Positions 1 to 53,764 of a stretch of DNA of 53,764 bases are shown here, piece after piece. A program made the position numbers and the translations under genes. This DNA is from an uncultured Candidatus Melainabacteria bacterium (lineage in GTDB: Bacteria; Cyanobacteriota; Vampirovibrionia; Gastranaerophilales; Gastranaerophilaceae), in NCBI GenBank assembly GCA_947361615.1, contig CANAJP010000005.1, forward strand, positions 1-53,764, read 5' to 3'. Each line of letters begins with the position of its first letter. Position 1 is the first letter of the stretch. Under the pieces are notes generated by a model. That model was not told where the DNA came from. It saw nothing but the letters and a program-made list of their open reading frames with translations, and made no database searches.

Positions 1-471
1 TTAGACCCGCATATTATCAATGCCGGTGGCGGATTGGTAGAAATTCAAACCGGAGCCAGCTTTTTTGACACAGCAACAGCACTGACAATGATGCGAGGCG
101 GTCACATCGACGCAACAGTCCTTGGCGCACTTCAAGTTGATGAAGAAGGAAGCATTGCAAGCTGGATTATCCCGGGTAAATTCGTCCCTGGTATGGGCGG
201 CTCAATGGATTTGGTAGTAGGCGCCAAAAGAGTAATCGTTGCAATGGAACACACCTCAAAAGGCGCTGTAAAAATCGTTAAAAAATGCACATTACCGCTA
301 ACTGCCTACAGGGAAGTGGATTTAATCATCACAGAACGTTGCGTATTCGACGTAACTCCGAACGGTTTAGTGTTGACAGAACTCAACCCGATGTTCACAC
401 TTGATGATATTAAAGAGTCAGTCACCGCAGATTTTGAAGTCAGCACAAACGTTAAATTTATGGAAATATAA
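1..471 (+). CDS. 3-oxoacid CoA-transferase subunit B, 3' part (ScoB/AtoA-like)
   Basis: The reading frame is open from base 1, so the 5' end lies outside the window; the first in-window start-like codon (TTG at 34) is internal. The visible 156 residues match the C-terminal two-thirds of the beta subunit of CoA-transferases that move CoA between succinate/acetate and 3-oxoacids. Landmarks are the GGHIDATVLGALQVDEEG stretch, the PGMGGSMDLV glycine-rich loop and the late TERCVFDV segment. The family's catalytic Glu (in an ENG motif) would lie upstream and cannot be checked. The stop TAA shares its last A with the ATG of the TPR gene, suggesting an operon whose first members, probably including subunit A, lie to the left. 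Confidence 0.9.
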   Translation, partial: LDPHIINAGGGLVEIQTGASFFDTATALTMMRGGHIDATVLGALQVDEEGSIASWIIPGKFVPGMGGSMDLVVGAKRVIVAMEHTSKGAVKIVKKCTLPLTAYREVDLIITERCVFDVTPNGLVLTELNPMFTLDDIKESVTADFEVSTNVKFMEI

Positions 472-953
472 TGACAGATTACAAAAAATATTTAGACGAG
501 GGAATTTTTCATATACAAAACGGGAAGTTTGAAGAGGGAATTGAAAAAATTAATCAATCACTGCAACTCAAACGTGACTGGGAAATCCCATATTTTTACC
601 GTGCAGTGGCGTATCAGGCGTTGAAAAAATTCGACGACGCAATGCTTGATTATACGAAAGCATTACAATTAAACCCTCGTATGACCGACGCTTACTATAA
701 CCGCGCATATATAAACCTTACGCGCAAGGATATTGATAACGCAGATTTAGAAAAAACAGCCTCAGACCTTGAAAAAGCGCTTGAACTTGACCCCAAATTC
801 ATCGATGCTCTATACGCAATGGCTGCGGTTCAAAAAAGGCTCGGGAATTATCACGCAGCACTTGAATATCTGGAAAGACTTTTACAAATCGAACCGGAAG
901 CGGTTAATGCCAGAGCGCTCAAAAAACTTCTTTTGCAAAAATACATAGTTTAG
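471..953 (+). CDS. Tetratricopeptide-repeat protein
   Basis: This 160-residue, entirely helical protein consists of about four TPR units: residues 9-35, 42-70 (YRAVAYQALKKFDDAMLDY), 75-110 and 112-147 (ALYAMAAVQKRLGNYHAALE). TPR arrays are protein-protein interaction scaffolds; no enzyme motif, signal peptide or membrane segment is present, so it is cytoplasmic and its partner is unknown. Its ATG overlaps the stop of the CoA-transferase gene by one base, so the two are translationally coupled. The 3' end overlaps the convergent AbrB-like gene by four bases. A specific function cannot be given. Confidence 0.85.
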   Translation: MTDYKKYLDEGIFHIQNGKFEEGIEKINQSLQLKRDWEIPYFYRAVAYQALKKFDDAMLDYTKALQLNPRMTDAYYNRAYINLTRKDIDNADLEKTASDLEKALELDPKFIDALYAMAAVQKRLGNYHAALEYLERLLQIEPEAVNARALKKLLLQKYIV

Positions 954-988
954 GCCTTTTTAATCATCAAAACCCGACCGTTTATATC
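950..988. repeat. 39-bp direct repeat, copy 1 (copy 2 at 1277-1315)
   Basis: The last 39 bases of the two AbrB-like genes are identical, third codon positions included, whereas the rest of the genes has diverged strongly. That points to recent gene conversion or local duplication limited to the 3' ends. Confidence 0.8.
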
Positions 989-1264
989 AATATCCAGTTT
1001 ATCTGTTTCAGGATTTATGTTCAACAATCCTAGGATATCGTTCGGCATATAAAGTGACCAACTAGAGCCTCTGCAACTAAGTTTTTTAACTAAACATTTA
1101 CTAAAATTCGGTTCTTCAGGCGAAATTTCTTTGATGTACAAAACTTTTTCCTGAAATTCAAACACAAGAAATGCTGACGCGGGGTCTATTCCGAGTAACT
1201 GAATTATATTCTTGGGGACTATCAAAGCCCAGCCATTACCTCTTGCCGTTAAATTCTTATGCAT
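950..1264 (-). CDS. AbrB/MazE-like double-repeat DNA-binding protein (paralogue 1)
   Basis: This 104-residue protein is made of two copies of a swapped-hairpin AbrB/SpoVT-like unit: residues 3-48 (ARGNGWALIVPKNIIQLLGI) and 57-103 (CRGSSWSLYMPNDILGLLNI). Such folds bind DNA as dimers and serve as transition-state regulators or antitoxins; no toxin partner is adjacent. It lies 12 bases downstream of its paralogue at 1277 on the same strand, so they probably form one transcript. Its ribosome-binding site is weak, consistent with coupled translation. The C-terminal twelve residues (DINGRVLMIKKA) are identical to those of the paralogue. Family assignment is from the pattern only. Confidence 0.7.
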   Translation of the reverse strand: MHKNLTARGNGWALIVPKNIIQLLGIDPASAFLVFEFQEKVLYIKEISPEEPNFSKCLVKKLSCRGSSWSLYMPNDILGLLNINPETDKLDIDINGRVLMIKKA

Positions 1265-1276
1265 AAATTTCTTATT

Positions 1277-1594
1277 TTAGGCCTTTTTAATCATCAAAAC
1301 CCGACCGTTTATATCTACATCTAAGGAGTCTGTTTCAGGATTAATACCCAACATTTCCAAAATAGAAATTGTCATGTTTAGTCCATAACCGGAACTTCTT
1401 TTAATCAACTTTTTACACAACAAATCTTTATACAAGTCAGCCTCTGTCGGCACAACTTTCTTTACATATAAAATTTTATCTTTAACCTCAAGGTTAACAG
1501 TGTATTCTTGAGGAGTAACGCCCATAAGTTTCGCAACAGACGCTTTAATATATAGTTGCCAAGTATTACCGTGTGTATACAATTCTCTTTTCAA
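1277..1594 (-). CDS. AbrB/MazE-like double-repeat DNA-binding protein (paralogue 2)
   Basis: This 105-residue paralogue of the next gene has the same two-unit layout (THGNTWQLYIKASVAKLMGV near the N-terminus, KRSSGYGLNMTISILEMLGI in the second unit) and the same C-terminus. The start is TTG at 1594, chosen because an AGGA Shine-Dalgarno lies about nine bases upstream and no ATG fits. It is the first gene of the minus-strand pair, and palindromes in the region upstream (1624-1639) could be its own operator. A role as a small transcription regulator or an orphan antitoxin pair is inference. Confidence 0.7.
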   Translation of the reverse strand: MKRELYTHGNTWQLYIKASVAKLMGVTPQEYTVNLEVKDKILYVKKVVPTEADLYKDLLCKKLIKRSSGYGLNMTISILEMLGINPETDSLDVDINGRVLMIKKA

Positions 1595-1623
1595 TGCTTT
1601 ATTCCTAAATTAGCCACATTGCC

Positions 1624-1639
1624 TATTGTCTACACAATA
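1624..1639. promoter_or_regulatory. Inverted repeat upstream of the AbrB-like pair (possible operator)
   Basis: TATTGT-CTAC-ACAATA is a perfect 6-bp inverted repeat, and ATTGTATACAT follows about 40 bases on. Small DNA-binding proteins of this type are often self-repressing, so an operator is plausible but unproven. Confidence 0.35.
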
Positions 1640-1748
1640 AATGAATAGTATATTTACAAATAGAGCACATTGTATACATAAAGAATACATATAAGACTTT
1701 TTCAACATTCGTAAGCATATACGAAAATCTCTTAATTTACCCCAACCC

Positions 1749-1774
1749 AAAAGCACTTCCTAAGAAGTGCTTTT
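1749..1774. terminator. Bidirectional terminator-like hairpin
   Basis: AAAAGCACTTC - CTAA - GAAGTGCTTTT is a perfect 11-bp stem with A/T tracts on both sides. No gene ends just before it on either strand, so it may end an unseen short transcript in 1600-1748 or insulate the helicase gene. I see no coding sequence in 1595-1833. Confidence 0.7.
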
Positions 1775-1833
1775 CATTTATCACTTGTAAATTCCTCTCT
1801 TCCTTGATATGATTGAACAAAAGGGAGTATAAC

Positions 1834-4800
1834 ATGTTTTTCTATTCGGATTTACACATACATTCAAAATATTCACGCGCAACAAGCCGCGACTGCAATC
1901 TTGAACAATTATCGTTCTGGGCTAAGAAAAAAGGACTTAGCGTTATTTCTACAGGCGACTTTACCCATCCCGCGTGGTTTAATGAAATCACAGAAAAACT
2001 CGTCCCCGCAGGCGACGGCGTCTATAGACTACGCCCCGACATAGAAAATCAAATCTTCAACGATGGCTCCGAACCCGTTAGGTTTATACTCTCTGTCGAA
2101 ATCTCCACCATTTACAAAAAATGGGATAAAACCAGAAAGGTTCACCACGTCTGCTTTATGCCTGACTTACAGAGTGCCGATAGATTTCGACAAAAACTCG
2201 GCGCAATCGGGAACATCGTTTCTGACGGAAGACCTATTTTAGGTCTGGACTCCAGAAGCCTCTTGGAAACCACGCTTGAATCTGGCGAAGGTGCATGTAT
2301 AATTCCCGCACACATCTGGACCCCGTGGTTTTCGGCTCTCGGCTCAAAATCGGGCTTTGACTCAATAGAAGACTGTTATGAAGATTTATCAGAACATATT
2401 TTCGCAGTCGAAACAGGACTTTCATCTGACCCTGAAATGAACTGGCGCGTGTCAAAACTTGACCGTTTTCGTCTTGTTTCGAATTCAGATGCGCACTCAC
2501 CGGCAAAACTTGCACGTGAAGCTACTGTTTTCGACACAGAACCCGACTATTTCCACATTATGAACGCATTAAAAACAGGCGAAGGCTATGTCGGCACTGT
2601 AGAATTCTTCCCTGAAGAGGGGAAATATCACGAAGACGGCCACCGTAAATGTAACGTTTGCCTGACACCTGAGGAAACAAAAGCGTTGAACGGAATTTGT
2701 CCTGTCTGCGGCAAACCGCTTACAATCGGGGTTTCATATCGCGTAAACGAACTTTCGGACAGAAAAGGAGAATTCACACCGCCTCCAACCGCTGGTGAAG
2801 TTTACAGCCTTGTTCCACTTCCTGAAATTATCTCAGAAATTCTAGGCGTTGGGGTCGGAAGTAAATCCGTCGTCACAGAATACGAACGAATAACACAAAA
2901 ACTCGGCTCTGAACTCTCTATCCTGCAAGAGCTTCCTATAGACGACATCACAAAGGTTTCACCGCTTTTAGGCGAGGGAATTTCAAGACTTCGTCAGGGC
3001 AAAGTTATGAAACACGCGGGCTACGACGGCGAATACGGTGTAATCAAACTTTTTGAACAAGATGAACTCGTAAACAAAAAATATGTCAATTTAAAGCTCA
3101 TTGAAATGCCACAAACTCCAATCACAGAACCGACAAAAGTAAAATTTACGCCGGCCCCCGCCGTTGAAACACCTAAGGTAGAAAGCAGTACTCCGCCACC
3201 TGCTTGCCACACTCACGTGTGTCAACCCGTGGCTGCGCTGTCTACAATGCCCAAAAAATCAGGGCTCGACGAAAATCAGCAGGCCGCAGTGACAAATCCT
3301 GCAAGCCAGCTATTAATCGTTGCAGGCCCGGGGTCTGGTAAAACAACAGTTCTAACCCGCCGGATTGCGCACCTTATCTCCAACGGCAGCCTCATGCCGG
3401 AAAACTGTCTTGCAATAACCTTCACGCGCCGTGCCGCACAGGAAATGCGCGAAAGACTTGCTAAACTTGTCGATGAAAACGCAAAAAGCTTGAATATTCA
3501 CACATTCCACTCACTTTGTTTTTCAATCCTAAAAGAAAACTACGCAGCTGCAGGCCTGCACCCTGATTTCACCGTAATGAGTGAGCAGGAGAAAGAACTC
3601 TGTACAGATACAGAAACCCTTGAGCGTGCGTTAAATTTCGACGAACTAATCACACTGACGGTCAAGCTGCTGGAGGAAAACCCCGAAATCTTGCAACATT
3701 ACAATGAGCGCTTCACATACGTTTCAGTTGATGAATATCAGGACATCGACGCGCAACAATACAAATTAATTCGACTTCTCGTCCCTGAAAACGGTAAAAT
3801 CTGCGCAATCGGCGACCCAAATCAAGCCATTTACGGGTTCCGCGGCGGAGATTCTAAATTCTTCGGCAATTTTGCACAAGACTATCCAAATGCCATAACT
3901 ATAAACCTGAAAAACAATTACCGTTCAACGGGAAACATCGTTAACGCCTCAAATCAAATGATTCAAGAATTTAATATCGTTTCGATGTACGACAACCCTC
4001 ATGAAAAGCAGTTCTCCGCCGTTTCCAGCCCGCTGAACCGCGGCCCGCGCACGGCTGCGCTGTCTAACACCCCACTCGAAAATTTCGCTCAACTTACGTA
4101 TCGCGAAAATTTCTCGGGCGACAAAATCACCATCCATACAGCACCAACTGACAAAGCCGAAGCCGAATTTGTCGCAAGCACAATCGAACGCCTAATCGGC
4201 GGCCACAGCCTATTTTCTATAGATTCCGAGCGCTCAAGCGGTCAGGAGTGCGAATACTCGTTCGCTGATTTTGCAATACTTTATCGCACCTCCTCACAGC
4301 TTCCGCCGTTAATCGAAGCGCTTCAACGCACAGGAATGCCGTTCGTAACACTTTCTAACGAACCGCTCTGTGAAAAGAAACCTATCCTTGAACTTTTGAA
4401 AAAACTTAATTCAGAAAGCGAAATACCAGAGCAACTCGCAGCATTAGAAGAAGAATTTTCAGCCAAAATCGCAGACAACATCTGGAAATTCCTCATAAAT
4501 CTTGCCCAAACCCATCGCGAAAAAGTCAATTTTCTACATGAAGTTTCACTACTCACAGAAGCCGACACTCTGGACAAACGCGCAGACCGCATAACATTAA
4601 TGACACTTCACTCCTCAAAAGGCTTAGAGTTCAAATGTGTATTTATCACAGGGCTTGAAGACGGAATTTTACCGCTTTACCGCGCCAAAGAAGCTGCTGA
4701 ACTTGAAGAAGAGCGTCGACTTTTATACGTCGGTATGACCCGTGCAGAAGAACGCCTTTTCCTCTCACGCGCAACAAAACGCAGGTGGCAGGGGCTTCAT

Positions 4801-4917
4801 CGCGAAATGCCAATTTCACCATTCCTTGAAAAAATTGAACAAGATCTCTTAAATCTAAGCAAATTCGATAAGGTATTCAAAGAAAAAGATAATTCGCAAC
4901 AATTAAGTCTGTTCTAA
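1834..4917 (+). CDS. EndoQ-like PHP nuclease fused to a UvrD/PcrA-type helicase
   Basis: The ATG at 1834 is chosen over an upstream TTG at 1813 because AAGGGAG sits seven bases before it; the protein is 1027 residues. Residues 1 to about 430 form a PHP metal-dependent phosphoesterase domain of the endonuclease Q type (DLHIHSKYS near residue 6, NSDAHSP around 222) with a four-Cys zinc knuckle near 272-292 (CNVC...CPVC). Residues from about 480 on are a superfamily 1 helicase: Walker A GPGSGKTT near 498, VDEYQD near 632, GDPNQAIYGFRG near 660, and LLYVGMTRAEERL near 963. EndoQ enzymes nick DNA 5' of deaminated bases, so the fusion would couple lesion nicking to strand unwinding. Hairpin repeats are inserted in frame at the domain linker and within helicase region 2. 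The 3' end overlaps the convergent HTH gene by 15 bases. Confidence 0.9.
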   Translation: MFFYSDLHIHSKYSRATSRDCNLEQLSFWAKKKGLSVISTGDFTHPAWFNEITEKLVPAGDGVYRLRPDIENQIFNDGSEPVRFILSVEISTIYKKWDKTRKVHHVCFMPDLQSADRFRQKLGAIGNIVSDGRPILGLDSRSLLETTLESGEGACIIPAHIWTPWFSALGSKSGFDSIEDCYEDLSEHIFAVETGLSSDPEMNWRVSKLDRFRLVSNSDAHSPAKLAREATVFDTEPDYFHIMNALKTGEGYVGTVEFFPEEGKYHEDGHRKCNVCLTPEETKALNGICPVCGKPLTIGVSYRVNELSDRKGEFTPPPTAGEVYSLVPLPEIISEILGVGVGSKSVVTEYERITQKLGSELSILQELPIDDITKVSPLLGEGISRLRQGKVMKHAGYDGEYGVIKLFEQDELVNKKYVNLKLIEMPQTPITEPTKVKFTPAPAVETPKVESSTPPPACHTHVCQPVAALSTMPKKSGLDENQQAAVTNPASQLLIVAGPGSGKTTVLTRRIAHLISNGSLMPENCLAITFTRRAAQEMRERLAKLVDENAKSLNIHTFHSLCFSILKENYAAAGLHPDFTVMSEQEKELCTDTETLERALNFDELITLTVKLLEENPEILQHYNERFTYVSVDEYQDIDAQQYKLIRLLVPENGKICAIGDPNQAIYGFRGGDSKFFGNFAQDYPNAITINLKNNYRSTGNIVNASNQMIQEFNIVSMYDNPHEKQFSAVSSPLNRGPRTAALSNTPLENFAQLTYRENFSGDKITIHTAPTDKAEAEFVASTIERLIGGHSLFSIDSERSSGQECEYSFADFAILYRTSSQLPPLIEALQRTGMPFVTLSNEPLCEKKPILELLKKLNSESEIPEQLAALEEEFSAKIADNIWKFLINLAQTHREKVNFLHEVSLLTEADTLDKRADRITLMTLHSSKGLEFKCVFITGLEDGILPLYRAKEAAELEEERRLLYVGMTRAEERLFLSRATKRRWQGLHREMPISPFLEKIEQDLLNLSKFDKVFKEKDNSQQLSLF
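3181..3250 (+). repeat. Hairpin repeat (short type) inserted in frame in the EndoQ-UvrD linker
   Basis: This 70-bp segment aligns along its length with the copy at 53679: both begin AAAGCAGT(T/A)CTCCG, then carry a CTGCTTG...hairpin, and end ACCCG(T/C)G(G/A)CTGCGCTGTCTA. Here the hairpin arms are CACACTCACGTGTG. It encodes a Pro/Cys/His-rich linker (residues about 450-472) between the PHP and helicase domains. Confidence 0.75.
4004..4127 (+). repeat. Hairpin repeat (long type) inserted in frame in the helicase region
   Basis: This 124-bp segment is nearly identical over its first 65 bases to the intergenic copy at 49813, from AAAAGCAGTTCTCCGCCG through CGGCTGCGCTGTCTAA. Its second half is a hairpin whose arms (GAAAATTTCGC / GCGAAAATTTC) differ in sequence but not in placement from the arms of the 49813 copy. 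It adds about 40 residues after the NNYRST helicase motif without breaking the frame. Confidence 0.8.
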
Positions 4918-6003
4918 ATTCTTGCCGGTAGCTAGAATTCTACGCAAAGTACTCTTACTTATGTTTAATTCCTTGCAAATTTCCTGTGTATTTTTGCCTG
5001 CTTTGCGCAGTGCCAAAATATGCTCTTTTGTAACTCCGGCAATGATTTCACCCGATTCACGCATAGATGTCAAAAGATTATATTTACGCAAAAGTGCAGT
5101 ATAATTCATTTTTGTAATACAAAACTTTTCACAAATAGCACTAACGCTCATTCCTGCATCCAGAGCTTCTTGTATTTCCTCTTTGGAAACAGAATTTATT
5201 CTATCAATCGACTCACGGAAAACTGTAGCAACACCCAACGCCTTTGCTTTTTCATGATAAGTCGTAACAGCAATACCTAATTCACTTGCAATTTCTTTTG
5301 CCGTCTTTCCTGATTTCACAAGTTCCTCAAGCTTGGCTTTAGAAATTTTTACTTCATGCGCATTGTGTAAATAATTATATTGAACATTCAAACGCTTAAG
5401 CAAGCGGTAAAACATATATTCCTGAATCTTTAATCGAGCACAGATTTCTTGCTTAGAAAATCCTTCATCAACTAGCCCCTGAAGCATTTCATGTGTAATA
5501 CTTGCAGCATGCTGCTTTGCAGCCTTTCTTCCTGTAACAAGCCCGAATTTATCCAACAAACGTGAATAAGTTCGCTCAGGTATCTTAAGTTCCTCACAAA
5601 TAGCTTTAACAGATAAACCACCCTGAACAAGTGACTCTAACTGCTCTTTTGTTATTTGTGCAATATTTTGTTTTTCACGCTTATAATCCGTTACAATACC
5701 CCATTTAGAAAGTAAAGTATTATATGCATCCTCGGAAACCCCTAATTCAGCAATGATATCTGTATATTTCATACCTGAATTGCGTAACTCTAAAACTCGT
5801 TCCTTAGTAATAGATGAACTATGCTTAACCGAAGCCCTATAAGGAGTCTGAATATCTAACTTTTTTACCCAGTAATAATATGACGCCGGGGTAATATCCA
5901 AAGTTTTACAGATTTGAGCCACAGAACAGCCACCCTCCCCGTTGTGAACAAGTTTCTTAAGTTGTTCAGGGTCAAATTTAGGGCCTTTCGCCTCAAAATT
6001 CAT
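4903..6003 (-). CDS. Protein of seven tandem helix-turn-helix repeats
   Basis: The ATG at 6003 is preferred to 6072 because AGAGA lies about ten bases upstream and the extension looks like translated AT-rich leader. The 366 residues divide into seven units of about 50 residues, each beginning (I/V)(T/S)KE.L..L...G and containing an HTH of the form ICEELKIPERTYSRLL. Unit starts are roughly residues 9, 60, 112, 164, 216, 268 and 321. Each HTH resembles the resolvase/IS630-like trihelical type; no catalytic or ligand domain is present. The protein could read a long DNA site or several spaced sites. It is divergent from the cupin gene across about 250 AT-rich bases. Function unknown. Confidence 0.75.
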   Translation of the reverse strand: MNFEAKGPKFDPEQLKKLVHNGEGGCSVAQICKTLDITPASYYYWVKKLDIQTPYRASVKHSSSITKERVLELRNSGMKYTDIIAELGVSEDAYNTLLSKWGIVTDYKREKQNIAQITKEQLESLVQGGLSVKAICEELKIPERTYSRLLDKFGLVTGRKAAKQHAASITHEMLQGLVDEGFSKQEICARLKIQEYMFYRLLKRLNVQYNYLHNAHEVKISKAKLEELVKSGKTAKEIASELGIAVTTYHEKAKALGVATVFRESIDRINSVSKEEIQEALDAGMSVSAICEKFCITKMNYTALLRKYNLLTSMRESGEIIAGVTKEHILALRKAGKNTQEICKELNISKSTLRRILATGKNLEQT

Positions 6004-6164
6004 TTTATAATTTTCTCTTTTGTATATATAATTTGGATTAAATAATATTTTCATAAAAATAACAAAAATCAAACAAAAATAATTTTGCTAAAAAATATAT
6101 AAAAATTTTAATTCTACTTTAAATCTACAATACCTTTCAAGCATTAAATTACATTTAATATAAG

Positions 6165-6194
6165 TATTTGCTATTTATTTGCTTATAGTAAATA
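6165..6194. promoter_or_regulatory. Inverted repeat in the divergent promoter region (possible operator)
   Basis: TATTTGCTAT and ATAGTAAATA are inverted copies matching at 9 of 10 positions with a 10-base spacer, placed between the seven-HTH gene and the CMD-cupin gene. It is a candidate site for the neighbouring DNA-binding protein. The rest of 6004-6249 is AT-rich with no visible gene. Confidence 0.35.
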
Positions 6195-6249
6195 ATAAAT
6201 ATTGTTGCATGAAATCATACCAGATTTATGAAAAATTGGAGACAATTAT

Positions 6250-7119
6250 ATGAAAAATATATTAATTTTACCATTTGCAGTTATAATTTTAACAGAATTA
6301 ATAGCCGGTCCCGTTTTTGCCAAAAGCCACAATATTAAGGAGATACAAACGATGAAACCTATAAATAAAATTAGCCAAACCGCAGGAAGAGTGCAACTAG
6401 GCGAATTTGCACCAGAATTTGCACATTTTAATGACGATATCTTATTCGGTGAAAATTGGAATAATCAAGATATTGATCTAAAAACAAGAAGCATAATAAC
6501 CGTAGTTTCTTTAATGTCTATGGGGATAACCGATAACTCTCTTGTTTATCATTTACAAAATGCTAAAAATCACGGAGTTACAAAATCAGAAATCGCAGCG
6601 ATTATTACACATAACGCATTTTATGCAGGATGGCCTAAAGCCTGGGCTGTTTTTAATTTAGCAAAAAACGTATGGACAGATAATGAAACTTCTTTAACTG
6701 AAAAAGAAAAACATGCAAACACAATAATGTTTCCAATAGGTGAACCTAATAATACCTATGCAAAATATTTTACAGGTCAAAGCTATTTAGCACCTGTATC
6801 AACCGAACAAGTAAAAATCTACAACGTAACATTTGAACCAAAATGTAGAAATAATTGGCACATTCACAACGCAAAATCAGGTGGCGGTCAAATGCTAATT
6901 GGTATTGGTGGTAAGGGTTATTATCAGGAATGGGGAAAAGAACCCGTTGAAATTAAAGAAGGAACAGTAATCAATATTCCAGCAGGAGTAAAACATTGGC
7001 ATGGCGCAGCACCTGACTCCTGGTTCTCCCATTTAGCCATTGAAATTGAAGGGATTGAAACATCAAACGAATGGTTAGAACCCGTATCTGATGAGGATTA
7101 TAATAAATGTATTCCCTAA
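6250..7119 (+). CDS. Secreted carboxymuconolactone-decarboxylase-like / cupin fusion protein
   Basis: The start is ATG with GGAGA eight bases upstream. Residues 1-24 are a hydrophobic signal peptide ending ...GPVFA, so the protein is exported. Residues 45-135 match the AhpD/carboxymuconolactone decarboxylase fold (RSIITVVSLMSMG, then AIITHNAFYAGWPKAWAVF). The usual AhpD Cys pair is absent. Residues 175-270 are a cupin with metal ligands visible as NNWHIHN...G.GYYQEWG and later IPAGVKHWHGA. This two-domain layout occurs in many anaerobes, commonly annotated as CMD-cupin. Likely roles are detoxification or cleavage of a small cyclic substrate; the substrate is unknown. It is transcribed divergently from the seven-HTH protein, which may regulate it. 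Confidence 0.85.
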   Translation: MKNILILPFAVIILTELIAGPVFAKSHNIKEIQTMKPINKISQTAGRVQLGEFAPEFAHFNDDILFGENWNNQDIDLKTRSIITVVSLMSMGITDNSLVYHLQNAKNHGVTKSEIAAIITHNAFYAGWPKAWAVFNLAKNVWTDNETSLTEKEKHANTIMFPIGEPNNTYAKYFTGQSYLAPVSTEQVKIYNVTFEPKCRNNWHIHNAKSGGGQMLIGIGGKGYYQEWGKEPVEIKEGTVINIPAGVKHWHGAAPDSWFSHLAIEIEGIETSNEWLEPVSDEDYNKCIP

Positions 7120-7267
7120 AAAATTTGTGGTAATATATTTATAATTTAATGGTACATGGTGAAATAAAAATTGTTTTTGTAAGTGATTTTCACATATCAA
7201 GAATTGTATTAATGAAATAATATTGCTCATGTTCATGCTACACTAAATTTAGTGGAAGTGGGTACTT

Positions 7268-10200
7268 GTGAGCAATTTTGATTTTCTAAAAAATGAATAT
7301 CCGGAATTGGCTAAACTAGGTTCTTTAGCTGAAGAACTTATTGATACCGATGCCGCTTCAACACTTGCAAAACTAAGATTAATAACAGAGTTTATTGCCA
7401 AAGATATTTATTATAAATACTTCAAAACCAAGCCCCAAATAACGCAATATGAAATATTAAAAGAACTGGAACCGTATATTACTTCTAAGTATATAGATGT
7501 TTTTCATATTATTAGAAAAATGGGCAATAATGCCGTTCATCAAAATATTGCTTCCAGAGAAAAGACTCACGACTTATTAAAATTCACTTATGCGCTTTGC
7601 GTATGGCATTATCTTACAAACTGTAATGGTAATAAATCATTAATTAAGCCTTATAAACGCCCGATTAGCAGAGTTTTATTATTAGAAAAAGAACTCAAAG
7701 AAGCTCAGGAAAAAAGTCAAAAACTCGAATCCGAACTGGCTTTAAAAACACAAGAACTGGAAAGTACAGTAAAATCAGAAGCTCAAACTGAAATTTTAGT
7801 TGAAAATCAAAAAGACAAAGAAGATGTTACTAATAGGCTTGGCGACTTAACCGAAGCTCAAACAAGAAATTATATTATTGATGAAATGCTTATTGAAGCA
7901 GGTTGGAACATCAAAAAAGTAACTAATTTGAGTAAAGAAATCAAAGAATATAATACGGATGAAGTTAAACGTGAAGTTGCAATTGATAATTTACCAAACA
8001 CTCCATCCGGCAAAGGATATATTGATTATGCTTTATATGATGCCGCAGGCAAAATGATTGCCATTATTGAAGCCAAGAAAACAAGAAAAGATCCAAAAGA
8101 AGGTAAAACTCAAGCATTTTATTACGCAAATTCTGTAGAAAAAGAAACAGGTTTCAGACCTCTAATATTTTATACAAACGGATTTGAAACATATTTCTGG
8201 GATGATGTTAATTATGCACCAAGCCGTATTTATGGAATGTTTTCAAAAGATGATGTTGAAACAAGATTATTTCAACGTCAAAATCGCAAGCCCCTAGAGA
8301 ATGTTGAAGTTGATACATCTATTACAAACAGAGATTACCAATTATCAGCCATAAGAAAGACATACGAAGCATTTAGTGTAGGACAAAGAAAAGCACTTAT
8401 TGTAATGGCAACAGGAACAGGTAAAACAAGAACCGCAATGTCTATAATCAAAGGCTTAGTAAATGCTAATTGGGTTAAAAGAATTTTATTTTTGGTGGAT
8501 CGTGATGAATTAAGAAAACAAGCAGATAGTGCTTTTAACAAACATTTGAGTTCTTTATCAAGAGTTTTATTGAATTCCGAAACAAGAGGAAATCTAAATT
8601 CCAAAGTTTATATTGCAACATATCCTGCAATGCAAAAAGCATACCAGCTTTATACTCCGGGTTTCTTTGATTTAATAATTGCCGATGAATCACACAGATC
8701 AATTTATAATGTTTATGGTGAAATCTTTAAATATTTTGATTCATTCCAAATCGGCTTAACTGCAACTCCTATTGATTATATTTCAAGAAACACATTTACA
8801 ATGTTTAATACTGAAGACGGAGAACCAACATTCAGCTATGAGCTTAATGATGCAATAAAAGAAAAATATTTAGTTCCTTATAAAGTTCAAAAAGTTCAAA
8901 CTGGATTGTTGCAGCGAGGAATTAAATATTCTGAATTAAATTCAAAACAAAAACAGGAACTCTCTGAACAAGTCGAAGATCCTGAAAAATTTAATTTCGA
9001 AAGTAGTGAATTAGAAACTCAAATTACCAATAAAGACACAAATAGAAAAATCATTAAAACTTTAATGGATAATGGTTTGAAGGATTCAAACGGAAAACTC
9101 GGCAAATCAATAATTTTTGCAAGAAACCATAAACACGGTAAAATACTTGAGAATTTGTTCAATGAAATGTATCCGCAATACAAGGGTAAATATGCAAGAT
9201 TAATTGATTCACACGATCCAAACGCATCATTATTACTTGATGATTTCAAAGGTGAAGCCGATGAAAATAATATAAATATCGCAATTTCTGTTTCAATGCT
9301 TGATACAGGGGTTGATGTTCCGGAGATTTTAAATCTTGTATTTGCAAAGCCGATTTATTCAAAGGTTAAATTCTGGCAAATGATAGGCAGAGGAACAAGA
9401 CTTTGCGAAAATTTATTTGCTCCGGGTAAAGATAAAGAACAGTTTGTTATTTTTGATAATTATTCTAACTTCGAATTTTTTGGTGAAAATCCTGAAGGAT
9501 ATGTTACAAAAGAACAACTATCACTATATGAAAGACTGTTTATGTCAAGAATTTCGTTGGCTGTAACGGCTAAAGAATTAGGTAATGAAAAAATCTTAAA
9601 TAGAACTATCGAACTTTTGAAAAATGATATAGCAACTTTGCCTAAAAAATCTGTTGATGTTCAAGAACATGCAATGAAACTTGATGAGATTTTAAAAACT
9701 GATTATTATTGGCAAGAATTAAGCGATGAATTTTTGAGTGTGTTAGATTCTGTTGTTAGACCTTTGATGAAAAGACATCAAACTACTTTTGTTCAAGATA
9801 GAGCTATGCAGTTTGAAATTACGGTAATTCAGCTTGAAGTTTTAGAACTTGAAAGATTAATTCTTCAACAAAGACAAATTTCTACTGACGGGCAAGATAG
9901 AAAAATCGAACTTGTTAAAAATAAAATCAGAAAATCTGTTTTCCATTTGAGAGAAAATATTAATAAAGTAAAAGAAAAAATTGAAACTATTAATAAAGTT
10001 AAATCCCCAAATTTTGGAACTCCATTTAATTATGATGAATTGGAAACCGTAAAAAATGAACTTGCTCCCATTATGCAATATAGTCAAAGAAGTATTATCA
10101 ATAATGACATCATCGAAATTGATATTTCTGATGATATAGAAATAGATGAAGAACTTCAAATCAATCTTTTCTCCTCATTTGGTGAAGGCTTTAAATATAA

Positions 10201-10651
10201 TATTGAACAATTCTTGAACAAAATTGCAAGCGAAAATATCGTTTTGCAAAAGATTAAACGAGGTCAAAAAACAACCGAACAAGATATTCAATCCCTTGTT
10301 TCAATCGTTCTTGAACAAAACCCTCATTTTACATTGAAACAATTAGAAAAATTATATCCCGATAAAGCTCAAGATATAGATTTGTTAGTTCGTTCAATTA
10401 TTGGTGTGGATGAAGATGAAGTAAAATCAAGAATTCAAAAATTTATTTCAAATCATACAACATTAACATCACTACAGTTGCAGTGTTTAAAACTTATTGA
10501 AAATCAGCTAAAAGCCAATAAATACTTTAAAATGGACTTTTTGTATGAGGCACCATTTACTCAACTAGGTTATGATATCTTTACAGAAGAAGAGCTTGAA
10601 GAGCTTATGCAAATTTTTGATGGATTTGTAGTTAAGCAGTTAGTTGGGTAA
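7268..10651 (+). CDS. hsdR: Type I restriction enzyme, motor/nuclease subunit HsdR
   Basis: GTG start; 1127 residues, the family's normal size. Order of domains: DUF4145-like N-terminal region (1-120), coiled coil (130-185), PD-(D/E)xK nuclease with GYIDYAL near residue 250 and IIEAKK near 267, then a superfamily 2 translocase with Walker A ATGTGKT near 380, ADESHRS near 471 and the arginine motif MIGRGTR near 702, and a C-terminal helical domain. With HsdM and HsdS it would cleave DNA lacking the host methylation after ATP-driven translocation. It is the first gene of the operon and ends one base before the hsdM ATG. Composition is much more AT-rich than the left flank, so it is likely acquired; the island's left edge probably lies in 7120-7267, but no attachment repeat is visible there. 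Confidence 0.95.
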   Translation: MSNFDFLKNEYPELAKLGSLAEELIDTDAASTLAKLRLITEFIAKDIYYKYFKTKPQITQYEILKELEPYITSKYIDVFHIIRKMGNNAVHQNIASREKTHDLLKFTYALCVWHYLTNCNGNKSLIKPYKRPISRVLLLEKELKEAQEKSQKLESELALKTQELESTVKSEAQTEILVENQKDKEDVTNRLGDLTEAQTRNYIIDEMLIEAGWNIKKVTNLSKEIKEYNTDEVKREVAIDNLPNTPSGKGYIDYALYDAAGKMIAIIEAKKTRKDPKEGKTQAFYYANSVEKETGFRPLIFYTNGFETYFWDDVNYAPSRIYGMFSKDDVETRLFQRQNRKPLENVEVDTSITNRDYQLSAIRKTYEAFSVGQRKALIVMATGTGKTRTAMSIIKGLVNANWVKRILFLVDRDELRKQADSAFNKHLSSLSRVLLNSETRGNLNSKVYIATYPAMQKAYQLYTPGFFDLIIADESHRSIYNVYGEIFKYFDSFQIGLTATPIDYISRNTFTMFNTEDGEPTFSYELNDAIKEKYLVPYKVQKVQTGLLQRGIKYSELNSKQKQELSEQVEDPEKFNFESSELETQITNKDTNRKIIKTLMDNGLKDSNGKLGKSIIFARNHKHGKILENLFNEMYPQYKGKYARLIDSHDPNASLLLDDFKGEADENNINIAISVSMLDTGVDVPEILNLVFAKPIYSKVKFWQMIGRGTRLCENLFAPGKDKEQFVIFDNYSNFEFFGENPEGYVTKEQLSLYERLFMSRISLAVTAKELGNEKILNRTIELLKNDIATLPKKSVDVQEHAMKLDEILKTDYYWQELSDEFLSVLDSVVRPLMKRHQTTFVQDRAMQFEITVIQLEVLELERLILQQRQISTDGQDRKIELVKNKIRKSVFHLRENINKVKEKIETINKVKSPNFGTPFNYDELETVKNELAPIMQYSQRSIINNDIIEIDISDDIEIDEELQINLFSSFGEGFKYNIEQFLNKIASENIVLQKIKRGQKTTEQDIQSLVSIVLEQNPHFTLKQLEKLYPDKAQDIDLLVRSIIGVDEDEVKSRIQKFISNHTTLTSLQLQCLKLIENQLKANKYFKMDFLYEAPFTQLGYDIFTEEELEELMQIFDGFVVKQLVG

Positions 10652-10652
10652 G

Positions 10653-12104
10653 ATGACAGATAAAGAATTTAAAGCAATTATTGATGAATTATGGGATAAA
10701 TTTTGGTCTTCAGGGATAAGCAATCCCATCTCTGTTGTTGAACAAATGACATATTTGATATTTTTCAAAATGTTTGAAACGCAAGAAGATTTAAAACAGA
10801 AAAAAGCAAAACATTTTGGAAAAACAAGAAAATATTTTTTTGAAAACAGAGAAAATCTAAAATGGAGCAATTTTAAACAATTATCTGCTGATGAAATGCT
10901 CAAAACTTATCGTGAAAAAGTTTTCCCACTTCTTGAAGAAATCAACCCTGCTCTTAGAGATTCTGTTTGTTTGATTACAAAGCCATCTTTGCTTGATACA
11001 GCGGTTCAAACCTTAGACAAGATGGATTTTTCTGACGGTAATGATAGAAAAGGCGATATTTATGAATATATGCTTAAAAAAGTTTCTATTTCAGGACAAA
11101 ACGGACAATTTAGAACCCCTCGCCATATTATTGATATGATGGTAAAACTTATGAAACCGACCACAAAAGATAAAATTTGCGACCCTGCTTGTGGTACAGG
11201 TGGTTTCTTGTGTGGAGCATACAGATACATTTTAGAACAAGGCACTTCAGAAGATTTTAAATATACGTCACCGATTTTTGGTGATTTATTAAGTGATGAA
11301 GATAGAAAAAATATTGATAATAATGTTTTTTATGGCGGTGAATTTGACCCGACTATGTATAAAATCGGTTTGATGAATATGATTTTGCATAACATCAAAA
11401 CAAAAAATATAAAACTGCAAGACTCTCTTTCAAAGGATACTGATGAGCCGAATAAATATACCTTAGTCTTAGCAAACCCACCATTTACAGGTAATTTAGA
11501 TGAAAATGATGTTTGTCCGAAATTAACAGCAATCGTTAAAACTAAAAAGACAGAATTATTATTCTTGGCGAAATTTATAAGAATGTTGGATATTGGCGGA
11601 CGTGCAGCTGTAATTGTTCCGACAGGTGTGCTATCAACTGATTCTAACGCTTATAAAAAATTAAGAGAAAAGCTTATTGAAGAAAACCAACTGGAAGCAG
11701 TTATTTCAATGCCGTCAGGAGTATTTAAACCTTATGCTGGAGTTGCAACTGCCGTTTTGGTATTTACCAAAGGCGGTAAAACCGATAAAGTTTGGTTCTA
11801 TGAAATGGAAAATGACGGTTATACACTTGATGATAAACGCATTCCAATAGATAAGAATGATATTGATGATATTATCGAGAATTTTGAAACAAAAAAAGAA
11901 AGCGAAAAATCATTTAATGTAACTTTAGAAGATTTAAAAGAAAACGAATATAACCTTTTGTCTTCTCGCTATAAAAAAGTTGAATATGTAGCCCCAAATT
12001 TTGAACACACACCGCAAGAATACGTTCAAATATTGTTGGAAAAAGAAAGACAGTCAATAAAACTTCTTGAATATCTTCAAGAAAAACTTGGAGGATTGAA
12101 GTAA
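10653..12104 (+). CDS. hsdM: Type I restriction-modification N6-adenine methylase subunit HsdM
   Basis: ATG at 10653 is chosen over TTG at 10644 because it gives the family N-terminus (MTDKEF, then DELWDKFWSSGISNP). The 483 residues contain an HsdM N-terminal helical domain (1-130) and an N6-adenine methylase domain with SAM motif DPACGTGGFL near residue 177 and catalytic ANPPF near 277. All key residues are present. The TAA stop overlaps the hsdS ATG by one base. It modifies adenines in the site chosen by HsdS, both to protect the host and as part of the restriction complex. Confidence 0.95.
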   Translation: MTDKEFKAIIDELWDKFWSSGISNPISVVEQMTYLIFFKMFETQEDLKQKKAKHFGKTRKYFFENRENLKWSNFKQLSADEMLKTYREKVFPLLEEINPALRDSVCLITKPSLLDTAVQTLDKMDFSDGNDRKGDIYEYMLKKVSISGQNGQFRTPRHIIDMMVKLMKPTTKDKICDPACGTGGFLCGAYRYILEQGTSEDFKYTSPIFGDLLSDEDRKNIDNNVFYGGEFDPTMYKIGLMNMILHNIKTKNIKLQDSLSKDTDEPNKYTLVLANPPFTGNLDENDVCPKLTAIVKTKKTELLFLAKFIRMLDIGGRAAVIVPTGVLSTDSNAYKKLREKLIEENQLEAVISMPSGVFKPYAGVATAVLVFTKGGKTDKVWFYEMENDGYTLDDKRIPIDKNDIDDIIENFETKKESEKSFNVTLEDLKENEYNLLSSRYKKVEYVAPNFEHTPQEYVQILLEKERQSIKLLEYLQEKLGGLK

Positions 12105-13279
12105 TGTTTGAAAACGTGCCAAAAAATTGGAAGAAAGATAAAATTGAAAATGTTGCCAATGTAAACTATGGTACACGAGTTGTAAAAGAATTAACAATAG
12201 GAAGTAAATATTATGTATATGGTGGTGGTGATAAAACCTTTAAAACAGATGAGTATAATAGAGAAAAGACTCTCATTGTTGCTAGATTTGGAATGTCTCC
12301 AAAATGTACAAGGTTTGTAAGAGAAAAATTCTTTCTTAATGATAGCGGTTTAACAGTTGATACCAATAATATAAATATTTTAAATCAAGAATTTTTAAAT
12401 TGGCAACTATTATTTTTAAATGATTTAATATATTCTTTAGGAAAAGGGGTTGCTCAAAAAAATCTAAATGTAACGTTATTCAAAAAAATGAATATTATAA
12501 TTCCGCCAACACTTGGGGAACAAGAAGAAATTGTAAAAGTTTTAGATACGGCAAGTGATATGGTGCGTTTGCGTAAACAATGTATTCAACACGCCCAAGA
12601 CCTAATCCCCGCCCTTTTCCAAGAAATGTTTGGAGCTATAGATGATAACAATTATGAGAAAGTACTGTTTGGGAATATTATTACAGTATTAACAGATTAT
12701 CATGCTAATGGTAGTTATGAAAAATTAAAAGAACACGTAACATTATTAGATAATCCTGATTATGCATTGATGGTAAGAACAACTGATTTGGAAAAAAATA
12801 ATTTTAGAGATAATGTAAAATATATAAATCAATCCGCATATGAATTTTTAGAAAAATCAAAAATATATGGAGGTGAAATAATAATTAATAAAATCGGCAG
12901 TGCTGGAAATGTCTATTTAATGCCTAACTTAAATAGACCTGTATCATTAGGGATGAATACTTTTTTAATAAGAATTGATGAAAAACAGGCAAATAATATA
13001 TTTATATATAACTTGTTAAATTCTTCATATGGTAAAAACATAATACAAGAGAAGATTTCTGGAGCTGTAACTAAAACAATAACAAAAAATTCAATAAGAG
13101 GTTTAAAATTATATTTGCCATCGATAGAACAACAAGAACTTTTTGCACAAAGAGCAATCGAAATTGAAAATTATATTAAAGAGCAACAGGAAGAACTAAA
13201 AAAATCAGAAGACCTCTTCCAATCCCTCCTCCACCACGCCTTCACCGGAGAACTAACAAGGAGGGCTTATGGCAACTAA
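12104..13279 (+). CDS. hsdS: Type I restriction-modification specificity subunit HsdS
   Basis: 391 residues with the two-half layout of HsdS. Target-recognition domain 1 spans about 1-145, followed by the first conserved helical spacer (GEQEEIVKVLDTASDMVRLR). Target-recognition domain 2 spans about 190-335, followed by the second spacer (EQQELFAQRAIEIENYIKEQ) and the terminal LLHHAFTGEL. It determines a bipartite recognition sequence that cannot be predicted by eye. Base composition in the recognition domains is even more AT-rich than in the spacers, typical of domain shuffling. Its last 11 bases overlap the start of the methylase-like gene, which has its own strong AGGAGG site. Confidence 0.95.
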   Translation: MFENVPKNWKKDKIENVANVNYGTRVVKELTIGSKYYVYGGGDKTFKTDEYNREKTLIVARFGMSPKCTRFVREKFFLNDSGLTVDTNNINILNQEFLNWQLLFLNDLIYSLGKGVAQKNLNVTLFKKMNIIIPPTLGEQEEIVKVLDTASDMVRLRKQCIQHAQDLIPALFQEMFGAIDDNNYEKVLFGNIITVLTDYHANGSYEKLKEHVTLLDNPDYALMVRTTDLEKNNFRDNVKYINQSAYEFLEKSKIYGGEIIINKIGSAGNVYLMPNLNRPVSLGMNTFLIRIDEKQANNIFIYNLLNSSYGKNIIQEKISGAVTKTITKNSIRGLKLYLPSIEQQELFAQRAIEIENYIKEQQEELKKSEDLFQSLLHHAFTGELTRRAYGN

Positions 13280-13769
13280 TGCAGAACGTTTAATTTTTAG
13301 TATATCAGAAATATTCTATCAAAATGGCAAATATGGTTTAGAACGTGTTTCTTTAATATGTCGTATTATTTTTAAAGTTCTTTTTGCATATAAAGCAGGA
13401 CAACTTGATACATTAAAGCAAATAAATAATGAACCTAAAAATTATTTTCGTGATCTTTTGCAAGAAGAATATAACGAACTTTATCAATATATTGGTGAAA
13501 ATCAATTAAATGAAATTCTTTATTTAACAATTGAATTAATTAAAAATTATAAAAACAAAGATATTGCAAATGCCATTCAAAAATTAGTTGATAATGATAG
13601 AAATAAAGACTTAATTCCTACTGATGATTTTTCAATTAAAATTATGCAAGCATTTGCTAAAAAAATGAATAATGGATATTACGTTGACCCTTGTATTGGC
13701 TCTGGTAGGCTACTGGGAGGGCTAAATGCAAGAAATTTGATAGGTTACGATATTAATAAATATTGCTGA
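13269..13769 (+). CDS. HsdM-like DNA methylase, N-terminal part (frameshifted gene)
   Basis: ATG with an AGGAGG site inside the end of hsdS. The 166 residues are mainly helical, then reach a SAM-binding motif I (YVDPCIGSGRLLGGL, residues 136-150) and IGYDINKYC. A TGA then stops the frame exactly where a methylase would continue. The frame one base later is open from 13768 and supplies the expected next residues (ETYLNLLENN...), so this is the front of one gene completed at 15120. Either a small indel inactivated it, or a +1 shift at TGC TGA produces the full protein. Part of the hsdRMS transcript. Confidence 0.7.
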   Translation: MATNAERLIFSISEIFYQNGKYGLERVSLICRIIFKVLFAYKAGQLDTLKQINNEPKNYFRDLLQEEYNELYQYIGENQLNEILYLTIELIKNYKNKDIANAIQKLVDNDRNKDLIPTDDFSIKIMQAFAKKMNNGYYVDPCIGSGRLLGGLNARNLIGYDINKYC

Positions 13770-15120
13770 GACATATTTAAATTTATTAGAAAATAATAAA
13801 ACAAGATTTGACTTAAAATTATCTACGGAAAACTTTTTGTATATTGATTCAAAATTTCTAAATGAGCTCATTGGTAGAACTTTTATCTTTGATCCTCCAT
13901 TAAATGATTCACTTGAATTATATGGAAAAATATATGAGGATTTAAGTTCAAATAATATTTATAATTCAAACAATAAAATTCCATCAGAATATGCTTTTTT
14001 ATCAAAAATACTGTTTGACATTCCTGATAAAGTACATACAAGTTTTATATGTATATTCGCAAATAATTTTCTATCTGCACAAGATAAGTTCAAAACGTCT
14101 TTTAGAAAATATTTGATGGAAAATTCTTTAATTGCTGCAATACAGTCCAATTTTTCAGAAGGCAATAATATTCAAAAATTAATCCTCGTAGGGAAAAGCC
14201 ATTTAGATAACCCTCAAGACAGTTTAAGATATTTTATTACTCCAAAAGATAAAAATATCTCGGAAGAAGATATTTCTAAAATTGTACAAAAATGTTTGAA
14301 TAATGAAACATTTGATGAAAAAGAATTTTATGATATAGCGAAAATTAAAGCCTATACTTTAGAAGAGATAAGAGAAAATGATTATCAAATTTCAATGCCT
14401 CAATATTTAAAGGATGAAATAAATCCAAATGAAATAAAATCATTAAGCGAAATAGTTAATGATTTAGAAATTGCAAATGAAAATTTGGTTAATACTTCAA
14501 AAAATTTGGAAATATTATTAAACAATTTACAGAGTGGAATTGTAAATGACTCAAGCAATAATCAACAAACACAAGAACAATACTCTACAGACAATATTGT
14601 TTTAAATTGGTTTGATAAAGACTATTCTGATCTCAATAATGCAATTGGAATTTTTTCACATGGAAAAGTCGTAGATTGGACTCCAATAGATTTTGACAAT
14701 GATAATAACATATATATAGATAGTATTTATTCTTGCGTAAACAATTTAAAACTTTTATACCAAGCAAAACGCCTTAGGTATAATGGTGGATTATTAGAAA
14801 TAAATTCAAAAGAGATACTTGACGATAATGAAGAAACAAAGAAATTTTCAGATTACATTCTTGAAGATAGCCAAAAAGATGAATATATTAAAAATATGTT
14901 TGCTAATTTATCAAAAAAACAAATTGAGATTTTCTATGCATTTGTAAAATTGCATTTCGATAATGAGAATACATTTAATAAATTTACCATCTCAGAAACT
15001 CATTCTGCAATTGCAACATTCAAAGTATTGGGATTGTTATACGATTTACCAAATATTGAAGATGAATTAGAAAAATATTTTCCATATACACCAATTTTAA
15101 ATATTAAGGAGGAAGAATAA
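13768..15120 (+). CDS. HsdM-like DNA methylase, C-terminal part (frameshifted gene)
   Basis: This frame opens at 13768, with TTG at 13837 as the first conventional start but no ribosome-binding site, so it is most likely the continuation of the preceding ORF. It begins with a methylase motif IV variant, IFDPPLND, in place of the usual NPPF, then the family's FL....RKYLMENSLIAAIQ helix region (residues about 85-110 from the TTG). The last 200 residues are coiled coil and an acidic helical tail with no catalytic motif I recognise. DPPL could still support adenine methylation, but the protein may instead only sense or bind DNA. It sits between hsdS and the Septu-like pair, with GGAGGA at its end serving the next gene. 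Confidence 0.65.
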   Translation, partial: ETYLNLLENNKTRFDLKLSTENFLYIDSKFLNELIGRTFIFDPPLNDSLELYGKIYEDLSSNNIYNSNNKIPSEYAFLSKILFDIPDKVHTSFICIFANNFLSAQDKFKTSFRKYLMENSLIAAIQSNFSEGNNIQKLILVGKSHLDNPQDSLRYFITPKDKNISEEDISKIVQKCLNNETFDEKEFYDIAKIKAYTLEEIRENDYQISMPQYLKDEINPNEIKSLSEIVNDLEIANENLVNTSKNLEILLNNLQSGIVNDSSNNQQTQEQYSTDNIVLNWFDKDYSDLNNAIGIFSHGKVVDWTPIDFDNDNNIYIDSIYSCVNNLKLLYQAKRLRYNGGLLEINSKEILDDNEETKKFSDYILEDSQKDEYIKNMFANLSKKQIEIFYAFVKLHFDNENTFNKFTISETHSAIATFKVLGLLYDLPNIEDELEKYFPYTPILNIKEEE

Positions 15121-16475
15121 TGCAAAAACTCTCTGAAATATTTATTAAAAATTTTAAATGTTTAAATTGTTTCAATTTAGATTTAAATAACAAAGACAAT
15201 GACCCAACTTTAAATTTAAACTTATTGATTGGGAAAAATGGATCAGGGAAAAGCACTTTTCTAGATGCATTATTTGAAATAGGCACGCATACTAACAACC
15301 CTGACGCAATTTTTCAACATTACTTAAAAGATCAAAATGGTGAAATAATATGTGGAAATTGCTCTCCTATAAACTTTGAAAAAAATTATGCAGAGGTTCC
15401 GAAAAAACCTTTATGGAAAAAAGTTATAAAGTTCTATACAGGTAATTCAAATAGAAATATCGAATATCCTAACAAATTTACTGAAAATTTTATGTCCTTT
15501 GAACGAGATGATACAAAATTCGTTTTAAGTGCGATATTTATATCTGGAGCTTGGAATAATCCAGATAATCAACATTTGATAGATAGATTTAAAACTTTAG
15601 TATTCAAAAATGAAGCAATATTTAAGCCAATACAAGTATGGATTGATATTGTTAATTATGATAAGGATTCTTTTGAGCTAAAAGATATTAAATTTACTGA
15701 AAAAGTCATTGATGGCAAGCACCGATTATATATGAACATCTCTGATATTAAACAAAACATTTCATCTTTTGCGGTATTAAATACATTATTAAAATTATTT
15801 AATGCAGAAGTTGATGAGGATAATGTTATTAAAACCCCGAATACTATAATAAACACTGGGTTCTTATATAAAAAACACTCTAATTCAACTAATGAAGATT
15901 TATATATAGATGAAACTCTTTCAGATGGTGAATTAGGTTTTATTCGCAGGTTTGCATTAATTTTGCTAATGAGAGAACTGAAACGTGAAGAAAATCGCTC
16001 ATTATTACTTCTTGATGAACCAGAAACACATTTTAATGAAAATTGGAAACGACATTTTATTTATTTAATAGAAGAAGCATTAAAAGATACGTATCATGAT
16101 GTGTTTATTGCAACACATTCGGCAATGCTTATTACAGATGTTAAAAGAGATGAATTATATTATTTTGAATTAGTAAATGACAAGATTAAAACATTCCCAA
16201 TATGTTTAAATACATATGCGGCTAATGTCATTGATATTGGTCAAGCTTTGTTTGATTTAGAAGCTGATATTGGTGAACGTTCTAAAAGAGCCATTGAAAC
16301 AGCTATACAAAATAATAATAAAGAAGAACTCAAAAATTTATTAAAACAAGTTGGGGCGGGTGAATGGCGTTGGAAAATCAGAAGTAAAATTAACCAATTG
16401 GAAAAAGCTGAGACCTGTTGTAACTTTAAATTAAAAAAGAGAAATAAAAATGCTTATGGCAAAAAAAGAAATTAA
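15120..16475 (+). CDS. Septu PtuA-like / restriction-associated AAA ATPase
   Basis: The ATG overlaps the upstream TAA by one base and is preceded by AAGGAGGA. The 451-residue protein is an SMC/ABC-like AAA ATPase: Walker A LIGKNGSGKST near residue 37-47, signature-like LSDGELGF near 271, Walker B LLLLDEPETH near 297, and the His switch ATHSAML near 332. A coiled middle region is shorter than in SMC proteins. In Septu, PtuA assembles with the HNH nuclease PtuB to attack phage or depleted-nucleotide states. The related restriction-system-associated ATPases occur beside type I operons. Both readings fit here. The gene overlaps the HNH gene by 26 bases. Confidence 0.8.
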   Translation: MQKLSEIFIKNFKCLNCFNLDLNNKDNDPTLNLNLLIGKNGSGKSTFLDALFEIGTHTNNPDAIFQHYLKDQNGEIICGNCSPINFEKNYAEVPKKPLWKKVIKFYTGNSNRNIEYPNKFTENFMSFERDDTKFVLSAIFISGAWNNPDNQHLIDRFKTLVFKNEAIFKPIQVWIDIVNYDKDSFELKDIKFTEKVIDGKHRLYMNISDIKQNISSFAVLNTLLKLFNAEVDEDNVIKTPNTIINTGFLYKKHSNSTNEDLYIDETLSDGELGFIRRFALILLMRELKREENRSLLLLDEPETHFNENWKRHFIYLIEEALKDTYHDVFIATHSAMLITDVKRDELYYFELVNDKIKTFPICLNTYAANVIDIGQALFDLEADIGERSKRAIETAIQNNNKEELKNLLKQVGAGEWRWKIRSKINQLEKAETCCNFKLKKRNKNAYGKKRN

Positions 16476-17316
16476 AAAAATTGCAGATAACATTATTGAT
16501 GATTTTCAAAAAAGTCAATATAAAGACAAAATGTCTGCGATAAATGATTATAATGAAGATAATAAAAATTTTCTTAAACTTCCAATCAACTTTTTGTTTG
16601 AAACATCTAAATCTAATGCACATAAAGAATTAGGATTACGATTAGTTAAAGGATATGATAAACTAACCTCAGATGTTAAAAAACAGTTTAAAAAAGATTT
16701 TTTTGATCAAAAAGAAAGAAGATGCCCATTTTGTGGACAATTACTTGAAACATCAGGAAAAGCTAATTCAGATATTCCCACAGCAGATTTAGACCATTTT
16801 TTCCCAAAATTAAAATATCCACAATTTGCTTTAAATACACATAATTTAATTCCAATTTGTATGGAATGTAATAGAATAGAAAAACATATAAACTCAATAA
16901 CCCCAACAGAATTTAAAAATGCTTTAAAAGAATTAAAATTATTAACTAGTTTTAAAAATCATACTAATTTTAAACTATATGATGCGCTACAGTATAATTT
17001 TAATAGTAAATGTATTATAAATGAAGAAAATATAAATGTTAAAAAATTAATTAAACTATATGGATTGGAACAACGTTACTTAAATATTAACAATAAACTA
17101 TTTAACATTTTATTGAATATACTTGGTCATTCCAATATACGTTCATTTGAATCTTTAGAACTCCTGCTTGAAAATATGGCATCAAGCAACTGGCATGAAA
17201 TTAATGACGGGTATTCTCTGAATAATAGCCCTCAGATTTGGCAAGAATTTATTGAAAGCATTTTATATGATGAATGCAAATTGATGGCTCTATGGGATGA
17301 AGTTAAATTGTTATGA
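16450..17316 (+). CDS. Septu PtuB-like HNH endonuclease
   Basis: 288 residues; ATG at 16450, with a second ATG two codons later. The nuclease core lies at residues 93-155: CPFC, then ADLDHFFPK with the catalytic DH, then NLIPICMECN with the second CxxC and the Asn of the HNH motif. The rest is helical and specific to this family. It is the likely toxic effector controlled by the ATPase gene that overlaps it. It ends the plus-strand operon that starts at hsdR, so one transcript may encode restriction, a methylase-like protein and the Septu-like pair. The stop is TGA. Confidence 0.8.
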   Translation: MLMAKKEIKKIADNIIDDFQKSQYKDKMSAINDYNEDNKNFLKLPINFLFETSKSNAHKELGLRLVKGYDKLTSDVKKQFKKDFFDQKERRCPFCGQLLETSGKANSDIPTADLDHFFPKLKYPQFALNTHNLIPICMECNRIEKHINSITPTEFKNALKELKLLTSFKNHTNFKLYDALQYNFNSKCIINEENINVKKLIKLYGLEQRYLNINNKLFNILLNILGHSNIRSFESLELLLENMASSNWHEINDGYSLNNSPQIWQEFIESILYDECKLMALWDEVKLL

Positions 17317-17326
17317 ATATTAGAAA

Positions 17327-17515
17327 TTAGTTTCTGTTCTGATTTTTAATTTGTTCTACAAAATCATTGTAATTTTGGCAATCTTTTGGAATATTCAAAC
17401 CTAACTTTTCAACAAAAATATCTTTTCTTTGTAGAACAGGTTTTTCATAAGTAGAACCTGCATTTAGGTATAATTTAGCCAGAGGTACTGTATCTTGCTC
17501 ATCTTGCTCTGGATG
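17327..17515 (-). pseudogene. 3' fragment of an unidentified gene
   Basis: About 63 minus-strand codons are open (ending ...CQNYNDFVEQIKNQNRN then TAA), starting abruptly at the point where recombinase homology begins on the other strand. No start codon or ribosome site precedes it. It looks like the tail of a gene truncated when the recombinase remnant was joined. The family is not recognised. Confidence 0.4.
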
Positions 17516-17518
17516 CTT

Positions 17519-18100
17519 TATTCAATGTGTGGTGAAGTTCAAAAGAACAATGTTTACTACCGTTGTTCACATCACGACAGACAATGTGTGAACACTTCAT
17601 ACATTTCAGAAAAAGTAATGACAGCTGCATTGCGCAGACATCTTTCAAGAATTGCAATTGACAAAAAATTATTTGAACCACTCAAATATTCGCTCAATAT
17701 TAGCCTTAAAGATGAACAAAATTTTCACAAAAAAGAAGTTACACGTATTAACTTAGAAATAGAACAATGCACGGAAACTCTTAAAAAGATGTTTATTGAT
17801 CAAATCAACAAAGTTTTAGATGTAGATTTATGGTTAAACTTCAAAAATGAATACGAAGTCAAATTGAACAAGCTCAATGCAGAATTGCAAAGATACCAAA
17901 ATGCCAATGTTGACTATATGCAAACAGACATGAAACTTCTTGAAATATGCCACAACGCAAGTTTACCATACTCGAAACTCTCACCTCAAGAAATTGCACA
18001 AATGGTTTGGCAAACTTATTCATCTGTCACTGTTCAAGGAAAAAGCGTTAAACTTAAATTCGCTGAACCCTTTGACACCATTGAAAAACTTGTTCGTACT
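17519..18100 (+). pseudogene. Large serine recombinase remnant, middle part (5' deleted, 3' displaced)
   Basis: From TTATTCAATGTGTGGTG onward this sequence is a close copy of 42122-42703 in the intact recombinase at 41269. It covers the zinc ribbon (MCGEVQKNN...YYRCSHHDRQC), the coiled coil and the region up to LVRT. The catalytic N-terminal 290 residues are missing. After GTACT the homology stops and transposon sequence begins; it resumes at 28108. It therefore records an older copy of the same element, deleted on its left and later hit by the transposon. Confidence 0.9.
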
Positions 18101-18110
18101 GTGTAAAGAG

Positions 18111-18155
18111 TCACATGGTTTGATTATTTAGTTCACTTAGTTTGATTATTTTGGG
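18111..18155. repeat. Transposon left-end binding sites L1 and L2
   Basis: L1 (18111-18130) and L2 (18133-18155) share TCAC(A/T)T(G/A)GTTTGATTATTT with a 22-bp offset. They are direct repeats placed 11 and 33 bases inside the element end. Confidence 0.8.
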
Positions 18156-18234
18156 TAAAACTCATAAAACATTTTAAATAAATGTGACTGTAATTTACCA
18201 ATAATTTTGATAAAATAATATATATTATAATAAG

Positions 18235-20829
18235 TTATAAAGTATATGCAGTTATAACATCAACGATTTCATCAATTAAAAGTTTAGGAATTAAGTTATT
18301 TTCTTTTATGCTTTGAATATTATCATTAAGCCATTGCAATGCTTCAGCTTCTGTCATATTTTCATTATTTAAAATCAGATTACCTTCCTCATCTTCTAAA
18401 CTTTCTAATTCAAATATAGTTGAACGAGATAAACCAAGTATAATCATTGATGCTTGTGTTTGCTTATTTATACCATACTCTAAAAACATAGCAATATCTT
18501 TATTTTGCTCTTCTGGAATTTGTTTATTTATTTGTTTAAAAAAGAAGTGTAGAACATCAACATAACACGATAAAAGTTTTGGAACTTTATACCTTGCAAG
18601 GTTATCAATATCATTAAACACAGTTCTTACAGATGTATTAAATGTTTCTTTTTTGTTATGTTTCTCATTGTACGTAATTCTTCTCTGTATGATATATGGA
18701 ATATTTTTAAATCTTAACCAACTTGTAGCAATCAGAGCAGAGTAAGTAACTTCAACAAGCCCAGTATTAAAATATCACTGCATTCTTTTTAAAATTGGTA
18801 TTAAACTATCGTACATTTTTTCTTCTGATAAATCTGGAATTATGCTATAAATTTCATCTGGATTTTCTTTGTATTTTTCATAAAATCTGTCTAATAGCTT
18901 TTGCATTGAATAATGAAATGTAGTTGGATGGTTTTCAAGAATGCCTACAGGAATTTGTATTTTATTTGAATAATCTGCCAATACGCTATTTAATTCTTGT
19001 ATTTGTGTATTAGAACATAATGTTTTAATTTCCGAGCATTGTGATATATCATTTGACCTTAAATATTCCTGAAAAAGATAACCAACCGTTGCTTCTATAT
19101 TATCTTTATTAGGATTATCTAAAGGAAGGTCAGACTTAAAAGAATTTACAATAGCATCAAAGTTTGTTGATATAATCTTATGAGTAGTTCTCTCCACGAT
19201 TTGTTCAGTTTTTTCTGTAGGTGCAACATCCCAATCAATGTAGTAAATATTTCCACAAAATTCTTTTCCCAAACGACCTGCCCGCCCAAGAAGATTAAAT
19301 AAATCTGCACCTGACATCGGGATATTTTGTCCTTTTTGAGGTTCTCTAACAAAAATGTTTTTACAAGACAAATTTACACCTTCAAGAAGCGTTGATGTGC
19401 AAATTACATACTTTAATATTTTTTTATTAAATAATTCTTCAATTTTTTGTCTTATAATCTGTGGCATGCTACCATAGTGAAAAGCAATGCGTTTTTTTAA
19501 AAGTTTTATCAATAAAAAATCAGGGTGAACAATTACCTTGCATAATTCAATTAATTCATCCAATTCTTGATTATTAGAATAAGTACTAACTTCCAACTCA
19601 TATATACAATCTGCTATTTTTTCAGCTTGTCCACCACCATTTGCATAAATAAGATTTCCAGAATTATTATGCCCAATGATATATGCCCACTTTGCTAATA
19701 TTTTGTAAGCTGCTTCACTAATACCTATAGAGTTTATTAAATCAACTTTTGCAACTTTAAGTAATGTATTGTTGCTTTCAAGCTTTATCTTCCATTTCTT
19801 TGGTCCGTATGCTCTTCTACATATATGGAAGTAATTTCTATCTACGGTTTGTAAAGTACTTTTGATTTTTTTAGCATTTATATAAACATCTTCTGGATTT
19901 TTAACAAAAGGTCCTGCAAAAACGATTTTAGTATTATTTTCTCGTCTTAATATTTCATCTACGACATTCTGTAGTAACACTCCTCTTTCATTATCGCCAA
20001 CTTTATGAGCTTCATCAACGAAAACTGCCTTAAAATATTTGTTTTTATTTCTTGATAGAAAAATATTCATACGTTCTTGCGTAAAAACGTAAATAGTTTT
20101 ACTTTTATTGGTTAAACTTGTTTTTGTAAAAGGCATTGATATAATATTAACTTTTAATTTATATTCTTCAAACTCTTTCTTTAAGTCCTGTTCAAATTGA
20201 TTTATTAAAGCTCTTGTGGGCACTATAATTCCTACATTAATTTCATTGTTATTATTTAGTTCAAGGTTATATTTTAACCATTTCATTACAATGTATGATT
20301 TACCTGCTGATGTAGGAGCCGATATTGATATAATATTATTAAGCATTTCTACGCCATCCCAAAATTCCTTCTGAAATTTGTTACAATGAACAATATCATC
20401 CTCTGTAACATGAAATGAATACTCCATATCTCTATTAATATTTTCTAAAGTAAACTTAAAAGGTTGTGTAAAATATATATTCTTAGGTAATCTTTGTTTT
20501 TCTTGCGCAAGACTAATTGATTGCTTATTTACTAGCAATTCTAATACCATATATGCAACCTGTTTGTAATAGTCATTATCAATAAATTCTATAACATATT
20601 GAGCAATTCTTTGAGCTATATTATGGTATTTTTCATTAGTACTCTGCGCGAAAATATTTGCAACCTCTAATAAATATCCATAATCTGGCTCTTCAACACT
20701 CATAAATCTGGTATTAGGAATTTTTTCTAATTGCTTACAGGCAGAAATTATAAATAAATTGTTGTAATGTTTTTTAAAATAATCTTTGTTTGCAGTCTCT
20801 GAACTTAATTCATCAAAGAAAGTAGTCAT
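18235..20829 (-). CDS. Hachiman HamB-like helicase, interrupted by one in-frame TGA
   Basis: ATG at 20829 with GGAGG ten bases upstream, overlapping the hamA stop as ATGA. The first 684 codons end at TGA (18775-18777), but the same frame stays open for 180 more codons to TAA at 18235, giving an 864-residue protein. Visible motifs are SAPTSAGKS (near 172), FVDEAHKVGD (near 273) and LLGRAGRLGKE (near 512) of a superfamily 2 helicase. The part after the TGA (FNTGLVEVTYSALIATSWLR...) has no ribosome site and reads as the missing C-terminus. In Hachiman, HamB is a DNA-sensing helicase that restrains the HamA nuclease. The TGA may be a nonsense mutation or readthrough. Confidence 0.8.
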
Positions 20830-21851
20830 AAATTTTCACCTCCCACAATCTTGGCAAATGCTGTTCGAAATTTATCTACGCTAGACATTGGAATAAAAAA
20901 TACGTTTATGACAATATTCTCTAGATTATGCTCGTTAATTTTTTCTGAAAATTTCTGCATCCACTGTGAAGCTGCTTCTGTAGCTTTTTTTGCAGTTTCT
21001 TCTATATTGTTATAATCATAAATATTATTATCATTGAAGCCTATTAAACAAATTCCTCTAACCTCTGTAAATAATTTATTTTTTCTATGTTCTGGGTCAA
21101 AATAATTCTTTAATTTTTCTCTTAAAGCCATTTCATAATCACTATTTCCAAAATCACAGTAGGTATTTAATAGATTTAAATCTGTACCGTCATCACTTCT
21201 TGTTAAGTAAGGCTTAATACTTTCAATACAATTTTTAATAGCCTCTGATATGTTAGCATATACCTTTGCTTCACCATAATGTAAAGCCAATTTCTGTAAA
21301 TCTTCTGTTAATCCAATATGAATCCCATCACTTCCATGTATTGGCATATTATTGCTTGTTTTAAGGCTCATTTTACATATTGCTTGCGGCAATTTTAAGA
21401 TTTGTTCTACTAACAAAAATAATAAAATTTCGCCTTCTTCTCCACTTCTGCGATAATCTTCTGGTGTTACTTCACCTTTATCAAATAAGGATTTTTTGTA
21501 AATCCAATAATCAATAAATTTCTTTTTTGCTTCTTCAAATATCTTAATAAGTTCTTCGGACTGACCATTAGCTGCTTGTATTTTACTTCTTGGAATAACG
21601 TAATTGACCAATGAATAAAGCATTCTCTTTGCTAAATCATTATAACCACAATCAGAATTTTGTTGATTAGGTAATAAAAAATAACAATGAGTTACCGTTT
21701 TTGTATTTTCTATAGTTTTATAATCTTTTAATTCATGTATTTTAAAAGCATTCTCAATACAATTATGCAAAGATTTTTCATAATCTGACCGTTCCAATAG
21801 ATTAGGAATATATTTATTTAAAATATCAAGTTCATTTTCTAAATTACTCAT
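20826..21851 (-). CDS. Hachiman HamA-like nuclease (DUF1837)
   Basis: 341 residues. The C-terminal two-thirds carry the DUF1837 signature: HGSDGIHIGL at residues about 170-180 followed by LHYGEAKVY at about 195-203, which supplies the D...E.K nuclease residues, and the later GICLIGFNDN segment. HamA forms the effector of Hachiman, degrading DNA when the HamB helicase is triggered. The TGA stop overlaps the hamB ATG by four bases, so the pair is translationally coupled. Here TGA is clearly used as a stop. Upstream, 21852-22090 is an AT-rich promoter region without a gene. Confidence 0.85.
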   Translation of the reverse strand: MSNLENELDILNKYIPNLLERSDYEKSLHNCIENAFKIHELKDYKTIENTKTVTHCYFLLPNQQNSDCGYNDLAKRMLYSLVNYVIPRSKIQAANGQSEELIKIFEEAKKKFIDYWIYKKSLFDKGEVTPEDYRRSGEEGEILLFLLVEQILKLPQAICKMSLKTSNNMPIHGSDGIHIGLTEDLQKLALHYGEAKVYANISEAIKNCIESIKPYLTRSDDGTDLNLLNTYCDFGNSDYEMALREKLKNYFDPEHRKNKLFTEVRGICLIGFNDNNIYDYNNIEETAKKATEAASQWMQKFSEKINEHNLENIVINVFFIPMSSVDKFRTAFAKIVGGENL

Positions 21852-22090
21852 CTCACTACTCTTAAATTACTTTAATTCTATCATAATACTGCAATTGTTG
21901 CTATTTCATAACAAATAATATCAAAAATCTTGTTAAAATATTATACATATAAATTAGTTATTAAAAAGTAAAATTGAAAACGAGTTGTTTTGTTATTAAA
22001 ATAGATGTAACTTTTAATGCATTGAAAACCCTTTATAATATATGATTTAGAAAACAATATTTTAAAATTTAAGTTAGTTTTTACCTAAAG

Positions 22091-22393
22091 TTATATTTTT
22101 CTTGCTATCTCTAGAAGTTTTTCAATCGATTTTGACAATCTTTCGTATGGTGGAAGTGAATTTATTGTTGTTAAAAATAAATTATATTCTAAAATTAAGT
22201 TACTATTAGAATAGCTTATTACATTATTTAATATTGATTGTGTATATCGTTGCCAGATATTAACCATATCAGAACTTATAGGTGTGTATGAAGATTTTCT
22301 TAATATATCCATTCCTTCATTGATGACGATCATAATAGTATTAAAATTTGAGTTATTGTAATTATTGTAATATGGTGAAAATCTGTTAAACAT
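22091..22393 (-). CDS. Small helical protein, partner of the membrane protein upstream
   Basis: ATG at 22393 is chosen because GGAGGTG lies directly before it, inside the end of the preceding gene; a longer ATG at 22405 lacks such a site. The 100 residues begin with an Asn/Tyr-rich stretch (SPYYNNYNNSNFN) and continue as amphipathic helices without known motifs. It overlaps the membrane-protein gene by eight bases, so the two are probably made together. No family recognised. Confidence 0.6.
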   Translation of the reverse strand: MFNRFSPYYNNYNNSNFNTIMIVINEGMDILRKSSYTPISSDMVNIWQRYTQSILNNVISYSNSNLILEYNLFLTTINSLPPYERLSKSIEKLLEIARKI

Positions 22394-22928
22394 TTCCACC
22401 TCCATTATTTTTTTCTAAAGTATTAAGTTCTTCTTTTAGTTTATCAATAATTTTATTTCTATTTTCAATTTCATCTTTAGGGATTTCAGTTGCATTTATA
22501 TTGTTAAGAGTACCATTTGAATCAAACTTAAAGCCTAATAATTGACAATTCCCAAATGGAACTATAGATAAAATAATTAACCAAATCAACAAGATTCCTT
22601 CTTTGCTTGGCATTCTCCAATTGATGTCTATAATGCTATGCCAACAAATCAAGCATGCCAATAAAACTAATCCAAAAATTATAAAATACCAAACTATTAA
22701 TAATAAATTATGTTCATGCAAATAAAACAACACATTCAAAAATTCTTGCCATCTGGTTTTAATGCGTAATATTGTCTTTTTAAGTTCTATTGCAACCCAA
22801 ATTTTTATTTTGTTATATATTTTAAAGATTTTAAAACAATATATAATTATTCCCAAAATAATAATTATAATAAGTATAGGAACACACATTTTTGCATAAT
22901 ACAAAACTTGTTGCAACAAACTATTCAT
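22386..22928 (-). CDS. Membrane protein with three or four transmembrane segments
   Basis: 180 residues. Hydrophobic segments are visible at about 14-33 (ILIIIIILGIIIYCF), 76-98 (LLLIVWYFIIFGLVLLACLI) and 110-125 (GILLIWLIILSIVPFG), followed by a soluble coiled tail (EIENRNKIIDKLKEELNTLE). The tail ends NNGGGNV, whose codons supply the ribosome site of the next gene. As cargo next to hamA in a transposon, this two-gene unit could be a membrane-acting defence or immunity module. That is inference from position only. Confidence 0.6.
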   Translation of the reverse strand: MNSLLQQVLYYAKMCVPILIIIIILGIIIYCFKIFKIYNKIKIWVAIELKKTILRIKTRWQEFLNVLFYLHEHNLLLIVWYFIIFGLVLLACLICWHSIIDINWRMPSKEGILLIWLIILSIVPFGNCQLLGFKFDSNGTLNNINATEIPKDEIENRNKIIDKLKEELNTLEKNNGGGNV

Positions 22929-23074
22929 ATAGAAATAGTATCATAAAAATATTACAATGAATTGTAAATAAATTCTAATTTCCATTTATGTCCAAATGTA
23001 ACTTCTTTCTGCGTCGTACTAGCTTTCCTCTATCTTCGTTGATAGTGTGTTGTGTGTCAAAAGGAGGATAGATT

Positions 23075-23296
23075 ATGAAAGTTAACAGTTATTGTTTAGA
23101 AAAGAAAGAACTTGATAAATTTACACGAAATGCTGCACGAATTTATAACATTGTCGTTGTATTATCATATTTTTGTAATGAACAGCAAGAAATCGAGGAA
23201 TTATGTAACATTACACCAATTGTAAATCATCTAAGGCGAGAATCAGACACTTTATATTCAGACTTACTTGACTTAGATGACGAAGATTGCGAATAA
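23075..23296 (+). CDS. Small acidic protein, unknown
   Basis: 73 residues behind a strong AAAGGAGG site, and the only plus-strand gene inside the transposon. It has helical content, a Cys-containing N-terminal half and a very acidic end (DLLDLDDEDCE). A strong hairpin terminator follows at 23371. Its size, charge and orientation against the transposition genes would suit a regulator or inhibitor, but nothing identifies it. A promoter probably lies in 22929-23060; I see no other gene there. Confidence 0.6.
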   Translation: MKVNSYCLEKKELDKFTRNAARIYNIVVVLSYFCNEQQEIEELCNITPIVNHLRRESDTLYSDLLDLDDEDCE

Positions 23297-23370
23297 ATGC
23301 CGTTCAAAAAGTGTTCAAAATGCTCTGTATTGAATTTTTATTTGTATTTAATAAAATGTGTATACTAAAA

Positions 23371-23412
23371 AATATGCCTACCTAAAATAAGCATTTTAGA
23401 CGGGCATATTTT
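23371..23412. terminator. Two-tier hairpin between convergent transposon genes
   Basis: Outer arms AATATGCC / GGCATATT and inner arms CTAAAAT / ATTTTAG with loop AAGC. A T-tract follows on the plus side and TTTTTTAG on the minus side, so it can end both the small plus-strand gene and the minus-strand transposition genes. Confidence 0.75.
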
Positions 23413-23453
23413 GTAAATTAAGATTAATTTAGGGAAGGGTTTAATAAGATATA

Positions 23454-24128
23454 TTAACTAATAATCAAATTCTTTAAATCCGAATAGAGTTCATCAAATG
23501 TTTTATTCCGTCTCCAAATTCCTTCTGCTAATCTATGATAAACATAAGCTTCGTTAATATTATGGTTTTCAATTCTCTTTAAAAACGAATAAACTTTTTT
23601 GTATTCTTTAACTTCTGTTTTAGTAAATTCTTTTTCAAAGTTTGCTCTTAAAGGTTTTTCAGACACATAAACATTATTATTGTAATAATAAAAAAAGGCC
23701 TGCTTATTAAAAAATGTTCCAACTCTTGCAATTTTGGGATTTTTTAAATAGTTATCTAATAATACGTTATGTTGTCTTTCGTAAATTTTTTGCCTAAAAA
23801 GTTGATGAAAATCGCAGATACAATTTTCTTGGCATTTAACCAAATGTTTTAATTTGCCAGTTGGAATTTCTAAACAAAATCCTTTTAAAATAATTTCAAA
23901 ATCTTCCTCTGAGTGATATAACGTCATTAAATTCAGGTTCTTATTATTTTTGATAGGTTGAGTTTCACACAAAGAATAAACACCATCAACTTCAATAATT
24001 TCTTGGTCATCAAGTAGGTTATATATTATTGTTTGTACATGTTCAAATTCTAGTTCCGTAAACTGAACAATATCTTCAAGCGTACAATTTTTCAATCTTT
24101 TGCACAGCCTTAATACTTGGTCTTTCAT
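23454..24128 (-). CDS. Transposition-associated winged-helix protein
   Basis: 224 residues; ATG at 24128 with AAAGGA eight bases upstream, overlapping the MuB-like gene by 53 bases. Residues 1-55 look like a winged helix (CTLEDIVQFTELEFEHVQTIIYNLLDDQEIIEVDG). The middle has a Cys/His cluster (CQENCICDFHQLF, residues 99-111) that may bind metal. No catalytic motif is seen. Being third in the transposase-ATPase operon, it probably helps choose targets or regulate transposition. It does not resemble TniQ/TnsD clearly enough to claim that. Confidence 0.65.
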   Translation of the reverse strand: MKDQVLRLCKRLKNCTLEDIVQFTELEFEHVQTIIYNLLDDQEIIEVDGVYSLCETQPIKNNKNLNLMTLYHSEEDFEIILKGFCLEIPTGKLKHLVKCQENCICDFHQLFRQKIYERQHNVLLDNYLKNPKIARVGTFFNKQAFFYYYNNNVYVSEKPLRANFEKEFTKTEVKEYKKVYSFLKRIENHNINEAYVYHRLAEGIWRRNKTFDELYSDLKNLIIS

Positions 24129-24807
24129 TTAATATTCCTTTCAAATCGTATTCTGTAAGCTCATTTATTCCGTTGGTATTGCTTAATTTTTCGAGCCTGT
24201 TTATTAATTTAACAAGTTGTCGGAATTGATCCGTACGAGTGGCAAGATAGTTTATTGCATCATCGCTAAATTTTAATTCAGTTAATTCTTCCAATATTTC
24301 AGCAATCTCGTCAACACCAAAATGCTCAAATTCCAGCTTTTTATATAATCTATCTTCAAAATGTTTAAATCGGGCAATCTTTTTATCAATCAATTTCATT
24401 CCCACTAAAACAATCGGAACCCCTGTCATATCTTGAATATCTCTCAATGCCTCAATTACATTTTTATTCCCGATTAAATAATCTGCCTCGTCAACAATTA
24501 TTATTCTTGAATCCTGTTTCAAATGTTTTAATATCAGCTTGAAATTCTCTTGCATCATATAATATGGTCGTTCGTCAAGTTCTTCGGCAATTGCCTTCAA
24601 AAGCCCATTCTGTGTCATTTCATTATTTGCTCTGACATAAACGGCGTTATTTCTTGTTGCCCACCATATTATTGAGTGGGTTTTTCCAAGCCCATGGTCA
24701 CCATAAACCAACGCTAACTTTGGAATATTGGGTGGAAGTTTCTGAACTTCATCCATCAAACTAATAAATTGTTTGACGTTATTTGTTTTAATAAATGTGT
24801 TTTTCAT
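24076..24807 (-). CDS. MuB/TniB-like AAA+ transposition ATPase
   Basis: 243 residues. Walker A is YGDHGLGKTHS near residue 35-45, Walker B IIIVDEADYLIG near 98, and sensor-1 VPIVLVGMK near 124, with a C-terminal helical lid. MuB-type ATPases bind target DNA as filaments, recruit the transposase and confer target immunity. It starts three bases after the transposase stop and overlaps the next gene by 53 bases, forming one operon. The stop is TGA. Confidence 0.85.
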   Translation of the reverse strand: MKNTFIKTNNVKQFISLMDEVQKLPPNIPKLALVYGDHGLGKTHSIIWWATRNNAVYVRANNEMTQNGLLKAIAEELDERPYYMMQENFKLILKHLKQDSRIIIVDEADYLIGNKNVIEALRDIQDMTGVPIVLVGMKLIDKKIARFKHFEDRLYKKLEFEHFGVDEIAEILEELTELKFSDDAINYLATRTDQFRQLVKLINRLEKLSNTNGINELTEYDLKGILNERPSIKAVQKIEKLYA

Positions 24808-24810
24808 AAT

Positions 24811-26826
24811 TTAATCTCCATATAAATTAAAGTATTCATCACTTCTTACAAATTTTTTAATCCATTCCCTATCCTCATTTGAAGTTGTTCCATGAGCTAA
24901 TAACCACTCGTATTTTTCACCGTTTGAACTAAAAAATGGTCTGTTCATCTGCTGTTCACGAGGCGTTTTCTTCTTTTCACGTTTGGGTTTTACAACTGAA
25001 ATTTTTTGAATTTCATTTTTATCCCCCTCATTTACCCCCTCGATTTCTAAAAGAGGAATTTCATCTGTTTTAAACGTTTGTTTAACCTTTTTAACCAATC
25101 TGCTTTTAATTTTTTGTTGCTTTTTGTATTGTTGATTGTATTCTTCTAAATCCTCCGCCGTTCCGAGTATTCTTGCCATTGGATGAACTTTTTCTACCCG
25201 ATGAGCCACACACAAGAATTCACCTTTTGCCGAATAAACATGAACTTTTGATAAATCAAACAGGCTGTATCGGATGTAAATTTTATCCCTTAATCCAAGT
25301 ATAGCCTCGCTTCTGTAATGCATATTTAAAAATGTTATTCCGTGCTTATTAATTGTTCGACCTTCAGTTTTCATCATCAAATAATCCAGAGTTGATTTAT
25401 TTAAATCCTGCTTTTGAACGCTATCCAACATTTCTTGAATACTTCGTGAACGATCGTTAGGACATGGCTTTTGATTGTGAAACTCAAGCCAACAATCAAT
25501 ATATTTTATTACTTCTTGCACCGTTGGGATTTTTCCTTTTGTTAAATTTTGGTGAATTTGAAGATGTAATTTTTCACTCCTGTTCATCCAAGCTGGGCGA
25601 TTTTCAATTGATGTCCCAATATAGCTTGGCATCAATTTTTCAAACTCTTCCTGAAAATCCAAGAAAAATCGCTCGATAACTTTCGCTCTTGCATTGTAGG
25701 GTTTAGCAAAAACGGAGTGGATACCTAAATTGGCATACACTCCGTTAAATTCCCCCTCCTCGAAATCCGAATTTTGAAAATACTTGGATTTGAATGCCTT
25801 TCCATTATCTTGATATACAACTTTCGGAATTAAACCAAGATTTAAAATTGCATTTCTCAAAGCCGATGCAATGCATTGAGTGTTTTCTGTCATCATAATT
25901 TCATAACCGATTAACGCTGTTGATTTCCAATCTAAAAAGCCAACAAGTGTTGCTCTTGTCGGCTTTCCTGTGAATGGATTAATAACTTGAAAATTAAGAA
26001 CGTGACCGTCTGCTATTATTACATCCCCAACTTCAATCTTTGAAATATCTCGTTCTATGTATGGCTCAACCTTATCATGATAAGCCTTCATACCCTCACG
26101 TCTTAAAGTCCATTCTGCGTAATTATTATCTCTAAAATGTTCGGCATATCTTTTAAAAGTGATACTGCTTGGCAGTTCGTTTTCATCATATCCTTGCTTA
26201 ATTAATATTTGTTTTGTAAGTCTTATCGCAGTGTTATAGCCGAATTTATTTTGGTGGAGCAACAAAGTTAATAATACTTTTTTCATGTTTTCATCCAATA
26301 TGGAATTATACTCACCCTGTTTGCTAATTTGATATTGAGGAATTAAACTCTCGGCATTTCCTGTCTTTTTGTAGGCTTGAATGTATCGTCTTAGTGTTCC
26401 GATTGAAATTGAGCCCATAAACTCGTATGCTTTTGGTAAAAATAATCCTGTATTATACAATTCTAAAAACTCGTGGTCTGCTTGATTTTGAGTCGGATAT
26501 CTTAAACGATGCTCAAGAGCGGCTTTTACAATGTTTATTCTATGGTTTGCCGTCAATCGTGCTTTATCCGTTACAACAGGTGCTTGATAATTCATAGGCA
26601 CAAGTGCGGTTGATTTTGTTTCGCACTTCCTCAATTTTTGCTGTAATTCAGGCTCTAAACTTGAAAACAGGATTTCATAAGAAATGCCGCCGTTGACTTT
26701 AACCTCTCTTGAAATATATTTGCTTTCAGGCTTGTTAATTTCCATTCTGATTGAACGGGTACTTTTCAACCCCTTAGCTTTTGCTATTTCTTTAATATTA
26801 ATGTATTCGTTTCTCATCGCAAACAC
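24811..26826 (-). CDS. MuA/TniA-like DDE transposase
   Basis: 671 residues. N-terminal HTH (NIKEIAKAKGLKSTRSIRMEI), a second DNA-binding region, then the rve/RNase H core: first Asp in VIIADGH near residue 271, second Asp in VVYQDNGKAF near 341, and Glu in ARAKVIERFF near 385, so the D-D-E triad is complete. After a Mu-type beta-barrel C-domain comes a basic tail rich in Lys. It would bind the repeated sites at both ends of the element and catalyse strand transfer. Start ATG at 26826; an alternative ATG lies at residue 4. Confidence 0.9.
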   Translation of the reverse strand: MFAMRNEYINIKEIAKAKGLKSTRSIRMEINKPESKYISREVKVNGGISYEILFSSLEPELQQKLRKCETKSTALVPMNYQAPVVTDKARLTANHRINIVKAALEHRLRYPTQNQADHEFLELYNTGLFLPKAYEFMGSISIGTLRRYIQAYKKTGNAESLIPQYQISKQGEYNSILDENMKKVLLTLLLHQNKFGYNTAIRLTKQILIKQGYDENELPSSITFKRYAEHFRDNNYAEWTLRREGMKAYHDKVEPYIERDISKIEVGDVIIADGHVLNFQVINPFTGKPTRATLVGFLDWKSTALIGYEIMMTENTQCIASALRNAILNLGLIPKVVYQDNGKAFKSKYFQNSDFEEGEFNGVYANLGIHSVFAKPYNARAKVIERFFLDFQEEFEKLMPSYIGTSIENRPAWMNRSEKLHLQIHQNLTKGKIPTVQEVIKYIDCWLEFHNQKPCPNDRSRSIQEMLDSVQKQDLNKSTLDYLMMKTEGRTINKHGITFLNMHYRSEAILGLRDKIYIRYSLFDLSKVHVYSAKGEFLCVAHRVEKVHPMARILGTAEDLEEYNQQYKKQQKIKSRLVKKVKQTFKTDEIPLLEIEGVNEGDKNEIQKISVVKPKREKKKTPREQQMNRPFFSSNGEKYEWLLAHGTTSNEDREWIKKFVRSDEYFNLYGD

Positions 26827-27138
26827 ACATTAACTCCGAAGAGTGAAAATTGGAACACCACTTCCGAGCATTGTGTCGGTTTTGTATCAATTAATTATTG
26901 AAAATTTTTAAAAGAAAATGTAAAGTAACATATAAAATGAGAACAAACGACCTTGCCGAAAGTGTAAGCAATAAAGGGTGGAAGGGCGAATTTCACGTGT
27001 TAGAAAATTTACGGAACTTAAAAATGCGGAACTAATTTTATGGAACTTTTGGAAGTCATTTTAAGTTACAATCAACTATAAAAAATATAATCTGAGAAAA
27101 ATATTTGATACTTGCTACAATTATATACAATCTGTTGA
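26827..27138. other. Intergenic region upstream of the transposase
   Basis: About 310 bases without a convincing gene on either strand. Near the transposase start, CTCCGAAGAGTG and CACTTCCGAG form an imperfect inverted repeat that might be an operator. The rest is AT-rich. Confidence 0.5.
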
Positions 27139-27699
27139 TTATTGCATTCCTTTTAATGCATTCCATTCATGTTCTAAAATGGACATAAATATAATATCTG
27201 CATATTTATCCCCATCAAGTATTGCATTTCGTTTTATGCCTTCTCTTTTGAAACCAGCTTTCAAATATGTACTTTCTGCTCTTGTGTTATAGGAATAAAC
27301 TTCTAATTCTAAACGATGTAATTTTAATTTGTTAAAAGCAAAATCACGGGTCTTTTCTGTTGCCCAAGTACCAAGCCCATGTCCTCTTTCTGCTGCATGA
27401 TAAATTGCAATACGAAAATGTGCATAACGTAAATCCCAGTCTATTTCATTAATTACACTTTCTCCAACAATTTTACCATTAGGGGATATAATCAGAAAAA
27501 AATATATATCTTTGTTATTAATAGATTTTAAAAAGAAAGAAGTTACATCTTCTTTGGTGAATTCTTGTTTGGAACCGGTTAACCTTGCAACTTCCTTATC
27601 AAGAGGACAATAATTTTGCTCATAATATTTCGAGACATCTTCATTTTGAGCTAACCTAAGTATATATCCATCTTTTTTGCTTAAAATAAACTGTTTCAT
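27139..27699 (-). CDS. GNAT-family N-acetyltransferase (RimJ/RimL type)
   Basis: 186 residues spanning a complete GNAT fold: N-terminal beta strands, IVGESVINEIDWDLRYAHFRIAIY (residues 73-97), the acetyl-CoA loop ERGHGLGTWATEKTRDFAF (about 100-118, QRGxGxG type), and the C-terminal SYNTRAESTYLKAGFKREG. These enzymes acetylate protein N-termini, amines or antibiotics; the substrate here is unknown. It lies inside the transposon near its right end, apart from the transposition operon, so it is cargo. Ribosome site weak (GAGAGA). Confidence 0.85.
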   Translation of the reverse strand: MKQFILSKKDGYILRLAQNEDVSKYYEQNYCPLDKEVARLTGSKQEFTKEDVTSFFLKSINNKDIYFFLIISPNGKIVGESVINEIDWDLRYAHFRIAIYHAAERGHGLGTWATEKTRDFAFNKLKLHRLELEVYSYNTRAESTYLKAGFKREGIKRNAILDGDKYADIIFMSILEHEWNALKGMQ

Positions 27700-27865
27700 A
27701 AAAAATTATCTCTCAAATTTATTATAGTATAAAGATATCGAAGTTATAAAAAATCATCAAACTAACTATCAATAATTATAAAATTGTATGTGAATTTATC
27801 TCAAACCACGTGTTAATTTACAAGAAAAAAACGGCAAATCGGGAGTAATTTTAAAACGGTCACTG

Positions 27866-28093
27866 CCCAAAATAATCAAACCATTTGACCCAGCCAAACA
27901 CAGTGCCGAAAGATAGGCTATGCTTAGGTTTAAAACCAAAAACCCAAAATAATCATACCATCTGCCCCGACCATTAAAAGACCGTTTTGACCGTTTTCAG
28001 TTCACATGGTTTGATTATTTCCTACCCCTCAAACCCGCTCACAATGCCGATTGCCCAAAATAATCGCACCATCTGACCTAATCAAACCACTCA
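27866..28093. repeat. Transposon right-end binding-site array
   Basis: Copies of the end motif lie at 27866-27888 (CCCAAAATAATCAAACCATT), 27943-27964, 28001-28020 (inverted, TTCACATGGTTTGATTATTT), 28054-28076 and a partial terminal one at 28079-28093. The left end has two such sites, the right end five, a left-right asymmetry known from Mu and Tn7. Confidence 0.8.
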
Positions 28094-28196
28094 ATAAAAT
28101 ACATACTGCAAAACAAGGAATTGAAGAATATGGTTACGACAAATTCTTTGAAGTTCTAAAGGAAAGCAAAAACGATTGTATCAAAAGCATTAAAAA

Positions 28197-28212
28197 AGAG
28201 CCCGCAGGCTCT
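28197..28212 (-). terminator. Former tRNA-Ala terminator copy
   Basis: AGAGCC-CGCA-GGCTCT; read on the minus strand it is followed by TTTTTT. It equals the hairpin at 42795, which lies just downstream of tRNA-Ala. Confidence 0.6.
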
Positions 28213-28239
28213 GTTTATAATCGTTTCACTTGTATGAAA

Positions 28240-28247
28240 TGGTGGAG
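28240..28247. other. Attachment-site copy at the junction of the tandem elements
   Basis: TGGTGGAG equals the last eight bases of tRNA-Ala (CTCCACCA on the minus strand). Sequence to its left is shared with 42706-42837; sequence to its right is not shared. This marks where the left element ends and the right one begins. Confidence 0.6.
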
Positions 28248-28378
28248 CTTGACATACGATTTAACACTCCACATTCTTAAAAATGCCGCATAGCTTAGGA
28301 TTTGGACTAGTTTGATACCCACAATTTTTTGAGTTCAAAATTCTGAAATCCTTTAGCAAAAAACTGCAGATATATAAA

Positions 28379-28771
28379 TTACTCCAATCCAGGTAACACT
28401 TTAGTGATATAGGCAAAAGACTGAGGTGGAGTGAAGTTTGGATTTTCTTCGTATGGATCAATCGGATTGCTAAAAGTTTCAAATTCTTTAATCTTTATAG
28501 CATAACCTTTTTCTTTTCCTTTAAAATATTCAAAAAAATCATGGTAATTTATACCTGCAAAATTATTATAATTATTCCATAATTCTTGAGGAGTGTCCTC
28601 AATTATATCTTCAACAAGTATTTTACCTACGATTTGTTTTGTAGGTGAAGATTCATAAACAAAAATTTCATCTATTTCTTGTTTAAATATTGATTTTCTA
28701 AACTCATACAGTTTATTTCCTGTTTGAATTTCTTTAACGTATTTAGGTTTAATTGATAGTAAAACACTCAT
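28379..28771 (-). CDS. ASCH-domain protein
   Basis: 130 residues. The N-terminus has the ASCH hallmark SIKPKYVKEIQTGNKLYEFR, then strands KQIVGKILVEDI and KGYAIKIKEFE of the PUA-like barrel. ASCH proteins bind RNA or modified nucleotides and are often antitoxins or translation-linked regulators. It overlaps the upstream PIN-GNAT gene by 23 bases on the same strand, so the two are coupled, and both contain ASCH/EVE-like barrels. A toxin-antitoxin or RNA-modification role is inference. Confidence 0.75.
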   Translation of the reverse strand: MSVLLSIKPKYVKEIQTGNKLYEFRKSIFKQEIDEIFVYESSPTKQIVGKILVEDIIEDTPQELWNNYNNFAGINYHDFFEYFKGKEKGYAIKIKEFETFSNPIDPYEENPNFTPPQSFAYITKVLPGLE

Positions 28772-30269
28772 TTACATTATCCTTTATAATTTTTCTATAA
28801 TTTACATCTGTAATTTCGGTTATACTTCGAATTGGACCAGTTATAATATTTTCTTTTAACAAACTGTTATATGATACAGGCTTTTTGAAATGAAAATGCT
28901 GATTAAATAAAATAACCAAGATTGGAGATTTGCTAATGGCTTCAATATCACTTCTAGAATATACCGTTCTTTTAGCCGTAAGTTTTTGTATCTTTTCAGC
29001 ATCGGTCAAATTTCTTTCTATTTTTTCTACGATTCCTAAAGTTGTAATCATCATGTCATCCTCAGATCTATAAAATAACAGAATATCACCAACTGAAATT
29101 TTTCCTGTAATGGCATGTGATAGATAAGCTTTTTTTATAGAATTCCCCTCACTATTTGGATGTAAAGTTAACAAAGTTGTTTGCCTTGTAGGTCTGAAAG
29201 AATCATAATCTGGGAATAACATTTTATGGTAATAAGGTATTATCGGAACTAAATGTTTTTTAACTTTTTCACCATCATAATAACTCGGATAATATTTCCT
29301 AGATAGTTCTTGAATATCAAAATCCACTAAATCTGTTGTTTTGGGTGCGATAATTGATTTTAAAAAGACTTCTTCATGCCTACTATTCTTTCCTATAAAT
29401 TCAAATCCAAAACTATTTATTAAAGGAACTAAATAATCATTTTCTTCTGTAAAATGAGTTAAGTATATATATGTAAGATTATTTTGTATTGCATAATCTA
29501 TTGCCATACTAATTAATCTTTCCCCTAACTTTTTCCCCCTAGCAATCTCTGCAACTTTGAATAGGCAAATCTTTAATATCTTTTCAAAATCTACTGGTGC
29601 AATAAAATCAATTTCATTTACTGTTTCAATTTTCGGTATTAGCAAAGCATTAATTCTATTTTTATTATCTGTAAAAGTATAAACATCTCGATCTTGCTTT
29701 ATAACCTTATTTGGCCACCAATAAGACATAAATTCGGGATAATCATGTTTTAATGTATCAAAAATTGGATCTTCTAAATTTATCTGAAAGCCTTTTTTCT
29801 TACAAAAACTTGGTGTAGAATGAATGTCTGTTTTTACAAGATACTCAGAAAAAATCTCAATAGCTTCTCTTGGACTTATTACAGTTTGGAGTCCTAATTT
29901 ATCAGCTTTATTTATTAATTTTTGATCTTCGGTAATTAAATAATCTACAACATTCCCATATACACAATATAATAGTTCATTATCAATAGTATCATTTTCG
30001 TTTTGAGGAATTTCTAACTGATTACAAAAATAATCATCTTTTAAAGCCTCAGGTACAGTTTCTAAAACTATATAAGCTTCAATCTTAGAAAGATTGGCTT
30101 TTTGACGTTCAAGATTACAATCTTTTTTAATTTCCTTAATCGATAAGGGATGAATTACTCTTTGATATTGCAAACGCTCTACAATATTATATAAAGTTTG
30201 TATGTGCTGTGGGATTTGGTGATAATTTTCTCTTAATATTAAAATATTAGTATCCAATAATAATCGCAT
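28749..30269 (-). CDS. PIN-GNAT-ASCH-like three-domain fusion protein
   Basis: 506 residues. Residues 1-140 are a PIN ribonuclease domain with acidic residues in LLLDTNILI (Asp 6), the TIDNELLYC region (near 93) and LITEDQKL (near 114). Residues 150-320 are a GNAT fold with the acetyl-CoA loop EIARGKKLGERL (near 242) and NSFGFEFIG. Residues 380-500 form an ASCH/EVE-like barrel (VGDILLFYRSEDDMMITTLG, then VEKIE). RNA cleavage, acylation and nucleotide reading are thus in one chain. The ASCH gene follows with a 23-base overlap. It is divergent from 30342. Toxin of a conflict system is my best inference. Confidence 0.75.
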   Translation of the reverse strand: MRLLLDTNILILRENYHQIPQHIQTLYNIVERLQYQRVIHPLSIKEIKKDCNLERQKANLSKIEAYIVLETVPEALKDDYFCNQLEIPQNENDTIDNELLYCVYGNVVDYLITEDQKLINKADKLGLQTVISPREAIEIFSEYLVKTDIHSTPSFCKKKGFQINLEDPIFDTLKHDYPEFMSYWWPNKVIKQDRDVYTFTDNKNRINALLIPKIETVNEIDFIAPVDFEKILKICLFKVAEIARGKKLGERLISMAIDYAIQNNLTYIYLTHFTEENDYLVPLINSFGFEFIGKNSRHEEVFLKSIIAPKTTDLVDFDIQELSRKYYPSYYDGEKVKKHLVPIIPYYHKMLFPDYDSFRPTRQTTLLTLHPNSEGNSIKKAYLSHAITGKISVGDILLFYRSEDDMMITTLGIVEKIERNLTDAEKIQKLTAKRTVYSRSDIEAISKSPILVILFNQHFHFKKPVSYNSLLKENIITGPIRSITEITDVNYRKIIKDNVNECFTIN

Positions 30270-30341
30270 GTGTTCATAATACTACACTATTCATTATTTG
30301 TAAATGATAATTTCCCCCTAAATAATAAACAGGAGATTTTT

Positions 30342-30893
30342 ATGTATTATTTTCCAAACCTTGATGAACAAACACGATTGAATATGGTTAGCGAACTTAA
30401 TAGAGATATTTGCGCAGGCTTATTCTACAAACCTGTATCTTTGAACTCATCATGCCTGCTAAGTTACAAAAGATTATTGCGCGACTGTTTTGAGGGTGGA
30501 ACACCCGAAACCTTAACTCAAAAACTTACACATAGCTTCTTCCGTGAAAAAGACAGAAACGGACGAAAAATTCCTACTAACATTGCTCAAGCTCTTGCAT
30601 TCAGTGACTTTAATCGTTACTACATTAGAGCCTTACTTTTGCGAGCAATTAGTGAAAACAAAAGTCTTTATGTTTATAGAGCTAAACAATCTCTTAACGA
30701 ACGTCAAAAGTCAAAGCTGGCTGTTAACAAGCTATACAGTGACAAACACATTATCTTAGAATTGCTGAAAATCTTTAGAGATTTCCGCTTGTTATTCAAT
30801 GTGAAACCTCAACCAGAACTCCTAAAGCCAAACTCTGGGCTTAGCCTTAGGTTCGTTGGGCAAAATGCTGAAAGGCAAAGCTATGAGTTCTAA
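30342..30893 (+). CDS. Unknown helical protein of the element
   Basis: ATG at 30342 is chosen for the AGGAG six bases upstream; the 72 bases before it are intergenic leader. The 183 residues are helical and basic, with a central LAFSDFNRYYIRALLLRAI segment and LYVYRAK following. No family recognised, no signal peptide or membrane segment. It is convergent with the Xre gene; the 92 bases between hold nothing obvious. It might be a small DNA- or RNA-binding accessory of the mobile element. Confidence 0.6.
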   Translation: MYYFPNLDEQTRLNMVSELNRDICAGLFYKPVSLNSSCLLSYKRLLRDCFEGGTPETLTQKLTHSFFREKDRNGRKIPTNIAQALAFSDFNRYYIRALLLRAISENKSLYVYRAKQSLNERQKSKLAVNKLYSDKHIILELLKIFRDFRLLFNVKPQPELLKPNSGLSLRFVGQNAERQSYEF

Positions 30894-30985
30894 CAAAAAT
30901 TTTTCAAGAATTGCTCGAATTTCTACAAGCCATATTATGCTGAAAACTTTTCTAACAACTATCAACAATTACAGAGAAAATCTTT

Positions 30986-31318
30986 TTACTTTAACTCTTT
31001 GTATGACATCAAAATTTTATGAAAAAAGCGAATTTCATCTAATGTTGAATGCTCAAAAATTCTATTTATATCTTCTAACAACTCTTTTTTTGTTTTCAAA
31101 TGACCAAAATCAAATAAATCCTGAATATCAACATTCAGCGCTTGAATAATTTTATTCAAACTATCGTCTTTTGGAAGATGTACCCCTTTTTCAATTTTAC
31201 TCAAGTTAGTGGCTTCCATATCAATCAATTCAGCAAGTTCAACTTGTTTCATATTTCTTGCTTCTCGTAGTTCTTTTATGCGTTTTCCAACTTGTGTACT
31301 TAATGTAGACATGTTCAC
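30986..31318 (-). CDS. Xre-family transcriptional repressor
   Basis: 110 residues. Residues 8-63 are a Cro/CI-type HTH (VGKRIKELREARNMKQVELA, then MEATNLSKIEKGVHLPKDDS). The tail is a short helical dimerisation region. It is transcribed divergently from the five-gene AAA+ operon across 151 bases that hold a good promoter and palindromic AT-rich sites. Control of that operon, and self-repression, is therefore likely. Confidence 0.85.
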   Translation of the reverse strand: MNMSTLSTQVGKRIKELREARNMKQVELAELIDMEATNLSKIEKGVHLPKDDSLNKIIQALNVDIQDLFDFGHLKTKKELLEDINRIFEHSTLDEIRFFHKILMSYKELK

Positions 31319-31392
31319 CTCTTACATTAAGTATACTTTATTATTATTGTCATAAAAAGATTAAAATGTGTCAATATCATACACAAAAATGA

Positions 31393-31422
31393 TTGACTTA
31401 TTATCACAAATGATTATATACT
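31393..31422 (+). promoter_or_regulatory. Sigma70-type promoter of the AAA+ operon with overlapping operator-like repeats
   Basis: TTGACT (31393-31398) and TATACT (31417-31422) with an 18-base spacer. ATGATTA...TTATCAT arms flank the -10, so a bound Xre dimer would block it. Confidence 0.6.
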
Positions 31423-31469
31423 TATCATTAATAAATACTTTCTTGTTTTAACACTAAAAAGGAACGTTC

Positions 31470-31976
31470 ATGCCTAAGCCAATCATAAATAATAAAAGTC
31501 ATACTTCTTTCGAAAAACTATCATTTATTGAAATGGATACTTTCAAGAATCCTGAACTAGCTTTTAGACAAAAACGCCCACAAAGTTACTTAAATCTTAT
31601 GAAAAATTTAGATGTTAATGGTGCCAAAATATCAGAAGATAAACTTAACGAAATTATTAATGAATTACGTAATACTGTACCTCAAATCTCTCTTGATGAA
31701 ACTTTCTTAGGTGTTTTAGGAAAATGTTATTTAGGAATTGGTTATGATGTGCATACTTTAAGTAAAAGTATTATCTTTGGAATGGATGAGGCTACACACG
31801 AATTAGGTTATGGACGAATGATTCTAAAGCATTTCAAAATAGGAGAAAATTTACCAACAGAATTAGAAAGAGCCAGAAATTTGGCGAGCAATCCAAATTA
31901 TCAATTTGTTGAAGTTTATAGCAATAAAATTATTGCGGTTTTAGCTGATGGAAATGTAGCAATCATAAAAAAATAG
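31470..31976 (+). CDS. Unknown protein, first gene of the Ycf46-like AAA+ operon
   Basis: 168 residues after AAAGGA. The N-terminal 60 residues are polar; the centre is helical (EDKLNEIINELRNTVPQISL). The C-terminal part ends in short strands (YQFVEVYSNKIIAVLADGNV). No known domain. It lies 10 bases before the coiled-coil gene. Because only this operon and the divergent repressor share the promoter region, it likely works with the AAA+ protein, perhaps as its substrate or sensor. Confidence 0.6.
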   Translation: MPKPIINNKSHTSFEKLSFIEMDTFKNPELAFRQKRPQSYLNLMKNLDVNGAKISEDKLNEIINELRNTVPQISLDETFLGVLGKCYLGIGYDVHTLSKSIIFGMDEATHELGYGRMILKHFKIGENLPTELERARNLASNPNYQFVEVYSNKIIAVLADGNVAIIKK

Positions 31977-31986
31977 AGAGGAAAAA

Positions 31987-33720
31987 GTGTCTGAAAATAC
32001 TATTGATGATTTAAAAAATGAAATGCATAATACTCAAAGTGAAATGCATACCATTACGGCACTTATGAGTGAAGAATTTACTCGTTTACACGCTAAAATT
32101 GATGAAGTTGACCATGAAGTTACATTAACGAATAAAAATGTCTTAGAAACTCGAAAAGATTTAGTTACTTTTACAATAAGATTTGAAGCTTTTGTTCAAC
32201 AAATTGAGCGAGAAAACGCTCTAACACATGCACAAGTAGATGTTGTAATGTTAAACCAAGAAATAGAGAAAAAATTTGGGATTTATGACAAGGTTCGAAG
32301 AGTTTTATTAGGCATTTTACAATCAGTTGATACTGGATTAGTTAGCAAAAATGCAATAACTAATGCAACTGAGAATTTAATGTTAGGAACGCCAAACTAT
32401 TGGCTTACACCATCTCTTGTTGCACTTGCTGCTTGGATAAGAAATAACAAACCTCTTGCAGAAAAAGCTCTAAACGAAGGTCTAAAAAGAAATTTGATAA
32501 AGACAGAACTAATGTTTACTTTAATCAATAACAGATTAAAACGAAACAATGCGAGTTTTATGTGGTTAAGTAAATATTTTGAGACACAAACGCCATTTGA
32601 AATGCCACAAGAAACATTGGTATTACTTGGAGCTTATGCGGACGGAGTTTTTGGACCAGATTCCCATGGCATTTGTAGAAAGCAAATTGAACATTGGGTT
32701 CAATTGTTATCACAAGATAGTGAAAGGGTTAAATCTCTTGAAGAAACTTGGTTAAACAAAATCAAGTTATTAGAAATTGATAAAGATACAACACCGTTTA
32801 AATATTTATCTTCTAACTGTGTTGAATGGACAAGACTTAGACAACTCTTAGAAGCTGCGAAAAAACAAAAAACACTATTACAATACTTAAAAAGCATAAT
32901 TGAAGCAAAAGATATTCAAAAAAGCTATGTAACAGAACTGGATGACTTGTTATTTAAGCTAGTAAATGAATATGATACGGATGAATTTGAGTTAAAAAAG
33001 AAAAAAACTTTGGCAGAGTTAATTATCAAATACGAGGGAGATAAGGAAAAAGCTCAACAAGATTTTGATACAAATGTAATCATTTTATTTAAAGAAAAAG
33101 TTTCATTTTTTGACATTCTAGTTAATTCAGTAAATAAAACAGAAATGTCGCCAATACTTAGAAGACTTTCCTTACTATTTATGAAAGAATGGATATTAAA
33201 TGCACATCACGATTTCACCGCAGAGTATAGATTAGGCTATCTATCAAATATCACAATACAAATTGGCGACTGGCATGCATCAACCAAAGATGGATCTAAT
33301 GTTAACGAATTGATAGAAAAATACAAACAATACTTACAGGATAATTACAATAAAATTATGGGCGAAATTCGTGGTTCTATAATAACTAGAGGTATTTTTC
33401 TTATACTCTGCTCTATATGGATGCTATTTTCATCATTTAGTAGTCCTGCGGTTTTTATTAGTAGTATGTTTGGTTTTGCACTAATAAAAAGTATAATTAA
33501 TTTTTTCAAGACACGATCTCAGCTTAAAGAAGAAATGCGACAAAAGAATGAAGCTGCAAAACAAACATGTCATGCGTTTTGTGCCGAGTATGTCGATTGG
33601 CAAAAAGCCTATAAAGAAGCAGACAAAGTTACTAATGATGTTCAAAACTATCTTAAAAGATTCACAACTGAAGAATTTTCTGCAAACAGTACAGGACGCA
33701 AAATTATTAATAAGATATAG
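31987..33720 (+). CDS. Coiled-coil protein with C-terminal membrane hairpin
   Basis: GTG start with AGAGGA upstream; 577 residues. Residues 5-90 are coiled coil (heptads in LKNEMHNTQSEMHTITALM and after). A long helical region with LTPSLVALAAWIRNNKPLAEKALNEG follows. Two adjacent hydrophobic segments at about 465-482 and 484-500 (GIFLILCSIWMLFSSF, then FISSMFGFALIKSIINFF) form a membrane hairpin near the end. The protein ends STGRKIINKI, a tail shared with the AAA+ protein of the same operon (NTGRKVLI). It could be a membrane-acting effector or scaffold; no family recognised. Confidence 0.65.
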   Translation: MSENTIDDLKNEMHNTQSEMHTITALMSEEFTRLHAKIDEVDHEVTLTNKNVLETRKDLVTFTIRFEAFVQQIERENALTHAQVDVVMLNQEIEKKFGIYDKVRRVLLGILQSVDTGLVSKNAITNATENLMLGTPNYWLTPSLVALAAWIRNNKPLAEKALNEGLKRNLIKTELMFTLINNRLKRNNASFMWLSKYFETQTPFEMPQETLVLLGAYADGVFGPDSHGICRKQIEHWVQLLSQDSERVKSLEETWLNKIKLLEIDKDTTPFKYLSSNCVEWTRLRQLLEAAKKQKTLLQYLKSIIEAKDIQKSYVTELDDLLFKLVNEYDTDEFELKKKKTLAELIIKYEGDKEKAQQDFDTNVIILFKEKVSFFDILVNSVNKTEMSPILRRLSLLFMKEWILNAHHDFTAEYRLGYLSNITIQIGDWHASTKDGSNVNELIEKYKQYLQDNYNKIMGEIRGSIITRGIFLILCSIWMLFSSFSSPAVFISSMFGFALIKSIINFFKTRSQLKEEMRQKNEAAKQTCHAFCAEYVDWQKAYKEADKVTNDVQNYLKRFTTEEFSANSTGRKIINKI

Positions 33721-33728
33721 GTGAATTT

Positions 33729-33881
33729 ATGGAAGAAAATAAAAATACAAACGTTAATCAAAACAAAATTCAAGATAACAAACCGGAATTCACTAGAAAT
33801 GAAAAAATTGCGGTAAAATTCCCTGATTGGGATTTATTACCACCAGAATTATTAGTAAAAAGGAACTTATATGAAACCTAA
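33729..33881 (+). CDS. 50-residue peptide with a PDWDLLPPELL motif
   Basis: ATG at 33729 with AGGTG seven bases upstream, eight bases after the previous stop; it overlaps the next gene's start by 11 bases. The first 27 residues are Asn/Lys-rich and likely disordered, followed by VKFPDWDLLPPELLVKR. A short peptide with one conserved-looking aromatic/Pro motif is typical of adaptors that dock on larger partners. Its place in the middle of a tight operon argues that it is real. Confidence 0.6.
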   Translation: MEENKNTNVNQNKIQDNKPEFTRNEKIAVKFPDWDLLPPELLVKRNLYET

Positions 33882-34320
33882 AATTTATGCAGATTGGTGT
33901 AATATTTTTGACAAAATCGAAACTTGGGAAATCGGACATATAGACGAAGTCTTGCTTTCTGATATGGAAAAAGGTACGATTGATTGGGTTGATGGTGTTT
34001 CGCAAAGAATTACTTTAAGACTAATTGTCTTAGTCAATAAAAGATTACAAAATCTTTGTAATTTTTACAATAAAAGAATAGCAATGTTATACAATCCATT
34101 TGATTTAACAAATTTATTGATAATCTTTCGTAAAGAACTTATATTTCTCAAGCGTTTAAATGATTTACCTATATTACCAGAAGATACAAGGAAAGGTTTA
34201 GTTGAAGACATAATAAATTATGCCAAAAAAGTTCAACAATCGTTAGAAGATAATGCTAAAAATGATTTATCTGGAGAACTCAAAAGGGTTATTAATAGTT
34301 ATAGGATAGACAATATTTAG
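33871..34320 (+). CDS. Unknown helical protein of the AAA+ operon
   Basis: 149 residues, AAGGA eight bases upstream. All-helical and without known motif; begins with an aromatic stretch (YADWCNIFDKIETWEIGHID) and continues with amphipathic helices (RLIVLVNKRLQNLCNFYNKR). It overlaps the 50-residue gene and lies 12 bases before the AAA+ gene. Possibly a helical adaptor or antitoxin-like partner of the ATPase. Confidence 0.6.
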   Translation: MKPKIYADWCNIFDKIETWEIGHIDEVLLSDMEKGTIDWVDGVSQRITLRLIVLVNKRLQNLCNFYNKRIAMLYNPFDLTNLLIIFRKELIFLKRLNDLPILPEDTRKGLVEDIINYAKKVQQSLEDNAKNDLSGELKRVINSYRIDNI

Positions 34321-34332
34321 AGGTATAAAATA

Positions 34333-35892
34333 GTGAGTAGTGTTAAAGATTTTTCAAACAAAGTAAAACGATATTTGATTGCAAGAATACCATTTATTTC
34401 AATTAATTCAATAGAAAGGGCAAGGGTTCTTGATATTTTTACGAAATTGAATGAAGAACTGCATTTGCCAATATATGTACACACTCTTTCTAAGGGTATT
34501 ATCGATTTATCCTCAAATAATCTTGTTAATGAGGACAAATCAATAGTAGGAGCTTTAGATTTTATAAGCCAACAAATATCACAACGCCAAAATTTAACAT
34601 TTATTCTAACAGAAGTTACCGATATTCAAGATGATTCTATAACTGCAAGACATTTTCTTGATCTGGTAACTTTAGCTGAAGAACGTGGGGCTGTAATTAT
34701 TGTCATAAACAATAATCCGATTTGGAAACAGTTACAACGACTGGGAATGTCATTAGAACTTGACTTACTCGATGAAGATGAAGTTTATACAATCATAAAA
34801 GATAGTATTAAGCCATATCAGAATAGCGTTTCACTTGAATGGGATAATACTGATTATAAACAAGTCGCAAGTATTCTAACGGGATTAAGTAAAATTGAAA
34901 TTCAAAATATAGTTGCTACACTAATTGCAAAAAGAGAGATTAAAAAATCTGATATAACTGAAATCGTCACAATTAAAGATAGTATGTTCTCAAATATATC
35001 AGGTTTAGAAAAAATCCATTGTTCTGAAAACGATATTAATGTTGGTGGATTAAAAGGGTTAAAGTGTTGGTTAGATAATAAAAAAAGCCTTTTGTCACCT
35101 GAAAAGAAAGAAGTTTTAAAATCACGTAATATAAGATTACCACGTGGAGTATTACTCGTTGGCGTTCCAGGTTGCGGTAAAAGTTTACTGGCTAAATTTA
35201 TTGCAAGTAACTGGCAATTACCTTTATATAGACTTGATTTTGCAACCATTCAGGGTATGTATGTAGGGCAATCTGAAAATAGATTAAAAGATGCTTTATC
35301 ATTAGCAGAAACGGTTTCTCCGTGTATACTATGGATTGACGAAATTGAAAAAGGTCTTGTTGGAGCACAAGGCATGGATTCCAGTGGAGTTTCAACAAGA
35401 ATGGTTGGTCAGTTTTTATTCTGGTTACAAGAATCTCTAAAATTTGTATTTGTCGTTGCAACGGCAAATGATGTTTCAAAGCTACCACCTGAATTATTAA
35501 GAAAAGGACGTTTTGACGAACTGTTTTTTGTAGATTTGCCTAATGAAACAGAACGTAAAGATATCCTTGATATTTATTGCAAAAAATTTCTTAGAAAAAA
35601 TTTTAAAGAAGATGTCTTAATGAAATTAGTATCATTAACAGAAGGTTTTTCAGGCGCAGATATTGAATCAACCATTAAAGAAATTGCTTACAAAACAATA
35701 ACCTCAACAGAGGAACAACTGTCAATGCAAACAATCGTTTCTAATTTCAAAAATGTTGTACCATTATCAAGAACTAATCCTGAAAAAATTGAAACTATAA
35801 GACAATGGGGAAAAGAACGAGCTATCCCTGCTTCCGGTAAATTCTCATCTGAAACAGATAGTGAAAATACTGGACGTAAGGTATTAATCTAG
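34333..35892 (+). CDS. Ycf46-like AAA+ ATPase
   Basis: GTG start with AGAGG upstream; 519 residues. The N-terminal 240 residues match the degenerate first half of Ycf46-type proteins (RQNLTFILTEVTDI, then RGAVIIVINNNPIW). The active AAA+ domain has GVPGCGKSLLAKF (near 280), LWIDEIEKGL (near 333), sensor-1 VVATANDVSKLPPELLRKGR (near 374-393, with the arginine finger) and a C-terminal lid with FSGADIES (near 436). Housekeeping Ycf46 proteins occur in cyanobacteria and plastids; this one sits in a mobile island, so it has been recruited. The C-terminal tail NTGRKVLI resembles that of the coiled-coil partner. It overlaps the convergent gene by four bases. Confidence 0.85.
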   Translation: MSSVKDFSNKVKRYLIARIPFISINSIERARVLDIFTKLNEELHLPIYVHTLSKGIIDLSSNNLVNEDKSIVGALDFISQQISQRQNLTFILTEVTDIQDDSITARHFLDLVTLAEERGAVIIVINNNPIWKQLQRLGMSLELDLLDEDEVYTIIKDSIKPYQNSVSLEWDNTDYKQVASILTGLSKIEIQNIVATLIAKREIKKSDITEIVTIKDSMFSNISGLEKIHCSENDINVGGLKGLKCWLDNKKSLLSPEKKEVLKSRNIRLPRGVLLVGVPGCGKSLLAKFIASNWQLPLYRLDFATIQGMYVGQSENRLKDALSLAETVSPCILWIDEIEKGLVGAQGMDSSGVSTRMVGQFLFWLQESLKFVFVVATANDVSKLPPELLRKGRFDELFFVDLPNETERKDILDIYCKKFLRKNFKEDVLMKLVSLTEGFSGADIESTIKEIAYKTITSTEEQLSMQTIVSNFKNVVPLSRTNPEKIETIRQWGKERAIPASGKFSSETDSENTGRKVLI

Positions 35893-36668
35893 TTTTTATG
35901 GTTTATTTGTTCAATAACCATGTCCAAATCTTCTTTATATATTCCATTAAAATATGTAAAGTAATCAACAATTTTGTCATCTTTGTCAGTCCAAATTTCT
36001 TGCAATTTTTTCTTTAGAGTAAGGCTACCGCTTAATTCACAAGCTATTTCATAAATTAAATTCCAGTCAGGAATATCAAATTCAACATTTACTATTGAGC
36101 GTAGTTTTTCATTCTGTAATCTAACAAAATGATTTCTATGAGTATATTTAATATAGAGTATTTTGTGTCGGAACTTTAATAAAATTATTAATGTTTTAAC
36201 ATTAAACCCACCGCTAGCATATTGATTTTTCAAGGAAATATTAATAATATGTATATTATCGAATTCTACATTCAAGCTATTAATATCATCGGGTGAAATT
36301 TCTTTTGAATTTTCACCTTTAAAAATAAGAAAAATATTATCTTCCTTAAAATCGCATAAATATTTTCCATTGAAATTATTTATGTCTTTTTCGTATTGTT
36401 CTAAACTCTCAAAATGCCCTTTTTCTTTAAAAATCATGACTTCACATCTTAAACAAAAAATATTCCATAATTTATCACAATCACTTAATGTTTTATCACC
36501 TAAGCATTTGCATAATATATATACTAAAATATCTTTATCCTTTTCCGTTATTTGCAGATTAAAAAGTTCATCATTTTGGTTTTTAACTTTTAATTTCTCG
36601 TATGATAATAAATCGTTCAAAGCTATATTATCAAGCTCCACAAAATAATGAGTTGAAAAATTACTCAT
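35889..36668 (-). CDS. Unknown protein, second gene of a minus-strand pair
   Basis: ATG at 36668 is chosen because GAGGTG lies eight bases upstream; the longer version would run through most of the preceding gene's end. About 259 residues of mixed alpha/beta, including a repeated-strand centre (FDNIHIINISLKNQ, then FRHKILYIKYTHRNHF) and a helical C-terminus. No known motif. It overlaps the upstream Zn-knuckle gene by eight bases and converges with the AAA+ operon, ending in a four-base overlap. Confidence 0.6.
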   Translation of the reverse strand: MSNFSTHYFVELDNIALNDLLSYEKLKVKNQNDELFNLQITEKDKDILVYILCKCLGDKTLSDCDKLWNIFCLRCEVMIFKEKGHFESLEQYEKDINNFNGKYLCDFKEDNIFLIFKGENSKEISPDDINSLNVEFDNIHIINISLKNQYASGGFNVKTLIILLKFRHKILYIKYTHRNHFVRLQNEKLRSIVNVEFDIPDWNLIYEIACELSGSLTLKKKLQEIWTDKDDKIVDYFTYFNGIYKEDLDMVIEQINHKN

Positions 36669-37095
36669 CAAAAAGCACCTCAAACAAACACAATTCTGAC
36701 TTAATAGAATCTTTTTTAACTGCATAAACAATTAAAGGTTGTAAGTCTTTCATATTTTCCCTTGCAAATCTCTGGAATTGTTTCCAATTCAGGATTCGTT
36801 TTTCAATTTTATAAAAAGCCTGCGCCTCTGAATCTATAATATTATCATTTTCATCACGATTTAAAACTTCATCCCAAACATAGCCTTCACTTTCTTTATC
36901 AACAAAACTATTGATTAACCTAAGATTGTGTTGGTAATATCTTTTTGCGAAATCAGAAGAAAATTCAGTACAGGTTTTACCACATATTTTACATTTATAT
37001 CGTGGCTTTCTTTTTGGTGTAAAAGCAAAGAGAGACCATTCATGTTTATGGCCGTCTATATTCCCTTCAATAAACTTTTTATGTCTTGATTTCAT
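36661..37095 (-). CDS. Zn-knuckle-containing unknown protein
   Basis: ATG at 37095 (GTG at 37104 is an alternative) gives about 144 residues. It is basic at the N-terminus with KSRHKKF..., then CKICGKTC (near residue 34), a CxxC knuckle probably completed by nearby His/Cys. The rest is helical (KIEKRILNWKQFQRFARENM). It overlaps the next gene and shares its transcript. A palindrome lies across the start region. Nucleic-acid binding is plausible from charge and zinc motif only. Confidence 0.6.
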   Translation of the reverse strand: MKSRHKKFIEGNIDGHKHEWSLFAFTPKRKPRYKCKICGKTCTEFSSDFAKRYYQHNLRLINSFVDKESEGYVWDEVLNRDENDNIIDSEAQAFYKIEKRILNWKQFQRFARENMKDLQPLIVYAVKKDSIKSELCLFEVLFDE

Positions 37096-37098
37096 AAT

Positions 37099-37116
37099 TT
37101 TCACACTAATGTGAAA
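37099..37116. promoter_or_regulatory. Palindrome at the start of the Zn-knuckle gene
   Basis: TTTCACA-CTAA-TGTGAAA is a perfect 7-bp inverted repeat immediately upstream of the chosen ATG; operator or translational hairpin. Confidence 0.45.
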
Positions 37117-37310
37117 TACTGTGTACCATAAAAACTAATCCTGGTCAAGATATTCCCGAAATATAATTTTATGAAATCACGAGTTTAAAAAACATCCCAA
37201 ATTTTGTAATATATATATATCAACCGCAAGGCAACCAGCACATTGACAACTGAATACAGAAAAGTCGAACTTTAGTTCATAGAAAGTAGAAATTAAAGAA
37301 AGGGGGACAC

Positions 37311-37430
37311 ATGGAACAAGAAAACAAAAAAACTTCCGTTCCGCATTCAGACAGCAGCTGAACAGAACAACAAAAACAAGAGATTAAACAGCTAATAAAA
37401 ATCATTATACAAACAATGCTAAAGCTCTAA
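37311..37430 (+). CDS. Small ORF with one in-frame TGA (38 amino-acid codons)
   Basis: AAGGGGG lies five bases before the ATG. Sixteen codons (ending SVPHSDSS) lead to TGA at 37359-37361, and the same frame continues for 22 codons (TEQQKQEIKQLIKIIIQ...) to TAA. The second part is an amphipathic helix with no start of its own. The region 37117-37310 upstream is AT-rich and probably holds the promoter of the recombination module. It may be a leader or a small protein read through TGA. Confidence 0.45.
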
Positions 37431-37468
37431 ATTTATTGCAATAACAATTATTAAAGGAGGAAAGAAAA

Positions 37469-37960
37469 ATGAAAAGAAATACAATAAAATTAGGTCCAGT
37501 ACCCATAGAAGAATTAATCGAAATGATACCAGAATCATTAAAGAGCACATACAAGAATTTACCATATATAAACTTAGAAAAAGCAAAGGATAGATATAGG
37601 TATAAGATTAATTGAAATCAAGCAAGTAGCATTACACAATTTTATGTTAGTACAATGCTTGCGAATTATTCGGCAAAAGACTTGAAACAGAATTATGTTA
37701 CAATAGAGATACCTGAAGCATTAGTTCCTTGTATGAGCTATATTAATCAATTAAATCTCACATTTAGAAAAGGAAACTCCGTTTTTGCTATAACAATAGA
37801 CTGTTACCGTATCTTAACAGTTAGGTATCTAGGTAACGTATTTCAAGAAAGTTTGACGTGGTTCTATGATATAAAAGACATTCTATGCACAGAAGGTGTC
37901 GTTAAAGATAAAAATTATTGTAAATTTTGGAATATTAGTGACGACTATAGGGAAATATAA
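37469..37960 (+). CDS. Small unknown protein gene with one in-frame TGA
   Basis: Strong AAAGGAGG nine bases before the ATG. The first 48 codons end at TGA (37613-37615) after DRYRYKIN; the frame then stays open for 115 codons to TAA. The next ATG (37655) has no ribosome site. The combined product would be about 164 residues, with EELIEMIPESLKSTYKNLPY early and strand-rich sequence later (GNSVFAITIDCYRILTVRYL). Family unknown. The position before a DUF927-like ATPase matches small genes of ccr-type modules. Confidence 0.5.
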
Positions 37961-37997
37961 TTACTTAATATCACATAAGAAATAATAGCATAAGATA

Positions 37998-38024
37998 CAA
38001 GAGGGTATTAACCCTCTTGTTTTT
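37998..38024 (+). terminator. Hairpin terminator directly before the Shine-Dalgarno of the ATPase gene
   Basis: CAAGAGGGT-ATTA-ACCCTCTTG followed by TTTTT, a perfect 9-bp stem. AAGGAG at 38025-38030 begins right after the T-tract, so downstream expression must pass the terminator or start inside it. Confidence 0.8.
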
Positions 38025-38035
38025 AAGGAGTAAAA

Positions 38036-39715
38036 ATGACAAAATATATAACTAATAAAAATAATTGTTTGCATTACTGTTTTGTTGATAAAAACAATAA
38101 TGAACAGTGTGAGAAAATCGCGAATTATAGTATCGAAATGCTTTTTACACTTGAGCGGACGAATTCAAGCAAAAACAAGTATCAAAAAGTTGAAAGTAGT
38201 GTTTTGCGACTGCGCAAAGCAGACAAACCGAATATTTCCTATATCAAAATCCTGAACGGCGAAGATGAAAGCGACAGAAAACTTTTCTTTAAAGCTTTAC
38301 ATCAGAATACTGTTGGTTTATTTGAAATATTTGACAACAAAAAATATCTGTTGCTCTTGCAAATGCTCTACAACAATCAAAAAACCGTCAAGATTTATCA
38401 AAATTTTGGCTATCAGCCAGCAGAAAATATATTTGTTACAGGCAACAAAATTTTCAACCATTCAACAAATACTTTAGAGAGATATCCGAAATTGCCTGAT
38501 TATATTTGACTTACAGATGAAGAAAAACTCCAAATTCTCTCTGCAAACGAAAATATTCCGATAATTTCTCAAGTCGATTGTCCTAAAATCATAATGAAAG
38601 AATTTTTCAGAGAAATCGTTAAGGTTTTTAATTATGCACCAGCGCTAATGGCAATCGCAGTCACTATTGCAGTTGCATTTTGGGACATTTTTATCTCAAA
38701 AGCGCAAGGATTTCCATACGTAATTTTCTATGGCGACTCAAACGCAGGAAAATCAACAATTGTTCGATTTTTAGCAGCAATTTTCGGGTTTGGCAACTCT
38801 ACAAAGCTGACAAGCGGAACATCTACAATGGTTGCATTAAGAGCAGAGCTTGAACATTACAATAATATCCCCGTTTTTATTGAGGAACTTGATAAAAAAC
38901 GGATTGATAATATTGAAGATTTAGGCAAAGATAGTTTCTCTGCCACACCAAGGAAAAAATCATCAAAAGACAACAAAGAAATCGTAACCGAAATTAACAC
39001 AACATTTTGTGCGGCAACTAATCATTTCTTTGAAAACATGACTTTTGCGAATTTTTCAAGGTTTATACCTGTCAATTTAACCACAGGACAATTTGACCTA
39101 ACAGATTTTCAATATCACCATTCATCGAGTAAGTTAGAAAAATTATCCTGTTTTCTACCAGAGATTTTATCTTATAGAGATAAAATCTTTTCTATTTATG
39201 AGCAGGAATACAAAATAGCTCAAAAATACTGCAATCACGCAAGGATTTGCAACAATGCGGCTATTGGTATGGCTATGTGGACAGCTATAAATACCATTTT
39301 AGATGAAAAACTTGTTGATACGGAAGTTTTAGCAAAAGATTATCTAAAATATTTTGAACAATATCTTGATACCGAAACAAAGTATTGCGATATTTTCCTA
39401 GCTGATGTTTATAGCTTATTCAACAAAGAAGAACTCATATATGACAGAGATTTTGTGATAACCAAAAACAAGTATTTAAGGATAAATCTTAAAAAATACT
39501 GTGACATCTATAACAGCACACACGAAAATACAAAACTTAATACCAGAGAACTTAGGTTAAAGCTCAACAACGACAAACGAATAATATCATTAGTGGCAAC
39601 AGATATAAAACCTATTGGAAAAGCTATTAAAATAGATATTTCAGAACATGAAACACTCTTAAATATCAAAGACAGAATACCAGAACTAAAGGAGCATGAC
39701 GATTATGAAGACTAA
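38036..39715 (+). CDS. DUF927/Cch-like ATPase of the recombination module, with one in-frame TGA
   Basis: ATG after AAGGAG. The frame runs 157 codons to TGA (38507-38509, after KLPDYI), then without any other stop to TAA at 39715, 559 residues plus the TGA position. The second half, which lacks its own ribosome site, has Walker A GDSNAGKSTIVRF (near residue 238), a conserved SGTSTMVALRAELEH segment, Walker-B-like PVFIEELDK, and AATNHFF as sensor. This order matches the DUF927 helicases (Cch) found beside ccr recombinases, thought to help replicate the excised element. It overlaps the recombinase gene that follows. Nonsense mutation or TGA readthrough are both possible. Confidence 0.7.
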
Positions 39716-41135
39716 ACGAAAAATTGCTGATGTATATATACGGTTATCAACTAAAAAACAGGAAGACGGTATGTCAAAAGAAACACAAGAGAAAGAGTGC
39801 CAAAAATATTGTGAAGAACACGGAATATTTTTAAGAAAAATCTATTACGAAAACAAAAGCGGAATTACACCATATAACAGACCCGTTTTTTATGAGATGA
39901 TTGCAAACCAGCAAACAAAAGACAAAGCTGACATAATTATTTGTTTCTGTGCTAATCGCTTAACAAGAAATCACGTCGATTTTTATCCGATTAAAAGTCT
40001 TGTTGATGACCACGGAACAAAGATTATCTTTGTCAAAGAGAATATTACGATAGAAAAGCCCTTTAAGGCTCACGAAGAATTTTTAATTGACATAATCGTT
40101 GCCAGTTCAAAATTCGAGGTTAACCACATGAATGAAATTCGTAAAAAAGGGCTTATCGAAAGAGCCAAAACAGGAATAAAACCAACAAAAATGCCTTATG
40201 GATATAAAATGCTAAAGAGAAAAGTTGTTATTATCCCTGAACAGGCAATTTTTGTTAAAAAGGCATTTGAATTATACTCAAGTGGTAAATATTCTCTTGC
40301 AACTTTGCCCAATGAACTATACGAGCAAGGTTTTAAGTATAAGTTACAGGCTGATGGGAAAATTCCTAAAGCAACACTTGCTTGTATGCTAAAAAATATG
40401 TTCTATACCGGATTTTATACATATCCAGGTGTGGAAAATATCATAAAGGGTAAACATAAGCCGATTATTGAACAAGATTTATACAATTGAGTTCAAAAGG
40501 TTTTCAAGTCTGTTACCCCTGAGAACCGTCAAAAACGACATTTTTTGTATTCAAATATGATTACACTCCAAGAAACTGGCAACTTAATGGTAGGTGAACT
40601 CAAAAAAGGTAAATATGTATATTACACCGCATTTGATAACAACAAAAAACGACACAGCATAAATGAAACAGTCGTTACAGATACTATCTTAAATTACTTC
40701 AAAGAAATTCGGCTCAGTTTAATACCTAAAGATATTGTTAACGAAGTCATAAAGGAAGAATTAGAACCTTTGAAAAAGCAATATTCTACTTTAAAGCGTA
40801 ACAAAAGCCGTAAATTTCACAAAAAACTACAACTTATCGACCATATTAAGACATTAGGTTTTAATGATGAAGATTTCATTATTGATGAGTTGAAAAATAT
40901 CCAAAACCTTTACTACGACTTGCCTGAAAGGGTTGAGCAGCTAGAAAATAAAATCAAAAACCTTACACTAAATTGTCAGAATATTATGAAAAAACGACTT
41001 TACGACGTTTTTATTCAAATGAACATTGAAAATCAACGCAAAACTATTGAACTTGTAAAAAATAAACTTGAAGTTCAAGACAAACGGGTAAAACTTACGT
41101 TTAAACCTACTTTTCGTAAAATTCGACAACGATAA
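39705..41135 (+). CDS. Large serine recombinase 1, with one in-frame TGA and a Cys-less zinc-ribbon region
   Basis: ATG at 39705 fits AAGGAG ten bases upstream; a start at 39696 would be too close. The resolvase domain (YIRLSTKKQ with catalytic Ser near residue 14, then the RLTRN region) and recombinase domain (PYGYKM...AIFVKKAFELYSSGKYSL) are intact. TGA at 40488-40490 falls just before VQKVFKS, where the paralogue at 41269 has Lys. The frame then continues to TAA at 41135 with a coiled coil. The zinc-ribbon Cys residues of the paralogue are replaced (TLQETG for KCAVCG, YYTA for YYRC). With the next gene it forms a ccrA/ccrB-like pair. Confidence 0.75.
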
Positions 41136-41156
41136 TTTATATATATCTGAATTTCT

Positions 41157-41182
41157 AAACCGCACCTAAAGTGCGGTTTTTC
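41157..41182 (+). terminator. Hairpin terminator after recombinase 1
   Basis: AAACCGCAC-CTAAA-GTGCGGTTT followed by TTC TTG, a perfect 9-bp stem 21 bases after the stop. It separates the module from the second recombinase. Confidence 0.85.
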
Positions 41183-41268
41183 TTGTATATAAGCACAAAC
41201 ACTTTACTTCCTTGGAAAACGAGTAAAAATTAAAAACAAATTTTTCAGATTATTCAAGGAGTTCAGAT

Positions 41269-42867
41269 ATGCTAAACAAAAAAGTTGTGATTTATGCCAG
41301 AGTTTCCAGCAGGGAACAAGAGCGCGAGGGATTTTCTATTCCGGCGCAGTTAAAATTATTACGTGGTTACGCAATGAAAAACGGATTTGAAATCGTAAAA
41401 GAGTATTCAGACGCCGAAACAGCCAAGAAGGCAGGTAGGACAAATTACAATCTTATGCTTGACTTCCTTAAATCCAATCCCGAAGTCAAAACCGTACTTG
41501 TCGAAAAGACTGACAGGCTTTACCGCAATTTCAAAGATTACGTTACTCTTGAAGATTACGACCTTGAAGTACATTTAGTCAAAGAGGGTACTATTATTAG
41601 TAAAGACTCTAAATCTCATGACAAATTTATCCACGGAATTAAGGTCTTAATGGCTAAGAATTACATAGACAACCTCTCTGAAGAAATCAAAAAAGGATTA
41701 CACGAGGGGTTGGAAGAGGGTTACTGGCCATTCAATCCACCATATGGCTACAAAAGAGGCGAAAAGAAATGTCTTTACATTGATACAACTAAAGTTTTAT
41801 TCGTCCAAAGAGCCTTTGAACTCTTTGCTACTGGTCGCTATTCCCTACGAAAACTCGCTGAAAAATTATTTGAAGATGGTTACTACTATTTAAGCTCAAG
41901 ACCTAAAATTACCCAATGTGTGCTTGAGGGTATGCTAAAAAACGTTATCTATACAGGGCAAATGAAATGCAACGGTATAATTTACCAAGGTAAACATCCC
42001 GCTATCGTCAGCTTTGACACCTTTAATAAAACACAACAAGCATTCAAAAAGGTTAATAAGTCAAAAGTACGCAAAAACTTCCATTTTCTCTATCCAGGGC
42101 TTGCAAAATGTGCGGTTTGCGGTTATTCAATGTGTGGTGAAGTTCAAAAGAACAATGTTTACTACCGTTGTTCACATCACGACAGACAATGTGTGAACAC
42201 TTCATACATTTCAGAAAAAGAAATGACATCAGCTTTGCGCAGACATCTTTCAAGAATTGCACTTGACGAAAAATTATTTGAACTCCTCAAATATTCGCTC
42301 AATATTAGTCTTAAAGATGAACAGAATTTTCACAAAAAAGAAGTTACACGTATTAATTTAGAAATAGAACAATGCACGGAAATTCTTAAAAAGATGTATA
42401 TTGATCAAATCAACAAAGTTTTAGACGTAGATTTATGGTTAAACTTCAAAAATGAATACGAAGTCAAGTTGAACAAGCTCAATGCAGAACTGCAAAGATA
42501 CCAAAATGCTAATGTTGACTATATGCAAACGGGCATGAAACTTCTTGAAATCTGTCACAAAGCAAGTTTACCATACTCGAAACTTTCACCTCAAGAAATT
42601 GCACAAATGGTTTGGCAAACATATTCCTCAGTCACAGTTCAAGGAAAAAGCGTCAAACTTAAATTCGCAGAACCCTTTGACACTATTGAAAAGCTCGTTC
42701 GTACAGCAAAACAAGGAATTGAAGAATACGGTTATGACAAATTCTTTGAAGTTCTAAAGGAAAGCAAAAACGATTGTATTCAAAGCATTAAAAAAGAGCC
42801 ATCAGGCTCTATTTCTAATCGTTTCACTTGTATGAAATGGTGGAGAATAGGAGACTCGAACTCCTAA
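41269..42867 (+). CDS. Large serine recombinase 2 (probable integrase of the tRNA-Ala element)
   Basis: ATG after AAGGAG; 532 residues without internal stops. Resolvase domain residues 1-150 (VIYARVSSREQEREG with the catalytic Ser, KTDRLYRN), recombinase domain to about 260 (PYGYKRG), zinc ribbon 280-320 (KCAVCGYSMCGE...YYRCSHHDRQC), coiled coil 335-410, and a C-terminal domain. The frame crosses the attachment octamer and ends 30 bases inside the antisense of tRNA-Ala (last residues WRIGDSNS), so the C-terminus is set by the integration site. The same gene is the source of the remnant at 17519/28108. It has its own promoter region after the terminator at 41157. Confidence 0.9.
   Translation: MLNKKVVIYARVSSREQEREGFSIPAQLKLLRGYAMKNGFEIVKEYSDAETAKKAGRTNYNLMLDFLKSNPEVKTVLVEKTDRLYRNFKDYVTLEDYDLEVHLVKEGTIISKDSKSHDKFIHGIKVLMAKNYIDNLSEEIKKGLHEGLEEGYWPFNPPYGYKRGEKKCLYIDTTKVLFVQRAFELFATGRYSLRKLAEKLFEDGYYYLSSRPKITQCVLEGMLKNVIYTGQMKCNGIIYQGKHPAIVSFDTFNKTQQAFKKVNKSKVRKNFHFLYPGLAKCAVCGYSMCGEVQKNNVYYRCSHHDRQCVNTSYISEKEMTSALRRHLSRIALDEKLFELLKYSLNISLKDEQNFHKKEVTRINLEIEQCTEILKKMYIDQINKVLDVDLWLNFKNEYEVKLNKLNAELQRYQNANVDYMQTGMKLLEICHKASLPYSKLSPQEIAQMVWQTYSSVTVQGKSVKLKFAEPFDTIEKLVRTAKQGIEEYGYDKFFEVLKESKNDCIQSIKKEPSGSISNRFTCMKWWRIGDSNS
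42795..42810 (-). terminator. Terminator of tRNA-Ala, inside the recombinase 3' coding sequence
   Basis: AGAGCC-ATCA-GGCTCT; on the minus strand the stem is followed by TTTTTT and lies 28 bases after the tRNA 3' end. The element thus brings a replacement terminator for the gene that it enters. Confidence 0.7.
42838..42845. other. Right attachment site at the tRNA-Ala 3' end
   Basis: TGGTGGAG, the complement of the tRNA's terminal CTCCACCA. It is shared with 28240-28247, with homology to the left and divergence to the right. Confidence 0.6.
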
Positions 42868-42913
42868 CCCCCTGCGTGCAAAGCAGGTGCTCTACCAATT
42901 GAGCTAATCCCCC
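42838..42913 (-). tRNA. tRNA-Ala(UGC)
   Basis: 76 bases including an encoded CCA. Acceptor arms GGGGGAT / ATTCTCC contain the G3-U70 pair that identifies alanine tRNAs. The anticodon stem-loop is CCTGC TTTGCAC GCAGG with anticodon TGC, and the T-arm is AGGAG TTCGAGT CTCCT. All cloverleaf arms form. The gene is the integration target of the element to its left. Confidence 0.95.
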
Positions 42914-43113
42914 ACATCACAAACCCCGTAGGGTTTTGTACTGAGTACATTTCCTATTTTACATGCTGATTTTTTTTTGTAAACCCCTTTTTTATAAAAA
43001 TTTATTATCTTTTTTTGTAAATTTTTGTTAATTTTTCAAATATCGGAAGTATTATTAATGTTTTTTCGTAAATATGTGTTTTAATAGATATATGAAAAGC
43101 AATCGGAGGCTAT

Positions 43114-43368
43114 ATGACTAAAAACAAAAATAAATTTACTGAAAGAGAAATCATCGTGCTCACTGAAGTCCTCAAAGGTAAAACTAACAACGAAATCAGC
43201 AAAGAATTCTTTGTCACTCTTCACACTGTTAAAGCTCACATACAAAATTTACTCACTAAAACAAAAACCAGACACAGATCTGAACTTATTTCGAAATTCT
43301 TTACTCAGGCTTTTGAATTCGAAATCAACTCAAATTCCGTTAATACTATCGCGCAAAAAATGCAATAA
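43114..43368 (+). CDS. Stand-alone LuxR/GerE-type HTH protein
   Basis: 84 residues; ATG with CGGAGG six bases upstream. Residues 8-60 are a complete LuxR C-terminal HTH (FTEREIIVLTEVLKGKTNNE, then LHTVKAHIQNLLTKTKTRHR). There is no receiver or ligand domain, so activity is probably set by expression level or partners. It is the first host gene beyond tRNA-Ala, read on the opposite strand. Targets unknown. Confidence 0.85.
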   Translation: MTKNKNKFTEREIIVLTEVLKGKTNNEISKEFFVTLHTVKAHIQNLLTKTKTRHRSELISKFFTQAFEFEINSNSVNTIAQKMQ

Positions 43369-43412
43369 TTCATTTAATAAAGACATCTCAAAAAATGTGT
43401 TAACATAATAAA

Positions 43413-43437
43413 AAGCGCTTCTTTTAGGGAAGCGCTT
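43413..43437. terminator. Hairpin downstream of the LuxR-like gene
   Basis: AAGCGCTTC-TTTTAGG-GAAGCGCTT, a perfect 9-bp stem 44 bases after the stop. The T-tract is better on the minus side. Confidence 0.6.
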
Positions 43438-43688
43438 GGAATGTTTAATAAACTTTTTTCATTCCGAACAATAGTGTGAAGTGTGTAGTTTGCTTAAAAT
43501 CGTTTTGGTATCCTCGTTTTAAGCTTTTCCTCGTGTATTTATATAAAGTATTTCGTTTATATAAAATTGATATAAACTGTTTATAAAATCTAAATATCGT
43601 TACAATTGTTTACAATATTTTTGCAAAACTATGCAAACCCTGCAAAAAGAGTTAAAATAAGAATAGACAGTTTATTTAAAGGAGAATT
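43438..43688. other. Leader region upstream of surE with a second hairpin
   Basis: No gene is visible. GCTTAAAA (43492-43499) and TTTTAAGC (43517-43524) can pair and are followed by TTTTCC. The surE promoter probably lies in 43600-43680 (TTGCAAA region, AAAATAAGAAT), and GGAG lies just before the start. Confidence 0.45.
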
Positions 43689-44486
43689 ATGAAAATTTTA
43701 CTTTCCAACGATGATGGTATTGCATCTAATGGTATCAGAGCGTTATCAGAGGCGCTTTCAGAAAACCATGAAGTTTATATTGTTGCGCCGGATAGAGAAA
43801 GAAGTGCGGCGGGACATTCATTGACATTACACACACCGTTGAGAGTTGAGAAGCTTGACGAACCAGTTTATAAATCAACTGCGACCTGGGTTACTACAGG
43901 AACCCCGGGGGATTGCGTTAAAATTGCAATCAACGCTGTTTTAAGTAAAGAGCAGCAGCCGGATTTAGTCATTTCAGGAATTAATCACGGTCCGAACCTT
44001 GGCGCTGACATTCTATATTCAGGAACCGTAAGCTGTGCGATGGAGGGTGCAATGCTTGGGGTGCCTAGTATTGCGATGTCGCTTGCCAGTATGCATTGTG
44101 AGTATGAAGATTTCAAATTTGCGGCAAAATTTATTGCATCATTTGTTGATAAAAAATTAAAAGATTTTGAGTTTCCGCATAAATGCATTTTGAATGTTAA
44201 CGTTCCATCAGTTGACGAGGACGACATTGCAGGGATTGCAATTACAAAACTCGGAAAAAAAATGTTTACTGACAACTATGAAAAACGTGTTGATCCGAGA
44301 GGTAAAGTTTACTATTGGATGGCGGGTGAGTTAATCAATGAGCCGACCAATTCAAACACAGATATTGCGGCTGTTCGAGATAATAAAATTTCTATCACGC
44401 CGGTTACTTATGAGATGACCCATTTTGCACTTATGAATGATTTAGAAGACATTTTGTGCAAAGATCAAGCCTGCAACTGGTTCTAG
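43689..44486 (+). CDS. surE: 5'/3'-nucleotidase SurE
   Basis: 265 residues with AAAGGAG seven bases upstream. The N-terminus MKILLSNDDGI carries the metal-binding DD; APDRERSAAGHSLT (residues 34-47), VTTGTPGDCVKIA and SGINHGPNLGADILYSGTVS (near 98-117) complete the SurE active site. It hydrolyses nucleoside 5'/3'-monophosphates and acts in nucleotide salvage and stress survival. It is followed 13 bases later by radA, probably in the same transcript. Length normal. Confidence 0.95.
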   Translation: MKILLSNDDGIASNGIRALSEALSENHEVYIVAPDRERSAAGHSLTLHTPLRVEKLDEPVYKSTATWVTTGTPGDCVKIAINAVLSKEQQPDLVISGINHGPNLGADILYSGTVSCAMEGAMLGVPSIAMSLASMHCEYEDFKFAAKFIASFVDKKLKDFEFPHKCILNVNVPSVDEDDIAGIAITKLGKKMFTDNYEKRVDPRGKVYYWMAGELINEPTNSNTDIAAVRDNKISITPVTYEMTHFALMNDLEDILCKDQACNWF

Positions 44487-44499
44487 GAAGTAAACATCG

Positions 44500-45870
44500 A
44501 TGGTAAAGGTTAAATCAAAATGGGTTTGTCAAAATTGCGGATACGAAACAGCGGGATACCTTGGAAAGTGTCCCGAGTGTTTGCAATGGGGAACTTTTCA
44601 GGAAGAAGTTTCCTCGCCGGTAAAAGAATTAAACAATTGTGTTCTGGATGAATTTATCAACAAAGAGAAATCCATTCCATTGAACGACATAGAACTTGGG
44701 CAAGAGGTAAGGATTAGCACTAATATTTCGGAATTCGACCGAATACTTGGCGGCGGCTTTGTAAAGGGTTCACTGGTGCTTCTTGCCGGCGATCCGGGGA
44801 TTGGTAAGTCAACTATACTTTTGCAGACAAGCGGTGAGTTGTGCAAATCCGGCAAAAAAGTTTTATACGTTTCGGCGGAAGAAAGCGCAAGCCAGTTGAA
44901 GCTTCGCGCCCAAAGGCTCGACGTTAACCCTGAAAATCTTCTAATTTATCCTCAAACGTTAATGGAGAAGATTAAGGCTGAGATTGACGATGTTAAGCCT
45001 GATTTTATAATGGTTGACAGTATTCAGGCGATTTATTCGCAGAACATTTCGGGTTCAATCGGAAGCGTTTCACAAATTCGCGAGTGCTGCAATTTATTAA
45101 TGTATATCGCAAAAACAAAGGGGATTACTGTTGTAATCGTCGGCCATGTGACAAAGGATGGAAACATTGCAGGGCCAAAGGTTCTGGAACACATGGTCGA
45201 TACGGTTATTTATTTTGAGGGAGACAAATACAAGTCATACAGAATTTTGCGTTCGATAAAGAACCGTTTTGGCAACACATCTGAGGTTGGAATTTTTGAA
45301 ATGCACGCGCTTGGCTTGAAAGAGGTCAAGAACCCTAACGAACTATTTTTGAATGAACGTTCACAGGTTTCGACGCCGGGGAGCGCGATTATCGTCACGA
45401 ACGAAGGAACGCGGCCATTACTGGTCGAAATTCAGGCGCTTGTTGGAACGACATCGTACCCGAGCCCGAGGAGAGTGACAAACGGGGTTGATTTAAGCCG
45501 TTTGCATCAAATTCTTGCGGTTCTTGAAAAACGTGTCGGCCTGAACTTATCCAAACAGGATGTATATGTTAACGTAATGGGCGGGATTGAGGTTGATGAA
45601 CCTAGTGCAGATTTAGGTATTGCGCTTGCGATTGCGACTTGCGCAAATGATATTGTTGTCGACAGTCAGACTGTAATCATTGGCGAAATCGGATTATCAG
45701 GTGAAATTCACCCTGTTGACAATATCGAGAAACGATTAAATGAAGCTATTGCTTCAGGGTTCAAAAAGGCGATTATTCCTTATGCAAATAAGGTTAAAAA
45801 CGATAAAATAGAAATTGTGCCTGTCAAAAAACTTATGGATGCAATAAAATTCAGCACATCAATATTTTAG
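44500..45870 (+). CDS. radA: DNA repair protein RadA (Sms)
   Basis: 456 residues. N-terminal four-Cys zinc finger (CQNCGYETAGYLGKCPEC, residues 10-27), RecA-like core with Walker A GDPGIGKST near 96, the RadA-specific KNRFG near 251, and a Lon-like C-terminal domain (from about 290, with DLGIALAIATCAN). RadA promotes branch migration in recombination and repair. All diagnostic residues are present and the length is normal. It ends 10 bases before a bidirectional terminator shared with hpf. Confidence 0.95.
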   Translation: MVKVKSKWVCQNCGYETAGYLGKCPECLQWGTFQEEVSSPVKELNNCVLDEFINKEKSIPLNDIELGQEVRISTNISEFDRILGGGFVKGSLVLLAGDPGIGKSTILLQTSGELCKSGKKVLYVSAEESASQLKLRAQRLDVNPENLLIYPQTLMEKIKAEIDDVKPDFIMVDSIQAIYSQNISGSIGSVSQIRECCNLLMYIAKTKGITVVIVGHVTKDGNIAGPKVLEHMVDTVIYFEGDKYKSYRILRSIKNRFGNTSEVGIFEMHALGLKEVKNPNELFLNERSQVSTPGSAIIVTNEGTRPLLVEIQALVGTTSYPSPRRVTNGVDLSRLHQILAVLEKRVGLNLSKQDVYVNVMGGIEVDEPSADLGIALAIATCANDIVVDSQTVIIGEIGLSGEIHPVDNIEKRLNEAIASGFKKAIIPYANKVKNDKIEIVPVKKLMDAIKFSTSIF

Positions 45871-45879
45871 AATAAAAAA

Positions 45880-45897
45880 GCCTCTCTTTCGAGAGGC
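45880..45897. terminator. Bidirectional terminator between radA and hpf
   Basis: GCCTCTC-TTTC-GAGAGGC with AAAAAA before and ATTTTTATT after, so it serves both convergent genes. Confidence 0.9.
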
Positions 45898-45906
45898 ATT
45901 TTTATT

Positions 45907-46260
45907 CTAAACTTCTTCTGGAGTTTCAGGAGCTTCGTCAGTTCTGATAGAAGCTTTGTCGGAGCCGACTGCTTTATCTTTGAACTTTTTAACCTGTCTG
46001 TCGAGCTTATCAGCAAGCAAGTCAATACTTGCATACATAGATTCTGCTGATTCTTCGCAGTGTACAACGCCTGTAACCATTTTACATGATACTTCGGCAA
46101 CATGACGACCTGAAGCTGCAGGGTTTTTAATTACTGACAACACAACTTCAATTCCTTGAATTTGGTCGTAGTGGTTGGCTACTTTGCCAAATTTTTCTCT
46201 TACATAAGCTTTGATAGCATCTGTAATTTCGATGTTTCTTCCGTTAACGTAAATGTGCAT
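45907..46260 (-). CDS. hpf: Ribosome hibernation promoting factor (short form)
   Basis: 117 residues; ATG with GGAGG six bases upstream and a TATAAT at 46291-46296 on the minus strand. Residues 1-100 form the HPF/YfiA fold (MHIYVNGRNIEITDAIKAYV, then GRHVAEVSCKMVTGVVHCEE and DRQVKKFKDKA). The C-terminus is a short acidic tail rather than the long-HPF dimerisation domain. It binds the 30S decoding region in slow growth and blocks translation. Being the short form is worth noting because many bacteria outside the gammaproteobacteria use the long form. Confidence 0.9.
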   Translation of the reverse strand: MHIYVNGRNIEITDAIKAYVREKFGKVANHYDQIQGIEVVLSVIKNPAASGRHVAEVSCKMVTGVVHCEESAESMYASIDLLADKLDRQVKKFKDKAVGSDKASIRTDEAPETPEEV

Positions 46261-46334
46261 GAATGCCTCCTATCATATACTACCATTTTAATTATAGCAT
46301 ACATAAGGAAAAATTTAAAGAGGCCGAAAGAAAT

Positions 46335-46571
46335 TTACTCTTCGATTAAGAATTGTTGTAATTCAACGTTAGGAGTACCGATAACTCTGACCAATTCTAA
46401 AACAGAGGCTTTCATCTGGCATTTTTGCGACGAACTACTAAAGAAATCTTTGTAAAAGCAGCCTTCGCAATTACATCCTCTTTTATAACATTCCAAAGCT
46501 GTTTGAGTCCATCTTCTGACAGCTACAGCTCTTCCCATATCCCTACTTCTAAACAACTTATTATCTCCCAC
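46335..46571 (-). CDS. Small Cys-rich protein, unknown
   Basis: 78 residues from GTG at 46571; an ATG at 46538 (67 residues, MGRAVAVRRWTQ) is a good alternative because AGTAGGG lies directly before it. Four Cys fall in a compact cluster, CYKRGCNCEGCFYKDFF, with a fifth in QKCQMK; this could hold zinc or an iron-sulphur centre. The C-terminal helix (ASVLELVRVIG) is well formed. It lies upstream of hpf on the same strand. The strongly patterned cysteines argue for a conserved protein, but I cannot name it. Confidence 0.65.
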   Translation of the reverse strand: MGDNKLFRSRDMGRAVAVRRWTQTALECYKRGCNCEGCFYKDFFSSSSQKCQMKASVLELVRVIGTPNVELQQFLIEE

Positions 46572-46672
46572 GATTATCTTTACACACGGCTCAAATCATC
46601 CCCATCGGAAGAGCCTTTGTTTTCAAGGGTTCATGCCCCTATATTTACATTATAAAAAATCCCCATGTTTTT

Positions 46673-46798
46673 TCAAGCGTCAAACATGTGATTGTGAATA
46701 TTTGTAACAGAAGCAAGAAGGTCAATAATTACAAGGGGTTTGACGATATCAACATGCTCAAAGCTTACTGCCATCATGGTTTCCATGATTTTTATCAT
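46673..46798 (-). CDS. Possible 41-residue ORF in a 270-base gap
   Basis: The frame begins MIKIMETMMAVSFEHVDIV and ends NHMFDA then TGA. No clear ribosome site precedes it, though three in-frame Met codons are available. Just upstream, GGGGC...GCCCC with a T-run on the plus strand (46811-46836) forms a hairpin. The rest of 46572-46842 shows nothing else. Confidence 0.3.
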   Translation of the reverse strand: MIKIMETMMAVSFEHVDIVKPLVIIDLLASVTNIHNHMFDA

Positions 46799-46842
46799 GC
46801 AAACGCATGGGGGGCATGGGTTTCGCCCCGTTTTTTACAACA

Positions 46843-47940
46843 TTAAGAATTGTAAATTTTTGACTTTTTTACAATAAGGTTAGCGGAAATAAACGCCGTC
46901 ACCGGAACACATGCAAGAATTGCAATACTTCCGATGAGTGCAGAGGCGACTTCTGTTGCGACTTGATTTAGGTTAAAGAATTTTTGCAAATCAATACTTG
47001 AAGAGAGCAGCACAAGCGGCAAAGACGCGCCGAGATAGACTAAAATCAAAGTATTTGACATTGTACCGATGATATCGCGGCCAACATTCATGCCTGATTT
47101 AAAAAGTTGACGGACAGAAAGGGTCGGATCAGTGAGATAAACTTCGTTTATTGTGCTTGCGATAGAAACCCCGACATCCATCAACGCTCCAAGCGCAGAG
47201 AGGATAATAGTTGCCGCAAGAATGCCCTTCATATTCAAATCAGGCCTTACAGAGTGCAAAAACATGTTATCTTCGCTCACGAACCCTGTAAGGTGCGCAA
47301 TTCCAATAGTAAAAACTGCCATCATGCCGGCAATTAAAAGACTGGAAACAGTTCCAAGGATTGCAGACGTACTTTTGTAATTAATTCCTGCGACAAGATA
47401 AATTGTAAGAATTGTTGATAAAATTCCGACTAGCAAAACTGAAAATATCGGCGAAATCCCGTGAAGCACCATAGGCATCATAACAGAAAATATCAGAAGA
47501 ACAGTAAAAACTATTGATAACAAGGCTCTAACGCCTTTCTTTTTCCCTATAAGTATAATTAGCGCCGAGAAAATTCCAGCCAAAAGCCAAAGCGCACCAT
47601 CACGTCGTATATCAGTAATAAAAAAATCTACATCATCGGCATCAACAACAAAATCACTTTGCGGTTCAACGTGAACAACCACTTTATCACCCTGCTTCAA
47701 GACAATATCATAATAAGGGTTCCCGCTGATAATATTTTCCACTGTGCGCTTTTCACCTTTAAATTGGCCCGAAAGAATTTCGAGTTGAACATCTTGTCTT
47801 ATTGCTTCAACATTGTTTTGCTGAACATTCTGAGTCTGAACTTCACGAACAACACCCGTCACAGAGGGGAGAAAGACTTCTGCACATGCCGGAAGTAACG
47901 TAAAACAAATTAAAATCAAAGATAAAATAAACTTTTTCAC
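46843..47940 (-). CDS. YibE/F-family membrane protein
   Basis: 365 residues. Signal-type segment at residues 1-20 (ILSLILICFTLLPACA), an extracytoplasmic beta domain (30-115), then about seven membrane helices from 116 on (LWLLAGIFSALIILIG, ALLSIVFTVLLIFSVM and so on). The family signature GALMDVGVSIASTINEV lies near 250. Its role is not established. The GTG start overlaps the panE stop (GTGA), so the two genes are coupled, although no functional link is known. Confidence 0.85.
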   Translation of the reverse strand: MKKFILSLILICFTLLPACAEVFLPSVTGVVREVQTQNVQQNNVEAIRQDVQLEILSGQFKGEKRTVENIISGNPYYDIVLKQGDKVVVHVEPQSDFVVDADDVDFFITDIRRDGALWLLAGIFSALIILIGKKKGVRALLSIVFTVLLIFSVMMPMVLHGISPIFSVLLVGILSTILTIYLVAGINYKSTSAILGTVSSLLIAGMMAVFTIGIAHLTGFVSEDNMFLHSVRPDLNMKGILAATIILSALGALMDVGVSIASTINEVYLTDPTLSVRQLFKSGMNVGRDIIGTMSNTLILVYLGASLPLVLLSSSIDLQKFFNLNQVATEVASALIGSIAILACVPVTAFISANLIVKKSKIYNS

Positions 47941-48884
47941 GCCTTCACCTCTAATATTCTAATCATCTCGTATAAAACCTGATTGTAAGGCGTAGGAATT
48001 CCATGTTTTTTGCCAAGTTGAATTACGGTTCCCGCAAAAATATCAAGTTCGGTTTTCTTTCCTGCGTCGATATCCTGCCACATAGAAGTTCTGCCATCAG
48101 CAACCATTGTGGAAAGCGCCTTGAAAACATCCTCTTCTAAATTCTGCCAGCCCTCAACACCCTCTGCCCGCGCAAGTTCTACAACTTCCTGCAAAATATT
48201 ATGCGCAAAGCTATGAAATTCCTTACTTTTTTGCATATCACCAAACGTAAGTTTTAAAATGCAAGAGGATTGGTTAGAAATGATATTTAAGCCATATTTA
48301 AGCCATTTTGAATACTTGATATTTTCAGGGTTGTCAAAATCAATTCCCGCACGCGTGAAGAATTCAGCAACCAGAGCGCTATTATCCCTTAAATTCACCT
48401 CTAACTTTTCACCAATATCCAATTGCGGAAGTGCCTCAGGCAAGCCGCCAAAGACTATTTTCCCGATACCATCCTGAACGACTTCATTTCCGACCCGCAT
48501 AGCGCTATGACCGATAAAGTAACCGTAAAGTGTGCGTTCCCAGCCGTAAACTTCTGCAATCTTTTCTTCTGCAGAAATCCCGTTTATCAACGGCAAAATT
48601 ATAGTATTTTCATCGACAAAATTGCGCAAATTCTCTAACACTGCATCCAGCCCGTCCATTTTTGTCGCAATCAAAACTAAATCGGCCTTATAATCTTTTC
48701 TATCCGGCAAAATATAATCAAAAAATCTCTCTTCACCGTTCATTTTGAGCGGCGTTTCGGTATAACGGCGCAAGCGTTCCTCATCAACCAGAACCTTCAA
48801 ACATTCCGGTGAATAATCCTGCAACTTACACGCATAAGTCAAACCAACCGCGCCTATCCCACATAATAAAACATTTTTAATCAT
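47937..48884 (-). CDS. panE: 2-dehydropantoate 2-reductase
   Basis: 315 residues. Rossmann N-terminus NVLLCGIGAVGLTYACKL with GxGxxG, later TKMDGLDAVLENL and PLINGISAEEKIAE, then the C-terminal helical domain with KWLKYGLNIISNQ (catalytic-type Lys near 190). It reduces ketopantoate with NADPH in pantothenate/CoA synthesis. The stop is TGA, overlapping the next gene's GTG, which shows that TGA ends translation in core genes here. Paralogous reductases exist, so substrate is likely but not certain. Confidence 0.85.
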   Translation of the reverse strand: MIKNVLLCGIGAVGLTYACKLQDYSPECLKVLVDEERLRRYTETPLKMNGEERFFDYILPDRKDYKADLVLIATKMDGLDAVLENLRNFVDENTIILPLINGISAEEKIAEVYGWERTLYGYFIGHSAMRVGNEVVQDGIGKIVFGGLPEALPQLDIGEKLEVNLRDNSALVAEFFTRAGIDFDNPENIKYSKWLKYGLNIISNQSSCILKLTFGDMQKSKEFHSFAHNILQEVVELARAEGVEGWQNLEEDVFKALSTMVADGRTSMWQDIDAGKKTELDIFAGTVIQLGKKHGIPTPYNQVLYEMIRILEVKA

Positions 48885-49007
48885 TTCTTGATTATAGCAT
48901 ATCGCCTAAACTTTTAAAAAATTGTTACAAATTTCAAAAATTAGTCAATCCTGTGTGCGAAAATAACTTTATATCTATGTGTGTAGTAAAAATTAGTGTA
49001 CGTGTGT

Positions 49008-49808
49008 ATGGGTGGAAATTTCTTTGGCCTGAATGTCGTAAAGCATTTGGGGGCAAATGGTTTATATTCAACGCAGCGGATTAATAACAATCCGTATATG
49101 AATTTCGGGCAAGGCCAACTTGAGCGAGATACTTTTGAATACAACTCCAACTCACTTGGGCGCTATACTTCAGAAGCAAGTCTTGCACAGCGACTGAAAA
49201 CAAATCCTAAAATCCGCGAAATTCTTCGTCAAAACGGTATGAAAGCCGAGTTGAATATGGAAAACCTTCGCACGCTTCTTGCAGGCCATGCAAAAGACAC
49301 GCAGAAAATTGCTGACGGAATTTATGACCATCTTCCTGTGGCTTTAAAATATGAAGTTAACCAAAAATCGCTCTCAGACGCCTGCTATCTTCACGACGTC
49401 GGCAAAGCGCTGATTCCTGACGAAATACTAAATAAACCGGCACGCCTTACACCGGAAGAAGAAAAAATCATGCACACACATTCAGAATTGAGTTACGAGC
49501 TTTTAAAAGGCACAGATATCAATCCGAAAACCCTTGATTTAATCAAATACCACCACCAGAACCCACTCGGAAGCGGTTATCCTCAAGCGAAACCCGATTT
49601 CAACGCTGACGTAACGCTTCAAATTCTATCCGCAGCAGATAAATATTCAGCACTAACGGAAAAACGTTCTTACAAAGAACCTCTTTTACCTGAAAAAGCG
49701 CTAGGCATAATGTATAAAGATGTAAAAGAGGGTAAAATACATCCGTTTGTGTTTAAAGCACTCGTCGCACACGTACGCGCACAATCACCGATGCCGCAGG
49801 CTGTTTAA
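49008..49808 (+). CDS. HD-GYP-type phosphohydrolase
   Basis: ATG at 49008 is preferred to GTG at 48996; neither has a strong ribosome site. 266 residues. The first 50 are low-complexity with NPYMNFGQGQLERD. The HD domain follows: LAGHAKDT (residue 89 region), CYLHDVGKALIPDEIL with the HD pair near 126, HTHSELSYELL, and YHHQNPLGSGYP, matching the HHExxxGxGYP of HD-GYP enzymes. Such proteins hydrolyse cyclic di-GMP or related nucleotides. No sensory domain is attached. A hairpin repeat follows directly. Confidence 0.8.
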   Translation: MGGNFFGLNVVKHLGANGLYSTQRINNNPYMNFGQGQLERDTFEYNSNSLGRYTSEASLAQRLKTNPKIREILRQNGMKAELNMENLRTLLAGHAKDTQKIADGIYDHLPVALKYEVNQKSLSDACYLHDVGKALIPDEILNKPARLTPEEEKIMHTHSELSYELLKGTDINPKTLDLIKYHHQNPLGSGYPQAKPDFNADVTLQILSAADKYSALTEKRSYKEPLLPEKALGIMYKDVKEGKIHPFVFKALVAHVRAQSPMPQAV

Positions 49809-49812
49809 TCTT

Positions 49813-49935
49813 AAAAGCAGTTCTCCGCCGTTTCCGGCCCGCTGAGCCGCGGCCCGCGCACGGCTGCGCTGTCTAATACGTCACTCACAAGACTTGCTCA
49901 CGTTCCTTATCGCAAGTCTTGCTCGGACATAAAAT
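49813..49935 (+). repeat. Hairpin repeat (long type), intergenic copy upstream of tmk
   Basis: 123 bases, matching the in-gene copy at 4004. The second half has perfect arms CAAGACTTGC / GCAAGTCTTG around TCACGTTCCTTATC. Its end supplies the probable -35 hexamer of the tmk promoter. Confidence 0.85.
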
Positions 49936-49948
49936 TTTATGCTATAAT
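49919..49948 (+). promoter_or_regulatory. tmk promoter, apparently giving a leaderless mRNA
   Basis: TTGCTC (49919-49924) and TATAAT (49943-49948) with an 18-base spacer. The ATG lies six bases after the -10, and no Shine-Dalgarno is present. Confidence 0.6.
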
Positions 49949-49954
49949 CGAACC

Positions 49955-50575
49955 ATGGAAAAAGGTTTATTTATAACATTTGAGGGTTGCGACGGCTGTG
50001 GAAAAACAACACAATTAGAGCTTTTAGCACAATATTTACAAGAGCACGGGTATTCTGTTCTAACAACACGCGAACCGGGGGCTAAGGGATTAGGCACAAA
50101 GTTACGCGAAATTTTATTGAATTATGACGGTGAGGTTTCTTCTAACTGCGAATCTTTTCTGTTTCTGGCTGACAGAGCGCAGCACATCGACACTATCGTA
50201 AAACCTGCCATTAATGCAGGCAAAATTGTTCTTTGCGACCGCCACATTGATTCAACGATTGCGTATCAAGGTTATGGACGTGGAATTGACCACGAGCACC
50301 TCGCTTATCTAAACGACCTTGCAACAAGCGGCCTCAAACCCGATTTAACATTGTTGTTTGACGTTGACACAGAAACCTCAATGCAACGTGTGGGTAAAAA
50401 TAAAGACCGTATGGAAAGCGCGGGGATTGAGTTTCAGGAAAAAGTTCGCCGTGGATATTTGGAACTCGCTAAATCCGAACCAAATCGCATAAAAGTTTTG
50501 GATTCCCGCAAGTCAATCGAACAACTTCATCAGGAAGTTTTAACTATTTTTTCTTGTTTTTCAAAAACAGAATAA
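49955..50575 (+). CDS. tmk: Thymidylate kinase
   Basis: The ATG at 49955 gives the family N-terminus (MEKGLFITFEGCDGCGKTTQ); a longer frame from 49919 runs through the promoter and repeat. 206 residues with P-loop EGCDGCGKTT, TREPG (residue 37 region), DRHIDSTIAYQGYGRG near 93-108 and the lid GKNKDRMES. It phosphorylates dTMP to dTDP, an essential step. The 3' end overlaps the convergent emrB-like gene by 32 bases. Confidence 0.95.
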   Translation: MEKGLFITFEGCDGCGKTTQLELLAQYLQEHGYSVLTTREPGAKGLGTKLREILLNYDGEVSSNCESFLFLADRAQHIDTIVKPAINAGKIVLCDRHIDSTIAYQGYGRGIDHEHLAYLNDLATSGLKPDLTLLFDVDTETSMQRVGKNKDRMESAGIEFQEKVRRGYLELAKSEPNRIKVLDSRKSIEQLHQEVLTIFSCFSKTE

Positions 50576-52073
50576 GCGGCAGTGCAATAAATGCAACGAG
50601 GCTCAACACCAGAAATGCGTCATAAAAAGCGCTTAATTGTGCCTGCTTTAAAAGCTGTCTATAAATCAAAGCATTTGCTTTTTGACCTGCCACGTAAGGC
50701 GCAAAATAAGTCATAAATTTCGCTTTAAGCATCATAAGACGTGTATAAAATTCTAAATCTGTAACCCCGACATTATGAGTCAAATAGGTCTGATGAACCT
50801 GCGAAACACGCATTATAAACGCTGTTGAAATAGAAGTTGCTATCGCGGTACAAGCACATTTAAAAAGACTGTGAAGTCCTGCACCATCAGGAGTTTTACG
50901 TTTTGAAAGTGTTGCAAAACACATCGCACTCATTGGAATAAATGTGAACGCAATACCAAACCCAAAAAGCAAATTTATAAACTGAACACATTCAAGCGAA
51001 GTTTCTAACGTCATATTTGAGAACATAAAAGTTGTTGACCCCAAAATTGTCAAACCGATTGCAATTAAAATTCTATTGTCCACAATATCAGCAAGTTTTC
51101 CTACTATCGGAAGCATTATGGCACAAGAAATTACACGCGGAAATACAGAGAGTCCGGAAAGATAAGCATTATACCCCAACAACCCCTGTACGAACTTTGG
51201 AACAAGCAAAATTGAAGAAAAAAGCATTACATTTACAACAACCCCAATCATTGTGCCAAAAAGGAGATTTGTATTTTTTAAAACACGAATATTTACAAAC
51301 GGATTTTTATATTCAAGTTCCCAAACAAAAAAGAAAATCATTGCAAAAAGTGAAAATCCGGCAAGCCAACAAACCCACGTTTCATCAAACCAATTGAATT
51401 GTTCCCCTTTATCAAGCACAACCTGCATACTTCCAAACCACAAAAGAATTGCCAAAAAACCAACAATATCAAAATTCGTCTTGTTTTTTGGAGCCTGAAA
51501 TTTTTCTTTAATAAAAAATTTCACAAGTAAAATAGAAATCAAACAGAACGGCAGGTTAACTATAAAAACCCACTGCCACGAATAGTTTTCGGTCAAAAAG
51601 CCACCCAAAAGGGGGCCAATCAACGGGGATAATATAACAGCAAATCCAAAAAGCCCCATTGCCGTACCACGTTTTTCCGGTGGAAACGCTTCAAGAATAA
51701 TGCTTTGGCTCAACGGCATTAACGCACCGCCTCCAACACCTTGAATTAAACGTGAAATAATCAGCAACAACAAATTTGGCGCAATTATACAAAAAAACGA
51801 ACCAATCATAAATGTTATAATACAAGCGTTAATGACTTTAACTTTCCCGAAAGTTCTCAATAACCATCCTGTCATAGGAAGCATTACACCATTTGAAACC
51901 ATATAACTCGTAATAACAGCATTCGCTTCATATGGTGTCGCACCATAATACCCTGCTATATATGGCAAACAGACGTTCGTTCCTGATGTTGCAACCATCG
52001 CAAAAAACGTCGGAAGCATCATCGAAAACGCTACTAAATAAGGATTGACAGGTTTTGCCTGAATTTCTTCCAT
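50544..52073 (-). CDS. emrB: EmrB/QacA-type MFS multidrug exporter (DHA2)
   Basis: 509 residues with 14 hydrophobic segments, starting at about residue 12. Motif A is replaced by LLRTFGKVKVINACI in loop 2-3; the drug-efflux motif C-like PLIGPLLGGFLTENYSWQWVF lies near 151-172, and RLIQGVGGGALMPLSQ near 111. It pairs with the EmrA-like fusion protein nine bases upstream to export toxic compounds. Third gene of a marR-emrA-emrB operon. Confidence 0.9.
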   Translation of the reverse strand: MEEIQAKPVNPYLVAFSMMLPTFFAMVATSGTNVCLPYIAGYYGATPYEANAVITSYMVSNGVMLPMTGWLLRTFGKVKVINACIITFMIGSFFCIIAPNLLLLIISRLIQGVGGGALMPLSQSIILEAFPPEKRGTAMGLFGFAVILSPLIGPLLGGFLTENYSWQWVFIVNLPFCLISILLVKFFIKEKFQAPKNKTNFDIVGFLAILLWFGSMQVVLDKGEQFNWFDETWVCWLAGFSLFAMIFFFVWELEYKNPFVNIRVLKNTNLLFGTMIGVVVNVMLFSSILLVPKFVQGLLGYNAYLSGLSVFPRVISCAIMLPIVGKLADIVDNRILIAIGLTILGSTTFMFSNMTLETSLECVQFINLLFGFGIAFTFIPMSAMCFATLSKRKTPDGAGLHSLFKCACTAIATSISTAFIMRVSQVHQTYLTHNVGVTDLEFYTRLMMLKAKFMTYFAPYVAGQKANALIYRQLLKQAQLSAFYDAFLVLSLVAFIALPLILFLKNKKK

Positions 52074-52082
52074 CTCTTGCCC

Positions 52083-53138
52083 CTACTTAACTTTTACACG
52101 CGGAACAACTGACATGCCGGGGATTACGCTAAAATTAGAATAATCCTCTTCAAAAACGATTTTGACAGGGATACGCTGAACAATTTTTACATAACTTCCA
52201 ACAGCATTTTCAGGCGGGAAAAGACTTGATTTAGCGCCTGATGCATACTGAATACTCTGAACCCTGCCTTTAAAACGTTTGTTTGGATAAGTATCTATTT
52301 TAATTTTTACAGGCTGACCCGCGCGCATATTTGTCAGCTGATTTTCTTTAAAGTTAGCAACAACCCATACTTCACGCGGCACAATTGACATTACAGGCTG
52401 CGCGACTTGTAGATAATTACCTTTTTCAACAGTTCTTGCGCTTACGCGTCCAGACTGCGGGGCATAAATCTTTGTATAAGATAAATTCAACTCGGCCTGC
52501 GCGATTTCAGCCTTAATCTTATCAATCTCTGCAAGTGTCGCTTCGCGTTTTGCCTTGTCCGAATGCAAGGCTGATTGCATAGCACGATGAGTGTCATGTG
52601 TCGCATTCATGCCGGCATCGGCAACGGTTAAACCCGTCATTGCACGTTCGTATTCTTGTCTGGAAACAATTCCCTCTTTGTACATTTCCTCATATCTTGC
52701 AAAATCTTTCTTCGCAAAGTCATACTTTGAAGTTGCAGAAACAATATCTTCACGTGATTGGCTCAAATTTGAATGTTTCTCTTCAACCTGTTTATCTACA
52801 ACGCCTAATTGTGCTTTTGCGACTTCAAGTTCAGCTTTTTTCTTCTGCAAAATAACTTCATACGGTTCAGGGTCAATCTCAAAAAGCAAATCGCCCTCTT
52901 TAACCTCGTCGTTATCATCAACAAGAAGATTAACGACCGGCCCTGAAACCCGCGGAGCAACAGAAATCAAGCGTCCCTCAACGAATGCATCGTCCGTTGA
53001 TTGGTAAAAAGTTGAGTACATAGCACCGCAAATCCCCAATATAATAAGAACCGCGGCGCTGATTGAAGGAATTAGTACACGTTTTTTATTGATTTCTTTT
53101 CTATTTCGACTTTTTCTTAATTTTTTTGATGCTTCCAT
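52083..53138 (-). CDS. emrA: EmrA-like membrane-fusion (HlyD-family) protein
   Basis: 351 residues; AAGGA eight bases upstream. A single N-terminal membrane anchor at residues 20-43 (VLIPSISAAVLIILGICGAMY), a biotinyl-lipoyl half (FVEGRLISVAPRVSGPVVNL), a long coiled coil (80-205), the second lipoyl half (YAPQSGRVSARTVEKGNYL) and a beta-barrel (VVANFKENQLTNMRAGQPVKI). It links the inner-membrane EmrB to the envelope, implying a diderm cell. Situated between marR and emrB. Confidence 0.9.
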   Translation of the reverse strand: MEASKKLRKSRNRKEINKKRVLIPSISAAVLIILGICGAMYSTFYQSTDDAFVEGRLISVAPRVSGPVVNLLVDDNDEVKEGDLLFEIDPEPYEVILQKKKAELEVAKAQLGVVDKQVEEKHSNLSQSREDIVSATSKYDFAKKDFARYEEMYKEGIVSRQEYERAMTGLTVADAGMNATHDTHRAMQSALHSDKAKREATLAEIDKIKAEIAQAELNLSYTKIYAPQSGRVSARTVEKGNYLQVAQPVMSIVPREVWVVANFKENQLTNMRAGQPVKIKIDTYPNKRFKGRVQSIQYASGAKSSLFPPENAVGSYVKIVQRIPVKIVFEEDYSNFSVIPGMSVVPRVKVK

Positions 53139-53148
53139 AGGTAAATCC

Positions 53149-53607
53149 TTATAAATTCAATGTTGTTTTATTCTGCAAATTTTCCTTAATTTTCTGCAAT
53201 GTCGCAAAACATTGTTCCATATCGCTATCAGGAATATTTTCAACCGTTTCGGCCCAAATCTTTAAAATCGCGGGCAAAACTTTCTCATAAACCTCACGGC
53301 CTTTATCTGTAATTTGAACCTTTTGAATTTGTCGTCCGTGGCTTTCAACCTGACGGCTGATAAGCCCAAGAGGCTCTAAAATATTAATAATACGTGTAAT
53401 ATTAGCCCTATCTTTGAGCGTAATCGCGCAAATCTGCCGTTGATAAAGCGCACCGTTTTCACAAAGTGCTGACAAAACAGTAAACTGTTCAGGAGTTATC
53501 TCAAAATCATTTCTGCCAAACGACTGTATAGCAAAAACCCGTGACAGCATACCAATCTGCGCCAAAAGCGGACCAATCTTCTGCTCTAATAATTTTTCTA
53601 CTTGCAT
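53149..53607 (-). CDS. MarR-family repressor of the emrAB-like operon
   Basis: ATG at 53607 is chosen because AAGGAAG lies seven bases upstream; starts at 53634/53631 fall inside a palindrome. 152 residues with a winged HTH (ITPEQFTVLSALCENGALYQ, then ITLKDRANITRIINILEPLG and VESHGRQIQKVQITDKGREV as the wing). It lies 10 bases before emrA. MarR proteins typically repress such pumps until a toxic ligand binds. Confidence 0.9.
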   Translation of the reverse strand: MQVEKLLEQKIGPLLAQIGMLSRVFAIQSFGRNDFEITPEQFTVLSALCENGALYQRQICAITLKDRANITRIINILEPLGLISRQVESHGRQIQKVQITDKGREVYEKVLPAILKIWAETVENIPDSDMEQCFATLQKIKENLQNKTTLNL

Positions 53608-53619
53608 TTTTAACTTCCT

Positions 53620-53641
53620 TTGTGTTATCATCATAACACAA
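53620..53641. promoter_or_regulatory. MarR-type operator palindrome
   Basis: TTGTGTTAT-CATC-ATAACACAA is a perfect 9-bp inverted repeat in the leader of the marR gene and between it and the divergent ORF at 53659, as expected for an autorepressor site. Confidence 0.7.
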
Positions 53642-53658
53642 GAATTACAGGTGTAAAG

Positions 53659-53764
53659 ATGACAATTAAAAAAGTTTTAAAAGCAGTTCTCCGTCGCCTG
53701 CTTGTCTTGCTCATGCAAGCCAACCCGCGACTGCGCTGTCTAATACGCCACTCACAAGACTCGC
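53659..53764 (+). CDS. Possible 5' part of a divergent gene that starts in a hairpin repeat
   Basis: ATG at 53659 with AGGTG seven bases upstream; the frame is open to the window end (begins MTIKKVLKAVLRRLLVLLMQ). Nearly all of the visible coding sequence is repeat-derived, so it may be a chance frame. Confidence 0.35.
   Translation, partial: MTIKKVLKAVLRRLLVLLMQANPRLRCLIRHSQDS
53679..53764 (+). repeat. Hairpin repeat (short type first half), cut by the window end
   Basis: Begins AAAAGCAGTTCTCCGTCG, contains the TTGTCTTGCTCATGCAAG hairpin, reaches CTGCGCTGTCTAATACG and then ACTCACAAGACTCGC, the start of the second hairpin seen in the 49813 copy. Confidence 0.75.

Follow-up and report, generated by a model that had tools for sequence, protein, structure and literature searches.

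In-frame UGA codons recur in orf1 and the Cch-like helicase gene of an SCC-like element family in Gastranaerophilaceae and may be maintained as readthrough sites

Results

The window analyzed here, a stretch of 53,764 nucleotides with a G+C content of 33% from a host genome of 1.83 Mb (G000; other G numbers denote the genomes of relatives), contains an SCC-like integrated element at approximately positions 28248 to 42845. The ends of the element were inferred from a direct repeat of 144 bases (28104-28247 and 42702-42845) that ends in TGAAATGGTGGAG: the right end would correspond to the 3' end of a tRNA-Ala (TGC) gene located on the reverse strand at 42838 to 42913, the probable attachment site, and the left end to the end of an older copy of rec2. 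The element consists of defence-type cargo, followed by orf1, orf2, a helicase gene, rec1, and rec2. Among the cargo genes are a PDC-M11A defence candidate (28749-30269) and a gene for an IetA-like ATPase (34333-35892). The remnant of the older rec2 copy lies on the forward strand at 17518 to 18099 and resumes at 28104-28247. Inside it sits an insertion of approximately 10 kb (18100-28103) that carries, besides the HamA and HamB genes of a Hachiman system, a TnsB-like (24811-26826) and a TnsC-like gene (24076-24807), and that has TACTG as a possible target duplication of 5 bases; this insertion looks like a Tn7-like transposon with defence genes.

The five genes that follow the cargo are all encoded on the forward strand. 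The first, orf1 (37311 to 37430), encodes a small protein of 39 amino acids, and orf2 (37469 to 37960) a protein of 163 amino acids. The helicase gene (38036 to 39715, 559 amino acids) encodes a Cch/SaPI-Rep-type MCM-like helicase with a DUF927 match, an assignment that draws on Pfam, profile, and fold comparisons. A profile built from 18 relatives matches PDB entry 5dgk, the SCCmec Cch protein (E 7.8e-5), and the predicted structure, with a mean pLDDT of 86, has 5dgk as its best fold match (E 8e-15), followed by SaPIBov1 Rep. The two large serine recombinases, rec1 (39696 to 41135) and rec2 (41269 to 42867), both contain Resolvase and Recombinase domains; rec2 additionally has a zinc ribbon and CcrB/XisF-like matches, with the match to the CcrB model (2e-22) lying far under the cut-off of that model. 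The combination of a Cch-type helicase with two large serine recombinases suggests that the element works as an SCC element does, but integrates at a tRNA gene. The final codons of rec2 fall inside the tRNA-Ala gene of the window, and the rec2 frame appears to enter the attachment-site tRNA gene in G144, G007, G108, G155, G268, and others as well, so that the last codons of this gene would come from the host tRNA.

In agreement with the original prediction, which was made from the letters of the window, the four consecutive genes between 37311 and 41135 each contain exactly one in-frame TGA, with no internal TAA or TAG and no frameshift, and each frame closes at a TAA. The TGA codons are located at 37359 to 37361 in orf1 (context AGC TGA ACA), 37613 to 37615 in orf2 (AAT TGA AAT), 38507 to 38509 in the helicase gene (residue 158, ATT TGA CTT), and 40488 to 40490 in rec1 (AAT TGA GTT), while rec2 has five TGG codons and no in-frame TGA. 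When these genes are read through, the expected family motifs do continue past the TGA, as had also been claimed: the DUF927 match spans the TGA of the helicase, and rec1 yields both the Resolvase and the Recombinase domains. A fifth in-frame TGA within the window, at 18777, lies in the gene for HamB, the helicase of the Hachiman system (18235 to 20829, reverse strand). Among approximately 787 kb of the same genome scanned outside the window, with flanks judged by eye, no other gene was clearly split by a TGA.

We searched 383 genomes of the host family for relatives of the element and recovered 13 helicase genes of at least 49% identity, counting that of the window, the others belonging to 12 other species. 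One of these genes (G255) is frameshifted and was left out. Among the 12 readable helicase genes, comprising that of the window and relatives 49-94% identical to it, ten carry one or two in-frame TGA codons and never a TAA or TAG. The TGA is found at residue 158 in G000 and G121, at residue 58 in G144, G174, and G155 (residue 57 in G275), at residue 106 in G268, G233, and G368, and at residue 413 in G007, with a second TGA at residue 141 in G174. Five different columns of the alignment therefore hold a TGA, and the residues of the other members at these columns are Arg or Ile; Leu, Ile, or Asn; Phe, Leu, or Asn; His, Tyr, Pro, or Gln; and Trp. TGG is absent, among the few lineages available, from the orf1 site and from helicase columns 61, 108, 144, and 161. 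The helicases of G271 and G108 have no TGA, and neither do those of six more distant relatives. On the tree, the presence of TGA requires two changes, so that the tendency to hold a TGA appears to predate each of its present positions. Judged by these alignments, a TGA in orf1 and the helicase gene is a family trait of these elements. An order-wide search added no further elements, and no relatives were found in viral contigs (helicase and rec1) or in phage and plasmid records (helicase).

Several of these helicase genes have a composite structure. In G155 and G275 (loci L157 and L159), the first approximately 300 bases are highly diverged and the remainder is approximately 98% identical, a pattern of mosaic recombination; both genes retain the TGA at residue 57/58, within the diverged 5' part. 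G268, G233, and G368 share an identical 5' helicase segment amid stretches of high and low identity. A constraint on the RNA was considered for this segment and rejected, the mosaic pattern being read as recombination.

In orf1, a TGA is present at the matching place in nine elements, those of the window and eight relatives, where it is preceded by a codon for Ser or Gly; at this place, Phe is found in most relatives without a TGA. The orf1 alignment is short, which makes the match less secure for G155 and for the G268 group. The base after the matching TGA is A in all but one element, and two elements (G144 and G174) have two TGAs in orf1. The orf1 and helicase TGAs co-occur, with nine elements carrying both, one the helicase TGA only, and eight neither (p = 4e-4 if relatedness is ignored, 0.045 within the clade). 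Related elements share the TGAs of orf1 and the helicase gene, but not those of orf2 and rec1, which are private to G000. The place in orf2 is poorly conserved, and the orf2 genes of the relatives contain TGG but no TGA; in rec1 the relatives' column reads AAA, AAG, CAA, CAG, or AGT, mostly Lys, with TTA in G121. The HamB TGA is likewise private, with CGA (Arg) in a 93% identical relative (G158) and Cys, Asn, or Lys codons in four more distant ones. A private TGA in place of codons of mixed identity had been named at the outset as the sign of a simple nonsense mutation, and orf2, rec1, and HamB bear that sign.

These private TGAs are what would be expected if the stops were ordinary nonsense mutations in elements heading to inactivation, and so are the frameshifted helicase of G255 and the indels of G121 (locus L107), in which rec1 is broken by two single-base indels and rec2 by one such indel and a 15-base deletion. 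Most of the G121 changes affect one base of a short homopolymer, so that sequencing error is possible, as is decay. Such decay sits poorly with orf1 and the helicase gene, where the TGAs are common to several species, every stop is TGA, and the sequence behind the TGA is under purifying selection. Behind the shared helicase TGAs, dN/dS is 0.11-0.32 overall (0.15 for G000/G121, 0.21 for G144/G174, 0.32 for G155/G275, 0.16 for G144/G155 at a dS of 1.27, and 0.11-0.14 in the G268 group), with p = 2e-15 for purifying selection on the back half of the helicase in G000/G121. In the same pair, dN/dS is 0.19 behind the orf1 TGA, and rec1 (0.11) and rec2 (0.08) are constrained too. Readthrough, recoding in the active element, and recent decay had been offered side by side; for orf1 and the helicase gene simple decay is disfavoured, and as an account of the TGAs as a whole we regard it as very improbable.

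Of the single-base changes that create a stop codon in these helicase genes, 20-23% produce TGA. The probability that all five independent helicase columns are TGA is approximately 4e-4, and approximately 3e-6 when the three orf1 sites are included (eight in total), values that assume independent gains, which were counted by hand. The ratio of TGA to TGG is 21:14 in orf1 and the helicase gene versus 2:60 in orf2, rec1, and rec2 (p = 4e-10, with copies that are not independent), the latter genes having TGG and TGA counts of 15/1, 3/1, and, over ten elements, 42/0, respectively. Expressed per codon, there are 8 gains of TGA in 598 codons of orf1 and the helicase gene versus 2 in 1150 codons of the other three genes (p = 0.004). 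As the relatives are few and partly recombinant, several of these p-values treat related sequences as independent.

The bases that follow the four TGAs differ within the window, as had been noted; among the relatives, however, TGA-CTN predominates in the helicase gene (four of the five columns; p = 5e-5 by codon frequency). As a stop, TGAC is weak (PMC12421855), and 4 of 57 native TGA stops in the host are followed by C (p = 6e-4 against the helicase columns). The use of the differing next bases to exclude a leaky context is weakened, since the helicase sites favour weak TGA-C. Tandem stops behind native host TGAs (22/57) show no significant excess (p = 0.23).

The strongest rival to a regulatory role is that UGA is leaky enough in these hosts for TGA nonsense mutations to be near-neutral in weakly expressed element genes, in which TAA and TAG are purged; the TGAs would then drift and have no regulatory effect. 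Such neutral tolerance would fit the exclusive use of TGA and the purifying selection, and it explains well the private TGAs in rec1, orf2, HamB, and G007. It is also in line with the widespread, mobilome-enriched occurrence of in-frame stops with dN/dS below 1 (PMC7918605, which cites 6% readthrough of UGA for B. subtilis). It does not predict, however, the concentration of TGA in orf1 and the helicase gene while rec2, of similar length, has none in ten elements, nor the persistence across deep lineages of the orf1 TGA at a place never occupied by TGG, nor the lack of TGA-split genes elsewhere among the approximately 787 kb scanned. We therefore consider neutral tolerance a doubtful explanation of the whole pattern.

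With respect to decoding capacity, the host carries RF1 and RF2, and prfB, singled out in the original prediction as a gene to look for, is intact and has the usual CTT TGA C frameshift site by which it is autoregulated. TGA closes 47 of 439 long reading frames in the host (approximately 11%). The UCA-anticodon tRNA that was to be looked for alongside prfB was found neither in G000 (37 ARAGORN matches, two of which, at contig ends, were unreadable) nor among the ARAGORN-identified tRNAs of G155, an 8-contig genome, and a low-stringency ARAGORN search for suppressor tRNAs within the elements returned noise only. The ten matches to the tRNA-Sec model over the cut-off were all tRNA-Ser with anticodon TGA. 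Selenocysteine insertion and a genome-wide reassignment of UGA to Trp share with our observations the use of the UGA codon, but in view of these tRNA-Ser matches for the former, and of RF2, the native TGA stops, and the tRNA set for the latter, both are extremely unlikely. Recoding of the whole element is also unlikely, given the rec2 codon counts and the tRNA results. The tRNA-Trp(CCA) of G000 and G155 has A24 and a U27-G43 top pair. The G24A change in tRNA-Trp is reported to favour UGA readthrough (PMC13092985), but A24 may be ordinary in many bacteria.

No gene restricted to TGA-bearing elements was found; a special decoder, if any, would therefore be the host's or external. No conserved RNA structure was found beside the TGAs. 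An external decoder could be a UCA-anticodon tRNA brought by a phage or another element, whereby UGA would be read as Trp and the arrival would be sensed and answered by replication. The lack of a decoder gene in the element and of UCA anticodons among the tRNAs of G000 and G155 would fit such a suppressor in trans, and recoded gut phages are already known from the literature. Yet no recoded prophage was seen in a scan limited to the terminase types sought in the family genomes, 154 of 383 of which carry such genes, none of those listed having an internal stop; rec2 and orf2 use TGG, and no relative of the helicase was found in the phage and plasmid records. We regard this scenario as improbable. 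The sequence examined contains no CRISPR arrays, and hence no spacer link to phages.

Discussion

We propose, with a probability of about 55%, that the TGAs in orf1 and the Cch-like helicase gene are maintained UGA readthrough recoding sites that throttle the replication module of the element. From the pattern of conservation, ribosomes very probably read through UGA in both genes. Most ribosomes would stop at the UGA; the remaining minority would make the full protein by inserting an amino acid there, with tryptophan, by way of the near-cognate tRNA-Trp(CCA), as the likeliest residue. Peptides spanning the sites, with tryptophan or another residue at the TGA, would be such as LPDYIWLTDEEK for the helicase and PHSDSSWTEQQK for orf1. 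UGA would be the stop of choice because it is the leakiest and depends on RF2; it follows that full-length replication protein should be low and should climb when RF2 is short, a link to RF2 that we infer together with any benefit to the element. The helicase TGA would move between lineages because its position matters little. Termination at residue 58, 106, 141, 158, or 413 would leave unrelated fragments, so that a common product could arise only by readthrough. Reinitiation behind the TGA was rejected, as its fragments would differ between lineages. The recombinases would not be restrained by UGA, except rec1, privately, in the window. Neither gene contains a TGA in G271 or G108, so the codon is not essential to the element.

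A stricter form of regulation, which we put forward tentatively as a possibility, is that UGA acts as a translational lock on orf1 and the helicase, silent as long as RF2 is efficient and opened in trans by a shortage of RF2 or by a suppressor tRNA from a phage or element.

If orf1 and the helicase do need UGA readthrough, translation termination would be a control point of SCC-type replication, for which the activator of the replication genes has been stated to be unknown (PMC7581432). Moreover, annotation pipelines will score genes of this kind as pseudogenes, and intact elements would then be counted as dead.

Like staphylococcal SCC, the element integrates site-specifically, occurs in tandem copies, and has a gene for a Cch-like MCM helicase followed by those of two large serine recombinases. 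It differs in its hosts, in that it integrates at a tRNA gene and not at rlmH, in that no CCPol was found in the genes examined, and in the UGA within orf1 and the helicase gene. The autoregulation of prfB likewise involves an in-frame UGA followed by C (CTT TGA C) and an outcome that depends on RF2, but it proceeds by a +1 frameshift, whereas the frame is unchanged here and no internal Shine-Dalgarno was seen. As in phages that recode TGA (code 4), TGA stands within the frames of mobile DNA in hosts with the standard code. Such phages have many recoded genes, in contrast to the single TGA per gene, the TGG kept elsewhere, and the absence of any suppressor tRNA seen in our case. A precedent is the work of Belinky et al. 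2021 (PMC7918605), who describe conserved in-frame stops that have dN/dS below 1 and are enriched in the mobilome, with TGA as a leaky stop, so that the kind of phenomenon is already known. Their set spans all stops and functions, whereas ours concerns TGA only, at a moving position and in a pair of co-occurring genes from a single element family. Among the open-licence papers listed in our literature searches, we found no earlier report of a UGA-bearing SCC-like replication module; what is new here is this module, the exclusive use of TGA, its co-occurrence in two genes, and its changing position.
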